Shown one piece after another: positions 1 to 64,000 of a stretch of DNA of 64,000 bases. Each line of letters begins with the position of its first letter. Position 1 is the first letter of the stretch. Below the pieces are notes generated by a model, which ran no database searches, was not told where the DNA came from, and saw only the letters and a list, made by a program, of their open reading frames with translations. Source of the stretch: Alicyclobacillus sp. ALC3 (GTDB taxonomy: Bacteria; Bacillota; Bacilli; Alicyclobacillales; Alicyclobacillaceae); the NCBI RefSeq assembly GCF_028751195.1, contig NZ_CP066784.1, positions 4,340,001-4,404,000 on the forward strand, given 5' to 3'. The position numbers were made by a program, and so were the translations under genes.

Positions 1-432
1 CCTGCGACTCAAATCATTCACGGTACCGCCGTTGGAATCGATATTGACGACCAAATGATCGAACGATGCAGGGAGAAAGCCTCTGGGTTCAATCTGACGA
101 ACCTTGAGTTGATTGGGGGAGAGGTCTCGGATGTGAAAACGGCATCCAGCCTACAAGGGTATCAAGGGACGGTCGATTATGTTGCTTTGTTTAACATGTT
201 ACATTGCGAGGAACCGATGGAACTTCTGGCATTCGCGTATCGTCAGTTAGAGGAGAACGGAAGGCTTGGAGTGATGCATTGGAAATATGAAGATACGCCC
301 AGAGGGCCGTCGATGGAGATACGGCCGAAACCAGAATCGATTCTTGATTGGGCGCAAAGAAGCGGATTTACCCTACAAGGAAAGGTGGACCTAAAACCGT
401 TTCACTACGGATTCATCTTCCAAAAGTCTTAA
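1..432 (+). CDS. SAM-dependent methyltransferase, C-terminal part (cut by window edge)
   Basis: The reading frame is open from base 1, so the gene starts outside the window; only about 143 C-terminal residues are present. The first residues contain the acidic end of a SAM-binding strand (GIDIDDQMIERC), which in class I methyltransferases follows the glycine-rich motif I. Further on, the stretch DYVALFNMLHCEEP matches motif IV, where a strand ends with the family N-M-L-H/F pattern. The C-terminal sheet strands are present and the protein ends normally. Its substrate cannot be told. It converges on the next gene, 155 bases away, with no obvious terminator between them. Confidence 0.8.
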   Translation, partial: PATQIIHGTAVGIDIDDQMIERCREKASGFNLTNLELIGGEVSDVKTASSLQGYQGTVDYVALFNMLHCEEPMELLAFAYRQLEENGRLGVMHWKYEDTPRGPSMEIRPKPESILDWAQRSGFTLQGKVDLKPFHYGFIFQKS

Positions 433-587
433 GAAAGTGTACGGAACAAACGAACCATTACAAAACTTGAATCCTGCTAGAATTCGTGACCAAAGTTGTC
501 AAGTATGGACGGTTCTGCAAAAGCGGGGAGCCTGCGTTCCTCCACTTTCCGGTCCGAATGCTATGATGATGGTTCAATGGTGATGTT

Positions 588-1757
588 TCAGAACCAGGTC
601 CGAAACCAATTCTTTTCAAAAAACACTTTTCCAAAGTGCCATCGTATTCCAGGGGGATAGACTTTCACTACAGGTCTCGGGCTGGCATAGAAGTTTCCGC
701 GTGCAAATCCGGCTTTATGTTTCCCAATTTCGATAAAACACTCTCCATGACCATCAAACTCAGCCCTGCGTCCTTTTCCGGTGAGTTGCAAAATGATATT
801 GTTTGCCACGACTTTCGCTTGTCCATGAGCAAAGACGCCGGCTTTTGGTAAAGGTTTTCCCATTTCAAGCGGGATTCCTGTAACATCACCAATCGCGTAG
901 ACTTTAGGAATCGCGGTCTCTAAAGAATACTGGTTTACCGTAACCCATCCATTTTCACCAATCAGCCCAGACTCTTGGATGACCTTGGGCGGCTTATGGG
1001 TAGGCACATGAATCAATAAATCATAGGATTCTTGAACACCGTTTGTAAAATCAATCGTCTTTTTGTCAGGGTTCACGCGAATAATTTGATGCTGCGGGTA
1101 ATATGAAATTTCTCGTTGCCGAAGGAATTGCACGACAGACTCAGAGACATTCACTCCGGCCACGGCCATGGGTGCTGGCTCTGCAGCATAGAAACTCATT
1201 CGAACTCGTGAACGAATTCCCCGCTTTTGAAAGTAAGAATCTAAGAGCATCGCCATTTCGTACGGGGCAGCAGGACACTTGTAAAGTGGAGAAGCGGTAA
1301 GCAAGACGAGGCTCCCGCCTTGAAACTCGGCAAGTTTTTGGCGAAGACGCTCGGCTTGTGCCAAGTCGTAAAAACTGTATCCTGCCGCCAGACCCGGAAT
1401 TTCCTCAGGTACGAGCGCGGCACCGAGTGAGAGGACCAGGTAATCGCCCGTGATGCTCCGACCATCGACGATCACGGTTCGGCGTTGAGCATCGACGTGC
1501 TCAATTTCCCCTTGTATGAACTCAATCCCTTTTTGTTTCAGAGAATTCAGAGACCGAGAGATGTTTCCGGCCTGACGCTCTCCTGTGACCAACCAGGGTA
1601 GCGAGGGAGCGAATACGTGGTGTTCCTCTCGATCGATGAGTGTGATTGTGTATGGCTCAGGCAAGTTTTTTCGTAGCAAATTGGCTGTGATCATGCCACC
1701 AACCCCGCCTCCAAGGACGACGACCGTGCTTTCCAAGAGCGATTCCTCCTTTAACAT
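588..1757 (-). CDS. sulfide:quinone oxidoreductase-like FAD flavoprotein
   Basis: Flavoprotein of the SQR / type II NADH dehydrogenase superfamily, expected on the inner face of the membrane passing electrons to quinone. It opens with the dinucleotide-binding strand VVVLGGGVGG and has the second flavin-binding block YAIGDVTG near the C terminus. The segment SPLYKCPAAPYEMAML matches the Cys-Pro block of sulfide:quinone reductases, where the Cys takes part in sulfur transfer; a second Cys lies near the C terminus (GECFIEIG). Length, about 390 aa, fits. I chose the ATG at 1757, preceded by AGGAAAG. A TTG at 1736 has a better placed AAGGAGG lying inside the first codons, so the protein may start seven residues later at ESTVVVLGGG. 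It lies 31 bases after the DsrE gene on the same strand, which supports a sulfur role. Confidence 0.82.
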   Translation of the reverse strand: MLKEESLLESTVVVLGGGVGGMITANLLRKNLPEPYTITLIDREEHHVFAPSLPWLVTGERQAGNISRSLNSLKQKGIEFIQGEIEHVDAQRRTVIVDGRSITGDYLVLSLGAALVPEEIPGLAAGYSFYDLAQAERLRQKLAEFQGGSLVLLTASPLYKCPAAPYEMAMLLDSYFQKRGIRSRVRMSFYAAEPAPMAVAGVNVSESVVQFLRQREISYYPQHQIIRVNPDKKTIDFTNGVQESYDLLIHVPTHKPPKVIQESGLIGENGWVTVNQYSLETAIPKVYAIGDVTGIPLEMGKPLPKAGVFAHGQAKVVANNIILQLTGKGRRAEFDGHGECFIEIGKHKAGFARGNFYASPRPVVKVYPPGIRWHFGKVFFEKNWFRTWF

Positions 1758-1788
1758 GTCCACTTTCCTATGAGAGTTAGAGCATGTC

Positions 1789-2139
1789 TTAATAGACGAC
1801 GATTTTATCGGCCCAGACCGTCCACTCCGAGAGTTCCTCCATCGACGATCGGTGGACCGCAACATGCAAATCTTCCGGCGTGAGTCCGCGTGCATCCAAA
1901 CAAGTTCCACATGCCCCAATCGATGCGTCGCGGCGGCTGGCCACAGTCAGCATCTTTTCGAGGTTATAGTAGCCGTCCGGCGTTTTTTGTCCGCGTTTCG
2001 CACAAACCACAGCATCGGCCATCAAAAAGATTCGTATTTCGATTCCTTCCATTTTTCCCACGGCATTCGCATGACGAAATCCGTTGTAGGAGCGTTCAGT
2101 ACCATACGGAGGATCATTCAATACAAAGAGGATTTTCAT
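1789..2139 (-). CDS. DsrE/DsrF-family sulfur-relay-like protein
   Basis: A 116-aa single-domain protein of the DsrE/DsrF/YchN fold. The N terminus MKILFVLNDPPYGTERSYN is typical (strand followed by a nucleotide-like loop), and the region RIFLMADAV is the second strand. The motif GACGTCLDARG carries two cysteines in the loop where DsrE-type proteins hold their persulfide-carrying Cys. A GGAGGC ribosome site precedes the ATG at 2139. It is the first gene of a two-gene minus-strand unit with the sulfide:quinone-reductase-like gene. Together they suggest handling of sulfide or sulfane sulfur in the cytoplasm. Family assignment is firm; the substrate is inferred. Confidence 0.8.
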   Translation of the reverse strand: MKILFVLNDPPYGTERSYNGFRHANAVGKMEGIEIRIFLMADAVVCAKRGQKTPDGYYNLEKMLTVASRRDASIGACGTCLDARGLTPEDLHVAVHRSSMEELSEWTVWADKIVVY

Positions 2140-2710
2140 ATATACTGCCTCCAGTGAAAGAGTTTCAAGAAGAGTAAAGTCATCCTATGAATGAGTATGC
2201 GTCAAGATTTATGATGTTGGAAATGCATATTCATCATAATTACAATGCAAATCAATTATGAATAGCACAGCGATAGGTTAAACTATTGTAACGTTTCATG
2301 CTCGAACATTGCTGCAGACCCAAGTTGTTGTATGGTCTCGTTGGATTACATTGACGGGATATTATGGCCTCGGGTCGGCGGTGAATTCATCATTTATCCG
2401 ACAAATGAATTGGCCGAAAGACAGGTGTGATGTCTTGCTGGCTGGCATCACTCAATGAAATTCCACGGTGTTTCCGCTATTGTTAAGATGCCTTTTTGCT
2501 ACCAATCCTCCATGGGAAATTACTAAAATGAAACGTCAAAGTCACAGAATAGTCGCAGAATGAGTCCGTAAACAACCATGGAGTCTGGGGATTCCCCGTG
2601 GATGCCTTCTGCATTTTAGACAGCACCTCTAACAAACTAGGCGTCACAATTCCCATGCCTGTAGTGGCGCATAAAATTTGTGAAAGGGTACCAACCTCAC
2701 CATTTACGCA
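2140..2710. other. gene-free region between divergent dsrE-like and rusticyanin-like genes
   Basis: About 570 bases with no convincing coding frame. It must hold the promoter of the DsrE unit, reading left, and distal control sequence of the cupredoxin gene, reading right. The part at 2200-2260 is AT-rich. I could not define a clean -35/-10 pair. Confidence 0.5.
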
Positions 2711-2781
2711 AACAATCCACAAACTTTCTTCACACTCCGGGTCTATGGTAAGGACGTACCAAAGAAACGGAGGGATATCCA
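2711..2781 (+). promoter_or_regulatory. conserved leader, copy A (upstream of rusticyanin-like gene)
   Basis: First of three copies of a leader of about 75 bp; the others are at 15520-15600 and 21771-21850, both minus strand. Shared blocks are CAATCCACAAACTTTCT, then TCCGG-TCTA, then a GTA-GG-CGT segment, then ACGGAGGGAT, which is the ribosome site here. In this copy it runs directly into the ATG at 2782. Retention of the upstream blocks ahead of an unrelated gene at 15468 argues for a promoter or operator, not just shared descent of the coding sequence. A -10-like TATGGT sits in the middle, but I see no standard -35. Confidence 0.6.
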
Positions 2782-3612
2782 ATGAAAAAGCGTACAATTC
2801 TTATCCCCACATTACTCATCGGATTAGGTGTAGGAGGACTGACCGTCTCGCAAGCTTTTGCACAAAGCAATACGAACACAACCTCCACTTTAACGCCCGC
2901 TTCAAGCATTGCACCAACGTCAACCTCAACTGCGCCATGGGGTGATAACGGGTTTGCCAATATGATGGGTGCTGGATTTGCACCGGGTGGAGGTTCGGTG
3001 GGTTCCGGCAACCCGTCCCAAAGTGCTTGGTCGGGTATGATGGGTCAAGCGTTTGGAGGAACCGGCGGTAGTCAAGGCAACTGGACCAGTACGATGGGAT
3101 CGATGATGAGTCAGTTTTTTGGTCAGGTGAAAACTGTAAATCCATCTGACGCCAATCAAGAGATGCAATCGTCGCTCAAAAACGCGACCATTGACAAAAT
3201 CAACAACACCATTACCTACTCCGGACAAACAGTCAAAATTGTCGCCTTTGGTGGAGCCATGGACAACAGCAGTTCGGGACCGGACGAGAAGTTTGTGATG
3301 GGTGGGTTGGTCAACCCCACCCTGCATGTTCAAAAGGGAGCACATGTCACGTTGGAATTAGTGAACGAGGATACGGGTATGCCACACGGAATTGAAGTGA
3401 CGTCGGCCCAACCGCCATACGGGGTCATGTCTATGATGCAGGGCGGCATCTATCCCGGAGCGTTCATCCTCCCGATTCCCGCCGCAAGCAAGGACACGTA
3501 TCCTGTTGCGACAACGAGTTTCACCGCCAGTCAAGCGGGAACGTTTCACTATATTTGTGAATACCCAGGTCATGCCGCGAAGGGGATGTACGGCAAAATC
3601 ATTGTCGGTTAG
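2782..3612 (+). CDS. secreted rusticyanin-like blue copper protein
   Basis: A 276-aa exported cupredoxin. Residues 1-28 are a signal peptide with an AFA cleavage motif. Residues 30-115 are a Gly/Ser/Met-rich low-complexity region. The last 150 residues are a type I copper domain. Visible ligands are His202 (MPHGIEV), Cys259, His264 and Met269 in the block YICEYPGHAAKGMYGK. The C-x4-H-x4-M spacing and the flanking residues match rusticyanin, the electron carrier of acidophilic iron oxidisers. The protein should therefore move single electrons outside the membrane. An iron-oxidation role is inference, since no cytochrome oxidase gene is next to it. The ATG follows GGAGGGAT. A decayed paralogue of the N-terminal half lies at 21487-21770. 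Confidence 0.87.
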   Translation: MKKRTILIPTLLIGLGVGGLTVSQAFAQSNTNTTSTLTPASSIAPTSTSTAPWGDNGFANMMGAGFAPGGGSVGSGNPSQSAWSGMMGQAFGGTGGSQGNWTSTMGSMMSQFFGQVKTVNPSDANQEMQSSLKNATIDKINNTITYSGQTVKIVAFGGAMDNSSSGPDEKFVMGGLVNPTLHVQKGAHVTLELVNEDTGMPHGIEVTSAQPPYGVMSMMQGGIYPGAFILPIPAASKDTYPVATTSFTASQAGTFHYICEYPGHAAKGMYGKIIVG

Positions 3613-3659
3613 CGCCCAAGTGGGGTAGTTCCAATGTTGACAGAGGGAAGGTTTGATAA

Positions 3660-3851
3660 ATGGCGAAATCTGAAGCCCAAGATCCTCAAGCTGAGTTGAG
3701 TGATCGACTGCAGCGTGCAATAAGCGGGAACGTCAAGTACGAAAGGGTAGCCGTTAAACTGCAGCAATTTGGTGTAGAACCATTGGCGATCCTCGAGGTC
3801 ATCGAAAACTTGGAGGAAAGATCGGCAGCACGCGCACAAACGGTGATTTGA
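3660..3851 (+). CDS. small hypothetical protein, 63 aa
   Basis: Short charged, probably helical protein (start MAKSEAQDPQAE) with no membrane segment and no cysteine. GGAAGG precedes the ATG at a fair distance. It follows the cupredoxin gene by 47 bases in the same direction, so it may be co-transcribed. I recognise no family. The coding call rests on the ribosome site and position only. Confidence 0.5.
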   Translation: MAKSEAQDPQAELSDRLQRAISGNVKYERVAVKLQQFGVEPLAILEVIENLEERSAARAQTVI

Positions 3852-3942
3852 TGAACGCGCAACGATTCGCATGGGTGACAGTTCCGGCGAGGACACGATA
3901 GATGGAACTCACGTAGCTTCGGGTACGAAAGAGGGGATTCAA

Positions 3943-4248
3943 ATGAAAATACCGGGATGGATTGTGGCTACGGTGAGTGTCGTCGTCGGAGCGTTGCTCT
4001 TGTATCTGGCTGCCACAGGCATGAACCAAGGTCCCATGATGGGGATGGCAACGGGCATGAATTTCGCGATGGTCCTTGGGATGCTGACATTTACACTTTT
4101 AGTCGGTGCATTGGTCGTTGGCATTATCGTGATTTTTGTGGCAGTCCTGAAATCTCAAGGGAAAAAATGCGAACACTGTCATCATCGTATTCATTCTGCG
4201 TGGCATACGTGTCCGTACTGTGGATCTCCGATCTCGAAGCGTCCGTAA
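3943..4248 (+). CDS. membrane protein with C-terminal zinc ribbon
   Basis: About 101 aa. Two hydrophobic segments (residues 5-25 and 37-65) with a Met-rich connecting loop (GPMMGMATGM) are followed by a cytoplasmic tail with two CxxC knuckles, CEHCHHR and CPYCGSP, which form a zinc-ribbon. The start at 3943 is preceded by GAGGGG; an in-frame ATG at 3871 would add 24 polar residues ahead of the membrane segment and lacks a ribosome site. Function unknown. Met-rich outside loops recur in this window and may bind Cu(I), which is inference. Confidence 0.65.
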   Translation: MKIPGWIVATVSVVVGALLLYLAATGMNQGPMMGMATGMNFAMVLGMLTFTLLVGALVVGIIVIFVAVLKSQGKKCEHCHHRIHSAWHTCPYCGSPISKRP

Positions 4249-4298
4249 AGGAAGTTCACGATGGTATTTAAGTGATACATGACAAGGAGGAGTGTCAG

Positions 4299-4538
4299 AT
4301 GATGGGTTTTGGCGGTTTCGGTTACGGCGGTGGCTATGGCATGGGGATTCTAGGGTGGGTTTTTCAAATTCTGATCTTAATTGGGGTCGTTTATTTGGTG
4401 GTGTATTTAGTTCGTTCGATGACCCGTAGAGACAATTCCGATCATTCTTCTCGTACAGCCAAGGAAATCGCGGCGGAACGATATGCACGAGGGGAGATCA
4501 CCGAAGAAGAGTATCGAAAAATAAGGGACAGTTTATAG
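4299..4538 (+). CDS. SHOCT-domain membrane protein
   Basis: About 79 aa. A Gly/Tyr-rich N terminus and one membrane helix (residues 15-38) precede a SHOCT motif at the C terminus (AAERYARGEITEEEYRKI). SHOCT tails are short helical hairpins found on many small bacterial membrane proteins and are thought to mediate oligomerisation. The start is set by AAGGAGGAG six bases before the ATG pair at 4299. Two more SHOCT proteins occur at 9485 and 59074. No specific role can be assigned. Confidence 0.75.
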   Translation: MMGFGGFGYGGGYGMGILGWVFQILILIGVVYLVVYLVRSMTRRDNSDHSSRTAKEIAAERYARGEITEEEYRKIRDSL

Positions 4539-4645
4539 GAGGGTCTAGAAATCATAGGAAGGCTCTCTAGATTTGCGCATCACCGACGGTTTCGAACGCG
4601 ATCGATGTGATTTTCGGCTTGAAAGTCGTAGAGTGGGGAAACTCC

Positions 4646-5899
4646 ATGAAGACATACGCAACAAGGTTTCAGGCACTTTTTCGTTTGCCGGATTATCGGT
4701 GGTTATGGTTGACCTCCATGACCACCGGTCTCGGGTCATGGATCTTTACCTTCGTATCCACTTGGCAAATGTACGCGTTCACGCATGCCACTTCTTGGGG
4801 AGGAATCATGGTTCTTGCCACGACGATGCCCGGCATTCTGGTGAACCTCATTTTCGCCGGTGTCGTTGAACGCAGGAACAAAAAATCGCTCTTGACCATT
4901 CCCAGTGCAGGAATTGTCCTTTTGGCTATCCTCCTTTCCATGTTGTCCTTTCAAAATCGACTATCGCCGACTGTTCTCTTGGTGACTGGGGTTATTTTCG
5001 GTTTTGCATCCGGGTTATTGAATCTTACGCAGAACATAGCGGTTCCTAGTTTGGTATCAGGGGATTTGCTTTTGAGTGCGATGGCTCTCTTTACGCTTGC
5101 GCAAAGCGGAACTGAATTACTTGGACCGGCTATTTCCTCCCCGTTGCTCAATCGTTTTGGGTTTGGAATGGCGTATCTGCTTCTTGGGCTTGAATATGTC
5201 GGAGGCTCCTTGTTTCCCTTACTACTTCAACCCGAGTTGGCGTCGGAGCACGAGGAGATTCTGGACCACTTTGCTCACGTCCCGTGTGTGACCACTCGCT
5301 TAGGTCAACGACGTGTTATCGGTATGGTGGCATTAACCGGGCTTCACTGTGGACTCACCATGTCGTTTATGGCTGTATTACCTGCTTTTCTCGATCTTGC
5401 CTTGAAATCCGGGCCACGATATGGAACCTTTTTGAGTGCCATCGGATTCGGTGCTTTAACCTCCGCAATGGGACTGATGGAACGGCGAAGTCAAAGACAT
5501 CGACAGAACCTGGTGTGGTTCACCGCATGGACAAGTGGACTCGCGTTAATTTTGTTGGGTTTGAGCCATAACCTGCGGATAGGGCTTGTGGCTATCACGT
5601 TCATCGGATTTACGCAAGCAGCTTTCATGACTTTGAGTTTGACTACGGTTCAGGAACGGGCTGGAGAACGTTTACGCGCCCGTGCTACCGGTTTGTATAT
5701 GGTAGTAAGTGGCTTATCCTCGTCTCTGGGAAACTGGGGCATGGGATTGTTGGGCCACTGGATGGCACCCAATCGACTATTCATTTTGTTTGGGGTTGCT
5801 TTTGTGTCCCTGACTCTTTTGTCCTGGAAGAATATAGCGAAATCGAGAAAGAGGAAAGACGAGGCCTGTACAAATTGCGTTCTACACCATGCACTGTAA
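4646..5899 (+). CDS. MFS efflux transporter
   Basis: About 417 aa with roughly twelve hydrophobic segments, the size and pattern of a major facilitator permease. The N terminus RFQALFRLPDYRWLWLTSM resembles the R-L-x-x-x-x-F-R-x-L-W start of drug and siderophore exporters of the DHA3 / enterobactin-exporter type, and FAGVVERRNKKSLL fits the loop 2-3 signature. The C terminus ends with a short tail holding one Cys pair (CTNC). The ATG at 4646 follows GTGGGGA; a GTG at 4607 is an alternative. Substrate unknown. A CsoR/FrmR-type repressor gene lies 121 bases downstream and may control it. Confidence 0.8.
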   Translation: MKTYATRFQALFRLPDYRWLWLTSMTTGLGSWIFTFVSTWQMYAFTHATSWGGIMVLATTMPGILVNLIFAGVVERRNKKSLLTIPSAGIVLLAILLSMLSFQNRLSPTVLLVTGVIFGFASGLLNLTQNIAVPSLVSGDLLLSAMALFTLAQSGTELLGPAISSPLLNRFGFGMAYLLLGLEYVGGSLFPLLLQPELASEHEEILDHFAHVPCVTTRLGQRRVIGMVALTGLHCGLTMSFMAVLPAFLDLALKSGPRYGTFLSAIGFGALTSAMGLMERRSQRHRQNLVWFTAWTSGLALILLGLSHNLRIGLVAITFIGFTQAAFMTLSLTTVQERAGERLRARATGLYMVVSGLSSSLGNWGMGLLGHWMAPNRLFILFGVAFVSLTLLSWKNIAKSRKRKDEACTNCVLHHAL

Positions 5900-6020
5900 T
5901 GAATCGTCGGAGTTCCCGGAATCGCCCGGGGTAGAAAGGCTTTTCGTTGTGATGTGACAGTTTCTATTTCTAATAACTCGCTCCATAAAAAATTGGAATC
6001 TGAACAGAGGAGATCGGGGA

Positions 6021-6281
6021 ATGCGTTATCAGAGGGCTTTGAGAAACCGTTTATGTCGAATTGAGGGCCAGATCAGGGGCGTCCTTCAAATGATGGATCG
6101 TGAGCGCGAGTGCGTGGATGTCATCACGCAGTGCACTGCCATTCGCAAAGCGTTGGATCGGACCATCGCCGCTGTAGTCGCTGAGACTCTGGAACAACGA
6201 ATTCGACGGCAAATGGAATTTGGAAACGAAACGCGTGACGAAGTGGCCGCAGCCATCGACCTGTTTGTCAAAAGCAAATGA
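6021..6281 (+). CDS. CsoR/FrmR-family repressor with lost metal ligands
   Basis: An 86-aa all-helical DUF156 protein. RIEGQIRGVLQMM is the family signature helix. The N-terminal Cys of the sensor site is present (Cys31 in RERECVDV), with a second Cys at 38. The His and second Cys that complete the copper site in CsoR are replaced by Arg60 and Gln64 (LEQRIRRQ). It therefore should not bind Cu(I) as CsoR does; the C-terminal half resembles FrmR-type aldehyde sensors more, but the FrmR His is also absent. It follows the MFS gene and may respond to an organic or thiol-reactive signal (inference). Confidence 0.78.
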   Translation: MRYQRALRNRLCRIEGQIRGVLQMMDRERECVDVITQCTAIRKALDRTIAAVVAETLEQRIRRQMEFGNETRDEVAAAIDLFVKSK

Positions 6282-6629
6282 TTGCACAAGTGAGCCAGAG
6301 AACTCATGGCATCTTAAAAACCGAAAGAGAGTCGCGTACGGTCTCGACTCTCTGGACATATTCCCTCCGGCGTGGGATACGGCCTCACGGTTTGAACTTT
6401 TGTGTCGAAATACCGACAGGGTCACGCTTGAACATTGAAACTGCCCTTCATCCACCCGTTGGTACTCATGGGTCCTCCCCATCCCATTGAGCCAGTGCCA
6501 CACGCGGCCATGCATTGCCAGAACGGAAAGACTATAAGACGGGAACCAACGATGCGAAAATCACTAGTACATGTGATTCGCGTTCGGCCTCGATGGCTGC
6601 ATCTTTTATAGTTCGTTTGGAGATAGCCA
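6282..6629. other. gene-free region with one hairpin
   Basis: No supported coding frame. A 9-bp perfect inverted repeat with a 10-base loop lies at 6326-6353 (arms AGAGAGTCG and CGACTCTCT), without a T run, about 45 bases after the repressor stop. It may help end that transcript. The remainder up to the terminator at 6630 could be a leader or a small RNA, but nothing in the sequence proves transcription. Confidence 0.4.
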
Positions 6630-6652
6630 ACGAATCTCGTGATTCGTTTTTT
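6630..6652 (+). terminator. rho-independent terminator
   Basis: Stem of 7 bp (ACGAATC / GATTCGT) with a TCGT loop, followed by TTTTTT. Classic intrinsic terminator on the plus strand. It lies only 57 bases before the start of the LuxR-type gene, so it either ends an upstream transcript or acts as an attenuator in that gene's leader. Confidence 0.65.
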
Positions 6653-6709
6653 AACGATACGGTGTATACCGTGTGGTGATACAGCTTCGTACTCAAGGAG
6701 GGTTTGCCC

Positions 6710-7375
6710 ATGCTCGAACTATCCACGACATTAAATTCTTGTAAGATATTTATGGTGGGTTTCGCCAAATCTCCGAATGTTTTTGTCCGGAGGTACAGAG
6801 CTGAGGTATTTTACATCTCGGGAAGCGCCGAGGACGTCCTGCGAACGCTGAATATATATCAACCGAATATCGTGATGCTCAACATGGACGCTCCGGAGGT
6901 AGGAGGGGTGGGGATGCTCCTCAGACTCCGGACTGTCCATCCAGATACCCGGATTTTTATCGTCTCGGCATCGGATAAATACCTGGAGCCATCGGTTCGC
7001 CTTGGCGCATCGGGGTACCTTCATCAGAGTGAAGTCGCAAAAATGCTGGAACATGGACTCGAGCCGCTCGTGTCCCGCGAGTTCGTGTTTTCTGACCGTG
7101 TGATTGTGGACTGGATTGCAAAACAAGGCAGATGGAAGTCGAAGGTTCCTGTCACATCCATTCGCCTGACCCCTCGTGAGGTGGAGGTCTTAAGGTTGTT
7201 GGCACGAAATTCATCCGATCTGCAGATTGCACAGATTCTTGGTATTCGCCATTCCACGGTGAATTTTCACATTCGTAACATCCGAAGAAAATTAGGAGTC
7301 CGCTCCCGCGAAGAAGCTCGCGAGTTCGCCATTCACGAAGGTTATTTTGACCCATCGAAAACGAAAGGTTTGTAA
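6710..7375 (+). CDS. LuxR/NarL-type regulator with degenerate receiver domain
   Basis: About 221 aa. The C-terminal 65 residues are a LuxR-type helix-turn-helix (LTPREVEVLRLLARNSSD, then HSTVNFHIRNIRRKLGV). The N-terminal 120 residues have receiver-domain length and strand pattern, but the acidic pair after strand 1 is missing (KIFMVGFAKSP) and the phospho-acceptor Asp is Asn (VMLNMDAPEVGG). It is thus probably not activated by phosphorylation. The start ATG at 6710 has AAGGAGG eight bases upstream; a TTG two codons earlier fits less well. No kinase gene is adjacent. Target genes unknown; the next operon encodes PspA. Confidence 0.82.
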   Translation: MLELSTTLNSCKIFMVGFAKSPNVFVRRYRAEVFYISGSAEDVLRTLNIYQPNIVMLNMDAPEVGGVGMLLRLRTVHPDTRIFIVSASDKYLEPSVRLGASGYLHQSEVAKMLEHGLEPLVSREFVFSDRVIVDWIAKQGRWKSKVPVTSIRLTPREVEVLRLLARNSSDLQIAQILGIRHSTVNFHIRNIRRKLGVRSREEAREFAIHEGYFDPSKTKGL

Positions 7376-7580
7376 GCTCAAAGATATGAGGACAAATCTC
7401 GTGTCGCACAAACTTTCTCCATAACTACAGTGTAAGCTGAAAACAGGCATTCGATTTACTTAAGGACAAGGTTGTCAGTAACGAAGGATGGTCAGAGACA
7501 TCGTCCACTCGTGTTGCTTGTCGTGCGCTATAATACAACAAAAGGGAAATCTCGCGAGTGTCTAAAAGAGGTGTAAAAAG

Positions 7581-8669
7581 ATGGCTCTGTTTGATCGATT
7601 TCGAGAAGTTTTCTCCGGCCAACGAATGTGCACCCCTGAACATTTAGCCGGGTATAAAAGACTGGGCGAACAGGTGTTTGAAGTCGAAGTGGAACTTGCA
7701 GAGACCTCGAACGTTCGCGCACGGGTCTTGCTACGCGCGGCCAAAAGCCTACAAGTGATGGGCGACGCCTTATTGCGGGATGCATTTCCAAGTGACCAGC
7801 ATCCGTCGAAACCCGTCCCAATCGTGACACATGAGCAAGCGGAGGGTTGGTACGGACGGATCCCGGATCTTTTGATCGCGGCCCGGCAAGAGGCGTCTTT
7901 TGCGGGGAGTGCCAAAATCAAGGTGCCGATTCTGCTCGGGACTCGGGAAGAGACACGCGGAGCATGCCCCATCGAGCATTTGGCGGGGATGCGACGAGCC
8001 GCAGATGAGATGGAAACGCTCGTGAAAGACAAGATGGTGGTTGCCCGCACGAAGGCGGATCCGTATAAAGAGGTGATCCTTTTGTATGAAGAGGCTCGAA
8101 CGCGCCGACAATCGGGCGACGCCATTCTGGGTTCGATTGTCGGTGGACAACGGGTGTCTCTTCAGAGTCATGAAGAAGCCGAAGAACAGTATGGATCGGC
8201 TTTGACCGCTTATTTCTTGATTGCTCAGGCACTGGAAGACCCCTCTTTACTGAGCCAATCCCATCACGGTGGAGGAAGCAAGCAAAGTAAGCTCGATTCC
8301 CGCGATTTGTTCAAGGTAACTTCGCGCATCGCACTTCGGGAGATTCGCCATTCCGGGGAGTATGCGCAGGCTCAAGTGGATTTGGCCGAATTATGGGTCA
8401 AACATACGGTCACCGACGTCGAACGGGAGTATGAGAGTACGGTCGACGAACTCGTAGCGACAGGTCAAATTGAAGAAGACGGGTACTGGTACTGTTGTCC
8501 CTTTCAGCCGGTATACAAGGTCGTTCATAGTCCCGTTGAGGTCATTGGTCGCTCCATTCCTACTGGGCATGTCTTCGTCTGGGATTATGGGGAAGACGGC
8601 GAGCCGGGACGGTTTATTACCGAATCTGCGTTTGGTCGGGCGGATTCCCGACATTATTGTGAAGATTAA
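7581..8669 (+). CDS. unknown 362-aa protein in PspA locus
   Basis: A soluble, charged protein without signal peptide or membrane segment. The first 290 residues look largely helical, with two internal His-Leu-Ala-Gly segments that resemble one another: CTPEHLAGYKRLGEQ (residues 17-31) and CPIEHLAGMRRAADE (residues 129-143), suggesting an internal repeat. The C-terminal 70 residues change character (YWYCCPFQPVYKVV, then GHVFVWDYGEDGE) and look like a beta domain. A TATAAT lies at 7529-7534 and an AGAGGTG ribosome site precedes the ATG. The next gene is pspA, 101 bases on. I do not recognise the family; a partner in envelope-stress sensing is inferred from position. Confidence 0.75.
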   Translation: MALFDRFREVFSGQRMCTPEHLAGYKRLGEQVFEVEVELAETSNVRARVLLRAAKSLQVMGDALLRDAFPSDQHPSKPVPIVTHEQAEGWYGRIPDLLIAARQEASFAGSAKIKVPILLGTREETRGACPIEHLAGMRRAADEMETLVKDKMVVARTKADPYKEVILLYEEARTRRQSGDAILGSIVGGQRVSLQSHEEAEEQYGSALTAYFLIAQALEDPSLLSQSHHGGGSKQSKLDSRDLFKVTSRIALREIRHSGEYAQAQVDLAELWVKHTVTDVEREYESTVDELVATGQIEEDGYWYCCPFQPVYKVVHSPVEVIGRSIPTGHVFVWDYGEDGEPGRFITESAFGRADSRHYCED

Positions 8670-8770
8670 CCGGTGGCCCGGTTTTACACAATTTCTACAC
8701 ATATTTTGTTTACAGTGTTCGTGAAGGTTGAATCCCAACCTACCTCTTTCACCGGAAAGGAAGGAGTAAC

Positions 8771-9460
8771 ATGTCCCTGGTATCGCGTCTCAAGGACCTC
8801 GTCCGGGCGAACCTCAATGACCTCATCAGCAAGGCCGAGGACCCGGAAAAGAGTCTGAATTTGTACATTGACGATGCCACTGAGAACCTCCGGCAGTTTT
8901 CTGTCGAAGTGAACCGCTTTGAAGCCGAGCGAATTCTCATCATGGATCGAATACGAGCTTGTGAGGCGGCCATTGCAGATTGGCATAGCAAAGCGAAACT
9001 GGCTCTCCAGCAAAATCGCGAGGACCTAGCCCAGAAAGCGCTGGAGTCTGAGCAGAAGGAAACAAAGCGTTTGGAACAATTGCAATCTGAGCGGGTCGAG
9101 GCCGAACAGACCTCTGCACAGATGAAGGAACAATACCAGCTCTTGGAGCAGAAGCTGGCCGAGGCGAAGGAACGTCGGGACGATTTAGTTCGTCGAAATC
9201 GCCGTGCTGTGGCACAAAAGGAAGCGGCAGACGCCGTTACCGGACTTAACAAGGACGATCCGCTGTCGAAGTTCGATCGGATGGAAACTAAGGTGGAACG
9301 CCGAGAAGCCGAGGCTCAAGCATCCTACACCGCAATGACGTCCTCGCTGTCGTATGAAATGGATCAACTCAAAAAAGCGGAATTGAAGTCCGAAGTCGAG
9401 GATGCCATGGCGAAACTGAAACAGGAAATTCAATCTGAATCCGACGAATCAGCCTCTTGA
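8771..9460 (+). CDS. pspA: PspA/IM30 (ESCRT-III-like) membrane-protecting protein
   Basis: A 229-aa protein, the usual length for PspA/LiaH/Vipp1. The first 25 residues form the amphipathic helix that contacts membrane (MSLVSRLKDLVRANLNDLIS), followed by the DPEKSLNLYIDDATENL block typical of the family. Residues 40-155 are a long coiled-coil rich in Glu, Gln and Lys. The protein assembles on stressed inner membrane and limits proton leakage. The ribosome site GGAAGGAG precedes the ATG. It sits between the unknown 362-aa gene and a SHOCT gene, in one direction, ending at a strong terminator. Confidence 0.92.
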   Translation: MSLVSRLKDLVRANLNDLISKAEDPEKSLNLYIDDATENLRQFSVEVNRFEAERILIMDRIRACEAAIADWHSKAKLALQQNREDLAQKALESEQKETKRLEQLQSERVEAEQTSAQMKEQYQLLEQKLAEAKERRDDLVRRNRRAVAQKEAADAVTGLNKDDPLSKFDRMETKVERREAEAQASYTAMTSSLSYEMDQLKKAELKSEVEDAMAKLKQEIQSESDESAS

Positions 9461-9484
9461 GGCCGGAAAACGGAGGTAAGAAAA

Positions 9485-9709
9485 ATGTGCGGTGGACATA
9501 GCCGAGGTCACTTTGGGCATCACTTGCCGATGGGCATTCCCGTTTCTGTGCCCGTCGAGGAACGGAGAAGTTCTCCGGTTGATGTACTCAATGAGCGTTT
9601 GGCACGAGGGGAAATTACGATTGAAGAGTATCAACGGATGCGATCGGTCCTAGACGACCAGTATCGCACCAAACACAGTCCGCATATTCGTAAGCCGACA
9701 ACCGCATAA
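9485..9709 (+). CDS. SHOCT-domain protein downstream of pspA
   Basis: A 74-aa protein. The N-terminal 25 residues are His/Gly-rich (MCGGHSRGHFGHHLPMG) and could bind metal. The rest carries a SHOCT motif (LARGEITIEEYQRMRSVL). There is no membrane helix. The start is fixed by CGGAGGT eight bases upstream. It follows pspA by 24 bases and closes the operon before a terminator. SHOCT tails often pair with membrane-stress proteins; the function here is unknown. Confidence 0.75.
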   Translation: MCGGHSRGHFGHHLPMGIPVSVPVEERRSSPVDVLNERLARGEITIEEYQRMRSVLDDQYRTKHSPHIRKPTTA

Positions 9710-9716
9710 GATATTC

Positions 9717-9740
9717 GGGGGGCATAAGCCCCCCCTTTTT
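9717..9740 (+). terminator. rho-independent terminator after the pspA operon
   Basis: Seven-bp GC stem (GGGGGGC / GCCCCCC) with a four-base loop and a TTTTT tail. It separates the pspA operon from the convergent multicopper oxidase gene, whose stop is six bases further on. Confidence 0.88.
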
Positions 9741-9745
9741 CGTGG

Positions 9746-11362
9746 TTATTCGGACATATCCTTGATATTGTACGGATCCGTAATTCCTGAGTATTGGAGA
9801 ATGGTGTCCATGCCTGCTGCAGCATGGTGCAGGTCATGACAGTGGAACATCCACAATCCCGGATTCGTGGCCTTAAATGCAATATCGTATGATTCCCCAG
9901 GTAACACTTCGACAGTATCGAGATAGACCGGACTCCCCTTGAGAGGGACGCCGTCCCGACTTAAAACTTGAAAACTGGTTCCGTGTAAGTGCATCGGATG
10001 AATGTAGTTGGTGTCGTTTTCAATGTGCACCTTCACCGTATCGCCGTTTTGGACGACAAACGGGGACGTGTTCGGGAATGCCTTTCCATTGATGGTGTAG
10101 ACCATCCCGCTTTGGTTCATCCCCACTCCAAGGTTCATTGTAAAGGTCTTATCATAGTGTTGCCCGAGTGTGAAGGTCGAATTCTTACTTGTAGTTGGAC
10201 TGCCGTAATTTGTGAAATCAAACCAAGGTTCGTTCTGCAAGTTCATAGCCGTGTCCATGGGAGAGGAATGGCTCGACTGCCCGATGGTGGCTTGTAGTTC
10301 CATCCGTTCGGTGGCCGAAGGGTCTGCGCTCACGAGCTGGACTTGGCCACTCGCTGGCATCTTGAATTCAACATCATAACGCTGTGCGGCACCGATGGGA
10401 AGCAACTGATTTTGAATCCACGTTGGGTGAGACAGGTCGTGGCCATCCAAAGCTTCGACTTTGAACGAGGTGCCGACGAGAGTCATCAAGTGGGTCATAT
10501 TGCCGGCGTTCACCAGCCGAAGGCGTACGAGGTCTCCGGGATTTGCCCGAAACAGACTGGTTCCATTCGCAGTCTGGTTGACCGTAAACGCGTCGTAGGC
10601 GCTCGTCATCTCACTTAGTGCTTCCCGATCCATCCTGGTTACCTGAAAGCCTGTGGTTCTTAGGGAAGGTTTAGACATGTTCATGTTCCCCATATTCATG
10701 CCACTCATGCCACTCATGCCACTCATCCCATTCTCTTGTCCCTGGGACAAGGTCGACCATTCATGCAGTAGGATTGTATAGTCACGGTTTGGCAGAGGGT
10801 TGGCGGGATGATTCGGTTTGACCACGATCCCCCCAAACAGCCCGGCTCCGATTTCCTGAACACTGTTCACATGAGAGTGATACCAGTAGGTTCCAGCGTC
10901 CTTGGCGATGAATCGATAGACAAAAGTTTCGCCTGGTGAGATGGGGCTTTGCGTCAATCCCGGAACTCCATCTTCTGCGCCGGGGACATCAATTCCATGC
11001 CAATGCACCGTAATGGGGACACTCAGTTCATTCTTCACGGTGACTTCTACAACATTTCCTTGCTGTACGGTGAGCGTCGGCCCAGGTGCGCTGCCATTGA
11101 AAGTCATGGCTTGGACGGTCTTTCCTTGCCCCAGATTGAGTGTCTTGGCCTCTGCGACAAGAGTGTATCGCACGACTGGAGTGTCCGGTGTAGGATGCGC
11201 CACCAACGCACTGACGGGCTTTAAGGCACCGTTGGTTCCGGAAGTCTTGGTCAAAGGCGTTGAAACACCAGTCGGGTTATGGGTCCACCAAAACAGGCCG
11301 AATCCGGCCGCAGCGACCAGAGTCACGCCCACGTATGCATAGGTTTTTGTGGTCAATTTCAC
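9746..11362 (-). CDS. membrane-anchored three-domain multicopper oxidase
   Basis: About 538 aa. An N-terminal membrane helix (residues 8-27) is followed by cupredoxin domains. The four copper-binding blocks are visible: HWHGIDVPG, YWYHSHVN, HPMHLHGTSF and MFHCHDLHHAAAGM, giving the full type 1/2/3 set with Met as axial type 1 ligand. Between domains 1 and 2 lies a Met/Gly repeat (GMSGMSGMSGMNMGNMNM), as in Cu(I)-oxidising CueO/CopA-type enzymes. Likely role: oxidation of Cu(I) or another small reductant outside the cell with reduction of oxygen to water. The GTG at 11362 has GAGGGAG upstream; an ATG at 11380 is the alternative. It diverges from a two-component system, its likely regulator. 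Confidence 0.88.
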   Translation of the reverse strand: MKLTTKTYAYVGVTLVAAAGFGLFWWTHNPTGVSTPLTKTSGTNGALKPVSALVAHPTPDTPVVRYTLVAEAKTLNLGQGKTVQAMTFNGSAPGPTLTVQQGNVVEVTVKNELSVPITVHWHGIDVPGAEDGVPGLTQSPISPGETFVYRFIAKDAGTYWYHSHVNSVQEIGAGLFGGIVVKPNHPANPLPNRDYTILLHEWSTLSQGQENGMSGMSGMSGMNMGNMNMSKPSLRTTGFQVTRMDREALSEMTSAYDAFTVNQTANGTSLFRANPGDLVRLRLVNAGNMTHLMTLVGTSFKVEALDGHDLSHPTWIQNQLLPIGAAQRYDVEFKMPASGQVQLVSADPSATERMELQATIGQSSHSSPMDTAMNLQNEPWFDFTNYGSPTTSKNSTFTLGQHYDKTFTMNLGVGMNQSGMVYTINGKAFPNTSPFVVQNGDTVKVHIENDTNYIHPMHLHGTSFQVLSRDGVPLKGSPVYLDTVEVLPGESYDIAFKATNPGLWMFHCHDLHHAAAGMDTILQYSGITDPYNIKDMSE

Positions 11363-11479
11363 GGTTTCACGCTCCCTCATCTGTATCACGTGTGGAGCGG
11401 GGTATGGTACAGTCAATGAAGATCGAACCAACCCCACAAATCGTGTGGGGGCATTGTACCAAGGAAATGTGGGGGAATT

Positions 11480-12181
11480 ATGAAGAAATCCTATACCGTT
11501 TTGGTCGCCGATGATGAACCCAAGATTGTCGAAGTTTTGTCAGGGTATTTGGAGAAAGAAGGATATCAGGTGTCGACCGCCCATACAGGTCACGAAGTCT
11601 TAGATGCCATAGAGCAAGGTGGGCTGTCTCTCATCATTTTGGACCTCATGTTGCCAGACTTGTCTGGAGAGGAAGTCTGTCTGGCAATTCGGGCTAAGTC
11701 CTCGGTCCCGATCCTAATGCTCACGGCGAAACATGCCGAAGAAGATCGTCTTCGTGGCTTGGGTATTGGTGCAGACGATTATGTGACCAAACCGTTTAGT
11801 GTGAAGGAAGTAGTTGCGCGCGTCGGAGTGATTCTGCGCCGCACCCAGGAGAATGAACCACTAGCCGAGCGACTCGTGTACCGCCACGGGGATTTGGTGG
11901 TGGATGCGCAGAGGCAGATGGTATTTAAGAATGGACAAAAAGTTGAACTGACGGTTACGGAGTACAAACTCTTGATGGTCTTTACTCGCCATCCGAAGCG
12001 CGTCTTTAGTCGCGAGGAACTGATTCACAAGGCGTTTGGTCTAGATTTTCGAGGGGACAGTCGGGTCATTGATGGACATATTAAGAACCTTCGAGCCAAG
12101 ATCGAAGACGATGCTCGTCGTCCCTTGTATATTCAAACTCTTTATGGGCTCGGGTATCGATTTGAAGGTGATGAGGAATGA
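11480..12181 (+). CDS. OmpR-family response regulator
   Basis: A 233-aa regulator. The receiver domain has the acidic pair (VADDEP), phospho-acceptor Asp in LIILDLMLPD, the Thr of MLTAKH and the Lys of VTKPF. The C-terminal domain is a winged helix (LTVTEYKLLMVFTRH, VIDGHIKNLRAKI). GGGGGAA precedes the ATG. The stop overlaps the start of the kinase gene by four bases. A half-site GGGGTATGGTA at 11399-11409 resembles the right half of the CsoR-like sites found elsewhere in the window and may be the -10 region. Confidence 0.92.
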   Translation: MKKSYTVLVADDEPKIVEVLSGYLEKEGYQVSTAHTGHEVLDAIEQGGLSLIILDLMLPDLSGEEVCLAIRAKSSVPILMLTAKHAEEDRLRGLGIGADDYVTKPFSVKEVVARVGVILRRTQENEPLAERLVYRHGDLVVDAQRQMVFKNGQKVELTVTEYKLLMVFTRHPKRVFSREELIHKAFGLDFRGDSRVIDGHIKNLRAKIEDDARRPLYIQTLYGLGYRFEGDEE

Positions 12182-13272
12182 AAATTCGCGGGAAATTGCT
12201 GTTAGCCTTTTCTCTCTTCAGTATTAGCTTGTTGGTGCTTTTAACCCTTATTTTGCAAATCGAGGTCTCCCGGCATTTTGGGTTGCTGGTCTGCCAACCG
12301 GTCAACAGCCTGTCGCCGGTGATGTCCCAGTCCATTCAATTCCATTTTGACCAGGCACTGAAGCAGAGTCTGATTTGGACATTAGCCAGTTTTGTTGCCA
12401 TCACCATGTTAATTGCCGCGTTCTTATCCAAGTTATTCACGAAGAGAATCCTGCAGATGCAGGAATTGGCGACGCAAATTGCACATGGTCAGTGGCAATT
12501 GACGGTTCCCGCTCATGGACGGGATGAGTTATCCTTGCTGGCCAAGACGATGAATTACCTCGCACAACAACTCAACCACCAGGAAAAGTTGCGTACACAT
12601 TTAACGCAAGACATCGCACACGAGTTGAGAACCCCGTTGACGACGTTAAAATCCCATATTGAAGCGTTTTTGGACGGCGTATGGGAACCCAGTCGCGAGC
12701 GATTACACAGCTGTTTGGAGGAAGTCGAGCGTTTTGAATCTTTGGTATCTGGGGTGGAAACCCTGTACAAAGCGGATATGTTGGAGGCGAAGCCCGCAAC
12801 GAAAATTGAAGTCAATGACATGACGGCGAGTCTTGTTCATTTTTTCGAACCTCGTTGCGTGGCGGCGGAGTTGACACTCCAGGTGAAGACAGCAGGGCAT
12901 CCGCTTTGGATCGATGCGAATCCCGATGATGTCTATCAAATATTATGGAACCTACTCGACAATGCCGTCAAATATACCCCGACAGGAGGCCTGATTGAGG
13001 TAACGACAGGAGAGAACTTACAGGGTTCATTTGTGCGGATTCGGGATACGGGAATCGGAATCCCGAAAGCGGAACTGGACAACATTTTTGAGCGATTTTA
13101 TCGAGTTGATAAATCGAGGAACCGGAGAACGGGAGGATCGGGATTAGGATTGGCCATCGTGAAACGATTAGCGAGTTTGTCTGGAGCCGCGGTCGAGGTG
13201 GAAAGTCAAATCAATAAAGGGAGCACCTTTACCGTTTGCTGGCCCCGAAAGGATTCACCGGCGGTTCCATGA
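12178..13272 (+). CDS. sensor histidine kinase
   Basis: A 364-aa membrane kinase. Two membrane helices (residues 7-27 and about 63-84) enclose a short outside loop of some 35 residues containing one Cys. A HAMP linker follows, then the H box DIAHELRTPLTTL with the phosphorylated His, an N box (LWNLLDNAVKYTP), a G1 box (DTGIGIP) and a G2 box (GGSGLGLAIV). It starts at the ATGA overlap with the response regulator, so the two are translated together. The short sensor loop suggests a small ligand or a membrane signal; copper is guessed from the adjacent divergent oxidase gene. Confidence 0.9.
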   Translation: MKIRGKLLLAFSLFSISLLVLLTLILQIEVSRHFGLLVCQPVNSLSPVMSQSIQFHFDQALKQSLIWTLASFVAITMLIAAFLSKLFTKRILQMQELATQIAHGQWQLTVPAHGRDELSLLAKTMNYLAQQLNHQEKLRTHLTQDIAHELRTPLTTLKSHIEAFLDGVWEPSRERLHSCLEEVERFESLVSGVETLYKADMLEAKPATKIEVNDMTASLVHFFEPRCVAAELTLQVKTAGHPLWIDANPDDVYQILWNLLDNAVKYTPTGGLIEVTTGENLQGSFVRIRDTGIGIPKAELDNIFERFYRVDKSRNRRTGGSGLGLAIVKRLASLSGAAVEVESQINKGSTFTVCWPRKDSPAVP

Positions 13273-13336
13273 ATCTCTTCGTATTGGGCACGTCCCAGTC
13301 CTTGGCAAGCAAACGGAGAATTTCGTACTCACTATC

Positions 13337-13968
13337 TTAACCGAGATTTTTTAATGCGCGCCAAATTTCTTCTCCGATATCCAAAGACAACATTCGAACT
13401 TGGACTTTTGTCGTTGCTCCGTTTGTGTTCGCTACGTCGATGGTTTCAAGTGGTGGGGTATCCGGAAAACCTCTCGTATTGGGAATGGCATCTCCCTCGG
13501 CGATGTCGATGAAGCACAGAGGCGGATAGATAACACACCACCAGTTCTCGCCCTTCCCAGCGCCCAGAACAATTCGTAAGGCTTCGTAATCACCCGCTGG
13601 ATAGACCTGATTTCCATAGACTTTGGTGGGGAACGCCACTTTGGCGAACTCCGTTTGTACGGGATACTTGACGCCATGTTCGCGTGCAACATCTATGGCC
13701 ACTTGCTGGAGAACCGGCGTTTCTTGGGTGAGAATTGCCTTGGCTTGCGCCGGAGTCTTGGCACCCGCAAGTAACTGTCCGACTTTTGAAACGATCGCAT
13801 TGCGCACCCGCGCAGTCGTAACGTTTCCTTAGGGATCGGAGCCTCTTGGGGTGTTGCAAGATTGTGAAACAACGACTCATCCTTGAGTGGAGAGTGAAAG
13901 AACGCCTTCTTGATGCCCACAATGGACAATACCGCTATGAGCAGTAGGATTAGCCGATCGAACCTCAC
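13337..13968 (-). pseudogene. spoIIR: broken spoIIR (stage II sporulation protein R)
   Basis: SpoIIR is the secreted sigma-F product that triggers pro-sigma-E processing. The C-terminal part in one frame (to 13337) has the family hallmarks FPTKVYGNQVYPAGDYEAL and NWWCVIYPPLCFIDI. The N-terminal part in another frame, from a GTG at 13968 with AGAAGGAG upstream, has a membrane or signal segment and IPKETLRLR. The two join near 13810 by a frame change, and the conserved Asn-Ser-Asp/Asp-Gln-x-Leu-Lys segment that normally follows R-L-R is absent. So about 16 codons have been deleted together with a frameshift, and the protein should not be made intact. Confidence 0.8.
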
Positions 13969-13980
13969 TTTAGATCGCTC

Positions 13981-14002
13981 CTTCTAGTAGGTCTACTAGA
14001 AG
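13981..14002. repeat. perfect 10-bp palindrome next to the spoIIR ribosome site
   Basis: Arms CTTCTAGTAG and CTACTAGAAG are separated by two bases. On the minus strand the end of the palindrome abuts the GGAG of the spoIIR ribosome site, so it could act as an operator or as an mRNA hairpin hindering translation. No function is proven. Confidence 0.5.
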
Positions 14003-14156
14003 TCTTGCCCCTCTATCTGAAAGATAAACTTCGTCATCACCGCAAAAATCTACGTCACACAAGGTTTACAAATTCTACTTGTTGGCCATGCTAGAGTACA
14101 TAGGTTGCGTGGACGAACGAGAGAATTCGACGGGATGATGGAAGCGGGGAAATGAA

Positions 14157-14933
14157 TTGAGCGGCTTTGCCATAGGTTATCGAGAGCAAACATCTCCGAT
14201 TGACTTGTTTAGGAAAGTACGCATGTACACGAGGATCCAAGCCCGTAAAAGTTTGTTGAGACAACAAGCCACGATTCTCCACACGAGCTTGTCCGCCATG
14301 CAGGCAAAAAGCACTGGGTTCCAGATTCATTATTATGGTGAAATCAACGAAGGTACGGACCGTTCACTCTCTTTCTTTCGGCCGGTATGGGTCGTGCAGA
14401 GATTGGCTTTTGAATTGAAAAGCACAGAGAACGCTATTGTCGAATCGAGGGATACAGGAGGCGGATTCGCGAGGATTGTTGGAAGGCGTGCGGATGGTCT
14501 ACGAATTTCTGTTTTACTGCGTAGGAATCTACAAGATATGCGAAATTCACACATCCTCCTGATTCGAGTCCGATGCGATGCAGACAGACCCATAGATTTG
14601 GCTCAGGTCATGGCCGAGGTGGACAGTGTGGCAACAGGAATCGGGTCTGTGGGGCGCCTCAGTGTACATACAAAGGGAATACTTCCAATGATGTTAACGG
14701 ATGCGGAAATAAAGGAACTCGTAGCCCAAGTATTAGGGTCTGTGAAGGCCAGACCGGTTGAGGGGGTTCTAACGGACGGTTTCGCAAGTATTTCTGCATA
14801 TTGTCCGAAACTTGAGACCTACCTGTTGACCGGAGACTCGAAGATGAATTTACAGATCGCGGTACGTCCCGATACAAATCAGACTCTCACGCTGGTTCAC
14901 GTGGGTACACCAATCATCATGGATGGTTACTAA
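14157..14933 (+). CDS. YwmB-like protein, probably lacking its signal peptide
   Basis: Up to 258 aa. The body and especially the C terminus (TLTLVHVGTPIIMDGY) resemble the YwmB family, secreted proteins of spore-formers with a TATA-box-binding-protein-like fold and unknown role, often encoded near murA and spoIID. Family members start with a signal peptide; here no hydrophobic N terminus is seen, from either the TTG at 14157 or the ATG at 14223. The gene is therefore either 5'-truncated or its start region has decayed. It lies head to head with the broken spoIIR, as if both were remnants of a sporulation locus. The family call rests on pattern memory only. Confidence 0.6.
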   Translation: MSGFAIGYREQTSPIDLFRKVRMYTRIQARKSLLRQQATILHTSLSAMQAKSTGFQIHYYGEINEGTDRSLSFFRPVWVVQRLAFELKSTENAIVESRDTGGGFARIVGRRADGLRISVLLRRNLQDMRNSHILLIRVRCDADRPIDLAQVMAEVDSVATGIGSVGRLSVHTKGILPMMLTDAEIKELVAQVLGSVKARPVEGVLTDGFASISAYCPKLETYLLTGDSKMNLQIAVRPDTNQTLTLVHVGTPIIMDGY

Positions 14934-15025
14934 ATGGTTATGAAGTGGTAGGGGAAATTCGTGTTTGCCGGAACCCAGGGGAGGTTGGATCCAGGCTGGT
15001 GATCGATGAACCACGTACCCAGGAT

Positions 15026-15061
15026 GTCAAAAAACGGCGACCATCGGTGCCGTTTTTTGAC
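15026..15061. terminator. bidirectional rho-independent terminator
   Basis: Perfect 13-bp inverted repeat (GTCAAAAAACGGC / GCCGTTTTTTGAC) with a 10-base loop. A and T runs inside the arms allow termination from both sides. It lies between the convergent ywmB-like gene and the Met/Gln-rich protein gene. Confidence 0.85.
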
Positions 15062-15090
15062 GATCTGAGGGGGGGTTTGCCGTTACAAAT

Positions 15091-15468
15091 TTATTTTCCG
15101 GATTGATACAGCCCTTGAAGTTGTCCCATCATTTGGTTCATCTTGGCTACATTTTGTGCGCCAATTTGCTGCTTGAGTTGTTGGTCAGAGTTCATGAGAG
15201 ATTCCATTTTGCCAAAATCGTGTTGCTGCATAGCCTGCTGCATGGCAGAAGAGTTGTGTAGCTCCTGCATCGCAGAAGAACTCATAAATTGTTGACGCTG
15301 CTGAGGAGTAAACGTTTGGGACATGAAGGACTGCATCTTAGCTAACCATGATCCGTTTGAATTGGAAGTCGTGGCTGCAAAGGCGGGGAGAGTCATCGCC
15401 CCGACCGCGATGACAGCCGTTCCTACGCCTGCGGCGATACCGAGTTTACCGAGCTTCGTTTTCATCAT
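15091..15468 (-). CDS. secreted Met/Gln-rich small protein
   Basis: A 125-aa exported protein. Residues 1-31 are a signal peptide ending PAFAA. The mature part is helical and rich in Met, Gln and Ser (SSAMQELHNSSAMQQAMQQH), with about a dozen methionines and no Cys. Such Met-rich periplasmic or extracellular proteins often bind Cu(I), which would fit the locus; this is inference. GAGGAGG precedes two tandem ATG codons at 15468. Its promoter region carries copy B of the conserved leader. I do not recognise the family. Confidence 0.72.
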   Translation of the reverse strand: MMKTKLGKLGIAAGVGTAVIAVGAMTLPAFAATTSNSNGSWLAKMQSFMSQTFTPQQRQQFMSSSAMQELHNSSAMQQAMQQHDFGKMESLMNSDQQLKQQIGAQNVAKMNQMMGQLQGLYQSGK

Positions 15469-15519
15469 AAACAGCCTCCTCGTATGTGATCACTTTCTGG
15501 TCTTATGGCATGGTGTATT

Positions 15520-15600
15520 TCAGGACATCCCTCCGTTTCTTGGTGACGCCCTTACTTTAGATCCGAAGTATGGAGAAAGTTTGTGGATTGCTTGAGGAAA
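15520..15600 (-). promoter_or_regulatory. conserved leader, copy B (upstream of Met/Gln-rich protein)
   Basis: Reads leftward. It shares CAATCCACAAACTTTCT, TCGGATCTA, GTAAGGGCGT and AAACGGAGGGAT with copy A, and TTTCCTCAA-CAATCC with copy C. Here the GGAGGGAT block is not used as ribosome site: the gene start lies about 50 bases further on behind its own GAGGAGG. The conserved part is thus kept apart from the coding sequence, pointing to transcriptional control. Confidence 0.6.
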
Positions 15601-15724
15601 GTATGGGGGTGTTAGAAAAGTCACTTGATACCATGCTTAGAAATCCCCCGTTGCTCCCACTCGCAACGGAGGATTTCACACATTCATTTCTTCGTCCTTT
15701 AACACGGGCCAACCTAGCTTTTGA

Positions 15725-16280
15725 TTGTATTGTTTTGCTGGATTTGAGGGCGTTTGCAATCAGCGATTCCACTTGCGACTGCGTCAATAAACCCACATGC
15801 ACGTTCTGAACCGTTCCATTGGGTTCAAGGATGAACGTGGTGGGGTAGCCAATGATTTGATAGTCCTTTGAGACCATCCCCTTGAGATCGAGCAAGGTTA
15901 GATAGGTTACCCCATACTGTCGGACAAAGCCGTCACACTGTCATGGTCACTGGTCATATTCACGCCCACGAATTGAATTTTGCTTGCATATTTTTGGACA
16001 TCACGACCAGGTCTGGCGTTTCCTGCTGGCAAGGGGGGCACCAAGAGACCCATGCGTTGATCAGGATGGGCTGCTTACCTAACAGGTCGTGGAGGGAAAC
16101 GGTCGTCTGTTCATTCAATGTTTTGAGGTCGAAGTTCGGAGCTGGATGACCGACGAGTGGACTCTCTTGTACGGCGGGAAGCTGGGTGGCTTGTCCAATT
16201 CTCCGTTTGCCGAATTTGATGCAGTAGTTGGACCTCCTGTTGAATTGTGGGTTGCCACTGTCCCACATCCTGTTCATCAC
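15725..16280 (-). pseudogene. decayed duplicate of the TlpA-like gene at 17369
   Basis: Nearly the whole thioredoxin-like domain of the intact gene at 17369-17977 is recognisable, including ILINAWVSWCPPCQQETPDL and IIGYPTTFILEPNG, but in two frames. A one-base loss in an A run after MSKN shifts the frame, about ten bases are missing further on, the original TAA stop is now CAA, and the lipoprotein signal peptide is gone beyond about 16275. The duplication includes about 90 bases of 3' flank with a hairpin built on CCGTTGC/GCAACGG. The protein is not made intact. Confidence 0.85.
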
Positions 16281-16563
16281 ACAGGAAGGTCCTGCTCAAG
16301 CTGGTTGAGAAGTCCCACGTTGCAACGAAGATTGCAACGGCTACTTGGTTATCACACGCCAGTCAGAAGGTGTCCCGCACGGGTACTCCTTTTCTTTTTT
16401 TTATACTTTAGGCCATAAGCGGCGATTAGGTGCGCCGTACACGTACACTTGGTTTTTTATTTCCATGCAAAAAAGTGCACTTAGGCAGATATCAGCAATG
16501 GAAGGCGTGTGAAATCCATATTGTAAGCAACGAGGCAGTTACCTCTCATAATACCAACGGGAA

Positions 16564-16770
16564 GTGATACATCTGAAATCAATCCGAAGCATCCCAGCGC
16601 ATTATGTTAAGGTTATTCGACCCTCTGCTCTGGTCGTCTTAGGTGTTGCTTTCTGGTATTTCTTCAAAAGACCGACAACAATCAGTCCAACATACGCATC
16701 AAGACATGAAGTAAGAATGGCGACTGACGCAGAAATTCGTGCCTTCCAAAGTCGACGACTGAGAAAATGA
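16564..16770 (+). CDS. possible small membrane protein, 68 aa
   Basis: Starts with GTG after GGGAA. One hydrophobic stretch (SALVVLGVAFWYFF, residues 21-34) is followed by a basic tail. No family recognised. Coding status uncertain. Confidence 0.3.
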   Translation: MIHLKSIRSIPAHYVKVIRPSALVVLGVAFWYFFKRPTTISPTYASRHEVRMATDAEIRAFQSRRLRK

Positions 16771-16851
16771 ACCTTGAAAACCATGACTTTTAAGGGCGTC
16801 CACCGGACGTCCTCTTTTCTGTTGTGCACTTCGCTGAACCACGGGGGTCAC

Positions 16852-16950
16852 GTGAAGGACATCGTGTATAACACTTTAGCGGGTCTTGGTGCATTTTGCA
16901 TCGTCGGTACAATCTACTACTCCGTCTTCGGCGCAAGTCCGTGGTACTGA
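16852..16950 (+). CDS. possible 32-aa membrane peptide
   Basis: GTG start behind a GGGGG stretch. One membrane helix (TLAGLGAFCIVGTIYYSVF) and no more. The size and layout are those of small subunits of respiratory complexes, but chance cannot be excluded. Confidence 0.3.
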   Translation: MKDIVYNTLAGLGAFCIVGTIYYSVFGASPWY

Positions 16951-17368
16951 TTCACACCCGACAACCGGCGAGAGCTGGAAGGGGGATCGGAGATACAACT
17001 AAAACCCTCAAAGTTTTAAAACCCTATTCCATCGGATCCAGAAAAACAGGTGTACGAAATGTACAAACTCGACCTACTCGTCACACTTGTCGCTCATTTC
17101 AGTTACCACATCACTCTACGTTGCTCATCACGGTGCCCGCTTCGTCGTAGAATATTTTACTGACTGGTTTGAGTTGATATACTGACCGACCGGATTGAAT
17201 GGGAACATTGGGTAGGTTGGTTTTTTTGGTTCTTGTGATTTTATGTAGGTAAGTTTGAGAAAGTCGCGTGATACTGTACTTGGAAATCCCCCGTTGCTCC
17301 GACTCGCAACGGAGGATTTCACACATTCATTTCGTCGTCCGATAAAACAGACCAGTTTAGGCTCTTGA

Positions 17369-17977
17369 TTAGGTTGTTTTGTTGGATTTCAGGGCGCCTG
17401 CAATCAGGGATTCCATTTGCGTCCGCGTCAATAGACCCACATGCACGTTCTGAACCATTCCATTGGGTTCTAGGATGAACGTGGTGGGGTAGCCGATGAT
17501 TTGGTAGTCTTTAAAGAAACTTCCTTTGAGATCGAGCAAAGTTGGATAGGTAATCCCATACTTATGGACAAACGCTTTGGCGGTCGTCACACTGTCGTGG
17601 TCACTGGTCATGTTCACGCCCACGAATTGAATTTTTCCAGCATACTTTTTGGACATCGCGACCAGGTCTGGCGTTTCCTGCTGGCAAGGAGGGCACCAAG
17701 AGGCCCAGGCGTTGATCAGGATGGGCTGCTTACCTAACAGGTCGTGGAGGGCTACGGTTGTCTTTTCATTCAATGTTTTGAGGTCAAAGTTCGGAGCCGG
17801 ATGACCCACGAGTGGACTCTCTGGCGCGGTAGGAAGTTGCGAGGACTGTCTAATTGAGGCTCCGTTTGCTGAATTTGACGAGGTTGTTGGTCCTCCTGTG
17901 GAGTTGTCGGGGACTACTGTCCCACATCCTGTCACCAGAAGGGATAAGCTAAGTATCCATGACACCATGGTTTTCAT
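17369..17977 (-). CDS. TlpA/ResA-like thiol-disulfide lipoprotein
   Basis: A 202-aa extracytoplasmic thioredoxin-like protein. The signal peptide ends in a lipobox (LLVTGC, Cys18), so it should be lipid-anchored outside. After a Ser/Asn-rich linker comes the AhpC/TSA-type fold with the redox site INAWASWCPPCQQETPDL and the cis-Pro loop IIGYPTTFILEPNG. It would reduce or oxidise Cys pairs in exported proteins or apocytochrome c. It is the last gene of a five-gene minus-strand operon (20527 to 17369); its start lies seven bases after the stop of the preceding gene, behind AAGGAGTG. A decayed copy lies at 15725-16280. Confidence 0.88.
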   Translation of the reverse strand: MKTMVSWILSLSLLVTGCGTVVPDNSTGGPTTSSNSANGASIRQSSQLPTAPESPLVGHPAPNFDLKTLNEKTTVALHDLLGKQPILINAWASWCPPCQQETPDLVAMSKKYAGKIQFVGVNMTSDHDSVTTAKAFVHKYGITYPTLLDLKGSFFKDYQIIGYPTTFILEPNGMVQNVHVGLLTRTQMESLIAGALKSNKTT

Positions 17978-17983
17978 ACATTG

Positions 17984-18700
17984 TCACTCCTTATCACGGT
18001 CCAATGGATGGGATGTCTGAGCTGTAGGGTGATGAGTGGGTTGCCGAAAATCCTTCAGAGCCTCCTGCCCGATGGCAGTGAGCACGATAAGCACGGCCGT
18101 CCATTGTCCTAGGTCCAGCGGCCCGATTCGGTTGACGTGGGGCACCATCAACGATGTCAGGAGCCAGAACCCAGCCAGTGCACCCCACAAACGGTGACTG
18201 AAATGAACGGTCAGCTTCGTGTGTAGCGTAACGAGAATCAAGAAAGACAGCGCGAACCGGAACACATCTTCCGCCCAAAATGGCGGCAGGTCCAGGAAGG
18301 ACTGGTACAGGTAAAACATGACACTGACCACCAAACTCATGCGAGCGATCCACGTCGACCTCTGGAAGCGATCCAAGTGGTTTGCTTTACGCAAGGAGAA
18401 CAGAAGATACGCAATTACCGCGAGGACGCCCAAAGCGATCCCGCTGGTTGCAGAAGTGCCAAACAAGGTGTAAAAGTTAGGTTGCGCAAGAATGCTTGGA
18501 TGTAAAATCAGTCCAGAGAAGCGCGTGACCAACGCGAAAACAATCAAGCTACCCCACAATTTGTCCGAAAGGAAACGCCGTAAGGATGGCTCTTTCACAA
18601 ATTGCAGATAAAAACGCGTTACGCCGGCCCCGATGAAAGCGGCGATGAATACCGACGGCAGTCTCTGGAGAAGGGTTTGGACAATCAACACGACGTTCAT
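17984..18700 (-). CDS. polytopic membrane protein in tlpA-ccdA operon
   Basis: A 238-aa protein with six or seven hydrophobic segments and no redox CxxC. The C-terminal tail is His- and Pro-rich. Its ATG overlaps the TAA of the preceding tlpA-like gene by one base, so it is translationally coupled. I recognise no specific family; genes of this kind beside CcdA and TlpA may help move reductant or anchor the thioredoxin-like proteins, which is inference from position. Confidence 0.7.
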   Translation of the reverse strand: MNVVLIVQTLLQRLPSVFIAAFIGAGVTRFYLQFVKEPSLRRFLSDKLWGSLIVFALVTRFSGLILHPSILAQPNFYTLFGTSATSGIALGVLAVIAYLLFSLRKANHLDRFQRSTWIARMSLVVSVMFYLYQSFLDLPPFWAEDVFRFALSFLILVTLHTKLTVHFSHRLWGALAGFWLLTSLMVPHVNRIGPLDLGQWTAVLIVLTAIGQEALKDFRQPTHHPTAQTSHPLDRDKE

Positions 18701-19236
18701 TACTGTTCAATCCTTTGCAGGTCGGAATCCAGATACTGAGGTGGAATCGCTCCCGTATAGCGGTCCACGATAACCCCGGAACGGTTGACAAAGATGGAAG
18801 TAGGTATGGCCACCACCTTATACTCAGAGGCTACTTCACCCGTTTTATCCAAAGCGGTTGTATACGTGATCCCGTATTTACTCAGAAAGTTCTGGACAGC
18901 AGGTAATGAATCTTGCACCGTTAAATTGACCCCTACAAATTCGACTTGTTGTCCGTACTTTTGATAGGCTTTCTCCAAATCTGGAGCTTCGGCCTGACAA
19001 GGGGGGCACCACGAAGCCCAGAAGTTGATGAGCATTGGTTTATGAACGTCCGACGCCACGGTAACGGAGCCATTTCCCGGGTAGGTGGTCAAGGTGAAAG
19101 ACGGAACGCGATAACCCACTTCTGGGGAGACCGCTACACTCGCTTGAGAGGGCTTTTTCAGAGTGACGAAGAAAACCGCGCCAAACAGGAGCAAAATCCC
19201 CAATCCGAGAAACGACCATTTTTGAATTTTCTTCAC
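18700..19236 (-). CDS. TlpA/ResA-like membrane-anchored thioredoxin
   Basis: A 178-aa protein with an N-terminal membrane anchor (residues 8-26) and a thioredoxin-like domain carrying LINFWASWCPPCQAEAPDL and the cis-Pro loop VVAIPTSIFVNRSG. It differs from the neighbouring copies at over half the positions, so the three are old paralogues, not a fresh repeat. It sits 23 bases after ccdA and overlaps the next gene by one base. Likely partner: reductant from CcdA. Role in cytochrome c maturation or in reducing copper-protein thiols is inferred. Confidence 0.87.
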   Translation of the reverse strand: MKKIQKWSFLGLGILLLFGAVFFVTLKKPSQASVAVSPEVGYRVPSFTLTTYPGNGSVTVASDVHKPMLINFWASWCPPCQAEAPDLEKAYQKYGQQVEFVGVNLTVQDSLPAVQNFLSKYGITYTTALDKTGEVASEYKVVAIPTSIFVNRSGVIVDRYTGAIPPQYLDSDLQRIEQ

Positions 19237-19259
19237 GACAAATCCTCCTCACGAATACC

Positions 19260-19970
19260 TTAAAATCCGGTGAACCCACCGTATAATTGGATTAACCAGA
19301 TGGTGATTTTCGACATCATGTTGGTGGCAAGCAGGAATCCCATAAAAATCATGAGGTATCCACCGATTTTGGATAAGATGGCTCCATAGCGCGCCAGTTT
19401 TCGCACGGAACCCATGGTGAACGCAAGAATAAAAAACGGAATGGCGAAGCCGACAATGTAGGCAAGAATCAAGGCTACGCCGAAGGTCGACTGTGTGGCT
19501 GTCAGAACCAGGACGGAAGCCAGGATGGGACCAATACAAGGGGTCCACCCGGCCGCAAAACTGATGCCAATGAGCACAGAGGTGATGTAACCTGCTTTTT
19601 TACCCCGGTACTCCCATTTGCGTTCCATCATCAGCCATTTGAGTTTGACAAGTCCTGTCAGGGTCAAACCCATGACGATCACGATGATGCCACCCACGAC
19701 GCGAATGACATCGCGATAGTCGATAAAGACTTGCCCCAGCAACGTGGCGGACATCCCCAAGGAAAAGAAAATGATGGCAAATCCGAGTACGAAGAAAAAG
19801 GTATGTGCCAGTGCCTTCATGCGATGACCCAGGGTCTGACTCTCGCCGCCCGCAAACGTGACCCCGGAGATATAGGAGATGTAGGACGGATAGAGCGGGA
19901 GCACGCACGGTGAAATAAAGGATAGAAAGCCTGCTGCAAACGCGAGCCACAAAGTGGGATGGGATCCCAT
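19260..19970 (-). CDS. ccdA: CcdA-type membrane thiol-disulfide transporter
   Basis: A 236-aa protein with six membrane helices, the CcdA size. The two reactive cysteines are in the expected Pro-containing contexts: FLSFISPCVLPLYPSYIS in helix 1 and SFAAGWTPCIGPILASVL in helix 4. CcdA carries electrons from cytoplasmic thioredoxin to ResA-like proteins outside, as needed for cytochrome c and other exported thiol proteins. The start ATG at 19970 has GGAGTGATG just upstream, and the sequence before it reads as the polar tail of another frame. It lies between two tlpA-like genes in the operon. Confidence 0.92.
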   Translation of the reverse strand: MGSHPTLWLAFAAGFLSFISPCVLPLYPSYISYISGVTFAGGESQTLGHRMKALAHTFFFVLGFAIIFFSLGMSATLLGQVFIDYRDVIRVVGGIIVIVMGLTLTGLVKLKWLMMERKWEYRGKKAGYITSVLIGISFAAGWTPCIGPILASVLVLTATQSTFGVALILAYIVGFAIPFFILAFTMGSVRKLARYGAILSKIGGYLMIFMGFLLATNMMSKITIWLIQLYGGFTGF

Positions 19971-19993
19971 GTCATCACTCCAATCTGTATCGG

Positions 19994-20527
19994 TTACTTC
20001 TTCATTCCACTTAACTGTGCGAGTCGAACCATTTGTGGTTCCGTGAGTGGGCCAATCAAATGGTATGCGATCGTACCATTCGGGCGGATCAGGAATGTCT
20101 CTGGTTGTCCGGTGACCCCGTACGGCTGTGACCAAACATCTTGGGTATTGAGTAGTACGGTGATGCTTTTTGGGACATGGTACTGCTTCACGTAGTTCGA
20201 GACCAAAAGCGGTCCGTCTCCGCGATCGATGAGAACCACGTGGACCTTGGCGCCATATTGCTTGGCGAATGAAATGAGGTCAGGTGTTTCTTGAATGCAA
20301 GGAGGACACCAGGGTGTAAAGAAATTGAGAAAAACGGTTTCTCCCCGCAAGGAATTCAGAGCAAACGGTTGACCGGAGACGGTGGTCGTTTGGATATTTG
20401 GTGCGACATCGCCCACCTTGGCCACTTTGGAGTGGATGATATAGCGTACCGTAATCCAGCCCATCAAGAGCAAGAGCACCGCACCGATGACTGAAGCTAA
20501 GAGGATCTGCCTTTTCTGCGTTTTCAT
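19994..20527 (-). CDS. TlpA/ResA-like membrane-anchored thioredoxin
   Basis: A 177-aa protein with an N-terminal anchor (residues 8-30) and a thioredoxin-like domain with FLNFFTPWCPPCIQETPDL. The cis-Pro equivalent is in GVTGQPETFLIRPNG. It is the first gene of the five-gene operon and 23 bases ahead of ccdA. The start is ATG 20527; a GTG lies one codon upstream, and neither has a strong ribosome site. Being adjacent to ccdA it is the closest positional match to ResA. Confidence 0.86.
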   Translation of the reverse strand: MKTQKRQILLASVIGAVLLLLMGWITVRYIIHSKVAKVGDVAPNIQTTTVSGQPFALNSLRGETVFLNFFTPWCPPCIQETPDLISFAKQYGAKVHVVLIDRGDGPLLVSNYVKQYHVPKSITVLLNTQDVWSQPYGVTGQPETFLIRPNGTIAYHLIGPLTEPQMVRLAQLSGMKK

Positions 20528-20721
20528 CACATCACATCCAAGTCACGATCGTGTCACGGTTGTGGAAGGGCCGTACACTCCCATCATACTCAAGATTGTG
20601 TGGAAATTATGGAGACGGGCGAAATGGAGCAGGGACATTTTGGGGGGGTTAAATGACAAAGGACCGGACGAGAAGTCCCGATCCCTTGCGTACGTATTCG
20701 GTGGGTACACTTCAAGGGGCA

Positions 20722-21105
20722 TTACACGGCGTCATTCACTGCGTCCACTAAGGCTTTCTCCACCTCGGCTGCAATCGGTTGGAGAGACGGACGATTTACC
20801 AGTTCCATCAGGACGGTTGGCTTTGGCAGACCAATTTTCGTGACACCACCGTCCTCATAGATCGCGATCTTACAAGGAAGGAAGTACCCGACCTCGTCGG
20901 CTTCGTTTAGTACTTCCTTGGCTTTCACAGGATTACAGACTTCCAAAATCCGATAGGGTTTGGTGTAATCGACGCCCTTCGATTGAAGGGTCGCAGGGAT
21001 ATCCAAGGACCAGAGAATCCCAAATTTTTGATTCTTGAGACTCTGCTCTAAATCATGCAGCACTTGGTCCATCGACTTGTTCGTTTGTACGGTATAATGA
21101 AACAT
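20722..21105 (-). CDS. DUF302-family protein
   Basis: A 127-aa cytoplasmic protein of the DUF302 family, recognised from the N-terminal helix pattern (SMDQVLHDLEQSLKNQKFGI), the ILEVCNPVKAKEVL block and the LPCKIAIYEDGG strand. Two conserved Cys (in EVCNP and LPCKI) are kept. Family members occur widely beside sulfur, copper and arsenic genes, but their chemistry is unknown. AAGGAGTGAGGAC precedes the ATG. It stands 194 bases upstream of the tlpA-ccdA operon, likely with its own promoter. Confidence 0.82.
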   Translation of the reverse strand: MFHYTVQTNKSMDQVLHDLEQSLKNQKFGILWSLDIPATLQSKGVDYTKPYRILEVCNPVKAKEVLNEADEVGYFLPCKIAIYEDGGVTKIGLPKPTVLMELVNRPSLQPIAAEVEKALVDAVNDAV

Positions 21106-21152
21106 GTCCTCACTCCTTCATTTTTCATGGAAATCTCAACATGAGATGACAC

Positions 21153-21332
21153 TTATTGACCGTTCGTTTCGCTCACCAGTTTTGACGGTTGCGTATCTTG
21201 TTTATGGGCGGGGAAAACAGCTTGCTGAATTCCTTTGATGGTAGCATGAGGGAGCATCTGGTGCAAAAAGTACAATGTACCCCAGGCAATCATCCCCCAC
21301 AACACGGTCTCTACGTAAGTTTGCGTACTCAT
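21153..21332 (-). CDS. small membrane protein, 59 aa
   Basis: Starts ATG at 21332 behind AAAGGAG. One membrane helix with an aromatic belt (ETVLWGMIAWGTLYFLHQML, residues 8-27) and a polar tail ending in a TAA at 21153. It overlaps the end of a preceding 30-codon frame whose stop sits in the ribosome site, suggesting coupled translation. It lies just ahead of the DUF302 gene. Layout resembles single-helix accessory subunits; no family recognised. Confidence 0.6.
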   Translation of the reverse strand: MSTQTYVETVLWGMIAWGTLYFLHQMLPHATIKGIQQAVFPAHKQDTQPSKLVSETNGQ

Positions 21333-21340
21333 CTTCTTGT

Positions 21341-21433
21341 TTACTCCTTTCCTGTAGAGTCCGACAGGTCTCCCTTTTCTCTCAATGTAAAGGCGTGGTA
21401 CGCGAGAAGTGGTCGCCGCTCCGGGTTATGCAT
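21341..21433 (-). CDS. possible 30-aa leader or small protein
   Basis: ATG at 21433 with AGGAG upstream; the product (start MHNPERRPLLAYHAFTLREK) is polar and basic. Its TAA lies in the ribosome-binding stretch of the following 59-aa gene, as in translationally coupled leaders. Too short to support by composition. Confidence 0.35.
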   Translation of the reverse strand: MHNPERRPLLAYHAFTLREKGDLSDSTGKE

Positions 21434-21486
21434 TCTATACTCCTGGTTGGTATTGGATGGTTGGATGTTCACACCGAACCATAGAA

Positions 21487-21770
21487 CTAATTCATCATCG
21501 ACCCTCCCATGCAACTGCCCCAGTTATTTTGAGCGTTGCTACCTTCCCCCCCCAAAAAAACCCTGACCCATCATGCCTGCAAAACGGTTGTTGCTCCATG
21601 GTGCAGTCGAGGGGGCCGTCGACCTGGCACTGGAAGTAGTGGTTGCTTGCGCATAGCTATAGGGAAATGCCTGAGACACGCTTTGCGCAAACGCTTGAGA
21701 TACGGCTAATCCTCCTCGTATCACCCAGGCCAATCAGTAGGGTGGGAATGAGAATGGTACGCCATTTCAT
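21487..21770 (-). pseudogene. decayed short relative of the rusticyanin-like gene
   Basis: The start codes MKWRTILIPTLLIGLG, then, after a frame change near 21723, GLAVSQAFAQS, clearly homologous to the signal peptide of the gene at 2782. A Ser/Thr region and FAGMMGQGFFGGG follow. A second frame change occurs in a T7-G8 homopolymer run at about 21545-21560, after which NNWGSCMGGSMMN ends at a TAG (21487-21489). The copper domain is absent, so even repaired it would be only a signal peptide plus the Gly/Met-rich region. Homopolymer errors in the sequence could explain one of the two frame changes. Confidence 0.75.
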
Positions 21771-21850
21771 GCAAATCCCTCTGTCTTTTTAGTACGTTCC
21801 TACCTTAGATCCGGAATGTGGAGAAAGTTTGTGGATTGTTTGAGGAAAAT
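21771..21850 (-). promoter_or_regulatory. conserved leader, copy C (upstream of the decayed cupredoxin relative)
   Basis: Reads leftward into the pseudogene start. It shares TTTCCTCAA-CAATCCAC with copy B and the CAATCCACAAACTTTCT, TCCGGATCTA, CGTAC and GAGGGAT blocks with copy A. Preservation despite decay of the coding part suggests recent inactivation. Confidence 0.6.
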
Positions 21851-22071
21851 GAGGGTTTGGAATTTCAAAATCAGCTTTTTGAGTGGGGAATCAGGCACGC
21901 AATGCCGGTTTCAGGGCGTATGCGGGATTCACAGTAAAAGGGTACGATGTGTAAAGTCCGCAGGTAAACAAAGGCAAATGACCAAGAGAAGCAGCTCTTG
22001 GTCATTTCAGCCGGGTTATGGCATCCGTGAGAGCGTATGCGAGATTTAGTAGCCGCCATTTCTGCAATGGC

Positions 22072-22395
22072 TTATTGGTGCGATTTCACGAGATGCGGAG
22101 AGGAAACGCTCGATGACCTGGATTCAGGACTTTGCCTTCGAAGTTCTGAAGACAGCTGGTCATATTCCGCTTGTAAGTCGGCGAGCTGCTCCTTCAAATC
22201 ATCCAGTTCTTCTTCTCTGGAACCGAATTTCCTCTTTGATGACCCATGCATGGAGTGAGTACTTGAATGACCGTGCATCCCTCTCATCATAAAAATCATC
22301 ATCAAGGGGCAGATCAAGGCGACAGCAATCGTACTAAACGTTTGAATCATTTCCTTAGACACCCTCTTTTCCTTTTGACTAGAGTAGTTCTTCAT
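22072..22395 (-). CDS. small His/Met-rich membrane protein with coiled coil
   Basis: Up to 107 aa. One hydrophobic helix rich in Met (TFSTIAVALICPLMMIFMM) is followed by a His/Met/Ser-rich stretch (RGMHGHSSTHSMHGSS) and a Glu/Leu-rich coiled coil (EEELDDLKEQLADLQAEYDQ). The start is unsure: ATG 22395 or ATG 22350, the latter directly before the membrane helix with AAGAGGG upstream. The His/Met cluster beside the membrane suggests metal binding. It resembles small DUF2933-type proteins of copper and mercury islands in layout only. Confidence 0.6.
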   Translation of the reverse strand: MKNYSSQKEKRVSKEMIQTFSTIAVALICPLMMIFMMRGMHGHSSTHSMHGSSKRKFGSREEELDDLKEQLADLQAEYDQLSSELRRQSPESRSSSVSSPHLVKSHQ

Positions 22396-22588
22396 CGTAC
22401 CTGGTGTTGAAAATCAAAGCTATTTTGTTCGAGCCTACCGGTTAGATGTGAAGAAATGATGCAGAAAGTGTGAAGAAGGACTCGAACGCAAAAAATAGCC
22501 GGATGAGCTAGTCTGCTATATTGCCAGATAGCGCATTTGTACTAGTCAGTGATTTGTGAAAATATAGTTGTTTCAGTCCATAGTTCAT
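22396..22588. other. gene-free region upstream of the cytochrome b operon
   Basis: Divergent promoter region between the His/Met-rich membrane protein (left) and the cytochrome b operon (right). No coding frame supported; the right end carries the CsoR-like site listed next. Confidence 0.45.
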
Positions 22589-22611
22589 ATACCCTACCCG
22601 GGGTATAGTAT
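22589..22611 (+). promoter_or_regulatory. CsoR-like operator with -10 element, cytochrome b operon
   Basis: ATACCCTACCCGGGGTAT (22589-22606) is a near-perfect dyad of the kind bound by CsoR-family repressors; the -10-like TATAGT overlaps its right end. It lies about 190 bases before the first gene of the cytochrome b operon. Related sites precede genes at 26733, 28337 and 39256. Confidence 0.6.
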
Positions 22612-22792
22612 GAGTTGGAAAGGGGGATCGCGGCGGATGCATCCGATGCCATTCGTAACTATATTTCGAATTGCCAGTTGCAAAGAACCATGTCGAAATA
22701 GGTTGTGGTATCTAAACCATGGACGGGGTGGACACTCGGGCAGATGAACCCTGAATGAGCCTCTCCACAGTGGTTGAGCGAGGTGACGAATC

Positions 22793-23446
22793 GTGTTAAA
22801 GGAAGAAGACTATTTTGCACATCATGTAACCGAACCGTTCAGATTCGGGGAACGTCGGCGAGAACGGGGTTTTTGGCGAGCTTTCTTGGAGAGTTTTGCA
22901 TATCTGCCACCTTTCAACCGAATGTTTGGTAAAGTATCCCCTTCCTATGCAGAATCGTACTGGTACTGTATGGGAGGACTCACCTTCTTTTCATTTCTTC
23001 TATTACTAGTGACAGGTTTAATTTTGACATTTTTCGGACCAACGTGGTGGTCCGGAACGCATGCCGGAATCGTGATGAAGTCCATGCATTACTGGTCTGC
23101 ACAGGCCTTCTTCTTTTTTCTGTTCCTTCACATTATCCGCGTTTGGCTGACAGGCGCGTATCGTGGAAAACGTTGGGTGAACTATGCGATTGGATTTGTC
23201 ACCTTCTTTCTATCTCTCGGTGAAAATTTGTTTGGATTACTAGCACGGGGGGATTGGGAATCGCAGTTTGTCTCGATGCATTCCGATGACATGCTGTTTA
23301 CTGCCCCTTTTCTACGGCTCATTTCCCCAGAAAATTTTACATCCGCCCTCATCATTCATGTCGCGCTGATCCCGTTTGTTCTCGTGGTGCTGATTGGCGT
23401 ACATGTAACCTTAGTGAAATTACAAGGCATTGCACGGCCATTGTAG
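22793..23446 (+). CDS. cytochrome b/b6-like diheme membrane subunit
   Basis: A 217-aa membrane protein resembling the N-terminal half of cytochrome b (cytochrome b6). Helix B holds HYWSAQAFFFFLFLH and helix D holds HVALIPFVLVVLIGVH, giving two His-x13-His pairs, the arrangement that binds the two b hemes. The connecting region lacks the usual G-x-x-L-P-W-D pattern and instead reads GLLARGDWES, so it is divergent. It starts with GTG at 22793 behind GAGGTG. No Rieske protein or cytochrome c gene is in the operon, so the electron partners are unclear. Preceded by a CsoR-like site. Confidence 0.82.
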   Translation: MLKEEDYFAHHVTEPFRFGERRRERGFWRAFLESFAYLPPFNRMFGKVSPSYAESYWYCMGGLTFFSFLLLLVTGLILTFFGPTWWSGTHAGIVMKSMHYWSAQAFFFFLFLHIIRVWLTGAYRGKRWVNYAIGFVTFFLSLGENLFGLLARGDWESQFVSMHSDDMLFTAPFLRLISPENFTSALIIHVALIPFVLVVLIGVHVTLVKLQGIARPL

Positions 23447-23459
23447 GGAGGTGGAGAAT

Positions 23460-24422
23460 ATGGTGAAAGGACAAAGCAATACTTCCGAGACGAGATTTAG
23501 CATTGTCACACATTGCTTTTGGCGGTACCCCATTGTGGGCCTCTTAGTAGTTGCTGTGGTCATGGTTCTTGGCTTTGCGGTTGGGTCTCCGGATTGGCCA
23601 CAGGCCACCATCAAAAAAGTGTCCGCGATGCAGCCGGGAGGAGCCATATGGGCGGTCGCGCAGGAACTGGATGGAACCTCTGCTTCTTATACCAATACGC
23701 ATGAATATGGGATGAGCGACCCGGCCAAACGTCTCGTAATTGACCCATTGAAAAGTGCCTCGTGGGCTTTGTCTCCAAACGAACAAATCGCCCTGCATCA
23801 ATTTCTTGCCGCCAATATAAGTCAACAGACGAAATGGGCGATGAACTACGACAAAGCGATTCAAAAGACCGTGGGGACGAACGGGATGGGTGGGGGAGGC
23901 ATGGGTACAACGCCCGTACCGTCCATGACGAAAATTGAATCGTTGACGGGAAATTTTGGTCCCGTCCCGGTGATGGCCCAGTCCATATTGAAACTCGCCC
24001 AAAATGGATATTTAGAGACTTATTTTCAGGGAATCAGTCCAAGTAACGTTTACCAGTACACTAATATTTGGTTGTACGACCAGCCTTATCTGCTCAATAC
24101 GGCCATACAAAATGGGTTGACGGACGACCAGTGGGGCATGATTAAGGAGCGTGGTTTCTTTGTTGGACCTTGGTACCTCATTGTTCCTGCGATTGCCCAC
24201 GTAGAGTTACCGGGCGGGTCGACCGGTCTTGGATTTATTTTCTGGAACGGATTGATTGCTTTGTTCTTCGTGGTCTTGTTTCCGCTCGTTCCGGGATTTC
24301 GTTCCATACCGAAGTACCTCCGACTTTACAAATTGGTCTATGCAGTGAATCCCGTTGAAGTTGAAAACTATAAGGCCAATGTTCCTTCATCCGGGGTGAC
24401 CCAAGATGCTGCCAAGATTTAA
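23460..24422 (+). CDS. unknown membrane protein of the cytochrome b operon, 320 aa
   Basis: An N-terminal membrane helix (residues 20-41) is followed by an outside domain of about 200 residues, then one or two C-terminal helices (around 246-285) and a short tail. The outside domain is rich in Trp, Tyr and Met, includes a Gly/Met loop (GMGGGGMG) and has no Cys or CxxCH heme motif. The C-terminal part could stand in place of subunit IV, but I see no Pro-Glu-Trp-Tyr quinol-site motif. The start has GGGAGGTGGAG upstream, 13 bases after the cytochrome b stop. I do not recognise the family. Confidence 0.75.
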   Translation: MVKGQSNTSETRFSIVTHCFWRYPIVGLLVVAVVMVLGFAVGSPDWPQATIKKVSAMQPGGAIWAVAQELDGTSASYTNTHEYGMSDPAKRLVIDPLKSASWALSPNEQIALHQFLAANISQQTKWAMNYDKAIQKTVGTNGMGGGGMGTTPVPSMTKIESLTGNFGPVPVMAQSILKLAQNGYLETYFQGISPSNVYQYTNIWLYDQPYLLNTAIQNGLTDDQWGMIKERGFFVGPWYLIVPAIAHVELPGGSTGLGFIFWNGLIALFFVVLFPLVPGFRSIPKYLRLYKLVYAVNPVEVENYKANVPSSGVTQDAAKI

Positions 24423-24630
24423 AAATCACCCGGTCATCGCGTCCCTGTCGTTTCTCGCTCTTTCCTTGGTAGGTATTTGGGCAATGGGATCTTTTTTTAA
24501 CAACATGGTCTCAACATGGACGTGGCTGTACACCGTCGTCTTTGTGATTGTGGTCGTACTTCTCAGTGTCATCATGCGGTGGGCTGAAAGAGACATTCGG
24601 GAGGGGCGCGAGGAGATGAGACAAAAGTGA
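24406..24630 (+). CDS. small two-helix membrane protein
   Basis: A 74-aa protein with two hydrophobic helices (residues 11-31 and 38-59) and a charged C-terminal tail (ERDIREGREEM). Its start overlaps the end of the 320-aa gene by 17 bases, so it belongs to the cytochrome b operon and is translationally coupled. Likely an accessory subunit; no family recognised. Confidence 0.7.
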   Translation: MLPRFKNHPVIASLSFLALSLVGIWAMGSFFNNMVSTWTWLYTVVFVIVVVLLSVIMRWAERDIREGREEMRQK

Positions 24631-24737
24631 ATTGGATAAGGAGACACAAGGATGGATGGTCGCTGCTTGTGGCCATGGTTTTGTTCGTGGGCGTCCTTTG
24701 GTGGATCATGGCCGCTGCCGCAGCTGTGAAGGGATAG
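24627..24737 (+). CDS. 36-aa single-helix membrane peptide
   Basis: GTG start overlapping the TGA of the 74-aa gene (GTGA overlap), with GAGGAG upstream. One membrane helix (SLLVAMVLFVGVLWWIM) between a basic N terminus (RRHK) and a short tail. Size and coupling resemble the tiny stabilising subunits of respiratory complexes such as CydX or PetL/PetM types. Found by reading the overlap; a different frame starting at 24652 codes a non-hydrophobic sequence and was rejected. Confidence 0.6.
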   Translation: MNWIRRHKDGWSLLVAMVLFVGVLWWIMAAAAAVKG

Positions 24738-24847
24738 CACTTGATTGATTTTTCGCTTTAGATATTCATTCCATAGAGGCTCTGTAAGAATGTATAAAAC
24801 ATGAAACAGGACCTCTCTGGAAAATCACGTGTGGAGGTGAAGAAGCC

Positions 24848-25051
24848 ATGAATCCGTTTACGATAGGCCAGTCGGTGGTCGTTGGACCACAGGCGTATAA
24901 ACCGGGCAAATTACTTGGTTCACGTGGGATTGTGCAAGGAATAGTGGGTGACTTCTGCATGATCAACATTCCAGAATATGGTGTAGTTGCCTTTCTTGCA
25001 AGGGAACTCTTTCTTGCAGAGGATGACGGTTCCTCTTCTTCATTCGGGTAA
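24848..25051 (+). CDS. small conserved-looking protein, 67 aa
   Basis: A beta-rich protein with repeated Val/Gly spacing (FTIGQSVVVGPQ, then KLLGSRGIVQGIVGDFCMIN), which suggests a small SH3-like barrel of the kind found in KOW or DUF-type nucleic-acid- or protein-binding domains. TGGAGGTGAAG precedes the ATG. It lies 110 bases after the cytochrome b operon. No family recognised with confidence. Confidence 0.6.
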   Translation: MNPFTIGQSVVVGPQAYKPGKLLGSRGIVQGIVGDFCMINIPEYGVVAFLARELFLAEDDGSSSSFG

Positions 25052-25436
25052 GGAAAGAACTAGAATCATGGATACAGACCTCCAATGGTTGAAGTCATTC
25101 GGTAGATTGAGATCAAAATTTATGATATTTTAACAGAATTGCAAGGTAAGTTATCTGTGAGTTCGAGATCTTATGGACCCCAATCAGGATGTAGTCAGCA
25201 CTTATGGTTATTATGTTTCTTGATAATTTTAACAACGTAAAAGCCTTGTCATCGTATATAAACATCGAATCTTCTGGTAACTGTGAAAGTGAAGATAGAT
25301 GGAGAGACGTGCCAATAGTCTTCATGGATCACATCCGTAAGGGTCTAACATCCTTGTCCCCAGACATGTATACTGAAGCAAGATGTCTTTTGGGGAAAGG
25401 ATTTTATCTCCGATTTAAAGGAAGGTTGGGCGATTC
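25052..25436. other. gene-free region upstream of the second csoR-like gene
   Basis: AT-rich, no convincing coding frame. One open frame (25204-25443) has poor composition and no ribosome site. It should contain the promoter of the repressor gene, but no CsoR-like dyad is seen here. Confidence 0.4.
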
Positions 25437-25733
25437 ATGCTGAATCCTCGGGTGCAGTGCGAAAACAGGCACGCTGAGAATGTAATGCGGAGATTAAAGC
25501 GCATTGAGGGTCAGGTTCGTGGCCTTCAGAAGATGATCGAAGAAGATCGCTACTGTGTGGATATACTTGTTCAGATTTCTGCCGCGAAAAGTGCGATAAA
25601 TCAGGTGGGGTTATCGGTTTTAGAATCCCATACCCGGGGCTATGTGACCCAAGACTTGGATCACGGTGTGGATGGTAAAAAAAAAGAGATGGATGAACTT
25701 GTGGAACTAATTCGTCAATTTATCGATGACTAA
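25437..25733 (+). CDS. CsoR-family repressor with Cys-to-Tyr change in the copper site
   Basis: A 98-aa DUF156 protein very similar to the canonical CsoR at 39256 (shared RIEGQVRG, EEDRYCVDILVQIS and LESHTRG). Cys40 and His65 of the copper site are kept, but the second Cys of H-x3-C is Tyr69. Cu(I) is normally held by C-H-C, so copper response should be weakened or altered. It may act as a constitutive repressor, a sensor of another signal, or form mixed tetramers with the canonical CsoR. AGGAAGG precedes the ATG. Confidence 0.85.
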   Translation: MLNPRVQCENRHAENVMRRLKRIEGQVRGLQKMIEEDRYCVDILVQISAAKSAINQVGLSVLESHTRGYVTQDLDHGVDGKKKEMDELVELIRQFIDD

Positions 25734-25778
25734 TCCTAGACGGCTGCGTGTTTGGATATCTATGACTGTTCCCGTGTT

Positions 25779-25799
25779 AGGGCGGTTTTTCACCGCCCT
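25779..25799. terminator. likely terminator hairpin between convergent genes
   Basis: Seven-bp stem AGGGCGG / CCGCCCT with a seven-base loop holding TTTTT. No T tail after the stem. It lies between the convergent repressor and methyltransferase genes. Confidence 0.5.
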
Positions 25800-25892
25800 G
25801 TCCCTATGTTAACACGAATAACCTTCACCACGACCTCGATTCACTTTTTCTAATCTAGATCCGAGGATGTTGCGCTCGTTTTGCTGCGCGGG

Positions 25893-26504
25893 TCATAGAT
25901 GGGGAACCGCATCAATTCTTCGAACGATATCCTTAAACGCCAACATTTTTATGTCCGCGATATGAAATCCAGCGCTTTGCAGGTTCTGGATCGTTTTTCG
26001 ATTCACGTTTGCGCCGGAAATTCGTACCGTGACAGGGTTTAGGATGTGGAGTGCTAAGGCCAATACGGGATTGTCACTGAGCATATGTTCAATCATCAGT
26101 AAGTGTCCAGTCGGCTTTAAGACCCGGTGAATCTCTCGCAAACCTTGGATGGGGTCGGGTACAGAACAAAAGACACAGGTGGCAACGACCGTATCAAAAC
26201 TGTCATTCGGGAATTCGAGGTGTTGTGCGTCCATCTGTTGAAGTTGAATGTTCGACGGAAGACTCAGGATTTGTTCCTGCGCATATGCGAGCATGCGTGG
26301 ACTAAAGTCAATCCCCACAATCTCCAAGCCGGGTGGATAATGAGACAAGTTGGCCCCTGTTCCGACTCCCACCTCGAGTACCTTGCCTTTCGCGTCGCGA
26401 AGCAACTCCTCACGCCACGTTGGTTTGATCATGGTGTCCATAGAATTGTACATTGGTGCAATACGGTTGTAACGCTTACGGATCGTTTCAGTCAGGTCTT
26501 GCAT
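25893..26504 (-). CDS. class I SAM-dependent methyltransferase (UbiE/PMT-like)
   Basis: About 203 aa. Motif I is VLEVGVGTGANLSHY, motif II ends in EIVGIDFSPRML, motif IV is TVVATCVFCSVPDP, and the post-IV block is EIHRVLKPTGHLLMIEHM. This pattern is that of phosphatidylethanolamine/ubiquinone-type methyltransferases acting on small or lipid substrates. ATG 26504 follows AGGTGAACGGG; an in-frame ATG at 26534 adds ten residues. It faces away from the lgt-like gene. Substrate not deducible. Confidence 0.85.
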   Translation of the reverse strand: MQDLTETIRKRYNRIAPMYNSMDTMIKPTWREELLRDAKGKVLEVGVGTGANLSHYPPGLEIVGIDFSPRMLAYAQEQILSLPSNIQLQQMDAQHLEFPNDSFDTVVATCVFCSVPDPIQGLREIHRVLKPTGHLLMIEHMLSDNPVLALALHILNPVTVRISGANVNRKTIQNLQSAGFHIADIKMLAFKDIVRRIDAVPHL

Positions 26505-26649
26505 CCCGTTCACCTGCCACTTGTGATTTGCCATGTGAGTTTGTGTTCAGTCCGATAATAAACCTGACTTGTGAAGAAAATGTGTGCTTCACTCCAGTTT
26601 CAATCCACAGAATTGAAACGACATAAATAGTTCTCTTGCATCATGTAAA

Positions 26650-26669
26650 ATACATTACACGGGTATAGT
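26650..26669 (+). promoter_or_regulatory. CsoR-like operator with -10 element, first lgt-like gene
   Basis: ATACATTACACGGGTAT (26650-26666) has the same 17-base layout as the stronger sites at 28196 and 39189 but a weaker left half. A TATAGT overlaps its right end. It lies 67 bases before the lgt-like start. Confidence 0.5.
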
Positions 26670-26732
26670 ATGTACCTGTCGTTTGATGACTCAGGGGCAT
26701 CCGTACAACCATCTCAGGGAGGGAGGATTCAT

Positions 26733-27539
26733 GTGCATCAGGTCCTTTTTCATATTGGAGAGTTTTCCGTTCGTACCTATGGACTCACCGTACTATTAGC
26801 CATCTTTTTGGGACTTCAAACTGCCATCACTTTAGCGCGCCTGACCGTCAAACAGTATGAGGCACACTTGGTGCCACTCGCGTATTCAGTCGTGGTGGGT
26901 GCGCTGATTGGTGCTCGGGCTTGGCAAGTGTTTTTCTTTGAACCTGCGTATTATTTTGCCCATCCTCTGGAGATGGTCGCGATATGGCAAGGGGGATTAG
27001 CCATTCAAGGAGGAATTGTTGGGGGACTTGTGATTGGAATTTGGTATTGTTGGCGTCACCAGCTCCCATTCTGGCAAGTGGCTGATTTATTAGCTCCATC
27101 CATTATCCTTGGCCAAGCCATCGGTCGGGTGGCCTGTCTCCTGAACGGCGATGCGTTTGGTGCCCCGACAGGTCAAGGATTTGGGCTTGTTTATCCACCG
27201 GGCACCATGGCCTATCAGAGCTATGGAAACCAACCCTTATGGCCTGCCGAGGTCTGGGAGAGTCAAGCGGACATGATCATCTTTGCAGTTTTATTTGCAA
27301 TATCCAGGAAGCGATTGCCCACCGGTGTATTATTTCTTTTGTACAACCTGCTGTACAGTGTGGCACGATTCGGATTGGAATTTTTACGCGGAGATAGTCC
27401 CAGATACGGTTTGGGATGGACGGCTGCACAGTGGACGAGTGCAGTGGTAATCATGATATCTGTCGTTCTGATCTTTTGGAAATTCATCAGGGACTCCAGG
27501 GGCAATCAGGACTTGCCAGGGGGATTACAAAGCCTGTAG
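26733..27539 (+). CDS. Lgt-like diacylglyceryl transferase homologue, copy 1
   Basis: About 268 aa with seven membrane helices, like prolipoprotein diacylglyceryl transferase (Lgt). Family blocks are recognisable: LIGARAWQVFF, GGLAIQGGIVGG, AIGRVACLLNGDAFG and ARFGLEFLRGDSP. In standard Lgt the second block reads G-G-x-x-x-His-G-G and the third I-G-R-x-x-N-F; here the His is Gln, in both copies of this window. The start GTG at 26733 has GGGAGG upstream and aligns with the ATG of copy 2. It is followed by a small secreted protein gene, exactly as in copy 2 (50336). Perhaps a specialised Lgt for that partner rather than the housekeeping enzyme. Confidence 0.82.
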   Translation: MHQVLFHIGEFSVRTYGLTVLLAIFLGLQTAITLARLTVKQYEAHLVPLAYSVVVGALIGARAWQVFFFEPAYYFAHPLEMVAIWQGGLAIQGGIVGGLVIGIWYCWRHQLPFWQVADLLAPSIILGQAIGRVACLLNGDAFGAPTGQGFGLVYPPGTMAYQSYGNQPLWPAEVWESQADMIIFAVLFAISRKRLPTGVLFLLYNLLYSVARFGLEFLRGDSPRYGLGWTAAQWTSAVVIMISVVLIFWKFIRDSRGNQDLPGGLQSL

Positions 27540-27604
27540 TCATCCATGGCCTGTTTTATGGATGGTATTGCAACCTACATTTGCTGCTTGGAAGGATGAA
27601 CCCG

Positions 27605-28030
27605 ATGCAAAGAAAAGCAACACTGATTTTCACCATGATGGGTATTTTCGGTGTATTGGGAGGTCTAGGCATCAGTCGTACAATATTGTCGTCATCCCAA
27701 ATTTCCCGTACCACGTCAATATCATTGCCTGAGCCTCCCGGCACCGTCGTGAACTGGCAGACGAACGGGGTTCATCATGAACGTTTCGTGCAAATTGTTC
27801 GGGGCACATTGTCCACTGAGGAAACTGGAGTTATAAAGACGGATACAAATTGCACGCCTGATGCTCTAGGATTGAGTCATTGTCAAAACATTCTTGCACT
27901 GCCACATAATAAAACGCTGGTTGTTACCGACATCCATAACATGCAAAATTATCGATGCTTAAAGGTTGGAGAGACGGTTATTGTAAAACCTGTGAACTCG
28001 AACTGGGCAAAAGTAGTAGTTCGTGAATGA
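27605..28030 (+). CDS. small secreted three-Cys protein, copy 1
   Basis: About 141 aa. An N-terminal signal or anchor helix (residues 5-25) has no lipobox Cys. The mature domain carries the blocks TDTNCTPDALGLSHC, then VVTDIHNMQNYRCLKVGE and NWAKVVV at the C terminus. A paralogue with the same three Cys and the same layout lies at 51177, also right behind an Lgt-like gene. ATG 27605 has GGAAGG at a good distance. The all-beta-looking domain with three Cys and two His could bind metal or heme. I do not recognise the family. Confidence 0.72.
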   Translation: MQRKATLIFTMMGIFGVLGGLGISRTILSSSQISRTTSISLPEPPGTVVNWQTNGVHHERFVQIVRGTLSTEETGVIKTDTNCTPDALGLSHCQNILALPHNKTLVVTDIHNMQNYRCLKVGETVIVKPVNSNWAKVVVRE

Positions 28031-28189
28031 TATCGATGAGTTTAATACTACGGGATGATTGGATAGGGTTCGTTTGGGATATCTGGACTGCCATGATTCA
28101 AAAGTTATACTTGTAAGAACGACCTATGTGGCATCAGTGTTTCAGGCTCGTTTGGTAAGGGCTGCTCTCTCAAACATAAGTTTTCAACC

Positions 28190-28217
28190 TTGACAATACC
28201 ATACGAGGGTATAGTAT
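28190..28217 (+). promoter_or_regulatory. promoter with CsoR-like operator, YHS gene
   Basis: A perfect -35 TTGACA (28190-28195) and -10 TAGTAT (28212-28217), 16 bases apart. The spacer is the 17-base dyad ATACCATACGAGGGTAT (28196-28212), so a bound repressor would block polymerase directly. The gene starts about 120 bases downstream at 28337. This is the clearest promoter-operator in the window. The rest of the 28031-28336 gap shows no gene. Confidence 0.72.
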
Positions 28218-28336
28218 ATTCAATAAAAGTGGAAAGCGGATGGGAATCTCGGCACCCGCCAACTCATCCTTGTCGCTCAACGTCATCCCGTTTTGAACCT
28301 AAATACTCTTCCCACCTTACAAAGGAGTAGGTCGCC

Positions 28337-28519
28337 ATGGCACTGGATCCCGTATGCAAAATGAATGTTCAGGAAACGGGTAGTCCCTCAGCGGAGTATC
28401 ATGGAACAACGTACTATTTCTGTTGTGATGTTTGTAGGGATACTTTCGTAAAAAGTCCCGAGGAACATGTGACTGGTCATTCACATTCACATCACGGTCA
28501 CAGTCAAAAGTACGACTGA
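28337..28519 (+). CDS. YHS-domain metal-binding protein
   Basis: A 60-aa protein made of one YHS domain: DPVCKMNV at the N terminus, then YFCCDVCRDTFVKSPEEHV, and a His-rich tail (GHSHSHHGHS). YHS domains are short Cys-containing modules found in copper-handling proteins, including the N-terminal parts of some copper P-type ATPases. Here it is free-standing and likely a cytoplasmic copper buffer. AAAGGAG precedes the ATG, and a CsoR-like operator controls the promoter. A long hairpin follows the gene. Confidence 0.85.
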   Translation: MALDPVCKMNVQETGSPSAEYHGTTYYFCCDVCRDTFVKSPEEHVTGHSHSHHGHSQKYD

Positions 28520-28565
28520 TCACCTCGACTTTACGTTTTACGCCTCGCCACAATCTTTGCTGCGA

Positions 28566-28603
28566 GGGTACGAAAGGACGGTAAACACCGCCCTTTCGTA
28601 CCC
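28566..28603 (+). terminator. long hairpin, probable terminator after YHS gene
   Basis: Outer arms GGGTACGAAAGG and CCTTTCGTACCC, inner stem CGGT/ACCG with an AAAC loop. No T run follows, so termination may be partial. Confidence 0.55.
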
Positions 28604-28753
28604 GTACCCACCTAATTCATTGTCATTGATTCGAGGGGACCACAAATAGAACTCCGCCAAATGGCGTATCTTAGCATCCTGTCACGTTATACATTGTTCC
28701 GGTCGGAATCTTTTTTGTGGTGAGTCCGGTACAAACTGTCGTTTTCCGACCTT

Positions 28754-28981
28754 TTATTTAAATACGGCTAGGTTACTTACTTTACCAGCAGAGTTAACGA
28801 CTACATTTTGGTCAGTTCCAGTCGGTATCGTAGAATTACTTGGTCCCACTCCATCGGCTGAATATACATATGAACCGCATCCTGCCACAAGTAGTACGGT
28901 CATAAGCAAGACTCCCGACAAAAGAAAATACCGTGTTCGGGTATCCGTTAACCCACCTTTCCACAACCTGGATTTCTGCAA
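28754..28981 (-). CDS. small lipoprotein
   Basis: Up to 75 aa. A hydrophobic signal ends in a lipobox (LLVAGC), giving a lipid-anchored mature part of about 40 polar residues without motifs. The start is uncertain: the farthest usable codon is a TTG at 28981 without a clear ribosome site. Its presence beside Lgt-like genes is suggestive but may be chance. No family recognised. Confidence 0.5.
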   Translation of the reverse strand: MQKSRLWKGGLTDTRTRYFLLSGVLLMTVLLVAGCGSYVYSADGVGPSNSTIPTGTDQNVVVNSAGKVSNLAVFK

Positions 28982-29008
28982 CCCGGAAGATAGGAATTGT
29001 GATATGAA

Positions 29009-29545
29009 CTATACCTGAATCCGTGACATAAGCTGTTCTTTGTTCCCGAGGGGCAGAGATTGAGAAGAGTTATCGTTCAAATGGAATTCAGTTTGAGTTT
29101 TGAGTAACCCAAACAGACCCAACCTTCCGTTGGGGTGTAGACCCTGATGAATTTTGGCATCTATCCGAATGTCAAGTACAAGCGGTGGAACACGGGAAGC
29201 CATGGACTGTGCTTACCAAACCGTAGGCATCTGCGCCTGTCATTTTAGCCGCAAGTGTCATGAGGTTTTGAATGACGGCACGGATTCGTCGCCGTTGTAC
29301 CCCATTTTTGAGCGGTGTATCCTCACGTTTAAGACTCTCTTGTCCGAGAATTCGGAGCAAATTGTAGGCAAGTATCGCAGAGTGTAAAACCAGGTCATTG
29401 GTTGCAAACTTCCCGGACGGAAGACGTTCCAGGTCCGATATGAAACTGCTCCATTGCCCCATGAGCATGGTAGAGGTCAATAATGACTGAGGCTGGGTCC
29501 TTGAGTGACGTCAGGTTGACGGCAACTTCAATCGTCGGAATGTTG
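29009..29545 (-). pseudogene. remnant of an IS1380-family transposase (3' part)
   Basis: Read leftward in several frames. DLYHAHGAMEQFH (about 29470) and then GKFATNDLVLHSAILAYNLL are the C-terminal signature region of IS1380-type transposases, followed by VQRRRIRAVIQNLM. Frames change at least at 29440 and near 29210, the N-terminal two thirds are missing, and no terminal repeats are seen. It is not the same element as the intact IS at 34343. Confidence 0.75.
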
Positions 29546-29612
29546 AATTGGACGATTGCCTATTAGGCGGATGACTCGCATCTGCATATCCTGTTATGGA
29601 GGAGGAATGCAG

Positions 29613-30569
29613 ATGAATGGACGAATGACGGTCGGGGGCACGAAGCTGATCGCACCAAATCTTCAGTTTGTACCGTATACGAACGAATACGGTGGAAAAC
29701 ATTTTCATCTCGTAGCTGAGGAGGTAGTCCAATCTGTTACCCCGGATGTTTCTATTCGAGCATGGGGATACAATGGAACGACCCCAGGTCCAGTGATTCT
29801 GGTGAATGAAGGCGACCGGGTTCAAATCTCCGTTTCAAATCATCTTGCTGAGACCACGTCCATCCACTGGCATGGATTAATTGTGCCAGACCAGGTGGAC
29901 GGAGTGCCGGGGATTGGTGCAGGTGTATCTATTTCACCCGGAGAAACCTACACATACGAGTTTCTTGTACGTCAAGCAGGGACTTATATGTATCACGCGC
30001 ACGCCATCGATGCCAAACAGGAAATGATGGGCTTGGGCGGCATGTTTATCGCCGTTCCGCGTCATGGACTGACGGCAGACAGAGAGTATCTTCTCCTTCT
30101 TCAGGAGTGGAGTGTCCAAACAGGGGATGGGATGACTAAAACCGGGATGAGTATGCCAGTTGGCAGAGAACACCCCAGCAACTCATCACCCAACGTCTAT
30201 GGGATTGATCCGATGAGCATGGACTTCAATTACTTCACGATGAACGGAAAGGCCTTCCCAGCAACGGCCCCATTGCGAGTGCGGTCCGGCGAAAGTGTAC
30301 GATTTCGTTTGGCGAACCTCAGTATGGACTCCCACCCCATGCACTTACATGGTCATTTCTTCAGAGTTGTTGCAGCAGATGGGATGATGATAACCGATAA
30401 GCTTTATAAAAATACGATCAATGTCGCCCCGGGAGAGACATGGGATGTAGAGTTTGTCGCGAATAATCCTGGTATTTGGGCTTTTCATTGTCATAAACCT
30501 CATCATGCGACAAACGACCATAGTGCAGATACGGGAGGTATGTTTACCGTTCTTCGGTATATGAATTAA
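29613..30569 (+). CDS. two-domain multicopper oxidase
   Basis: A 318-aa cytoplasmic-looking (no signal peptide) cupredoxin pair. Copper blocks: SIHWHGLIVPD and YMYHAHAID in domain 1; HPMHLHGHFF and AFHCHKPHHATND in domain 2, with GGM after an insert as possible axial ligand. Two-domain oxidases of this kind work as trimers with the trinuclear copper site between subunits. The His-Cys-His block with an insert resembles the nitrite-reductase-like subgroup more than small laccases. ATG 29613 has GGAGGAGG upstream. It follows the IS remnant and may have arrived with it. Absence of a signal peptide is odd for this family and raises the chance of a different route of export. Confidence 0.85.
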   Translation: MNGRMTVGGTKLIAPNLQFVPYTNEYGGKHFHLVAEEVVQSVTPDVSIRAWGYNGTTPGPVILVNEGDRVQISVSNHLAETTSIHWHGLIVPDQVDGVPGIGAGVSISPGETYTYEFLVRQAGTYMYHAHAIDAKQEMMGLGGMFIAVPRHGLTADREYLLLLQEWSVQTGDGMTKTGMSMPVGREHPSNSSPNVYGIDPMSMDFNYFTMNGKAFPATAPLRVRSGESVRFRLANLSMDSHPMHLHGHFFRVVAADGMMITDKLYKNTINVAPGETWDVEFVANNPGIWAFHCHKPHHATNDHSADTGGMFTVLRYMN

Positions 30570-30735
30570 GCAGTAATCCTACTAGATAGAGGCTGTCCGG
30601 TATTCGTTCTCGGAGTGGACCTTTCCACCATCTCAAGGGGTGTGAAAGGTCCTTATATACAAGAAACCCTGTCCACAAAAACTGTCGAAAATGAGACGAC
30701 GGAGGAACACGTTTATATCTTTGTTCTCGCTACTT

Positions 30736-31452
30736 CTATCTTGTCGTGGGTTGATTCGTCCAGACCCCTTTTGCAAACATTTCTTGAGCCGTGTCTACTT
30801 TATCCGAAATTCTCTGGTAGGGTAAGCGAAGCGCACCAGATTCCACTTCATAAACATACCCGTTTACCGGAACGTCTTTGCGAATCAGAGGATGGTCTTG
30901 CAACATCTGTACCTGTGCCAAGCATGCGGCATCTGTATCACGAAACATCCGAATCCATTTTACAAAGGAACGATTCACATCACCCGTAAGTTGTAACTCT
31001 GGAAGGGAAGGGTCAAGGGGTATCGTTCCAGGGTCTATTTTTTGGCCCAGGTGAAATTCCAAATAATTCATAATCATATTGGCGCCACTGTGGAAGAAAT
31101 GACTCATCATCCCACACTCAGTATGAGTCACAACAATAATCTCATGCGAACCAAAGAAGTTGCAGGACAATGCCGCCGATCGAATAACATCATCGGTCAC
31201 CACTCCACCGGCATTACGGTACACGTGGGCATCGCCAACTTCTAGACCCAGTGCCTGTTCAATGGGCACGCGTTCGTCCATACAGGTTAACACGAACAGA
31301 CGGCGATTATTAGGCAGTTCTTTTTGCCTGCGAAGCGCCCAATTTGTGCGCTGGACAATTTTTTCTCCAACCTCTTGATACATATAGGAGTTTGGTTTGT
31401 GCTCTTTACCTAACCGGACTTTCGCGGCCTCCGAATTTTCTTCTTGCTTCAC
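30736..31452 (-). CDS. beta-carbonic-anhydrase-like enzyme (possible COS/CS2 hydrolase)
   Basis: About 238 aa. Zinc ligands of beta-carbonic anhydrases are visible in LTCMDERVP (Cys-x-Asp-x-Arg) and VVTHTECGMMSHF (His-x2-Cys), with the RNAGGVVTDDVIRS block between them. Besides CO2 hydration this superfamily includes hydrolases of carbonyl sulfide and carbon disulfide, which share the same residues, so the substrate cannot be fixed by eye. GTG 31452 has a G-rich ribosome site eight bases upstream; a TTG at 31473 is possible. Monocistronic. Confidence 0.85.
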   Translation of the reverse strand: MKQEENSEAAKVRLGKEHKPNSYMYQEVGEKIVQRTNWALRRQKELPNNRRLFVLTCMDERVPIEQALGLEVGDAHVYRNAGGVVTDDVIRSAALSCNFFGSHEIIVVTHTECGMMSHFFHSGANMIMNYLEFHLGQKIDPGTIPLDPSLPELQLTGDVNRSFVKWIRMFRDTDAACLAQVQMLQDHPLIRKDVPVNGYVYEVESGALRLPYQRISDKVDTAQEMFAKGVWTNQPTTR

Positions 31453-31705
31453 GAGTAGTTCCCCCCGTGGCAATTGCCCATTTTAGTCTTTTGTAGGCTA
31501 TGCGAACACTGAGTTGCATGTTCCTGTCAGTCATCACACTATGGCGAAGTTCCGAGGGCATAGCAATACGATTTTTGCAGAACAGAGCGAGTTGCTTCTG
31601 ATGTCGTTATTTTCCAAGTGGTAAAACGGAGGGGACAAATGCCGCGTTATAGCCTGAGGGGGATACATACAGTGTAATCATCATATCGCGAAGGAGGGGT
31701 GTGTG

Positions 31706-31807
31706 ATGGTGTTCGGAGCATTTACCCAGTGGGCCGTGGTATTTCTCATCATTTTTGTGCTGTTCTTCCTATTGGTTCCTGGGTACGGAGCAGGGGCTGC
31801 GTACTGA
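31706..31807 (+). CDS. 33-aa hydrophobic miniprotein (YjcZ-like)
   Basis: ATG with AAGGAGGGG upstream. The product is one membrane helix (QWAVVFLIIFVLFFLLVP) with a Gly/Tyr/Ala tail (GYGAGAAY). Length and the helix plus Gly/Tyr end resemble the YjcZ family of small hydrophobic proteins of spore-formers. A second related frame follows at 31851. Confidence 0.6.
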   Translation: MVFGAFTQWAVVFLIIFVLFFLLVPGYGAGAAY

Positions 31808-31850
31808 TTTTAAAGGATTCACCATGTAAATCCTGCGTCTGGCGAAGACG

Positions 31851-31976
31851 ATGTATGACGGCGACGTATTCGGGGGTTATACGCGGTGGGCGGTTGTGTT
31901 TTTGATTATCTTTGTCTTGTTTATGTTGCTCGTTCCCTATGCGGTCAAGACATGCACCATAACACCAATGTGTTGA
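31851..31976 (+). CDS. 41-aa hydrophobic miniprotein, paralogue of 31706
   Basis: Shares RWAVVFLIIFVLFMLLVP with the preceding miniprotein, so the pair is a tandem duplication, and keeping the frame argues that it is coding. The start ATG lacks a strong ribosome site; the C terminus diverges and ends with Cys. Confidence 0.5.
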   Translation: MYDGDVFGGYTRWAVVFLIIFVLFMLLVPYAVKTCTITPMC

Positions 31977-32648
31977 TATGATTTAACTCACGACTCAGGC
32001 TATGTACATATTTGGGACTCCTTGCGGCTCAACGAATTGTGCATAGCCTATGACTGCTTCGTAAGCCCCAGGAGCTTCTTGTGCTAAGGTGCGCGGACGT
32101 GTAGAATTTTCCCATGACAGCCAGTGTAATCCATCCTTCAGCATGCGCGTGATGCCACAATATATTGTCAAGCGCTGAGCGTTTAGAGATGGCGTGTAAT
32201 GCATTCGATTCGATCATAGAGATTATCACCTCCGGGCAACACAAAAAAGTCCGATCCCCTCTGATGTACACACACGAGAGAATCGGACAACCGTCCAATA
32301 TTCACCAGATATCTTATCAGTTTTCACTCTTCCCCATAGAAAGCACTGTACGGTAAAATCACTAACCAAACACACTTGAATCAGCGGCAAATTGATTCTT
32401 GCGTCAAGCGTTCTCGATGAAGAGACATCGAGGCGCAGGTGCTTCGCATCGTTCGGCAAAGCTGGTACGGGACTTTTAATTTGGCTATTCGATCGAAAAC
32501 AGGTCAATAGACTACAACTACGCAAACACGAAAGCCCCCAGCAGAGTGAAAACTGGAGGCTTTGATCTAAGGAAGGTTGTTGCATTGACTAAAGCTCCTG
32601 CGCTCAGCCAAATCATATACCTTCATCTGAACTGCTATTGTTGGCAAA
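31977..32648. other. gene-free region
   Basis: About 670 bases with only weak overlapping minus-strand frames (around 31995-32298) of poor composition. No known domain, repeat or terminator stands out. It could hold decayed coding sequence. Confidence 0.4.
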
Positions 32649-32975
32649 TCAATCAGATTCAGCTGCGTCTTTAATCCGCTGCAGTTCAAGGATAGCATCA
32701 AAAAACGCATCAAGGGATTCAAACAGTTCTTCTTTGCCAATCTCCCTAAAGTAATCTCGTATTCTCGATACGATGGTTTTTCTAGCTTCCGGAAGATTCA
32801 CCCATTTGTTGCTCTTACGGATGCCCCAATGATATCGATTGTTTCCCCCATTGCCATTGTTCTTAATGCTCGCGACATGTCTTCCATCAAGGTAAATGGA
32901 CGCTTCCAAACCGTTTCCTTCAGGTCCGTAACCCTGTTTGATGTTTTTTAAGGCAATTCCTTTAATGTTCACCAT
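32649..32975 (-). CDS. hypothetical protein, 108 aa
   Basis: ATG 32975 has GGAG ten bases upstream; the longer frame to 33077 reads through non-protein-like sequence. The N-terminal half is beta (KNIKQGYGPEGNGLEASIYL, then DGRHVASIKNNGNGGNNRYH), followed by a helical C-terminal half. The pattern G-x-E-G-x-x-Tyr-Leu-Asp-Gly-x-x-Val-Ala, then Asn-Gly-Gly, is one I associate with small proteins of phages and plasmids, without known function. Confidence 0.6.
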   Translation of the reverse strand: MVNIKGIALKNIKQGYGPEGNGLEASIYLDGRHVASIKNNGNGGNNRYHWGIRKSNKWVNLPEARKTIVSRIRDYFREIGKEELFESLDAFFDAILELQRIKDAAESD

Positions 32976-33128
32976 GGTTAATGACTCCACAGTAAAAAGC
33001 TTTGAATTAACGCTTTTTAGTACGTACATTCGGAGGTGCACGAAAACCATTCTTCGAGGAACGGACTCATCCATCAACGGTGAGCCGATTACCCTATACC
33101 TACCTCACCTTAACTAAAAGATAGTACA

Positions 33129-34005
33129 TTAGGCATTCATCTCAGCTTCGACCGCCTCTATACTGCGACCTGACGCCTTAGCTATGGCGCGCTTCACCTG
33201 TTCCATAGTGGGCGTCTTACACAAGAAGAATACGACAAACGAAGCCAAGAGGCATAGTACGATACCAAAGACAAATCCTCGTACCCAGTAGAAGGGGTCG
33301 CCTCCAAAAACGCTGCCGGTCATAATCATCGCAGCGATTCCACCAGCGAAGCCACCTCCCAAAGACTTCCAAGCGTAAACGGTGCCATACATGCCCGAAT
33401 TGTTATTCTCACCATAGTAGTCGGACACCGTGAGGGCTGTCAGTGGGAAGTTGACACCCGAGAGAGCACCACTGAGGAACGCGAAGATGATGAAAGCGGC
33501 TGAACTATGCTCATATCCGCTTATAAACGCAGCCAGCTGAAAAACAGCAAGTGATGCATAACTCGTAGCCATCACACGTCTTCGTCCCCAATGTGCTGAC
33601 CATAAACCAGCCAATGGACGCCCTATGCCATCCGCGAGCGCAAATCCGGCAGATCCAACGGCAGCGGCCGCAGAGCCTAGATGCATGGCTTGTGCGAAAT
33701 TGTAGAAGTAGTTAACACCAAATAACCCTGCACCGATAAATAGTGCGTGTTGGACACCAAGCCACTTCGCTTGCGGCGTGCTCCACATTTCTTTAATATT
33801 ATACTGATGTGGTGCCGGTGGATTGTTTCTGATGTCTGCTGGTGTACGGTTGTCTTTCTTCCAATTGAGGGGATCGATATGGGCGGGCCACCAGTTCTTC
33901 GGAGGGTCTTTGATGAATATACCCGCAAAAACAATGACTACGCTCATAATGATACCCATCGTCCAGATAATCTGGTGTGTTTGTGCAGAAGTCATGGTAC
34001 TAGGC
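33129..34005 (-). pseudogene. 5'-truncated oxalate/formate-antiporter-like MFS transporter
   Basis: The C-terminal half of an OFA-family permease, about 288 residues from the first internal ATG: WTMGIIMSVVIVFAGIF, the WWPAHIDPLNWKK loop and six more helices with SAGFALADGIGRPLAGLWSA and LSGALSGVNFPLTALTVSDY. OFA proteins start about 150-200 residues earlier with another six helices; that part is missing and is replaced at about 34000 by IS3-type sequence. The frame is open through the junction, so the truncation is by insertion or deletion and the remnant should not transport. Confidence 0.8.
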
Positions 34006-34314
34006 GGGATCCGTTTTTTTTAACAGGTCACGCAGAATGGAAATTTCCAAGTCCTTGTCACCGAGAATCTTCTTGAGCCTATCGTTCTCCGTTTCCAGTT
34101 CCTTAAACTCCGCTGCGGATGGAACGTAGGAAGAAATTTTTTTCGCATCTGCTGTAGCACTCTGCCAGCCATGATGTTTGGACTTGTTCATCCAATCGTA
34201 GAGAACCTTAGGCGTCAGGCCGTGACGCCGAGCCACCTGGGCGGCATTACCGACCTCCCGAACCTCTTGCAGAACTTGTTGTTTGAACTCCATGGCGTAG
34301 CGTTTGCGCTGCAT
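34000..34314 (-). pseudogene. IS3/IS911-type orfA remnant without orfB
   Basis: A 104-aa helix-turn-helix plus leucine-zipper protein, the OrfA of an IS3-family element: RYAMEFKQQVLQEVREVGNA, HGLTPKVLYDWMNK, then ELETENDRLKKILGDKDLEI. At its end lies an A8 run, the usual slippery site for the OrfA-OrfB frameshift, but OrfB (the DDE integrase) is absent and the truncated transporter begins at once. Upstream, the element is interrupted by the IS1380-type insertion 24 bases before the start. Confidence 0.78.
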
Positions 34315-34342
34315 AGATGAATCCCCTCCACTGATGATTTAA

Positions 34343-35939
34343 CCCGGATTTCGACGGTTTTTCTTCGAAGAATTGACCTGAGTAATTGAAAAGGCGCTCC
34401 ATATATGGCTAAATTGGGTTTGTCCAGAACACAATCCAAGCCAGAGAGGAGCACCTTTTGGGTGAATCATACACCAAAACACCACCGTCGGAAAAGCAGT
34501 AAAATACATACCCGCTTCAATCTCCATTCTGTCACCGCTTTTGGCGGTGCGACAGGACTCATAGATTTCGTTCTAGGGACTGGAATTGACAAGAATTTTC
34601 GTGTAGAGGGTCTGCGTAAACGAACAGACGCTCAGTTCCAAATGGATGATGTAGCGCTGACATTCATACTGGGCTCCTTGCTGGGTCAGGAACGAATTTT
34701 CCACTTCGAGAACATCGAGCAAGATCCCCTTCTTAAGCTCAAACTAGATTTGCCGAAGCTACCCGATACCACTCTGCTGTACAAGGATTTAAAACGGATG
34801 GGCTCTTCGGCAGGTATGAAGGCAATTCGCTCAGCGCAGCGTCAAATACTGAAATCCTTGCTCCCTAAAGGACGGGATATTGTCGTGGATATCGACTCTT
34901 CCGTAGAAACGGTATATGGAAACCAAGAGAAGTCTGCCGTCGGGTTTAATCCACATCATCACGGCAGAGCTAGTTTCCATCCCTTGCTGGCATTTGACTC
35001 GCAGACTGGTTGTTGCATCTATGACGAGTTGCGCTCTGGTGACGCTCACACAGCAGATGGGTTCGCAGACTTTTACGAAGCGATAAAGAAGCAGTTACCC
35101 GAAGGCGTCCACATCCGTGCAATCCGTAGCGACAAAGGATTCACCGGGGAGAAAGTATTTCAACCGCTAGAACAAGATGGTCAAGACTATGTCATCAAGC
35201 TGAAGTGGACAAAGCGATTGGCAGAGTTTGCACAGGCGCCAAATCTCGCTTGGCGTTGCATCACCCAAAGCGATAACGAACATTGCGATGTCGCCTCCAC
35301 TATGTATCAGGCAACATCTTGGGAAAAACCTCGACGGGTTGTCATTGTTCGTCGGTTAGATGTTGAACCGGAGGAAGTCCTGTGTGCGGATTGGATGTGG
35401 GAGTACGAGGCGATTGCCACAACGCTAGACTGGGGTGGCGAGGATATCTGGCATTTCTACAACTACCGTGGTAACGCTGAGAATCACATTAAGGAAGCGA
35501 AGTACGGATTTGCCGTCGACCAATTTTCCAGTCAGAACTACGGTGCCAACCAAGCATTGCAAGGTCTGAAATTGCTGGCGTACAACCTATTCCTGCTGTA
35601 CAAACAAGTGGCGTTGCAACCAGCGGTTCGTCCGTGGACAGCGGGACGACTTCGCCGCAGGCTTCTGTTCCTACCTGGAATTCTGGTCCGACATGCAAGA
35701 CAGTGGACCATGCGTCTTCCCGAGTTTGCAGAGCGACTATCGGCGCAAATGCTTCAGACTGTACCGTAGTGATTTCCAAATCGAATATGGGAAAATAGTA
35801 GCCTCTGCTGGGGAGGGGGGAAGTGCGTTCAAATACAGAAAAAAGCGTGTAATACCGGCGTGACCGTATACATATTTACCGATATATTGAAATCCTAGCC
35901 CTGCCGGGCTGGTTAATGAACAAACCGTCGAAATCCGGG
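34343..35939 (+). mobile_element. intact IS1380-family insertion sequence, 1597 bp
   Basis: Perfect 18-bp terminal inverted repeats (CCCGGATTTCGACGGTTT at 34343-34360 and its complement at 35922-35939) enclose one transposase gene. Both ends are flanked by the same five bases, TTTAA (34338-34342 and 35940-35944), a target-site duplication. Intact repeats, intact gene and perfect duplication point to a recent insertion, here into the 5' part of an older IS3-type remnant. Confidence 0.93.
34405..35769 (+). CDS. IS1380-family transposase
   Basis: A 454-aa DDE transposase. Catalytic acidic residues lie in the RNase-H-like core: VVDIDSSVETVYG (first Asp), RAIRSDKGFTGEKV (second Asp) and the C-terminal NAENHIKEAKYGF (Glu). 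The N-terminal region after residue 45 (VTAFGGATGLIDFVLG) is typical for this family. Single gene of the element, with a small GC-rich hairpin (AGCCC-TGCC-GGGCT, 35897-35910) between its stop and the right repeat. Confidence 0.92.
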   Translation: MAKLGLSRTQSKPERSTFWVNHTPKHHRRKSSKIHTRFNLHSVTAFGGATGLIDFVLGTGIDKNFRVEGLRKRTDAQFQMDDVALTFILGSLLGQERIFHFENIEQDPLLKLKLDLPKLPDTTLLYKDLKRMGSSAGMKAIRSAQRQILKSLLPKGRDIVVDIDSSVETVYGNQEKSAVGFNPHHHGRASFHPLLAFDSQTGCCIYDELRSGDAHTADGFADFYEAIKKQLPEGVHIRAIRSDKGFTGEKVFQPLEQDGQDYVIKLKWTKRLAEFAQAPNLAWRCITQSDNEHCDVASTMYQATSWEKPRRVVIVRRLDVEPEEVLCADWMWEYEAIATTLDWGGEDIWHFYNYRGNAENHIKEAKYGFAVDQFSSQNYGANQALQGLKLLAYNLFLLYKQVALQPAVRPWTAGRLRRRLLFLPGILVRHARQWTMRLPEFAERLSAQMLQTVP

Positions 35940-35944
35940 TTTAA

Positions 35945-36496
35945 GATTAGTGGATAAGGGATAAAGACTCAAATCCAGTTACGGGGCTTTAGAGCACGGA
36001 TGACTTAGAGATAGATACATACACCTATACTTTCCCACAAAGTTACATTGTTCCTCAGACCGATCACGAGATTAGGGAGGCCGAACTATTTAACCAAATC
36101 ATAACGAATTTCGTAGAGCTATAGCAGGCCCTTGACAGTGGAAATTTCATCGGAGCTTTACGGATTGTGTTTAAAGGCCAATTTAGCCTGTCACTTCGTT
36201 CATGGGTATTGTAATTGCGCGTCACATAACCATTTCACGTCCATCATCCGTCCCATAGAGCCGGTGGGACTTGCGGAAGACAAATGTGGAATCTTTGTCC
36301 CTGACAATTGATGAAACATTCTCTTCCACCAATAGCTTGGGTATACCGTCACCTTTGGCCTGATTTCATCCCGTATCATTAATCGTCACAGTCGTAGAGA
36401 TGTAAATCTACCAGATATCGCAAAACGACGTTGCACCCCATGGTGGATACGCACGCCTGAGTTTCATTCGTGAACATGTTTCACTGAATGGATGGG
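35945..36496. other. gene-free region right of the IS
   Basis: No supported coding frame. It should include the outer end of the IS3-type remnant interrupted by the IS1380 element, but I could not find its terminal repeat. Low-complexity, in part AT-rich. Confidence 0.4.
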
Positions 36497-37177
36497 TTAC
36501 ACGGGTTGAGAACCACCGTGGCCCATGACATGTGCACTTCCCATCCCGTGCTTCATCCCTGTCGAGACCATCCACCAGTTGATGGGGTATGTCACCACGG
36601 AACCGACGAGGATACTCATTGACATGACAAACCAGAAACTGAATGCCCATGGGGACATGACGGATAAAAGGTTCATTAAATAAACCATGGTCGGAAACAT
36701 GCCCAAAACCATGAATGTGAGCGAAAGCAGTTCGGCCCAAAACCCTGTACGGAGTGCGGATTGAAACGAGATGTGATTCATCTGCATCATTGGAACGGTT
36801 TGAAACAACAGCCATCCGACTAAAAATCCGACGATATATTCGACAATCATGTCACCATACATCGGCATACTCAGAAAGGATGTGGCAATGGCAGCCGTCA
36901 CAATACCAAGGGCGTCTCCGGCCACACAATGAATTACTGATCCGGTTGCCTGTTTCCACATCGGAGCGATAAATTCATCATGTGTACCAGGTCTTGGTTC
37001 TCGGCAACTTGATACGTAAAGTGCTAGCCCTATGATACCTAGGTATAAAGTAATGAGCGTCCAGGCTACCTTCATCATTGTCATGATTTCCGGTTGACTT
37101 CGTAAATCAATGAGTAACCAGATTACACTGGTGATCGAAGAGACACCCCATATCATTGCAATCAACCCCACAACCAC
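36497..37177 (-). CDS. DUF4396-family membrane protein
   Basis: A 226-aa protein with about six membrane helices. The block CVAGDALGIVTAAI and the following Met-rich helices, then MNHISFQSALRTGFWAELLSL and TYPINWWMVSTGMKHGMGS, fit the DUF4396 family of membrane proteins, common in actinobacteria, archaea and metal islands and of unknown role. One Cys lies before GDAL and another in the SSCRE loop. GTG 37177 has GGAGGTGG upstream. Monocistronic. Confidence 0.75.
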   Translation of the reverse strand: MVVGLIAMIWGVSSITSVIWLLIDLRSQPEIMTMMKVAWTLITLYLGIIGLALYVSSCREPRPGTHDEFIAPMWKQATGSVIHCVAGDALGIVTAAIATSFLSMPMYGDMIVEYIVGFLVGWLLFQTVPMMQMNHISFQSALRTGFWAELLSLTFMVLGMFPTMVYLMNLLSVMSPWAFSFWFVMSMSILVGSVVTYPINWWMVSTGMKHGMGSAHVMGHGGSQPV

Positions 37178-37731
37178 GCCACCTCCGCCTTCAACTTCCG
37201 GTTACTGTCTCATCCTGCAGTGTTGGAGAAATGCCCCATGTTTATACTTGGGTCTCAACAGACCCTACACATGTCGTACTGTCCGGCCAGACAAGTTTTA
37301 GCTTGCGCCAACCGGGTATCGGCAAAGATCAGCACAAGTCCAAATTAAGAATACAAGTGACACCGCACTGACAGGTATGTCTTCGCGTTCGGTCTGGAGC
37401 GAATTGATATTCGGCAGTTGGTGCTGAATGCCCGCTACGCTAGTTGTCGCCTGCAAATTCTAGCCAGATAAAAAACCTCTGGACCCTAGCTTCCCTCTGT
37501 GAATCTGTTCATAGGCATTCATCCAATTATTCTCAAATACATGTTTTCTCATAGATTCAGTTGCACTTATGGTGGGCACGCAAACATATCGCTTTGTTGG
37601 ATGACTGGTTTCACACATTTTCCACATATTTCTCATGTAGGATCGAACCTATGAATTTTACTATCAGCAAACAGTGTGCCATTTCCCGGTGGTCATGAAC
37701 TACGGATAGTTGAAGAAAGGAGAGGGTGTAG
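37178..37731. other. gene-free region
   Basis: About 550 bases between divergent genes. No coding frame, repeat or terminator that I can support. The promoters of the DUF4396 gene and the peptidase gene must lie here. Confidence 0.4.
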
Positions 37732-38556
37732 TTGAGTCGTGCGCATGTTCGCAACGGCAATAAAAGAAGCAGGTGGCGGGCTACGGTTCTCATAATATAT
37801 CTTGTGCTCGTCGGCACCGGGGGATTTGTTCTGGCCGAAATTGTACAAGTTCGGGCTCCCGCAAAATCTGTGAAGAAAGTTCTTGCAGTTCACTCCAAAC
37901 AAATAACGAAGACTCCTCCTTCGCTTACAGGATCGAAAACGACGAGTCAATTTGTACTACCCAAGCAGGTCTTGATCAAAGTACCTGCACAATCCCAATT
38001 GCCGCAGTTGAAAAATGGGTGTGAAGTGACCACCCTATCGATGTTGCTTGCTGCGGTTGGACATCCGATTAATAAAATGGTTTTGGCCAAGGAAGAACCT
38101 CTAGATCCAACGAAACTCGTGATGGACTCCAAAGGGAACATAAAGTACTGGGGGAATCCCAATGTCGGTTTTGTAGGAAACGTATCTGGTTACGGATATG
38201 GGATTTACCACGGTCCCATGACGAAATTTATTAATCAGCTGCTCCCTGGAAGCGCCAAGGATTTAACCGGCGATTCCTTTTCGTCGATTATGGCTGAAGT
38301 GGCAAAAGGCCATCCCGTGATGGTATGGACAACGGCGACGTTTCAACCTACCACTCTGTGGCAAACGTGGGTAAGTCCAGAAGGTCCGGTTCGTGCAACC
38401 ATGGAGGAACATACCGTACTGTTGGTGGGTTGGAACGGCCAACACTTGCTTGTGAACGATTCTTTAACCGGAGTGGCGGCTGAAGCCGTGAACCCAAAAC
38501 CGTTCATCGCTGCCTGGGAACAGTTAGGTAAGCAGGCAGTGACCGTCATTCCGTAA
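37732..38556 (+). CDS. exported C39-type (papain-fold) peptidase homologue, copy 1
   Basis: A 274-aa protein with an N-terminal membrane anchor (residues 18-38), a linker, and a papain-like domain. The catalytic Cys lies in PQLKNGCEVTTLSMLL and the His in MEEHTVLLVGWN, followed by NDSLTG where the Asn/Asp of the triad is expected. The block KYWGNPNVGFVG is shared with copy 2 at 62890 (same length). C39-family peptidases outside ABC transporters cleave peptides or cross-links on the cell surface; substrate unknown. Starts with TTG behind AAGGAGAGGG. Confidence 0.82.
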   Translation: MSRAHVRNGNKRSRWRATVLIIYLVLVGTGGFVLAEIVQVRAPAKSVKKVLAVHSKQITKTPPSLTGSKTTSQFVLPKQVLIKVPAQSQLPQLKNGCEVTTLSMLLAAVGHPINKMVLAKEEPLDPTKLVMDSKGNIKYWGNPNVGFVGNVSGYGYGIYHGPMTKFINQLLPGSAKDLTGDSFSSIMAEVAKGHPVMVWTTATFQPTTLWQTWVSPEGPVRATMEEHTVLLVGWNGQHLLVNDSLTGVAAEAVNPKPFIAAWEQLGKQAVTVIP

Positions 38557-38705
38557 AGCAACCTAATACGACCCGTCTCCAATTGAAATTTGAGATCGAA
38601 AATCGTTTTTTATAAAGCATACAGCATCATGTCCAAGATACTCCAGGACGCGCATATCCTCTACCGTGTGGCTCAGCGTTTGACACCGGAAAGGGGTAGA
38701 TTGGA

Positions 38706-39119
38706 TTGTTGTTTATCACTAGCCTCGTGGGTTCCTTGATCGGTTTTTCGGTTTGTTACCGTTTAATGAGTAAACAGGCTGAGCGCATACCCCATTCGAT
38801 TCGCATGAAGATGTGCATGGGCAATAGTATGGCACTGTCCTTTCTTTTCACGATGTTTGTAGAAACGACCACCGGCAGCAAGTGGGTCAGTGTCTTGATT
38901 AGTCTTATTGTGATAGGCATCACCCTCTACTTCCTCTTTGGTCCACGTCATTCCCTCGATATGATGGAGGCCATTTTGTCTGTCATTATGGGGACCGCCA
39001 TGGGTGTCATGTTACTTGGAATGATGAGTCTCGGTGCGATTTGGATTCTTCAACTGGGAACACTAGGTGTCGAGATGTTCTTGTGGTGGATTCTTCAAAG
39101 AAAACGGGGGTGGGGTTAG
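38706..39119 (+). CDS. unknown small membrane protein, 137 aa
   Basis: Four to five hydrophobic segments, rich in Met (MKMCMGNSMALSFLFTMFVE and MGTAMGVMLLGMMS). TTG start with AAAGGGG upstream, 149 bases after the peptidase gene and just ahead of the csoR-copA promoter. Met and Cys inside the membrane part hint at Cu(I) contact, which is speculation. No family recognised. Confidence 0.65.
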   Translation: MLFITSLVGSLIGFSVCYRLMSKQAERIPHSIRMKMCMGNSMALSFLFTMFVETTTGSKWVSVLISLIVIGITLYFLFGPRHSLDMMEAILSVIMGTAMGVMLLGMMSLGAIWILQLGTLGVEMFLWWILQRKRGWG

Positions 39120-39188
39120 TCAAGGAGATGGGGTTAGGTGGCCGGTTGAGACGACACCGCAATATTTTTGTCACAGTCTGGATATGTC

Positions 39189-39213
39189 ATACCTGACAGG
39201 GGTATGGTATACT
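39189..39213 (+). promoter_or_regulatory. CsoR-like operator, csoR-copA-copZ operon
   Basis: ATACCTGACAGGGGTAT (39189-39205) followed by -10 TATACT (39208-39213). A weak -35 ATGTCA lies 18 bases before the -10. As it precedes the canonical csoR gene and the copper ATPase operon, this is the reference site for the motif in this window. Autoregulation by CsoR is the usual arrangement. Confidence 0.75.
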
Positions 39214-39255
39214 TAAGGTGAGACTGAAAAGATTGCCCGAAAGGGAGGAAGTTCC

Positions 39256-39573
39256 ATGGACGAGTTATATACCACGCATACCGAATCGGGCCATGCGCAC
39301 AGCTACGGTTCGATGAAGAGTGATTTGATGCTGCGGTTAAAGCGAATTGAAGGACAGGTTCGGGGAATTGAACGCATGGTGGATGAAGACCGGTACTGCG
39401 TCGACATTCTAGTGCAAATTTCGGCGATTAAGAATGCCTTACATCAAGTGGCGTTAGCTCTATTGGAGTCGCATACGCGCGGCTGTGTTGCGGATGCGAT
39501 CTCCAGTCACAACGGAGGGGAACAGAAAATTGACGAATTGATGGATGTGATTCGGAAATTTACGAAGGGATAA
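39256..39573 (+). CDS. csoR: CsoR copper-sensing repressor
   Basis: A 105-aa DUF156 protein with the full copper site: Cys48 (EDRYCVDIL), His73 and Cys77 (ESHTRGCV). These bind Cu(I) in a three-coordinate site and release the repressor from DNA. An extra N-terminal stretch holds several His (THTESGHAH). AGGGAGGAAG precedes the ATG. First gene of the operon with copA and copZ, with a dyad operator ahead. Confidence 0.93.
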   Translation: MDELYTTHTESGHAHSYGSMKSDLMLRLKRIEGQVRGIERMVDEDRYCVDILVQISAIKNALHQVALALLESHTRGCVADAISSHNGGEQKIDELMDVIRKFTKG

Positions 39574-39615
39574 ACGAGACCGACTTGCATGGTGGTTATG
39601 AAGGAGGTAAGGAAT

Positions 39616-42003
39616 ATGGAAGCATTGGCCACGGAAATTACATTACCTGTGGAAGGCATGACGTGTGCGTCCTGTGCTGCACGAATAGAAAAAAACGTGA
39701 GCAAGATGCCGGGTGTAAAAGAGGTGAACGTCAATTTAGCGTCCGAGCGCGCACGTGTCGTCCTCGATGGCAACACGTCGTGGCACGACGTCGTGGAGAA
39801 GATTGAAAAAACGGGGTATAAAGTGCCACTTCAGGAACTGGACTTGAACATTGAAGGTATGACTTGTGCCGCTTGCTCGGCTCGGATTGAAAAAGTCGTG
39901 GGGAAGCTCCCGGGTATTGATTCCATCCACGTGAACCTCGCGTCGGAAAAGGGCCACGTGGCTTTTATTCCTGGGCTGGTAAAGGAATCCGATATCATTG
40001 CAGCGGTGCAGAAAGCGGGATACGGGGCGAAAGTAGCGGATGATTCCAAGGTTGAGGACGAACGGGCCAAAAAACAGCGTTTATACCGTATTGAGGTTCG
40101 GAAGTTCTGGCTCTCTGCAGTCTTAATTTCCCCCTTAATTGCGCAGATGCTGTTTCAATTGGCTGGCGGACAACCGTTTCTTCCAAACTGGGTCAGTTGG
40201 ATTCTGGCGACCCCGGTGCAGTTTTACATTGGTTGGCGTTTTTATAAAGGGGCCTATCACTCTCTACGCGGTGGAGCGGCCAACATGGACGTCTTAGTGG
40301 CCTTGGGGACGTCTGTTGCCTACGTGTACAGTGCAGTGTTAACCGTATTGGGGACACAGGATGTATACTTTGATACGTCCGCCACGGTCGTCACCTTGAT
40401 TTTCCTCGGGAAACTGCTGGAAACCAGAGCAAAAGCGAAGTCTTCAGCAGCCGTCGAGCAACTGGCGAAACTCGGAGCCAAGGTCGCCCATGTGCTTCGG
40501 GACGGAACAGAAGTGGATATCCCGGTTGAGGAGCTGCGCGTGGACGACGTTGTCCGGGTTCGACCCGGTGAAAAAGTCCCGAGTGATGGCATTATTCTTG
40601 AAGGCACCACATTCGTTGACCAGTCATTTTTGACCGGTGAATCGATGCCCGTCGAAAAGCATCCTAACGATGAAGTGGTTGGGGCCTCTGTGAATCAAAA
40701 TCAGCCCTTTGTCATGCGAGTGACCAAGGTTGGTGCGGACACCATGCTATCTCAAGTCATCCGTTTGGTTGACTTGGCTCAGGGTTCGAAAGCGCCTGTC
40801 CAGCGTTTGGCCGATAAAATATCGGGAATCTTTGTGCCCGTGGTTCTTCTTGTAGCTCTGATCACCTTTATAGTTTGGGGGATTTTCGCTGGATGGCCGC
40901 ACGCGTTGATTGCAGCCGTTGCGGTATTGGTTATCGCTTGTCCGTGTTCCTTGGGGCTTGCGACGCCAACGGCGATTATGGTCGGAACCGGCATGGGGGC
41001 CGAGGCTGGCATCCTCATCAAAGGCGGCGAGCACTTAGAAAATGCCCACAAGGTGAACACGGTCGTTTTTGATAAAACAGGAACACTCACCACGGGTCAT
41101 CCAGAAGTTCGTGATATCTGGACAGCCCGAAATATTACCGAAGAGGAATTATTGCGCTTGGCTGCTGCAATTGAAAATCAAAGTGAACACCCATTGGCTT
41201 CGGCCATCACCAAACATGCAATAGCAAAGATACCAGACATCCCCTCAGCGACCGACGTTCGAGCTGTAACTGGAATGGGCGTCGAAGGGATCCTGGGTGG
41301 GTCCCGAATTCGTATTGGCAATCGACGTTGGTTTGCGCAACTTGGAGTCAAGGATATCCCCGATCACGTGCTAGAAAAGTTTGAGGAGCTGGCGTGGACT
41401 GCGGTTCTTGTGGCGGTGGACGACCAGTTACTCGGCATCCTGGCGATCTCCGATGCCATCAAGGCGGATGCTGTGCAAACGGTGAAAGACCTAACCGCTA
41501 TGGGAATCGAGGTATGGTTGCTGACCGGAGACAATCGCCGAACGGCCGAGGCTGTGGCAAAGCAGGTTGGAATTCCAAACGTGATGGCAGAGGTCTTGCC
41601 GACGGATAAGGCAGCCAAAGTCCGTGAATTGAAGCAGAGTGGTCGGACCATTGCGATGGTGGGAGACGGAATCAATGATGCGCCGGCACTCGCCTCCGCA
41701 GATGTTGGAATTGCGATGGGATCCGGATCGGACATTGCCCTGGAAGCCGCGGACATCGCATTGATGAACGCGGATACGCAAGGTGTTGTGGATGCCATTC
41801 GTCTGTCCAAGGTGACGATGCGAAAGATTCGACAGAACTTGTTTTGGGCGTTCTTTTACAATGTGCTGGGCATTCCTTTGGCGGCGCTGGGAATTCTCAG
41901 CCCCATCATCGCTGGAGCTGCCATGGCTCTAAGTTCAGTCAGTGTGGTATCCAACAGTTTGCTGCTTCGCCGTCAGTTTGCGCGCCATCGAACAGCCGCG
42001 TAA
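39616..42003 (+). CDS. copA: Cu(I)-exporting P1B-type ATPase
   Basis: A 795-aa copper pump of the inner membrane. Two N-terminal HMA domains carry [10 protein letters not shown] and [10 protein letters not shown]. The membrane metal site is the CPC of [12 protein letters not shown] (about residue 441). Cytoplasmic ATPase motifs follow: [10 protein letters not shown] with the phosphorylated Asp, SEHPLASAI with the nucleotide-binding His-Pro, and [16 protein letters not shown]. All match the CopA/P1B-1 type that pumps Cu(I) out using ATP. ATG 39616 has AAGGAGGTAAGG upstream. Second gene of the csoR operon. Confidence 0.96.
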
Positions 42004-42059
42004 GCTCCTGCATGTGCAGAGAGTCGGAGGATAACTCCCGTGAAGGGAGGTGAAAAGGG

Positions 42060-42266
42060 ATGCAAACGGAAGTTTTGAAGGTCAAAGGCATGACGTGCAA
42101 TCATTGCAAGCATGCGGTCGAAAGCGCATTACAGGATCTGCCGAATATCACGACAGCAACCGTTGACCTTGCTAAAGGTGAGGTCACCGTGGAAATGTCA
42201 GGCCAAGTCAGTCGAGAGGCCATTCGCGCCGCCATTGATGAGGCTGGTTATGAATTGGTTTCCTAA
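42060..42266 (+). CDS. copZ: CopZ copper chaperone
   Basis: A 68-aa single HMA domain with VKGMTCNHCKHAV near the N terminus and the conserved DEAGYEL end. It carries Cu(I) in the cytoplasm and delivers it to CopA and CsoR. GGGAGGTGAAAAGG precedes the ATG, 57 bases after copA. Confidence 0.95.
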   Translation: MQTEVLKVKGMTCNHCKHAVESALQDLPNITTATVDLAKGEVTVEMSGQVSREAIRAAIDEAGYELVS

Positions 42267-42295
42267 AAAGTCCTTGTGCCGGCTTCGTACAAGTT

Positions 42296-42323
42296 GCCTG
42301 CCAACCAACATCAGTTGGCAGGC
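42296..42323 (+). terminator. hairpin between copZ and the two-component genes
   Basis: Ten-bp perfect stem GCCTGCCAAC / GTTGGCAGGC with an eight-base loop and no T run. It may reduce transcription from copZ into the following regulator genes or stabilise the upstream message. Confidence 0.5.
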
Positions 42324-42367
42324 TCGACTTGCCGAGAATAGGCACACAGATAGGAGGCTGGGCCTAC

Positions 42368-43054
42368 ATGCATAAAATTTTGGTCGTGGATGACGAAGGC
42401 CCCATGCGGCAATTGATTCGGATTTATCTCCAAAACGCAGGTTATACGGTCGAAGAAGCAGCGGATGGGTTGGCTGCGTTGGAGAGGTTCGAGAAAGACC
42501 GTCCGCAGTTAGTTGTGTTGGACTTGATGATGCCTGGGATGGACGGATTTGAAACCTGTGGGCACATGCGTGAAATGGATCGCGAGATTCCCATTTTGAT
42601 GCTGACGGCTCGCACCGCGATTGAAGACAAAGTGGCCGGACTGTCCTGTGGAGCCGACGATTATCTGATAAAGCCCTTTGACGGCAGGGAACTTGTGGCC
42701 CGTGTACAAACTTTACTCCGTAGAGTTCACTTAGAGGAAGAACAAACCCTCGAAGTGGGCGGTGTGGACCTAAAAATCGATCTGGCTGGGCGTACGGTTA
42801 CGGTTGGCGAAGCCCCTGTCGCTTTGACTCCAAAAGAGTTTGAGATGCTTGTCCTGTTATCCAGGCGGCCCGGGAGAACTTTCACACGGGAAGAAATTTT
42901 AGAACGCGTATGGAACTATGAATACGAAGGGGAAGTACGGACGGTCGACAGCCACGTGAAAAATCTGCGTGAAAAGCTTCGAGACGCAGGAGTTATCCGT
43001 GATCCACTCAAAACCGTTTGGGGTGTGGGTTACAAGTTCGAGGTGGGAACTTGA
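42368..43054 (+). CDS. OmpR-family response regulator of copper locus
   Basis: About 228 aa. Receiver: VVDDEGP, phospho-Asp in LVVLDLMMPGMDG, MLTART and LIKPFDG. Output: winged helix with LTPKEFEMLVLLSRRPGRTF and VDSHVKNLREKLRD. ATG 42368 has AGGAGG upstream. The stop overlaps the kinase start by four bases. Located directly after csoR-copA-copZ, it probably governs a copper or envelope response alongside CsoR. Confidence 0.92.
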   Translation: MHKILVVDDEGPMRQLIRIYLQNAGYTVEEAADGLAALERFEKDRPQLVVLDLMMPGMDGFETCGHMREMDREIPILMLTARTAIEDKVAGLSCGADDYLIKPFDGRELVARVQTLLRRVHLEEEQTLEVGGVDLKIDLAGRTVTVGEAPVALTPKEFEMLVLLSRRPGRTFTREEILERVWNYEYEGEVRTVDSHVKNLREKLRDAGVIRDPLKTVWGVGYKFEVGT

Positions 43055-44451
43055 TACGCAAAAGTGTGACTGCCAAGATTGGCATTGCGATCATGGGATT
43101 AATCAGTGTTGTCCTTGTCGTCCAATACTTAGCGCTTGGACAATTGCTCAAAAATGCATTTTATGGCCAAGCGACCGAAGAGTTGCTGGTACAGGGACAA
43201 CAATACGCTCAAATGTCGGCTTCGGGCGGTTACATGATGATGCAGATGTTATGCACGACCGCGAACACTTCATTGGTCATGCTGAATACCAAGGGGAACG
43301 TGATCACAGCCTCCCCCTCATTGCACCTCGGGACACAGAGTGCTGCAGATAAAGAGACGCTTCAAGCCGCGTTACATGGTAAGTCCCAGATGCATAGCGG
43401 TTATAGCGGCTTGTTTACCCAAAGAGGTCTAATGGTTGCAGTACCCATGAAACAGGCGAGTGATATTACTGGGGCCGTTGTTCTGTTCCGCCCGCAAACT
43501 ATCATCCAGACGGGTTTTCAGCAGCAGGAATGGCTGTTGGTTCTTGCTGGAATCGGCGCTATCCTCATGGCTCTTGGACTGACGGTGGTCCTATCGAAGC
43601 GTATTGCCGAGCCTTTGAAGCAAATGGCTGGAGCGACGCGGGAACTAGGCAAGGGAAATTTTAAGATGAGACTCCCGGTGGTAGGGGAGGACGAAGTCGC
43701 TAACCTAGGCGAGTCGATCAATGAATTGGCAGAAAACCTCCATCGATTAGAAACCACCCGGAAAGAGTTTCTTGCGGACATTTCCCACGAACTAAGAACG
43801 CCCATGAGTTATATTCGCGGTTATAGTCAGGTTCTTGAAGAGGGTCTTACACAATCCCCCGAGGAGACCCAAAAGTACCTCCACATTATTAACGAGGAAT
43901 CCAAGCGTCTTGAAACGCTGGTCAATGATTTGTTTGTGTTGGCTCAAGCCGATGCCGGAATGTTGACAGTGGACAAGCAATCAACTCAGCTCGAAAACAT
44001 CGTACAACAGGTCGTTGAGAGGATGCAAAAGAAGGCGGAAGATAAACAAATTCAAATCCAGCTTGAAATTCCTGCGTTGCCTCCGGTGCATGTCGACCCG
44101 CTGCGAATGGAGCAAGTTTTGATCAATTTGATGGATAACGCGATCCGGTATTCACCAGCGGGAGGACAAATCATGGTCCGTAGCCAAACGGACGGCCAAG
44201 GTGTCGAAATTTTGATTTCGGACACGGGAATCGGCATTCCCAAAGAGGATCTTCCGCGCATTTGGGACCGGTTATACCGGGTTGAAAAATCCCGTTCTAG
44301 AGCGAGTGGAGGCACGGGTATAGGCTTGGCCATCGTCAAACAAATCGTAGAACGTCATGGTGGCCATGTCACAGCCGAGAGTGTCGAAGGTAAAGGTACC
44401 ACCATGCGCTTCTGGATTCCTCTTGAGTCTGAACCTGGTATGACCGAGTGA
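43051..44451 (+). CDS. sensor histidine kinase with Met-rich outside domain
   Basis: About 466 aa, TTG start overlapping the TGA of the regulator, with GAGGTGG upstream. Membrane helix 1 (residues 9-30), outside domain of about 130 residues, helix 2 (around 165-186), HAMP, then FLADISHELRTPMSYI with the phospho-His, NLMDNAIRYSP, DTGIGIP and GGTGIGLAIV. The outside domain has an unusual YMMMQMLCTT segment, several more Met and one Cys, fit for Cu(I) or thiol sensing; this is inference. Confidence 0.9.
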   Translation: MIRKSVTAKIGIAIMGLISVVLVVQYLALGQLLKNAFYGQATEELLVQGQQYAQMSASGGYMMMQMLCTTANTSLVMLNTKGNVITASPSLHLGTQSAADKETLQAALHGKSQMHSGYSGLFTQRGLMVAVPMKQASDITGAVVLFRPQTIIQTGFQQQEWLLVLAGIGAILMALGLTVVLSKRIAEPLKQMAGATRELGKGNFKMRLPVVGEDEVANLGESINELAENLHRLETTRKEFLADISHELRTPMSYIRGYSQVLEEGLTQSPEETQKYLHIINEESKRLETLVNDLFVLAQADAGMLTVDKQSTQLENIVQQVVERMQKKAEDKQIQIQLEIPALPPVHVDPLRMEQVLINLMDNAIRYSPAGGQIMVRSQTDGQGVEILISDTGIGIPKEDLPRIWDRLYRVEKSRSRASGGTGIGLAIVKQIVERHGGHVTAESVEGKGTTMRFWIPLESEPGMTE

Positions 44452-44484
44452 CACGCTTCTTAGACGCGCAGTAATGGACGTAAT

Positions 44485-45066
44485 TCATAGTTTGGTTCGA
44501 CGAAGCAACAGATAGTAGTGCTCATAGTCCTGAGTTTCTGTGGACTCCACTGTAAAGCCAACTTCCGTGGCCAATTCGAAGAGGACATTGGCATCCAGCC
44601 GATGTTCCAACGGAGGTCCAACCTTACCGTCTGCCGCCGGATCGTATTCAGCGATGAGGATTTTTGAATTGGAATGAACCAGCTCGAAGATACTTTTAAG
44701 GACATCTCTTGGTGAATCCGTGTGATGAAGAACATCCGTGACAAAGACGACATCAGGCCGTGGGATGTCGGTTAAGCCATGCTCTGCATCGGCCAGTCGC
44801 ACTTGGACATTGTCCAACTTTTTTAACCCGATTTGCAAGAACTCAATTGCTTGAGGAGATTTCTCAATGGCGTAGACCTTCCCCGGTTTACCGACGACCT
44901 TGGCATATTCCCTCGTAAACACTCCTGGTCCTGGTCCGATGTCCACGACAATCATTCCTGGAGCCAGGTTGGTCAGTTCAATCCATTGAGGCGCGAGAGA
45001 GACTCGCTCCAACTGACGACGCTTGACTTCATCCCAACCGATGAACGATAAGTCTTTTGTAAACAT
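44485..45066 (-). CDS. class I SAM-dependent methyltransferase
   Basis: About 193 aa. Motif I VVDIGPGPGVFTREYA, motif II KVYAIEKSPQAIEFL, motif IV DVVFVTDVLHHTDSP, then SKILIAEYDP. The pattern resembles UbiE/ArsM-like small-molecule methyltransferases but lacks the Cys set of ArsM. ATG 45066 has a GGGGG ribosome site; an ATG six codons upstream overlaps the previous gene. Third gene of a minus-strand unit headed by a MarR regulator. Confidence 0.85.
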   Translation of the reverse strand: MFTKDLSFIGWDEVKRRQLERVSLAPQWIELTNLAPGMIVVDIGPGPGVFTREYAKVVGKPGKVYAIEKSPQAIEFLQIGLKKLDNVQVRLADAEHGLTDIPRPDVVFVTDVLHHTDSPRDVLKSIFELVHSNSKILIAEYDPAADGKVGPPLEHRLDANVLFELATEVGFTVESTETQDYEHYYLLLRRTKL

Positions 45067-45077
45067 GACCGAACCCC

Positions 45078-45413
45078 CTACCATCCAAAATCAATCAAGG
45101 TGTAAATAATAAAACCAATGGAAAGGACCGCTGAACCCACCGTGAGGCTGATCATCTTCTTGTCTTTGCACTGATGCCGGATAAGGCGATAAATGGAGAA
45201 GGCAACTGTGACCACGGTGGCGAAAATCATGATTCTGCGAAACCAAACGATCGCGGGCATCGTTCCAGACATCAAACTCATGGACCCCATCGAACCGCTA
45301 ATGAGCATAAGAATCACCATATGGATCCAGTGGTGTGACGATGCGAGGAAAGACCAGATCAGAGCACCTACCGAGACGGCCGTTTGCTTGTTCTTATTGA
45401 GTTCATTGTTCAA
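45078..45413 (-). CDS. small membrane protein in marR operon
   Basis: A 111-aa protein with three hydrophobic segments. The second (HWIHMVILMLISGSMGSMSL) is rich in Met with two flanking His; a Cys lies in the loop RHQCKDKK. Its start overlaps the end of the marR-type gene by 11 bases, showing coupled translation. No family recognised; the Met/His content suggests metal or redox contact. Confidence 0.68.
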   Translation of the reverse strand: MNNELNKNKQTAVSVGALIWSFLASSHHWIHMVILMLISGSMGSMSLMSGTMPAIVWFRRIMIFATVVTVAFSIYRLIRHQCKDKKMISLTVGSAVLSIGFIIYTLIDFGW

Positions 45414-45858
45414 GAAGGTTCCTCCTCGTTTCAGCTAGAGCTGACGTAAATTTGTATAAACCTTGCAAGATACTTTTGCGCTCTTCTTCGGAGAGGTGTT
45501 CAAGGGTACTACGGAAAAAAGCAATCGATTGGTTGCGGACCTGTTGCACAGCGCGACGCCCCTGATTTGTCAGAGACACTAGGATTTCCCGCCGGTTGCG
45601 TTCATTGATTTGTCGCTCAACAAGACCCTCTTTGACCAAGCTATCCACCAACCGACTGACGGTACTGCGCTCCAGGTACAATTGTTCTGCTAGATTGTGG
45701 ATGGTCAACGGCATTTTTTCCTCGAGGGTTTGCATGGCAAGCACTTGAGAAAGAGAGAGTTGGTATCCACACGGAGTCTTTGTGGGATTCAAGATGCCGA
45801 ACAAGCGGATAAACTGATGAATTTGCGAACGGATTTCGAGAATTTCGTCCTCGTTCAC
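45403..45858 (-). CDS. MarR-family transcriptional regulator
   Basis: About 151 aa with the MarR winged helix: MPLTIHNLAEQLYLERSTV, SRLVDSLVKEGLVERQI and NERNRREILVSLTNQGR (the wing with the D/N-x-R-x-x-R pattern). The start is GTG 45858 behind AGGTAGGTG; the frame extends upstream but through promoter sequence. First gene of a three-gene unit with a membrane protein and a methyltransferase. A perfect palindrome over its -10 suggests self-repression. Confidence 0.87.
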   Translation of the reverse strand: MNEDEILEIRSQIHQFIRLFGILNPTKTPCGYQLSLSQVLAMQTLEEKMPLTIHNLAEQLYLERSTVSRLVDSLVKEGLVERQINERNRREILVSLTNQGRRAVQQVRNQSIAFFRSTLEHLSEEERKSILQGLYKFTSALAETRRNLLEQ

Positions 45859-45890
45859 GGCAAAACACCTACCTGTGTATGTAGCATTAG

Positions 45891-45903
45891 ATGTATTATA
45901 CAT
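45891..45903 (-). promoter_or_regulatory. marR operator/promoter palindrome
   Basis: ATGTATTATACAT is a perfect 13-base palindrome. Its minus-strand reading contains TATAAT, the -10 of the marR-type gene, whose GTG start lies 33 bases downstream. Typical placement for MarR autoregulation. Confidence 0.6.
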
Positions 45904-46047
45904 TAATATATGGGGATTGAAAAGTTGCATGGACAATCATCCTCGAACTTGCCATCTATCTTCTCTCGACAGGCAGTTCATGTTCGTCACGTTGAGGGGA
46001 AATGGTATACTATGCTTACCTAGTTTCATTGAAAGTGTGGGGTAAAA

Positions 46048-46458
46048 GTGTTAACCGATGACCAAGTATCTGTATTGCGAACCGCGCTTGGACCGCTCGA
46101 AATCCGAGTGATGGAGATCATTTGGGAAAATGGAGATGTAACGGTACAACAGGTTTTGGATGAACTGAACCAAGAGCATCGAGATTACGCTTATACAACA
46201 ATTATGACCGTGATGAGTCGTTTGGCCAATAAAGGTCTTTTGAATCGTGAAACTTCGGGTCGATTTTATACCTATAAACCTGTCTTTGAGCCTGATGAAC
46301 TCATGACACATTTTTCGTCCAAGGCTGTAGAGGAGATCCTTAAAGACTTCGGTGAACTCGCCATCGCGCAGTTCGTGGATACGATCGGGAATAATCCGGA
46401 TTATTTGAAAAAGCTCAAACTGTTCATCGATCGACTTGACCAAGGTACGGAACCATGA
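46048..46458 (+). CDS. BlaI/CopY-type transcriptional repressor
   Basis: A 136-aa BlaI/MecI/CopY protein: LGPLEIRVMEIIWENGDV at the N terminus, YAYTTIMTVMSRLANKGLL as recognition helix, then a dimerising helical tail. It lacks the Cys-x-Cys pair of copper-sensing CopY, so it is more like BlaI, which is inactivated by proteolysis. GTG start with a GTGGGG stretch upstream; promoter -10 TATACT at 46007-46012. The next gene encodes an M56 peptidase, the usual sensor partner. Confidence 0.88.
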   Translation: MLTDDQVSVLRTALGPLEIRVMEIIWENGDVTVQQVLDELNQEHRDYAYTTIMTVMSRLANKGLLNRETSGRFYTYKPVFEPDELMTHFSSKAVEEILKDFGELAIAQFVDTIGNNPDYLKKLKLFIDRLDQGTEP

Positions 46459-47279
46459 GCGCCAATTCGTTTGAAAAAGTCCTTTCAGTTTTTGTTTTTG
46501 CACTCACTTCCTTCTTATGTATTCTCTATGCCTCGGCCGATACGATGTTCGGGCAAGGGCTAAACGTCGTGTGTAAAAGCCTCACGTTGAGTCATGGACG
46601 CTTTTGGGGACTGAGTGTTCTCTTGCTCATGGGTACCAGTACCCTGATGTTGTTCCTCGGAAGAATGGCTTATATCGCTCGACATACGAGACGGTGGATC
46701 GCGCCTATAAAAGAAAATGTTATCGAAGTCGAGCACACGGTAATTCGGGAGTTTCAGGCTCGACGGATAATTGACGTAGACGTGATTCATTCCGACCAGA
46801 TTCTAGCGTGCTCCTATGGCCTGGTAAAACCAAGAATTTTGATCACGATGGGACAGATTTCACTTCTTAGTAGAGATGAACTTTTGGCCATTCTTGAGCA
46901 CGAATATCGTCATTGTCGAAACAGGGATCCCTTACGAGTGCTTTTCGCCTACAGTGTTCGTTGGGCTTTATTTTTCATTCCAATGATCAAAGTCTGGACG
47001 GAGCGTTTTTTCCTTGAAAAAGAGATTGAGGCAGACCAAGCCGCAATTACAAATGTAGGCCTTCGACCCCTAGCTGTCAGTTTGTATAAGTCACTGACCA
47101 TCGTCCAAAATGATGGCTCGTTACCGTTGGCTTTAAGCCTTAATGAACTCGTGAGCCATCGTATCGATTTTCTCACGCAAGGTACAATACACAGGAACCC
47201 AATTTCGGTTTCTACGCTGGTTGTCTCGCTGGTCAGTATCATGATCCTGGTTGTGGTCCTGATATTGTGTTTCATGTAA
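46455..47279 (+). CDS. M56 (BlaR1-like) membrane metallopeptidase
   Basis: A 274-aa membrane zinc peptidase. Active-site helix LLAILEHEYRHCRNRDPLR carries His-Glu-x-x-His; a third ligand is expected in FFLEKEIEADQAAI. Hydrophobic segments lie at both ends. There is no penicillin-binding sensor domain, so the signal differs from beta-lactam. ATG overlaps the stop of the BlaI-type gene by four bases, so the two form a signalling pair in which the peptidase likely relieves repression. Target unknown; perhaps the genes downstream. Confidence 0.88.
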   Translation: MSANSFEKVLSVFVFALTSFLCILYASADTMFGQGLNVVCKSLTLSHGRFWGLSVLLLMGTSTLMLFLGRMAYIARHTRRWIAPIKENVIEVEHTVIREFQARRIIDVDVIHSDQILACSYGLVKPRILITMGQISLLSRDELLAILEHEYRHCRNRDPLRVLFAYSVRWALFFIPMIKVWTERFFLEKEIEADQAAITNVGLRPLAVSLYKSLTIVQNDGSLPLALSLNELVSHRIDFLTQGTIHRNPISVSTLVVSLVSIMILVVVLILCFM

Positions 47280-47309
47280 CGTTTGCAAATGATTTCTAGA
47301 CACGCCTTG

Positions 47310-47361
47310 ACACAAGGAAGCCTTATTACTACACTTTCGTAGTAATAAGGCTTCCTTGTGT
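47310..47361. terminator. perfect 23-bp inverted repeat with 6-base loop
   Basis: The arms 47310-47332 and 47339-47361 are exact complements around the loop ACTTTC. Core arm sequence: AAGGAAGCCTTATTACTAC. It lies 31 bases after the M56 gene. Arm length well above usual terminators; the run after the stem is not T-rich. It ends the M56 transcript or serves as an operator for the next operon. Confidence 0.7.
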
Positions 47362-47445
47362 TCTACAGCCAGATTCAATAGCTGCTAGCCATAAGGCGAA
47401 CGGCACCATAGATGATGGTTCCCGCCGAAAGTGGAGGAAACGTTC

Positions 47446-48618
47446 ATGAATATGCAACCTATCATTGATCCAACCGTCGTTCATGTATTCTATCGGGAGT
47501 TGTTATGGGTAACGGCTGTAATTGTTGGGATCGGTCTCTTTCTTGGATTCTCTTGGTGGTTTTATCAGTTTCTCAGTGATAACAACTTAAAGGCGTATCG
47601 CTTCACGAATTTTGGTGATTTTCTGCGGTTTATCCGGGTCCGAGCCTTTCTGCCAGGTAAAACGGTTCATTCAGGGCGACGCGTGTTATGGTGGGGACTT
47701 GGAATCTTATGGTTGGTGGATGGTATTTTGCAGGCTCAGCCCGCGATGCCAAACGATGGATTTGTTGAGGACGTATTAGCTCCTGCTATTCAAGGTCAGC
47801 CCATTTGGTACGTCAGGGTACTCGCCGTGAACATTCAATTCTGGACAGATCATCCGATCGGGTCCGATGTCGTAGCCGTGATCCTTCAAATCGGCATTGG
47901 ACTCCTTCTCCTTGTGGGTAAAGAACGGACAGCGGGCAAGATAGGCATATGGTTATCGATCGCCTGGGGATTGGCCATTTGGGTCTTCGGCGAAGGCATG
48001 GGGGGAATCCTGACTGGCAGCACTACTTCGCTCACCGGTGCCCCTGGTTCGGCACTGTTTTACGTCATAGGTGCGATTTTGCTTTTATTGCCGGACAAGT
48101 GGTGGTTGGAAGGGAATGCGATCCGAACATCTCGCTGGATTTTCTCCACCTTCTGGTTAATGGCAGGCATGGTACAGGCATGGCCCAGTGCAGGATTCTG
48201 GACTTCAAAAGGATTGTCGAGGGTCTTCAAGGGAGCGGCAAGTATGCCTCAACCCTCCTGGATGTCCGCTCCCATTGATGCCATGGCGAGACTGGCGGCA
48301 AGTCATCCGGTCTTTTGGAATGGATGGTTTGTGTTGTTTATGTTCCTTCTAGGAATCGGATTTGCAGTTGGAGGTCCAACGCGCCCAATTTTAACCTTGT
48401 CATTGGTTTGGCTTGCCTTTACATGGTGGATGGGACAAGACTTCGGCGTCATGGGCGGGGTAGGAACCGACCCCAATTCCTCTCCCGTACTGGCGCTACT
48501 CATCATCACGTTGTGGAAATTGGGTCGCGTCCGTTCCGCGTCAAAACGTAGTCAGAATACCTCATTGCATGATATTTCCATCCTCAGTCATGGACCGACG
48601 GAGTCTGGACAAGGCTAA
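47446..48618 (+). CDS. unknown polytopic membrane protein upstream of multicopper oxidase
   Basis: A 390-aa protein with some eight hydrophobic segments, very rich in Trp and Gly. One outside loop repeats the theme GILQAQPAMPNDGF (residue ~86) and GMVQAWPSAGFW (residue ~243), so the two halves look like an internal duplication. No CxxC, no heme motif. GTGGAGGAA precedes ATG 47446. It is followed 47 bases later by a Tat-type multicopper oxidase in the same direction. I do not recognise the family. Confidence 0.75.
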   Translation: MNMQPIIDPTVVHVFYRELLWVTAVIVGIGLFLGFSWWFYQFLSDNNLKAYRFTNFGDFLRFIRVRAFLPGKTVHSGRRVLWWGLGILWLVDGILQAQPAMPNDGFVEDVLAPAIQGQPIWYVRVLAVNIQFWTDHPIGSDVVAVILQIGIGLLLLVGKERTAGKIGIWLSIAWGLAIWVFGEGMGGILTGSTTSLTGAPGSALFYVIGAILLLLPDKWWLEGNAIRTSRWIFSTFWLMAGMVQAWPSAGFWTSKGLSRVFKGAASMPQPSWMSAPIDAMARLAASHPVFWNGWFVLFMFLLGIGFAVGGPTRPILTLSLVWLAFTWWMGQDFGVMGGVGTDPNSSPVLALLIITLWKLGRVRSASKRSQNTSLHDISILSHGPTESGQG

Positions 48619-48665
48619 GCGGGTCATCAGAGCGACAAAATGCATACACCCGAAGAGGATCCGAG

Positions 48666-50150
48666 GTGAACAAGGTGTCCAAATTCATGACACGACGTGA
48701 GTTTTTAACTGCACTGGCCGGTCTTGCACTGATCGGGATTGGAGGGTACCCATTTATCCGTCGGTGGTTGTTAGCTTCTACGGAGGAGCTTTCTTTACCG
48801 GCCAAACCTACTGTACCGTGGAACGGGCGAACGAGGAGTTTCCAGTTTGACATACGGTCTGGAGAGGTGAATTTGGGGAACGGAACAAGGTTTACCGGCT
48901 ATTTAATTAACCAACAGTTTCCTGGACCGGAGATTCACGTCACCGAAGGAGATCGTGTCCAAGTCACGGTGAAGAATGGACTGGACAAACCCCTTACCGT
49001 TCATTGGCATGGTGTGAATGTTCCGAACCCGATGGATGGCGTCCCGGGTATTACACAGAATCCAATCTTACCCGGCCAACAATTTACGTATGACTTTGTG
49101 GCTTCGCCGTCGGGGACTCGTTGGTATCATTCTCACGTCTACGAGCTGGATGAAATCCCGAACGGGTTATTTGGCCCCCTCATCATCCACTCTACCTCCA
49201 CTGAACCTTATACGTCGGATCGAGAAGAAACCCTTATCTTCTCCACGTGGGGCTATTCGACGACACCGGGCAATCTCCCTACATACGGAATGATGGGGGG
49301 TATGGGAAGTGGAATGGGGATGGGGAGCGGAATGATGAAGTCGGCGAGTCCCAATCTAACTTATCTGGTGAATGGAAAGGTACCTTCCGCCCTGAACGGT
49401 ATTCCCATTCCGCCCGGGGCCAAGTTGCGATTGAGGTTGATTAACGCCAGTGCCACGGAGTCCTTTTTGCTCCAAGCGGATCATACGAATCTGCTCATTA
49501 CCCATACCGATGGAAATCCCTTGTTAAAGCCCCAAGCCGTGAGCGAACTCTACATGGCACCGGCCGAACGTTATGATGTCATTCTTACTCCGAACCAGTC
49601 GGGGACGTGGTATTTGCGTTCGACGTTAGTTGGACAAGACTCGATTCGTATTCCGTTTATCACGCAAGGACAGGTTAGTCCATCTCTCGTTGCGAGTGTT
49701 CCAGCTTGGTCCTACCTGAATTTGGCTGCAGCCAATGGAGTTCTGCCACCGGCCGACCATATATTTCAACTGACCCTCAGCGGAGGAATGATGGGAAGCA
49801 GCCAATGGACCATCAACGGAGCTTCCTATCCAAATTCTGTGCCCCTGCGCGTGAGGAAGGGTGAACGAATCCGGATTGAAATGTTCAACATGAGCATGAT
49901 GGAACATCCGATGCACTTGCATGGCCACACCTTCCAGGTGACCAGTTTTAATGGGCGTATTCTGGGATCCCCGCTTTTAAAAGACACCGTAGATGTTTTG
50001 CCCATGCAACGATGTACGATTGACTTTATGGCGAACAATCCAGGAAACTGGTTCTTCCATTGCCATAACTTGCAACACATGATGGGTGGACTCGCGACGG
50101 TCGTAGAATATCAGGATTATCCCCTGCCTCATGTCGATAAGTGGATGTAG
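48666..50150 (+). CDS. Tat-exported three-domain multicopper oxidase, CotA/laccase-like
   Basis: A 494-aa protein. The N terminus has a twin-arginine motif (TRREFLTALAGLALIG), so it is exported folded with its copper. Copper blocks: TVHWHGVNVPNPMDG, RWYHSHVYE, HPMHLHGHTF and FFHCHNLQHMMGGL. The residue ten positions after the type 1 Cys is Leu, not Met, which in laccases goes with a higher redox potential. A Met/Gly loop (GMGSGMGMGSGMMK) sits between domains, as in Cu(I) oxidases. GTG start 48666 with GAAGAGG upstream. Confidence 0.88.
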   Translation: MNKVSKFMTRREFLTALAGLALIGIGGYPFIRRWLLASTEELSLPAKPTVPWNGRTRSFQFDIRSGEVNLGNGTRFTGYLINQQFPGPEIHVTEGDRVQVTVKNGLDKPLTVHWHGVNVPNPMDGVPGITQNPILPGQQFTYDFVASPSGTRWYHSHVYELDEIPNGLFGPLIIHSTSTEPYTSDREETLIFSTWGYSTTPGNLPTYGMMGGMGSGMGMGSGMMKSASPNLTYLVNGKVPSALNGIPIPPGAKLRLRLINASATESFLLQADHTNLLITHTDGNPLLKPQAVSELYMAPAERYDVILTPNQSGTWYLRSTLVGQDSIRIPFITQGQVSPSLVASVPAWSYLNLAAANGVLPPADHIFQLTLSGGMMGSSQWTINGASYPNSVPLRVRKGERIRIEMFNMSMMEHPMHLHGHTFQVTSFNGRILGSPLLKDTVDVLPMQRCTIDFMANNPGNWFFHCHNLQHMMGGLATVVEYQDYPLPHVDKWM

Positions 50151-50335
50151 TTGTGAACTACGAAAGTAGTGAAAGGATAGTACCCTTGACGAAAGGCCCA
50201 GAGACGGCCCATACACGATAAGTATCAAGATAATCAGACGATAAGGTAGCGCAAGCGCTCACTTACATCACGGACTGTTGAGGTTCACTTGTGTTCAGGT
50301 TGGTGGTATCAGAATAAAGACGGAGGACGTGACGT

Positions 50336-51124
50336 ATGCATCCGATTTTATTTCATGTTGGAAGTTTTCCGGTCCGAGCCTATGGCCTAGTCATTTTACT
50401 GGCCATCTTTCTTGCGACGCAGGTGAGCATCACTCTTGTAAGATTGACAGTGAAAGAATATGAACAACACATCGTTCCTTTGGTTTACTCGGTCGTCATT
50501 GGCGCACTCATTGGGGCACGCGTGTGGCAAGTTTTTTTCTTTACACCGACTTACTATTTTGCCCATCCTGGTGAAATGCTCGCGATTTGGAATGGCGGTT
50601 TGTCGATACAGGGCGGAATTGTTGGCGGGCTGATTGTCGGGATTTGGTATTGCAGACGCCACCATCTGCCGTTCTGGCACGTGGCCGACCTTCTTGCACC
50701 TTCCATTATCTTAGGTCAAGGGATTGGACGAATCGCTTGTTTGCTCAATGGGGATGCATTCGGCGCGCCAACCGGAGGAAATTTCGGTCTTGTGTATCCA
50801 CCAGGGACATTGGCCTATGAAACTTATGGGTCTCAACCATTGTGGCCAGCTGAAGTGTTCGAAGGCCAAATGGACATCGTGATTTTTGCGATTCTGTTTG
50901 CGTTGTTACGTAAGAAGCTGCCACGAGGAATGATGTTCTTACTCTACAATATCCTATACAGCGCGGGTCGGTTTGGACTGGAGTTTTTACGAGGAGACAG
51001 TCCGAGATTTTTGTTGGGTTGGACAGCCGCGCAGTGGACGAGCATGGTTGTCGTAGCATTGGCTCTGATCATGATAATGGTTCTCAGGGGCCAGGACAGA
51101 CCAAGAAGAGTTCCAGTGAATTAA
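50336..51124 (+). CDS. Lgt-like diacylglyceryl transferase homologue, copy 2
   Basis: A 262-aa, seven-helix protein about three quarters identical to copy 1 at 26733. Blocks: LIGARVWQVFF, GGLSIQGGIVGG, GIGRIACLLNGDAFG and GRFGLEFLRGDSP. The active-site His of canonical Lgt (G-G-x-x-x-His-G-G) is Gln here too, while both key Arg blocks are kept. ATG 50336 has CGGAGG upstream. It is followed by a paralogue of the same secreted three-Cys protein as copy 1, so the unit was duplicated as a cassette. Whether it still modifies prolipoproteins is open. Confidence 0.84.
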   Translation: MHPILFHVGSFPVRAYGLVILLAIFLATQVSITLVRLTVKEYEQHIVPLVYSVVIGALIGARVWQVFFFTPTYYFAHPGEMLAIWNGGLSIQGGIVGGLIVGIWYCRRHHLPFWHVADLLAPSIILGQGIGRIACLLNGDAFGAPTGGNFGLVYPPGTLAYETYGSQPLWPAEVFEGQMDIVIFAILFALLRKKLPRGMMFLLYNILYSAGRFGLEFLRGDSPRFLLGWTAAQWTSMVVVALALIMIMVLRGQDRPRRVPVN

Positions 51125-51176
51125 TTTCGGGATGGCTGAAATTGAAATATATCGCGTCAGTGGATGGGGGAGAGGC

Positions 51177-51587
51177 ATGAACCGTAGATGGGGACTCCTA
51201 GCGGCCGGAATTCTGATGATATCCGTCATGGGAATTGGTGTTGTGTCCCTCGGTGGTCACACGATGGTTCCGAAGGAACAGGATCAAATTATACCGGTAT
51301 CTGCAATGAATTGGCAGAATAATGGCGCGAATGGCCAGCGAATTGTAAAAATTATCGGAGGACATCTTGTGGCCCCGACCCAAGGAGTGGTCTTGACAGA
51401 TACCCACTGCAATCCAGATGCAAAGGGACTAAGCCATTGTCATAACGTGATTCGACTTAAGAATCATCAAACGATCAAGGTCATTGATACTCACAATATA
51501 ATGCATTATGGATGCCTTCGAATTGACGAACCAGTATCTGTGACGCCACTCGGGGCATCTTGGGCACGTGTTACGATAAAAATGTAA
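51177..51587 (+). CDS. small secreted three-Cys protein, copy 2
   Basis: A 136-aa protein with a signal or anchor helix (residues 6-26) lacking a lipobox Cys. The mature part shares with copy 1 (27605) the blocks TDTHCNPDAKGLSHCHN, VIDTHNIMHYGCLRIDE and SWARVTIKM. Three Cys and several His are conserved between the copies, while much of the rest differs, which marks them as functionally important. GGGGGAGAGG precedes the ATG, 52 bases after the lgt-like stop. Family not recognised. Confidence 0.74.
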   Translation: MNRRWGLLAAGILMISVMGIGVVSLGGHTMVPKEQDQIIPVSAMNWQNNGANGQRIVKIIGGHLVAPTQGVVLTDTHCNPDAKGLSHCHNVIRLKNHQTIKVIDTHNIMHYGCLRIDEPVSVTPLGASWARVTIKM

Positions 51588-51689
51588 TCAGAACGAACCA
51601 TGATTGACTCTCCATTTGTTAATATCGCAAACGCCACGACACCCGAAATGCGCACTTTGTCATGGCGCCTCCGCACATTTTATACAAGA

Positions 51690-51711
51690 AGCCCTGCATG
51701 CCAGCAGGGCT
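51690..51711. terminator. bidirectional terminator hairpin
   Basis: Eight-bp perfect stem AGCCCTGC / GCAGGGCT with a six-base loop, between convergent genes. AT-rich sequence lies on both sides. Confidence 0.65.
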
Positions 51712-51713
51712 GA

Positions 51714-53867
51714 TTATTCATGGGCTTTGACACGCAAAAGTCGAATTCCATTCAAGGTAACCAAGACGGACGCTCCCATATCCGCCAGGATTGCCAACCA
51801 CAGTGTTAGCCAGCCTGGAAATACCAACAACACGGCAATGACCTTAACAACCAGCGAAAAACCGATGTTCTGCCGGATGATTCGTAATGCGGCTCGACTT
51901 AACTGGATCGTGAAAGGGAGTTTCGTCAAGTCATCCGCCATGAGTGTAATGTCGGCCGTTTCCATGGCTGTGTCCGTACCCGCTCCACCCATCGCAATTC
52001 CCACTGTAGCTGTGGCAAGGGCCGGCGCATCGTTAATTCCGTCTCCAACCATGGCTACCTTTTCATCCTGGTCAAGGATTTTCTGAACTGTCTCCACCTT
52101 GTCCTGTGGAAGTAATTCAGCGTGGAATTCATCGATCCGAGACATTTCAGCCACCGCTCTTGCTGTGGCGGCATTATCTCCGGTCAACATGATCGTTCGC
52201 TTAATCCCAACTTTTTTGAGTTGCGAAATGACCGTCGGGATGACGTCACGAATCTCGTCGGCTACTGCGATGATTCCCAAAATCCTGTGCCTGGTACCGA
52301 TGATCATGGCCGTCTTGCCTTCATTTTGAAGAGAGGACACACGCTGCGATACGTCGTCCAATCGAAGTTCCAATTCATCGAATAGCTTCATGTTGCCAAT
52401 GTAGTAGGTCTCACTTTCAATGACACCCCGAACGCCTCGTCCAGTGAGCGCTGTGACGTCCTCCGCTGCTTGAATCCGAATGAATTGCTTTTCACCCGCT
52501 TGAACAATGGCTTTGGCCAGCGGATGTTCGGACCTTATTTCCAGATTGCTGGCTATCTGAAGCAAGTTCGTTTTAGTGATTCCATCAAAGGGAATGACAT
52601 CCGTAACGATTGGACGACCCTTTGTGAGGGTTCCGGTTTTATCAAACGCTATAGCCTTGAGAGAACCCGCTTGTTCCAGGTAGATTCCGCCTTTAATCAG
52701 AACCCCGTTCCGGGCCGCACTACTGATGGCACTGACAATGGCCACCGGAGTGGAGACCACGAGCGCACATGGGCAAGAGACCACAAGAAGGGCAAGTCCT
52801 CGGTAAATCCACGGTCCCCAGGGGTATCCCATGACCAGCGGCGGAAGGAAGACAATGAATACGGCCAACGTCAAGACAATGGGGGTGTAGATGGCCGCAA
52901 AACGATCCACGAACGCTTGTGAAGGCGCACGTTTCGTTTGCGCTTCTTCGACCAAATGAATGATTTTTGCGATGGTCGTATCTTCTACACGCTTGGTGAC
53001 TTCAATTTCCAGGGAGCCATTGGTATTGAGCGTCCCGGCAAATACTTCGGCTCCGGGTCCCTTATCGGCGGGTACAGATTCCCCGGTGATGGCCGCCTCG
53101 TTGATCGCCGATTCACCCTTTATGATTAGGCCGTCCATAGCAATCTTCTCACCGGGGCGAATAATCAAGGTATCTCCAATTTCCACTTCATCGACGGGAA
53201 CTTCCATCTCGACAGGTAAAGCAAATTCTCCCACGGGCCGCCGTATCCTGGCCACCTTCGGTGCAATATCCATCAAATCTCGGATGGATTTACGAGCCTT
53301 TTCCATACTCCAGGCTTCCAGAAGTTCTGAGACGGAGTAAAGAAAGGCAACGGTGGCTCCTTCTTCCCATTTTCCAATCGCCATCGCCCCGATGATGGCC
53401 GTGGTCATCAACACACTCATATTGAAATCGAGCTTGGGAAGAGCGTACCAAGCTTTGCGAGCATTTCCCCATCCGCCACTGACGATGGCTATCAGGTAGA
53501 GGGGAAGGAACACGCTCTCTGGAGCATGAAGATGTTGAGACAGAAAGGCAACGAGAAGCACTACGCCGGAAATAATCGTGCGAATCAATTCCCAGTCTAC
53601 ATGCCGCTCACTGCGACCTTGCTGTGCTTGTGTTGCACCTTCCGGTAAAATCCGGTAATTCTCTTTCTTAGCCTCCTGAAGAACCTGTTCAATCGTTACT
53701 TCACCTTCAATTGTAATTTTACCAGCAGTGGGATTGAGAACCGCCCTGGCCACGCCAGGAAGAGCCGCTACATTCTTCTCGAACTTGGCGGCGCAGTCCA
53801 GTCAGGTGATTCCTTCCACTCGGAACACCGTCTTTTTCAGTCTTGTCGTAACTTCCGTAGCAGTCAC
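51714..53867 (-). CDS. cadA: CadA-like heavy-metal P1B-type ATPase with in-frame TGA at the HMA CxxC
   Basis: A Cd/Zn/Pb-type exporter. Conserved parts: LLVVSCPCALVVSTPVAI with the membrane [15 protein letters not shown] with the phosphorylated Asp, SEHPLAKAI and [16 protein letters not shown]. The natural start is GTG 53867, whose GTGA overlaps the stop of the cadC-like gene, with GGGAGGG upstream. Codons 1-21 code the first strand of an HMA domain (VFRVEGIT), codon 22 is TGA (53802-53804), and the frame continues LDCAAKFEKNVAALPGV. In relatives the motif is G-x-x-Cys-x-x-Cys-Ala, so TGA stands exactly at the first Cys. Reading through gives 717 codons. Without read-through only a short peptide results, or a pump lacking most of the HMA domain if translation restarts near GTG 53753. 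Nonsense mutation, sequence error or selenocysteine are all possible. Confidence 0.8.
53764..53792 (-). other. possible SECIS-like hairpin downstream of the TGA
   Basis: Within the mRNA, starting nine bases after the TGA: an outer 5-bp stem GCCGC/GCGGC and an inner 4-bp stem GUUC/GAAU with the loop GAGAA, separated by a small mismatched region. Distance and size are within the range of bacterial SECIS elements, but short GC stems are common by chance, so this is weak evidence. Confidence 0.25.
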
Positions 53868-54259
53868 TTGGTATCCCTCCCTTCCACAAATGACATACTG
53901 TCTAATGTTTCCCGGATAAAGCCTTTGATATGGGGGTTTGCCAGCCGGTAATAAACCAACTTCCCATTCTTTCGGTATTTGGCAAGCCCCATATGGTGTA
54001 AGAGCCGTAGATGGTACGATGCTGTGGCTTTACTGCTCCCAATCACAGCAGCCACATCACACACACAAAGTTCCGCTTCACTGAGCGCATAGACAATCTT
54101 GGCTCGTGTATCATCGGCCAAGGCTTTGAATATGAAGACAATGTTGCTCACCTGATCCAGGTGTGGCTTGATACGATTAACCACCTCGGTATTTATACAA
54201 TCCACTTGACAAACGGGGACGTCGTGTTCGAATCGTTCTGAAGTAGGTACTTTTTTCAA
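53864..54259 (-). CDS. cadC: CadC/SmtB-type ArsR-family metal repressor
   Basis: About 131 aa. Winged helix with the alpha-3 metal motif ELCVCDVA (two Cys, as Cys58/Cys60 in CadC) and an N-terminal Cys pair (VCQVDC) that completes the Cd/Pb site in CadC. Recognition helix: SSKATASYHLRLLHHMGLA. The best start is TTG 54259 with GAGGTG upstream; a TTG at 54280 would lie inside the operator. The stop overlaps the ATPase start (GTGA), so the pair is co-translated. It represses the operon until Cd, Pb or Zn binds. Confidence 0.88.
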   Translation of the reverse strand: MKKVPTSERFEHDVPVCQVDCINTEVVNRIKPHLDQVSNIVFIFKALADDTRAKIVYALSEAELCVCDVAAVIGSSKATASYHLRLLHHMGLAKYRKNGKLVYYRLANPHIKGFIRETLDSMSFVEGRDTK

Positions 54260-54276
54260 ATGGCACACCTCATCAT

Positions 54277-54292
54277 TCAAATATTCACTTGA
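54277..54292 (-). promoter_or_regulatory. ArsR/CadC-type operator of cadC-cadA
   Basis: TCAAATATTCACTTGA is a dyad (TCAA / TTGA around eight bases) of the ArsR/CadC class. On the minus strand a -10-like TATAAC lies just upstream at 54294-54299, so the site overlaps the expected transcription start of cadC. Confidence 0.6.
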
Positions 54293-54299
54293 TCGTTAT

Positions 54300-54686
54300 A
54301 CCATCATCATATACGTAGGATGTCTTTTCTGCAATAGCCTTGCGATTCGGAAATGGATTGAGGAGGATCCGAGTGGTAAGTCAGACCACAGTGTTTTTTG
54401 AAATGTGCATTAGATGTAGAGATCGCCACCGTCATACGTGGACTATGTGCGGCAGTTTTATAACGGAAGGGGAGGCGGCTGGACGTTTATAATTCCAATC
54501 CGCTGAACCAAAACGACATTTACAGGAGGCAGTAGCCACAAAACCTGCTATGCAACCTTGATTGACTCACGAACCTCGGCTTGATTAAGATGCTTGAGAG
54601 GTCGTGATTGGTACGGGTTCCACCTGCTAATTCAACGATAGCAGCAAGAGCTTGTTCTAAAAGTCGCCCCCTTCTTACAACAAGAA
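54300..54686. other. gene-free region
   Basis: About 390 bases between the cadC promoter and the end of the ynfA-type gene. No coding frame, repeat or strong hairpin recognised. Confidence 0.4.
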
Positions 54687-55007
54687 CTACCTTTTTAAGA
54701 GCATAACGAATACGCCTACCAGACAAATTGCCGCACCTATCCATTCACTCAAGTCAGGGAACCGCTTATCAATGAACCGGCCCCAGAGTACAGCCATTGT
54801 TATGAAAATCCCACCATAGGCGGCGTACGTCTTGCCAAACGAAAATTCTTGGCGAGTGGCAAGTACACCATACAAAATCATGATAACTGCACCGACAATT
54901 CCGACCCAAAGTGGCTTCCCATTTTTTAGCCATTGCCAAATAAGATACCCTCCGCCAATCTCGGCTAGACCTGCCAAAATAAACAAAAATATCGCTCTGA
55001 TTATCAT
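54687..55007 (-). CDS. YnfA/UPF0060-family small membrane protein
   Basis: A 106-aa protein with four membrane helices. The sequence [20 protein letters not shown] in helix 1-2 and [16 protein letters not shown] in helix 3 are the signatures of the UPF0060 (YnfA) family, relatives of small multidrug exporters. ATG 55007 has CGGAG upstream. It follows the MATE gene by 20 bases as last gene of the zinc operon. Some relatives confer metal or drug tolerance; role here unknown. Confidence 0.85.
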
Positions 55008-55027
55008 TTTGTATCTCCGATCCTTAC

Positions 55028-56374
55028 CTACGTCAATACACGAATCCAGTTCATCTTGTTCCTGTACCATGCAAACAACAATGCCCTAAGTGCATTGTCA
55101 ACAGCAATACTTGCCCATACGGCAGGAAGCCCCAATCCCAACTTCCAAGCGAATACGTACACCCCAAGTGTCCTCACAATCCATATTCCAATCGTCGTGA
55201 CGATCATCGGGTACTTACTGTTCCCACCTGCCTGAATGGCCGCTGTATCAACTAAGACGGCTGCTAAAAATGGTTGCGATACGATATCAATCGCTAGGAT
55301 GATGGTCAATAAATGGATAACTCGTTGATTATGCGTAAAAAGCAAACCAAACCAAGGGCTCGTTGCACATAAAATTGCTGTTACGGCCGTCATGAACACT
55401 GCCGATTGGATATAACTTGCCCTCCGATATGCAAGCGCATCAGACTCGTTTCCACTACCTATTGCCTGTCCAATCGTCGTTGTGGCAGCCGTGGCAAACC
55501 CGCCGCCAATTGTATATGCGAAAGTGGTGACCGTCCCCGCAATATTGTGTGTGGCATATACATCAACACCCATTCGTACGATCAGCCCAAAATAAATGAC
55601 TTGACCTAGCCGCATAGAGAGTCGCTCAATCGCTGCGGGAATGGCAAATTTAATCATGCTGAAGACTAAGGTTTTACGGAACACAACATCCTTTCGGGTA
55701 AGCGCCAATGTTTCTACTTGACGGGACTTGATCCACAGCCGGACAGATGCATACACCCGAGCCAGAATCATCGCCCAGCCCGCACCGGCAATGCCCCATC
55801 CCGGAATCGGTCCAACCCCGAAGATAAGTACGTAGTCCAGGATGACATGCACTACATTCATCTCTAACCCTACACGAAGCGGTGTTTTAGTGTCGCCGAT
55901 TGCTCGGAACGATGCCGACTGGGCGGTGAACAGTGCGATGAGCGGAGAAAGACCCAAGACTGTTCGGAAGTAAGGGAAAGCTGTCCGTTGAAGTTGTCCG
56001 TGTGCCCCCATGATGTGCAGTAATGGGGTAGCCAGGACGACGGAAATCACGCCTAATACGACTCCAATTGCAACAGCTATCACGAGTCCGTGCCAGACAG
56101 CTGATCGGCCACGTTCATTGTCTTTGGCCCCGATTGCCCGAGACAGGAATACGGACAAAGCGGCGGATATGGCAATGAACACGCCGATGAACGTCATGCT
56201 GTAAACGTTTGTTACACCAACCGCATCAATCGCAACCAGGCCTAATTTGGCTATGAAAAATGTGTCCACGACGCCGAGTAGGTTTTGCAAATACGCTTCT
56301 CCGATAGCCGGCCAGGCAATGGAGAACACTCGTTTGCTGGCAACAGATAAATTCAAGACCACATTCAACCCCAT
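55028..56374 (-). CDS. MATE-family efflux transporter
   Basis: About 448 aa with twelve membrane helices in two homologous halves. Family signs: [20 protein letters not shown] in helix 1, the [20 protein letters not shown] block, and [18 protein letters not shown] in the second half. MATE proteins export drugs or organic cations using Na+ or H+ gradients. The start is not certain: ATG 56374 lies in the SD-like GGAG stretch, and TTG 56368 is better spaced from it. It follows the zinc-ribbon gene, 61 bases on. Confidence 0.87.
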
Positions 56375-56435
56375 CTCCAAATGCTGTCTAAATATCCCGA
56401 ATGACACGGGAAATACTCCGAAAGGGTTTCGAGTT

Positions 56436-56795
56436 TTAGAGTTTCTGACCACAGGCAGGGCAAAATGATGCATTGGTCGGTACGTCCGCTCCACAATTTG
56501 AACATTGGACTGGCTTTGGCTTCAGGTTTGTTCCACACTGGGAACAAAAGTTACTGGAAACTTCGTTTGCCCACCCACACGCTGGACATTTTGTAACCGC
56601 TACAGAGCGTTGAGGGTTTTGTGCTCCTTCACGGTATGGCTCGCCCCGGTGACGATCATGATGATGGTCTTCATGGTGACCATGATGCTCATGAGAATGT
56701 TCCTCATGATGTCCTCCGTGGTGTCCTCCATGATGCCCGCCATGGTGATTTCCGTGATGACCTCCGCCAAACAATTCTCTAAAAAAGTCCGACAT
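56436..56795 (-). CDS. His-rich protein with two zinc ribbons
   Basis: A 119-aa soluble protein. Residues 10-52 are almost pure His/Gly/Glu with GHHG repeats, a strong metal-binding tract like those of nickel and zinc buffers. Then come two zinc ribbons: CPACGWANEVSSNFCSQCG and CSNCGADVPTNASFCPACG. GGGGGGAG precedes the ATG, 15 bases after the CDF gene. It likely stores or passes Zn (or Ni/Co) to the exporter; inference from composition and position. Confidence 0.75.
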   Translation of the reverse strand: MSDFFRELFGGGHHGNHHGGHHGGHHGGHHEEHSHEHHGHHEDHHHDRHRGEPYREGAQNPQRSVAVTKCPACGWANEVSSNFCSQCGTNLKPKPVQCSNCGADVPTNASFCPACGQKL

Positions 56796-56810
56796 TCTGG
56801 CTCTCCCCCC

Positions 56811-57773
56811 TTAGTGGTAATGTGCCATTTCCATCGTGGCACAGAGTTCTGAATTATCATGTGGATGCTGTATGTCTTCCATCTGCACCGTGACATGCCC
56901 AATCCCCAGGTGAACCATACGATGCTCTAAGTTCTGTAAAATACACTGACTGTCCCGAATGGACATCTCTCCGTCTAACACGACGTGACAGGACAATGCG
57001 TTTTTCCCACTTGTGATACTCCATACGTGAACGTCATGCACATCCCGTACACCCGAAACAGCTTTTATTTCATGAATGACCTTCGATAAGTCGATTCCCT
57101 TCGGAGTGCCTTCCATCAGAACTCCGACCGTTTGCTGCACGATCCGCCAAGCGCCTGATGCAATCAGCAAAGCAATGAGGACACTCAAGATTGGGTCGAC
57201 CACATACCATCCTGTGGCCATGATGATGACCCCACCTACAATGACCCCGGCCGAAGCTGCTGCGTCCCCAAGCATGTGCAGAACGGCACTTTTCACGTTG
57301 ATGTCTTCTTCCTTGCGCATACCAAAACCAAGATAAAGATTCATCAACAAACCGATACCTGCACTGATGAACATCCATGTCGGCGTGACCTGCTCAGGAC
57401 GCTGAAACCGTCCATACGCTTCCCACAAAATCCAGATGGTGATGAGAATCAGGGTGATCCCATTGATGAGCGCCGCCAAAATCCCTGCCCTGTGGTAACC
57501 GTATGTCATCTTTTGGTTTGAGGGTTTTTCAGCTTGTTTTATCGCAAACCAGGAAAGTGCAATGGCTGCGATATCTGTAAGCACATGGCCAGCGTCGGCC
57601 AATAGGGCCAGGCTGTGTGACAGCAGGCCACCAATTATCTCGGCCATCAAAATCACCAACGTTAGGAAAAACGCTGCTCTCATTTTTTCGGCGGGTGCGT
57701 GACTGTGAAACACATCCCTGTGATCGTGATCGTGATCATGGCCTTGGTCCTGAATCTCATTACCTCTACTCAT
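56811..57773 (-). CDS. CDF-family Zn/Cd/Co exporter (CzcD-like)
   Basis: A 320-aa cation diffusion facilitator. A His/Asp N terminus (GHDHDHDHRDVFHSH) is followed by six helices with the metal sites HSLALLADAGHVLTDIAAI (helix 2) and SAVLHMLGDAAASAGVIVGG (helix 5), each with the H-x3-D or D-x3-D type layout of Zn exporters. The C-terminal cytoplasmic domain has DVHDVHVWSITSGKN. It exchanges cytoplasmic Zn for protons. ATG 57773 overlaps the stop of the arsR-type gene by eight bases, with GGAGAGAG upstream. Confidence 0.92.
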   Translation of the reverse strand: MSRGNEIQDQGHDHDHDHRDVFHSHAPAEKMRAAFFLTLVILMAEIIGGLLSHSLALLADAGHVLTDIAAIALSWFAIKQAEKPSNQKMTYGYHRAGILAALINGITLILITIWILWEAYGRFQRPEQVTPTWMFISAGIGLLMNLYLGFGMRKEEDINVKSAVLHMLGDAAASAGVIVGGVIIMATGWYVVDPILSVLIALLIASGAWRIVQQTVGVLMEGTPKGIDLSKVIHEIKAVSGVRDVHDVHVWSITSGKNALSCHVVLDGEMSIRDSQCILQNLEHRMVHLGIGHVTVQMEDIQHPHDNSELCATMEMAHYH

Positions 57774-58158
57774 AGACACTCTCTCCATCACTTTCTACAT
57801 GTGTAATATGATCGATTCCCATTTGCAACAAGCCAACAATATGGGCGTCGTCACATGTGTAATACACCATATTGCCATCTCGCCTGTTTTTCACAATGCG
57901 TAATGTCCGCAAGTACCGTAACTGATGGGATACAGCCGATTGTGTCATACCCAGGACTTCTGCCAAATCACAGACACACAGTTCTCGCCGAGTCAGATTG
58001 TGCAGAATGCGAATTCGTGTGGGGTCTGCCAGTGCCTTAAATGACTCGGACAAACTTTGCACGGTCGCAAGACTAAGCTGCTTTGGTAAACAGTCTGCCA
58101 CAGCCTCCGCATGGACAAGTTGACCATCGCAACAATCGTGTTGTAAATTGACTTCCAC
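57766..58158 (-). CDS. ArsR-family metal repressor of the CDF operon
   Basis: About 130 aa. The motif RRELCVCDLAEVLGMTQSAV holds the alpha-3 Cys pair, and SHQLRYLRTLRIV is the recognition helix; His and Asp near the C terminus (CDDAHIVGLLQMGIDH) match the alpha-5 site of zinc sensors such as CzrA, so it may have both sites. The N-terminal His/Cys cluster (HDCCDGQ) resembles CadC/CmtR relatives. GTG 58158 has AAAGGTGG upstream. First gene of the operon with CDF, zinc ribbon, MATE and ynfA-type genes. Confidence 0.88.
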   Translation of the reverse strand: MEVNLQHDCCDGQLVHAEAVADCLPKQLSLATVQSLSESFKALADPTRIRILHNLTRRELCVCDLAEVLGMTQSAVSHQLRYLRTLRIVKNRRDGNMVYYTCDDAHIVGLLQMGIDHITHVESDGESVYE

Positions 58159-58175
58159 AAGGAATACCACCTTTA

Positions 58176-58197
58176 TGAACATATACTCATATATTCA
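58176..58197 (-). promoter_or_regulatory. ArsR/CzrA-type operator of the CDF operon
   Basis: A 22-base dyad: TGAACATAT, a four-base centre ACTC, then ATATATTCA. It matches the TGAA-N-TTCA layout of zinc-sensing ArsR proteins and lies 18 bases ahead of the gene start, where promoter and start point are expected. Confidence 0.68.
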
Positions 58198-58752
58198 TCA
58201 TACCAACGGACATCGAAATGTAAACATGACCCTAAGACTCACTTTCGAGGCCACGGGGGTGCCGAAGGAGAGTGAGACAAGTAGAAAATCTCGTCATGGT
58301 GTTGTAGGAATTGCTCGTAGTGACGGTCTCGATTCTGGTCGTAGAAATCCATGAACTTTGGACTCGAACAAAAGCTGTATCAAGTATACTATGGCTTGGT
58401 TTAGCCGTCATTTCAATTCCCACTCGTGTCCATTCTTAGATGAAACGACAAATTGGCGCTACCATCAGCAGTATGGCTTTAATAGTGGATAGATCGCGTC
58501 TCGTTTGTGGTTATATGGACTGAACTGCAGTTGTCGCAGTGACATTGACGACGTGGTTCGGCTGGTGGTGGGCCGATTCCATAGGTGCCTTAGTACTTTC
58601 TTGAATTTGTTGTTCGGACAGCGAACCAAGCCCTTAAGGAGGCCAGAGGTTAGACGATTGACTGAATTCGCAAGTCGCTTCAATCAAATGCTGTATGCAT
58701 TTGTATGCAAATGAATGCTCGACTGGTATACTTAGTTTGGGAGGTGATCCCC
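58198..58752. other. gene-free region between divergent operons
   Basis: About 550 bases with no coding frame I can support. The right end (58690-58720) contains repeated ATGCATTTG/ATGCAAATG-like words, which could be a regulatory site for the following small gene. Confidence 0.4.
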
Positions 58753-58995
58753 ATGCCAGAGACATTTCGCAGGGGGAAAATTGAGGATTTCATCCGGCGG
58801 TTGCAGGTTCGAAAGGATATTTTGAAGAAGCAGTTGGAGCAGCAGGAATTTCAAGACCAACAGCAATACATCAAGGGACAGATCTATGCTGTGGATACCA
58901 TCCTTCAAGAATTGGAGGCGGAATTTCGCACCAGTGGTCCATATGGGCGTACGATGAGAGGTTGCCGTATGCGGGAAATGAAGGCGGACCCGTAA
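58753..58995 (+). CDS. small coiled-coil protein, 80 aa
   Basis: Soluble, helical, rich in Gln and charged residues (FIRRLQVRKDILKKQLEQQE, then QIYAVDTILQELEAEF). One Cys near the C terminus. GGGAGGTGATC precedes the ATG. Probably a short coiled coil; no family recognised. Same direction as the following SHOCT gene. Confidence 0.62.
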   Translation: MPETFRRGKIEDFIRRLQVRKDILKKQLEQQEFQDQQQYIKGQIYAVDTILQELEAEFRTSGPYGRTMRGCRMREMKADP

Positions 58996-59073
58996 ATCGG
59001 GGTCATGTACGTGTACATGTTCCATTCGGTTCTGTGATAAATTGACTTCCAGTTAAGGAAAGGGTGACTGAAC

Positions 59074-59310
59074 ATGATGATGTTTCCCATGGCCTTCGGC
59101 TTCATGTGGATGATCATCCCGATTCTCTTGTTTACTCTTGGGGTTGCAGTGTTGTTATGGGTTGGAGTTCGAGTGTTTCGCCGCGTTTTTACCGATCACT
59201 TCAGTAATTCGGAAAGAACGGCCGTTCGCATTTTGCAGGAGCGATACGCCAGAGGTGAAATTGACGAAGAGGAGTACCACTCGCGGATGAAACACCTGAA
59301 AGAAAACTGA
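59074..59310 (+). CDS. SHOCT-domain membrane protein
   Basis: A 78-aa protein with a Met/Phe-rich N terminus, one or two membrane helices (residues 6-34) and a SHOCT tail (LQERYARGEIDEEEYHSRMK). AAGGAAAGG precedes the ATG. Third SHOCT protein of the window, here ahead of an ArsR/P-ATPase pair. Role unknown. Confidence 0.75.
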   Translation: MMMFPMAFGFMWMIIPILLFTLGVAVLLWVGVRVFRRVFTDHFSNSERTAVRILQERYARGEIDEEEYHSRMKHLKEN

Positions 59311-59357
59311 ACCGCGGTATTGTTTTGGCTCGATGTCACTCTGGGCCACGAAAGTCC

Positions 59358-59393
59358 TTGACATATCATGTCGTCGCATCAATAATATTTGAT
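59358..59393 (+). promoter_or_regulatory. promoter with ArsR-type operator, arsR/P-ATPase unit
   Basis: -35 TTGACA (59358-59363) and -10 AATAAT (59381-59386), 17 bases apart. The perfect dyad ATCAATAATATTTGAT (59378-59393) covers the -10, the position expected for ArsR repression. The gene starts at 59412. Confidence 0.7.
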
Positions 59394-59411
59394 GACAGGA
59401 GGTACGCAACG

Positions 59412-59771
59412 ATGCTGGGTGATTGCAACAAGAACAATACGTGCACTACGGAAATTCCTCGAATTCACCGTGGTGAAATTCCCCTTCTGGAAGGTGCGCA
59501 AGTACGGGCAGTCACAAGCGTTGCCAAGGCTCTTGCTGATCCAATTCGTGTGCAAATGGTATATTTGCTCTCTAGGAATAAAGACTTTTGTACATGCGAA
59601 TTCGAAGAGATACTGGAACTGTCTCAATCCAAGGTATCCTATCACTTGAAACAACTCTTGGACGCTGGGATTGTAACAAGGGAGATCCATGGTTCCTGGA
59701 GTCACTATCGTCTTGTAGATAACGAATTATTAAATTATCTTGAGATTTGTAATGTGTTGGTAACCGGGTAA
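59412..59771 (+). CDS. ArsR-family metal repressor
   Basis: About 119 aa. Alpha-3 motif NKDFCTCEFEEIL with Cys-x-Cys, as in arsenic and Cd/Pb sensors, and an N-terminal Cys pair (GDCNKNNTCTTE). Recognition region LSQSKVSYHLKQLLDAGIV. AGGAGG precedes ATG 59412. It is followed 72 bases later by a P-type ATPase, so it probably senses the metal that pump exports. Confidence 0.87.
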   Translation: MLGDCNKNNTCTTEIPRIHRGEIPLLEGAQVRAVTSVAKALADPIRVQMVYLLSRNKDFCTCEFEEILELSQSKVSYHLKQLLDAGIVTREIHGSWSHYRLVDNELLNYLEICNVLVTG

Positions 59772-59843
59772 AATTCGAGTTTTGTTTTGCCTATTATATC
59801 AAATTATCTTGTTAAACAAATCAATTTGATAGGAGTGAGCACG

Positions 59844-62357
59844 GTGGAAGCAACACAGATCCTAGAACTGGAGATTGATGGTCTTTGTTGCACCGAATGT
59901 TCTATGAGTATCGAAAAAGCGCTCAAGCGTACACATGGTGTCGTGGAGTATCAATTTCTCTTTGGTGCTGAAAAGGCCGTGGTTCAGTATTTGCCTAGTC
60001 AAACGAAACCGTCGGATATCGAGAAATCGATTAAAAGTTTCGGGCATTCGGTTCGAAATCGTAGCATCCGTAAGCCTGCGTCGGAAACCACTGAAACTAC
60101 TGAAACTACTGAGGCCCCGGCCTCAACGGACCAAGAGTTGTCAAAGGCGGAATTCGTCGTGGACGGATTATGCTGTACAGAATGCGTCACGAGCATTGAG
60201 GGAGTCCTTAAACAATTAGAGGGGATATCACACTACGACCTTTTATTCGGCGCGGAAAAGGCCATTGTTTCGTTTGATTCGTCCAAAACGACCATAAAAG
60301 ATATCGAGCGAGCGATTCGCTGTACGGGATACCGCGTGAAAGAAACAAAGACCATCTCTGAAACTGCATCGGTGGTTTCCGGGTCCTGTTCCGAGGGAAC
60401 TTGTACAACCTGTAGCCCCACACCAATTACACACGCCACGGGAACTTCACAAATTGGCGGCAGATTTGCAAGTGTGGCCAAAGGGTCGTGGAATTCGATC
60501 CGTTTTTGGTTTGTAGCCGTCATCGCTCTCGTGGTGCTTGGGGAAGTTACTGGAGAGACATTCGGGTGGTTAGACCGCCTAATAGAGGTCGTACCAATCT
60601 GGCTACTCCTCGTCGCAACGGCTCTTGGTGGCTATCCGATTTTCCGTCGTGCATTGTTAGGGATTCGGTCGAAGCAGTCCAATGTCGATCAGATGATGAG
60701 CGTTGGTATTCTGGCTGCCATATTGGTTGGCCAATTTGTTTCTGCGCTTCTTTTAGTGTTTTTCATGTCGATTGCGCATTACCTTGAAGGATACACCGTA
60801 AACCAGGTACGGCAAGCCATTCGCCACCTCGTTGAGTTGGCTCCGTCAACGGCTCGGGTCGTTCGCGGGGAAGAAGAAGCCGAGTTACCCGTAGGACAGG
60901 TGAAACCGGGGGAAATTGTGCGGGTTCGTCCCGGAGAACGCATTCCAGTGGACGGTCACGTGGTTGAGGGCAAGGCTGTGGTTAATCAGGCTACTATTAC
61001 AGGTGAATCTTTACCTGTCGAAAAGGGCAGGGGTGACGAGGTGTATGCCGGCACGATTGCCGAACGTGGGTTCCTTGATGTGAAAATGGAGCGCTCGGGC
61101 GAACAAACCATGTTGGGTCAGATTATTCACTTAGTCGAGTATGCAGAGGCCCAGAAAGCGCCGATACAACGCTTCGCTGACAAATTTACCGCTTGGTTTT
61201 TGCCGTCTGTGCTTGCGATTGCACTTCTGACGTACATCCTGAGTGGGCATCTCATGTATGCAGTGGCAGTACTCGTGGCGGCATGTCCGTGTGCGGTAGG
61301 GCTTGCCACTCCGTTGTCAGTCGTATCGAGTGTGGGAAGTGCCGCCCGCCGGGGGTTGCTTATCAAGGGTGGCTTGACATTGGAGACTTTGGCCCGCGTC
61401 GATACGTTCGTGGTTGACAAGACAGGTACACTGACCCTTGGCGAACCTCAGGTCACGGAAGTTGTGCCGGCCTCCGATTTTTTCGACGAAGAGACGATAA
61501 TTCAATTAGCGAGTTCTCTGGAACGGTTTTCTGAGCACCCGCTTGCGGGGGCTATTAGGAAGGTTGCATTCAATAGAGAGATTCCATTAATCGACGCGGA
61601 AGACTTCGCGGGTTTACCGGGGTTGGGTCTTCGCGGTCGGATCAACGGAAAGCAGATGTTTCTAGGAAATCGCAAGTGGCTAACCCAAAACGGGGTTGAG
61701 ATATCATCAGAACGATCGATTGAAGCCGAAGAGTTTGAAAGTGCAGGCCAAACGGTCTTGTTCCTTGCACGGGAGAATTCCTGTATTGGATTGATTGCCG
61801 TGGCAGACCCAGTCCGACCAAATGTGGCACAGGCTCTCAACCAACTCCGTAAAATGGGTATCCGAAAAGTGGTACTGCTATCGGGGGATAATGCTCATGT
61901 CGTAGAAGCAGTTGCGAATGAGTTGGGAATTGACGATGTACATGCAGAATGTTTGCCCACAGACAAAATTCGCTTCGTACAGTCCTTGCAAGCAGAAGGT
62001 CACGTGGTCGCTGTGGTTGGAGATGGCGTCAATGATGCGCCGTCACTTGTTCAAGCGGATGTCGGAATCGCCATGGGGGTGGTGGGTAGTGACATTGCGA
62101 CGGAGGCCGCCGATGTGGTTCTCATGCGGGATGACTGGAGGCAGGTAGTCGATGCTATTGAGATTGGTCGTCGAACGGCACGCACGATTCGTCAGAATAT
62201 TGGTATCGGAATCGGGTGGAACGTGATGACCCTTGGAATGGCATCTATAGGTATTATTGGTCCAGTTCTCTCCGCCGCATCTGAAGCAATGCCAGACGTA
62301 TTCGTCGCACTGAATTCCTCTCGACTCTACCGAAAAAATCCCGCAACGAAGGTTTAA
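59844..62357 (+). CDS. soft-metal P1B-type ATPase with two CCxEC HMA domains
   Basis: An 837-aa pump. Two N-terminal HMA-like domains, each with DGLCCTEC (near residues 12 and 107), are joined by a Thr/Glu repeat linker (TTETTETTEA) and followed by a Cys-rich segment (SGSCSEGTCTTCSP). Core motifs: AACPCAVGLATPLSVVS with the CPC at about residue 480, VDKTGTLTLGEP, SEHPLAGAI and GDGVNDAPSLVQADVG. The CPC plus Cys-Cys-x-x-Cys HMAs suggest Zn/Cd/Pb-type or another soft metal rather than copper, for which GMTCxxC is usual. GTG 59844 has AGGAGTG upstream; the frame reaches further up without a good start. The paired ArsR protein has a Cys-x-Cys site. Confidence 0.9.
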   Translation: MEATQILELEIDGLCCTECSMSIEKALKRTHGVVEYQFLFGAEKAVVQYLPSQTKPSDIEKSIKSFGHSVRNRSIRKPASETTETTETTEAPASTDQELSKAEFVVDGLCCTECVTSIEGVLKQLEGISHYDLLFGAEKAIVSFDSSKTTIKDIERAIRCTGYRVKETKTISETASVVSGSCSEGTCTTCSPTPITHATGTSQIGGRFASVAKGSWNSIRFWFVAVIALVVLGEVTGETFGWLDRLIEVVPIWLLLVATALGGYPIFRRALLGIRSKQSNVDQMMSVGILAAILVGQFVSALLLVFFMSIAHYLEGYTVNQVRQAIRHLVELAPSTARVVRGEEEAELPVGQVKPGEIVRVRPGERIPVDGHVVEGKAVVNQATITGESLPVEKGRGDEVYAGTIAERGFLDVKMERSGEQTMLGQIIHLVEYAEAQKAPIQRFADKFTAWFLPSVLAIALLTYILSGHLMYAVAVLVAACPCAVGLATPLSVVSSVGSAARRGLLIKGGLTLETLARVDTFVVDKTGTLTLGEPQVTEVVPASDFFDEETIIQLASSLERFSEHPLAGAIRKVAFNREIPLIDAEDFAGLPGLGLRGRINGKQMFLGNRKWLTQNGVEISSERSIEAEEFESAGQTVLFLARENSCIGLIAVADPVRPNVAQALNQLRKMGIRKVVLLSGDNAHVVEAVANELGIDDVHAECLPTDKIRFVQSLQAEGHVVAVVGDGVNDAPSLVQADVGIAMGVVGSDIATEAADVVLMRDDWRQVVDAIEIGRRTARTIRQNIGIGIGWNVMTLGMASIGIIGPVLSAASEAMPDVFVALNSSRLYRKNPATKV

Positions 62358-62889
62358 TGTCTCTGCGGATGCAGTACCTATCAAATAATCCTGTGGAGGT
62401 AAACGTCTGGTAGGTTAGAAGCTTTGGACCGTAGTTGTAGGAATCTTGGGGATAGCAGGGGTTTAGATGTACGCCTGGCAATTAACAGCCGACAAGTTGT
62501 ACAGAGCCGACGATCGGTTTCAAGGACCGTCATCGGCATGCTACAAGTAAACAACATTGGAGTTGAGGTGTTGTAGAACGACACTTGAGGTCGATGACCT
62601 ATGAGGGGTAGGTGAAAATGATGAAGAAACGATCTCTCGCTACCGTCACCGTCACGCTGATTTTGGGACATCAAACAGAATACGAAAATTTGAGAATAGG
62701 CAAGTTAGTAAAATTCTTAAGACCGTAATTGAAGTCGTAGTAACACTATGATCATGGAGGGTCGCTTCGTACTGGATTTGTGGCGTAATACCTAGTTGGA
62801 CCTGCATGGGGTGCAACAAGCGAACATTTCCATATCCAGAATATACAAAAACACAATTGATTGAATTGAATGGAAGGAGGAAGCGGAGT
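62358..62889. other. gene-free region with a truncated signal-peptide frame
   Basis: About 530 bases between the ATPase and the peptidase. Apart from the 35-codon frame at 62621 there is no supported gene. It should hold the promoter of the peptidase gene. Confidence 0.4.
62621..62728 (+). pseudogene. possible remnant of a secreted-protein gene
   Basis: Behind GGGGTAGGTG, an ATG opens with MKKRSLATVTVTLILG, a typical signal-peptide start, then turns into an unrelated basic tail and stops after 35 codons. It looks like the first codons of an exported protein fused to other sequence by deletion. Confidence 0.3.
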
Positions 62890-63714
62890 ATGCATCGACA
62901 AGGTCGAGGAAAATATAAGACAAAGCGCAAACTCTACCGATTCCTAACAGTGATGGGGATAACTTTCCTGATTGGTGGGGTTCTTTATGTTTGGCGCGAC
63001 GTACGGTTGCAAAGCCACGTTATCAACCACGCGAAAACATCCAAGGTGCCATCGAATGGTACACATGTTCAGGAATCCCATAAAGTTCAACACACAGAAG
63101 CTTTGCCAACGGCAGCTTTAATTGATGTTCCTCCTCAGTCGCAGTTTCCTCAGTTGCCGACAGGATGCGAGGTTACAAGTCTATCTATGTTGTTTACAGC
63201 AATCGGACATCCCGTGGATAAAATGACATTGGCCCGAAAGGAACCGACGGATCCGACAAAAAGAGTGTTGGGACCCAATGGAAGTATCGTGTACTGGGGC
63301 AATCCAAACGTTGGATTCGTGGGAGATGTATATTCGCAGTTCAATGGTTACGGCATTTTTCATGGGCCAATTGTGACTTTGATTAATGAGATACTACCGG
63401 GAAGGGCAGAGGATCTTACTGGTCTTCCGTTTACAGATATACTTTCCGTTGTGGCTCATGGAACTCCGGTCATGGTTTGGACAACAGCCACCTTTAAACC
63501 TACTTCCATGTGGGAGACTTGGAATAGTAAGGAGGGTATAGTTCGTGTGACGATGGAGGAACATGCCGTATTGCTCGTTGGATATGACCAAACTCAACTC
63601 TTTATAAATGATCCCCTGAACGGTACGAAAGCCGAGCCCGTAAATCGCCAACAATTTATTGCAGCTTGGAAACAACTCGGGAAGCAGGCTGTGACAATAA
63701 AAAAGAACACATAG
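62890..63714 (+). CDS. exported C39-type (papain-fold) peptidase homologue, copy 2
   Basis: A 274-aa protein, same length as copy 1 at 37732. Basic N terminus, membrane anchor (residues 21-37), linker, then PQLPTGCEVTSLSMLFTAIG with the catalytic Cys, VYWGNPNVGFVGDV, and MEEHAVLLVGYDQ with the His, followed by NDPLNG. AAGGAGG precedes ATG 62890; an upstream start at 62806 would add 28 polar residues ahead of the anchor. Both copies stand alone, each beside a metal-export locus, so they may be spread by duplication. Confidence 0.82.
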   Translation: MHRQGRGKYKTKRKLYRFLTVMGITFLIGGVLYVWRDVRLQSHVINHAKTSKVPSNGTHVQESHKVQHTEALPTAALIDVPPQSQFPQLPTGCEVTSLSMLFTAIGHPVDKMTLARKEPTDPTKRVLGPNGSIVYWGNPNVGFVGDVYSQFNGYGIFHGPIVTLINEILPGRAEDLTGLPFTDILSVVAHGTPVMVWTTATFKPTSMWETWNSKEGIVRVTMEEHAVLLVGYDQTQLFINDPLNGTKAEPVNRQQFIAAWKQLGKQAVTIKKNT

Positions 63715-64000
63715 TGGGTACTTAATAAAAATTGAAACTGGTCCATAACCCAAAAAGTGGAACGCTCGAATTGAATCGTACGTAGATAAAGAGACCATTA
63801 TCGTGAATGGTGGGGTGTGGGTAGTAAGGACTGGCGTATTGTTCTGTGTCACGCCACCGGGATCTCCGCAGTATGGTTGATCCAAACCAATGTCTTAGAG
63901 TGCCAGACCCTGATTCCGGGCCTGCCGCGCCACGTTGGCGCGTGTCGGCCGAAAAGAGGGAGATGCGATATACATCACTTGTATTCAACTGCAGATGCGA
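63715..64000. other. end of window, no gene supported
   Basis: Open minus-strand frames here have poor composition. A short perfect hairpin lies at 63926-63942 (CGCGCCA / TGGCGCG, three-base loop) without a T run. Confidence 0.4.

Follow-up and report, generated by a model that had tools for sequence, protein, structure and literature searches.

The window analysed here, a stretch of 64,000 nt from Alicyclobacillus sp. ALC3, contains a gene for a CadA-like metal pump in which an in-frame TGA stands at the first cysteine of the CxxC motif in the HMA metal-binding domain. This raises the question of whether the UGA specifies selenocysteine (Sec), as a sequence-only reading of the locus had suggested, or is a stop. 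The host genome (5.07 Mb, two contigs) is estimated to be 100% complete, and the features on which the answer depends are collected in Table 1.

Table 1. Features of the pump locus and of the accompanying TGA genes; coordinates are window positions unless marked as genome positions.
Feature	Position	Strand	Basis
ZntA/CadA-like P1B-type metal ATPase frame, single in-frame TGA at codon 22	51714..53867	-	translation, domain matches
In-frame TGA at first Cys of HMA CxxC (GIT-U-LDC)	53802..53804	-	sequence; TGT in G004a, G011, G007
N-terminal HMA metal-binding domain, TGA inside	53667..53828	-	Pfam PF00403, residues 14-67
GGGAGGG ribosome-binding site of pump gene	53875..53881	-	sequence
ArsR/SmtB-family (ArsR/CadC-like) metal regulator, stop overlaps pump start (GTGA)	53864..54280	-	
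Block 98.5% DNA-identical to G004 (another genus) C1:934688-944470, same TGA; resumes 62522-64000	52589..62385	.	
Block 92% identical to second G004 region (857342-873160), which has Cys pump	38629..54432	.	
Hairpin 9-38 nt past TGA, loose bacterial SECIS shape, non-discriminating	53764..53792	-	folding
Sec-type selD, TGA at Cys17 site	genome C1:4337737-4338846 (C1:4338747)	-	alignment to E. coli SelD 3U0O
MBL-fold (metallo-beta-lactamase-fold) protein, TGA at conserved Cys of GSxCG	genome C1:4333023-4333845 (C1:4333653)	+	alignment to 3TP9

Translation from 53867 to 51714 gives VTATEVTTRLKKTVFRVEGIT*LDCAAKFEKNVAALPGV..., after which 695 more codons are free of stops. The start codon is a GTG lying within the GTGA overlap with the regulator stop, with GGGAGGG upstream. 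The sequence-only reading had fixed the start by these two signs and had described 21 codons, a TGA at the first Cys of the CxxC and then the whole pump in the same frame without decay; translation and homologue alignment bear this out for the window copy. If the TGA is taken as Cys, the Pfam matches comprise HMA, E1-E2 ATPase and HAD hydrolase, and the protein aligns over its length (residues 14-712) with ZntA (PDB 4UMV); leaving out the HMA, it also aligns with 7QBZ, a Cd pump. Both SCPCALV (the CPC motif) and DKTGTLT occur in the translation, which scores 614 bits against TIGR01525 and 528 bits against TIGR01512, each above the cut-off. By these measures, the frame is predicted to encode a full-length Zn/Cd/Pb P1B-ATPase of the ZntA/CadA type, which it resembles in domain order and in its operon with an ArsR regulator and from which it differs in having UGA at the first HMA Cys.

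The corresponding codon is TGT in homologues from G004 (G004a; 87% protein identity), G011 and G007 (74%), so that the in-frame UGA falls where homologues have Cys. The expectation that relatives encode Cys here thus holds for these three genes, but two further copies carry TGA. One of them belongs to a second regulator-pump pair in the host (G000:C1:4324527-4326670), which is 87.8% identical to the window pump at the DNA level and has the identical TGA (ACT TGA CTG GAT versus ACC TGA CTG GAC, second versus window copy). The other lies in G004, a member of a different genus (C1:934686; 99.4% DNA identity to the window gene). Since two further copies share the TGA, a base-calling error is very unlikely to be its source. 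In the tree, the three TGA copies form one clade (support 98/99) whose sister is the Cys copy of G004, and the outgroups also encode Cys. A family-wide search of 41 genomes revealed no further close members, a GTDB-wide protein scan returned only four relatives, and the relatives in plasmid records are all less than 60% identical. Matches in G037 marked as having one TGA were set aside: these pumps are 36% identical and have Cys at the HMA site, so their TGA sits elsewhere. Two of the three TGA copies are otherwise damaged, the second host copy by a 1-nt frameshift near codon 157 and the G004 copy by an IS110-like insertion (family name by inspection; G004:C1:932900-934690) that breaks it after residue 427.

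The divergence between the two host copies makes it possible to follow selection across the TGA. Over HMA codons 12-75, they differ by 20 synonymous and 2 non-synonymous changes (dN/dS 0.022; binomial P about 8e-11), and over codons 12-38, the stretch that holds the TGA and lies ahead of the next ATG, GTG or TTG, by 5 synonymous changes and no non-synonymous one (P about 1e-3). The linker after the HMA is less constrained (dN/dS 0.16). Coding constraint is therefore present on either side of the UGA, and the 20 synonymous against 2 amino-acid changes around it indicate that, even after the two copies had split, translation of the HMA domain continued across the TGA. As residues on either side of the TGA are required for the HMA fold, this pattern is the signature of read-through and would not be expected from a dead codon.

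A small two-part hairpin downstream of the TGA, to which the sequence-only reading had also pointed, is real but not special as a sign of Sec. It has the form GCCGC CAA GUUC GAGAA GAAU GUA GCGGC (-12.1 kcal/mol), and its apical loop GAGAA, 21 nt from the UGA, falls within the usual geometry of bacterial SECIS elements. The structure scores z = -1.2 against shuffles. As 105 of 400 synonymous recodings (26%) fold equally well and the Cys homologue G004a forms the same hairpin, it speaks neither for nor against Sec.

Profile searches of the host genome returned no SelA (two models), SelB or tRNA-Sec, although very unusual machinery might escape such searches. The best tRNA-Sec scores, obtained from 150 of 538 tRNA candidates, lie below the gathering score, with the top eight places occupied by ordinary Ser, Gly, Leu, Tyr and Thr tRNAs; control searches of like extent did find tRNA-Sec. 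Identical searches recover SelA, SelB and tRNA-Sec in the relatives G004, G011 and G017, where ARAGORN also calls tRNA-SeC with the anticodon tca. In these three genomes, selA lies between hemL and hisS. The host keeps the order hemL, hisS, aspS, and its 613-bp hemL-hisS interval holds no remnant of selA. A weak tblastn match to SelA in the island flank (L122:3407-3688) lies within a 393-aa PLP enzyme resembling oxononanoate synthase (named by inspection) and does not represent SelA. Among 48 distinct host tRNAs (from 51 matches) none has the anticodon UCA, and no UCA suppressor tRNA for Cys or Trp is among them. Of the two findings that the sequence-only reading had named as jointly speaking against Sec, namely absence of the machinery and TGC or TGT in all relatives, the former is seen in the host, but the relatives are divided. 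The search for sel genes itself was mixed as well, since selA, selB and the selC tRNA are missing but selD is present and carries a TGA of its own.

This selD lies just before the window, 1.3 kb outside, and is the only SelD above the cut-off in the host genome. Its product reads PGAG-U-ACKVGPTDL, with the TGA exactly at catalytic Cys17, where E. coli SelD has GAGCGCK. About 6.3 kb before the window lies the gene for an MBL-fold protein that resembles the beta-lactamase/rhodanese protein 3TP9 and persulfide dioxygenases. The syntenic island of G004 has retained both TGAs, with dN far below dS on either side of each. A blind scan of 134 kb for additional in-frame TGA sites turned up, for the most part, shadow frames antisense to genes and the regular ends of genes; SelD, the MBL-fold gene and the two pump copies alone survived inspection, which brings the Sec-type TGA genes of the host genome to four. 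The words lactamase, hydrolase and persulfide are absent from a 2026 review listing selenoproteins (PMC13188914), and the MBL-fold protein may for this reason represent a selenoprotein family new to that list.

The island that carries these genes has mostly 87-98.5% DNA identity to two stretches of G004, whose AspS protein is only 67% identical to that of the host, and its GC content is about 0.49 as opposed to 0.57 in the host hemL-hisS region. These comparisons make it clear that the island passed laterally between the two genera or reached both from a third source. Since G004 has Sec machinery, the transfer was inferred to have run from the G004 side toward the host. The same 459-codon frame, probably an insertion-sequence transposase, occurs three times around the island (window 34387; genome C1:4305347 and 4308939).

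Taken together, the locus is best explained as part of a stranded selenoprotein cassette, in which Sec-type genes moved laterally into a host that does not decode Sec and in which UGA is now a stop; we assign this reading a probability of about 0.8. The ancestral meaning of the codon was very probably Sec, as suggested by the TGA in three copies, the purifying selection through it, the other TGA genes of the island and the full Sec machinery of related genomes, one of which has a TGA copy. For the present host, the same meaning is very probably wrong, because SelA, SelB and tRNA-Sec are missing. The Sec interpretation of the sequence-only reading would thus apply to the past of this gene and not to its present.

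It is very unlikely that the host still inserts Sec at the UGA by means of machinery that the searches missed. The four Sec-type TGA genes and the otherwise intact window copy would suit such a live selenoprotein, but all three components are absent where identical searches found them in three relatives, no selA stands between hemL and hisS and the second pump copy is frameshifted. Similarly improbable is an ordinary nonsense change from a Cys codon that never specified Sec, which the sequence-only reading had regarded as the simpler alternative. TGT becomes TGA by a single base change, the host lacks Sec machinery and two TGA copies are broken in other ways; however, the TGA is common to copies 12% apart whose HMA has been under strong purifying selection across it, it falls exactly at the CxxC position, the neighbouring SelD and MBL-fold genes have TGA at Cys sites, and one TGA copy resides in a Sec-decoding genome. 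Even two independent origins of the TGA at this one Cys would favour Sec over random nonsense.

Low-level reading of the UGA by a near-cognate tRNA-Trp, or restart downstream, with an HMA-defective pump as the retained product, is highly improbable. A C directly after UGA makes for leaky termination, P1B pumps often function without their N-terminal HMA, and the frame past the TGA is intact. This account is opposed by the lack of a UCA suppressor tRNA, by past selection that included the HMA itself and by codons 23-154, where no in-frame ATG, GTG or TTG is preceded by a Shine-Dalgarno site at the usual spacing. Least probable of all is that the strain inserts Sec or Cys at its UGAs through an undescribed or highly diverged system lacking SelA, SelB and a recognisable tRNA-Sec, so that the selenoprotein island is kept alive.

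Under the stranded-cassette reading, a pump with U-x-x-C in its HMA would have arisen once from the Cys form within the Alicyclobacillus family and would then have been maintained by Sec-decoding hosts of that family, where UGA would be translated as Sec, so that the metal site of the N-terminal HMA would be U-x-x-C. A metal/sulfur island would subsequently have brought the pump, SelD and the MBL-fold gene into a host without SelA, SelB and tRNA-Sec. Here, the ribosome most likely stops at the UGA after making 21 codons. As codons 23-154 offer no start with a Shine-Dalgarno site, any residual pump could come only from rare read-through or weak internal restarts and would lack a working HMA. 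Decay has begun elsewhere, in the frameshifted second copy and the IS110-split G004 copy. The undecayed window copy would fit equally well with a very recent transfer or with continued use.

Sec-type cation ATPases are already known: the cation-transporting E1-E2 ATPase selenoprotein family (TIGR01525, UxxC, e.g., ABB15669.1) is on the 2026 list (PMC13188914). In its probable ancestral form, the present pump is likewise a heavy-metal P-type ATPase with Sec in place of the first Cys of CxxC, but unlike the listed members it is found in a genome without Sec machinery. The change from Cys to Sec in its clade looks independent of the listed family, represented here by the listing of ABB15669.1 only, because the nearest relatives of the TGA pumps encode Cys. 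What is new here is the stranded cassette and the candidate MBL-fold selenoprotein. Lateral transfer of selenoprotein genes is known (PMC1794560), and the part of the literature covered yielded no account of several Sec-type TGA genes forming a cassette in a genome that lacks SelA, SelB and tRNA-Sec. The locus would offer a clean natural case of Sec genes and a Sec-type SelD moving in a metal/sulfur island to a non-decoding host, and of the fate of stranded recoded genes, one copy having a 1-nt frameshift and the other being apparently recent and otherwise intact. It also carries a warning for annotation: a gene can have a genuine selenoprotein past and its in-frame TGA nevertheless be a real stop in the current genome.

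Organisms with an orphan SelD, that is, SelD without SelA and SelB, are defined as lacking selenoprotein genes (PMC5029168, PMC2276186). The host resembles them in having SelD and neither SelA nor SelB, but differs in that its SelD itself has a Sec-type TGA and is accompanied by more TGA genes. In Sec-decoding relatives, selD genes with one in-frame TGA occur at C1:5791868 and C1:836526 in G004, which thus has two, and at C1:1396210 in G011.
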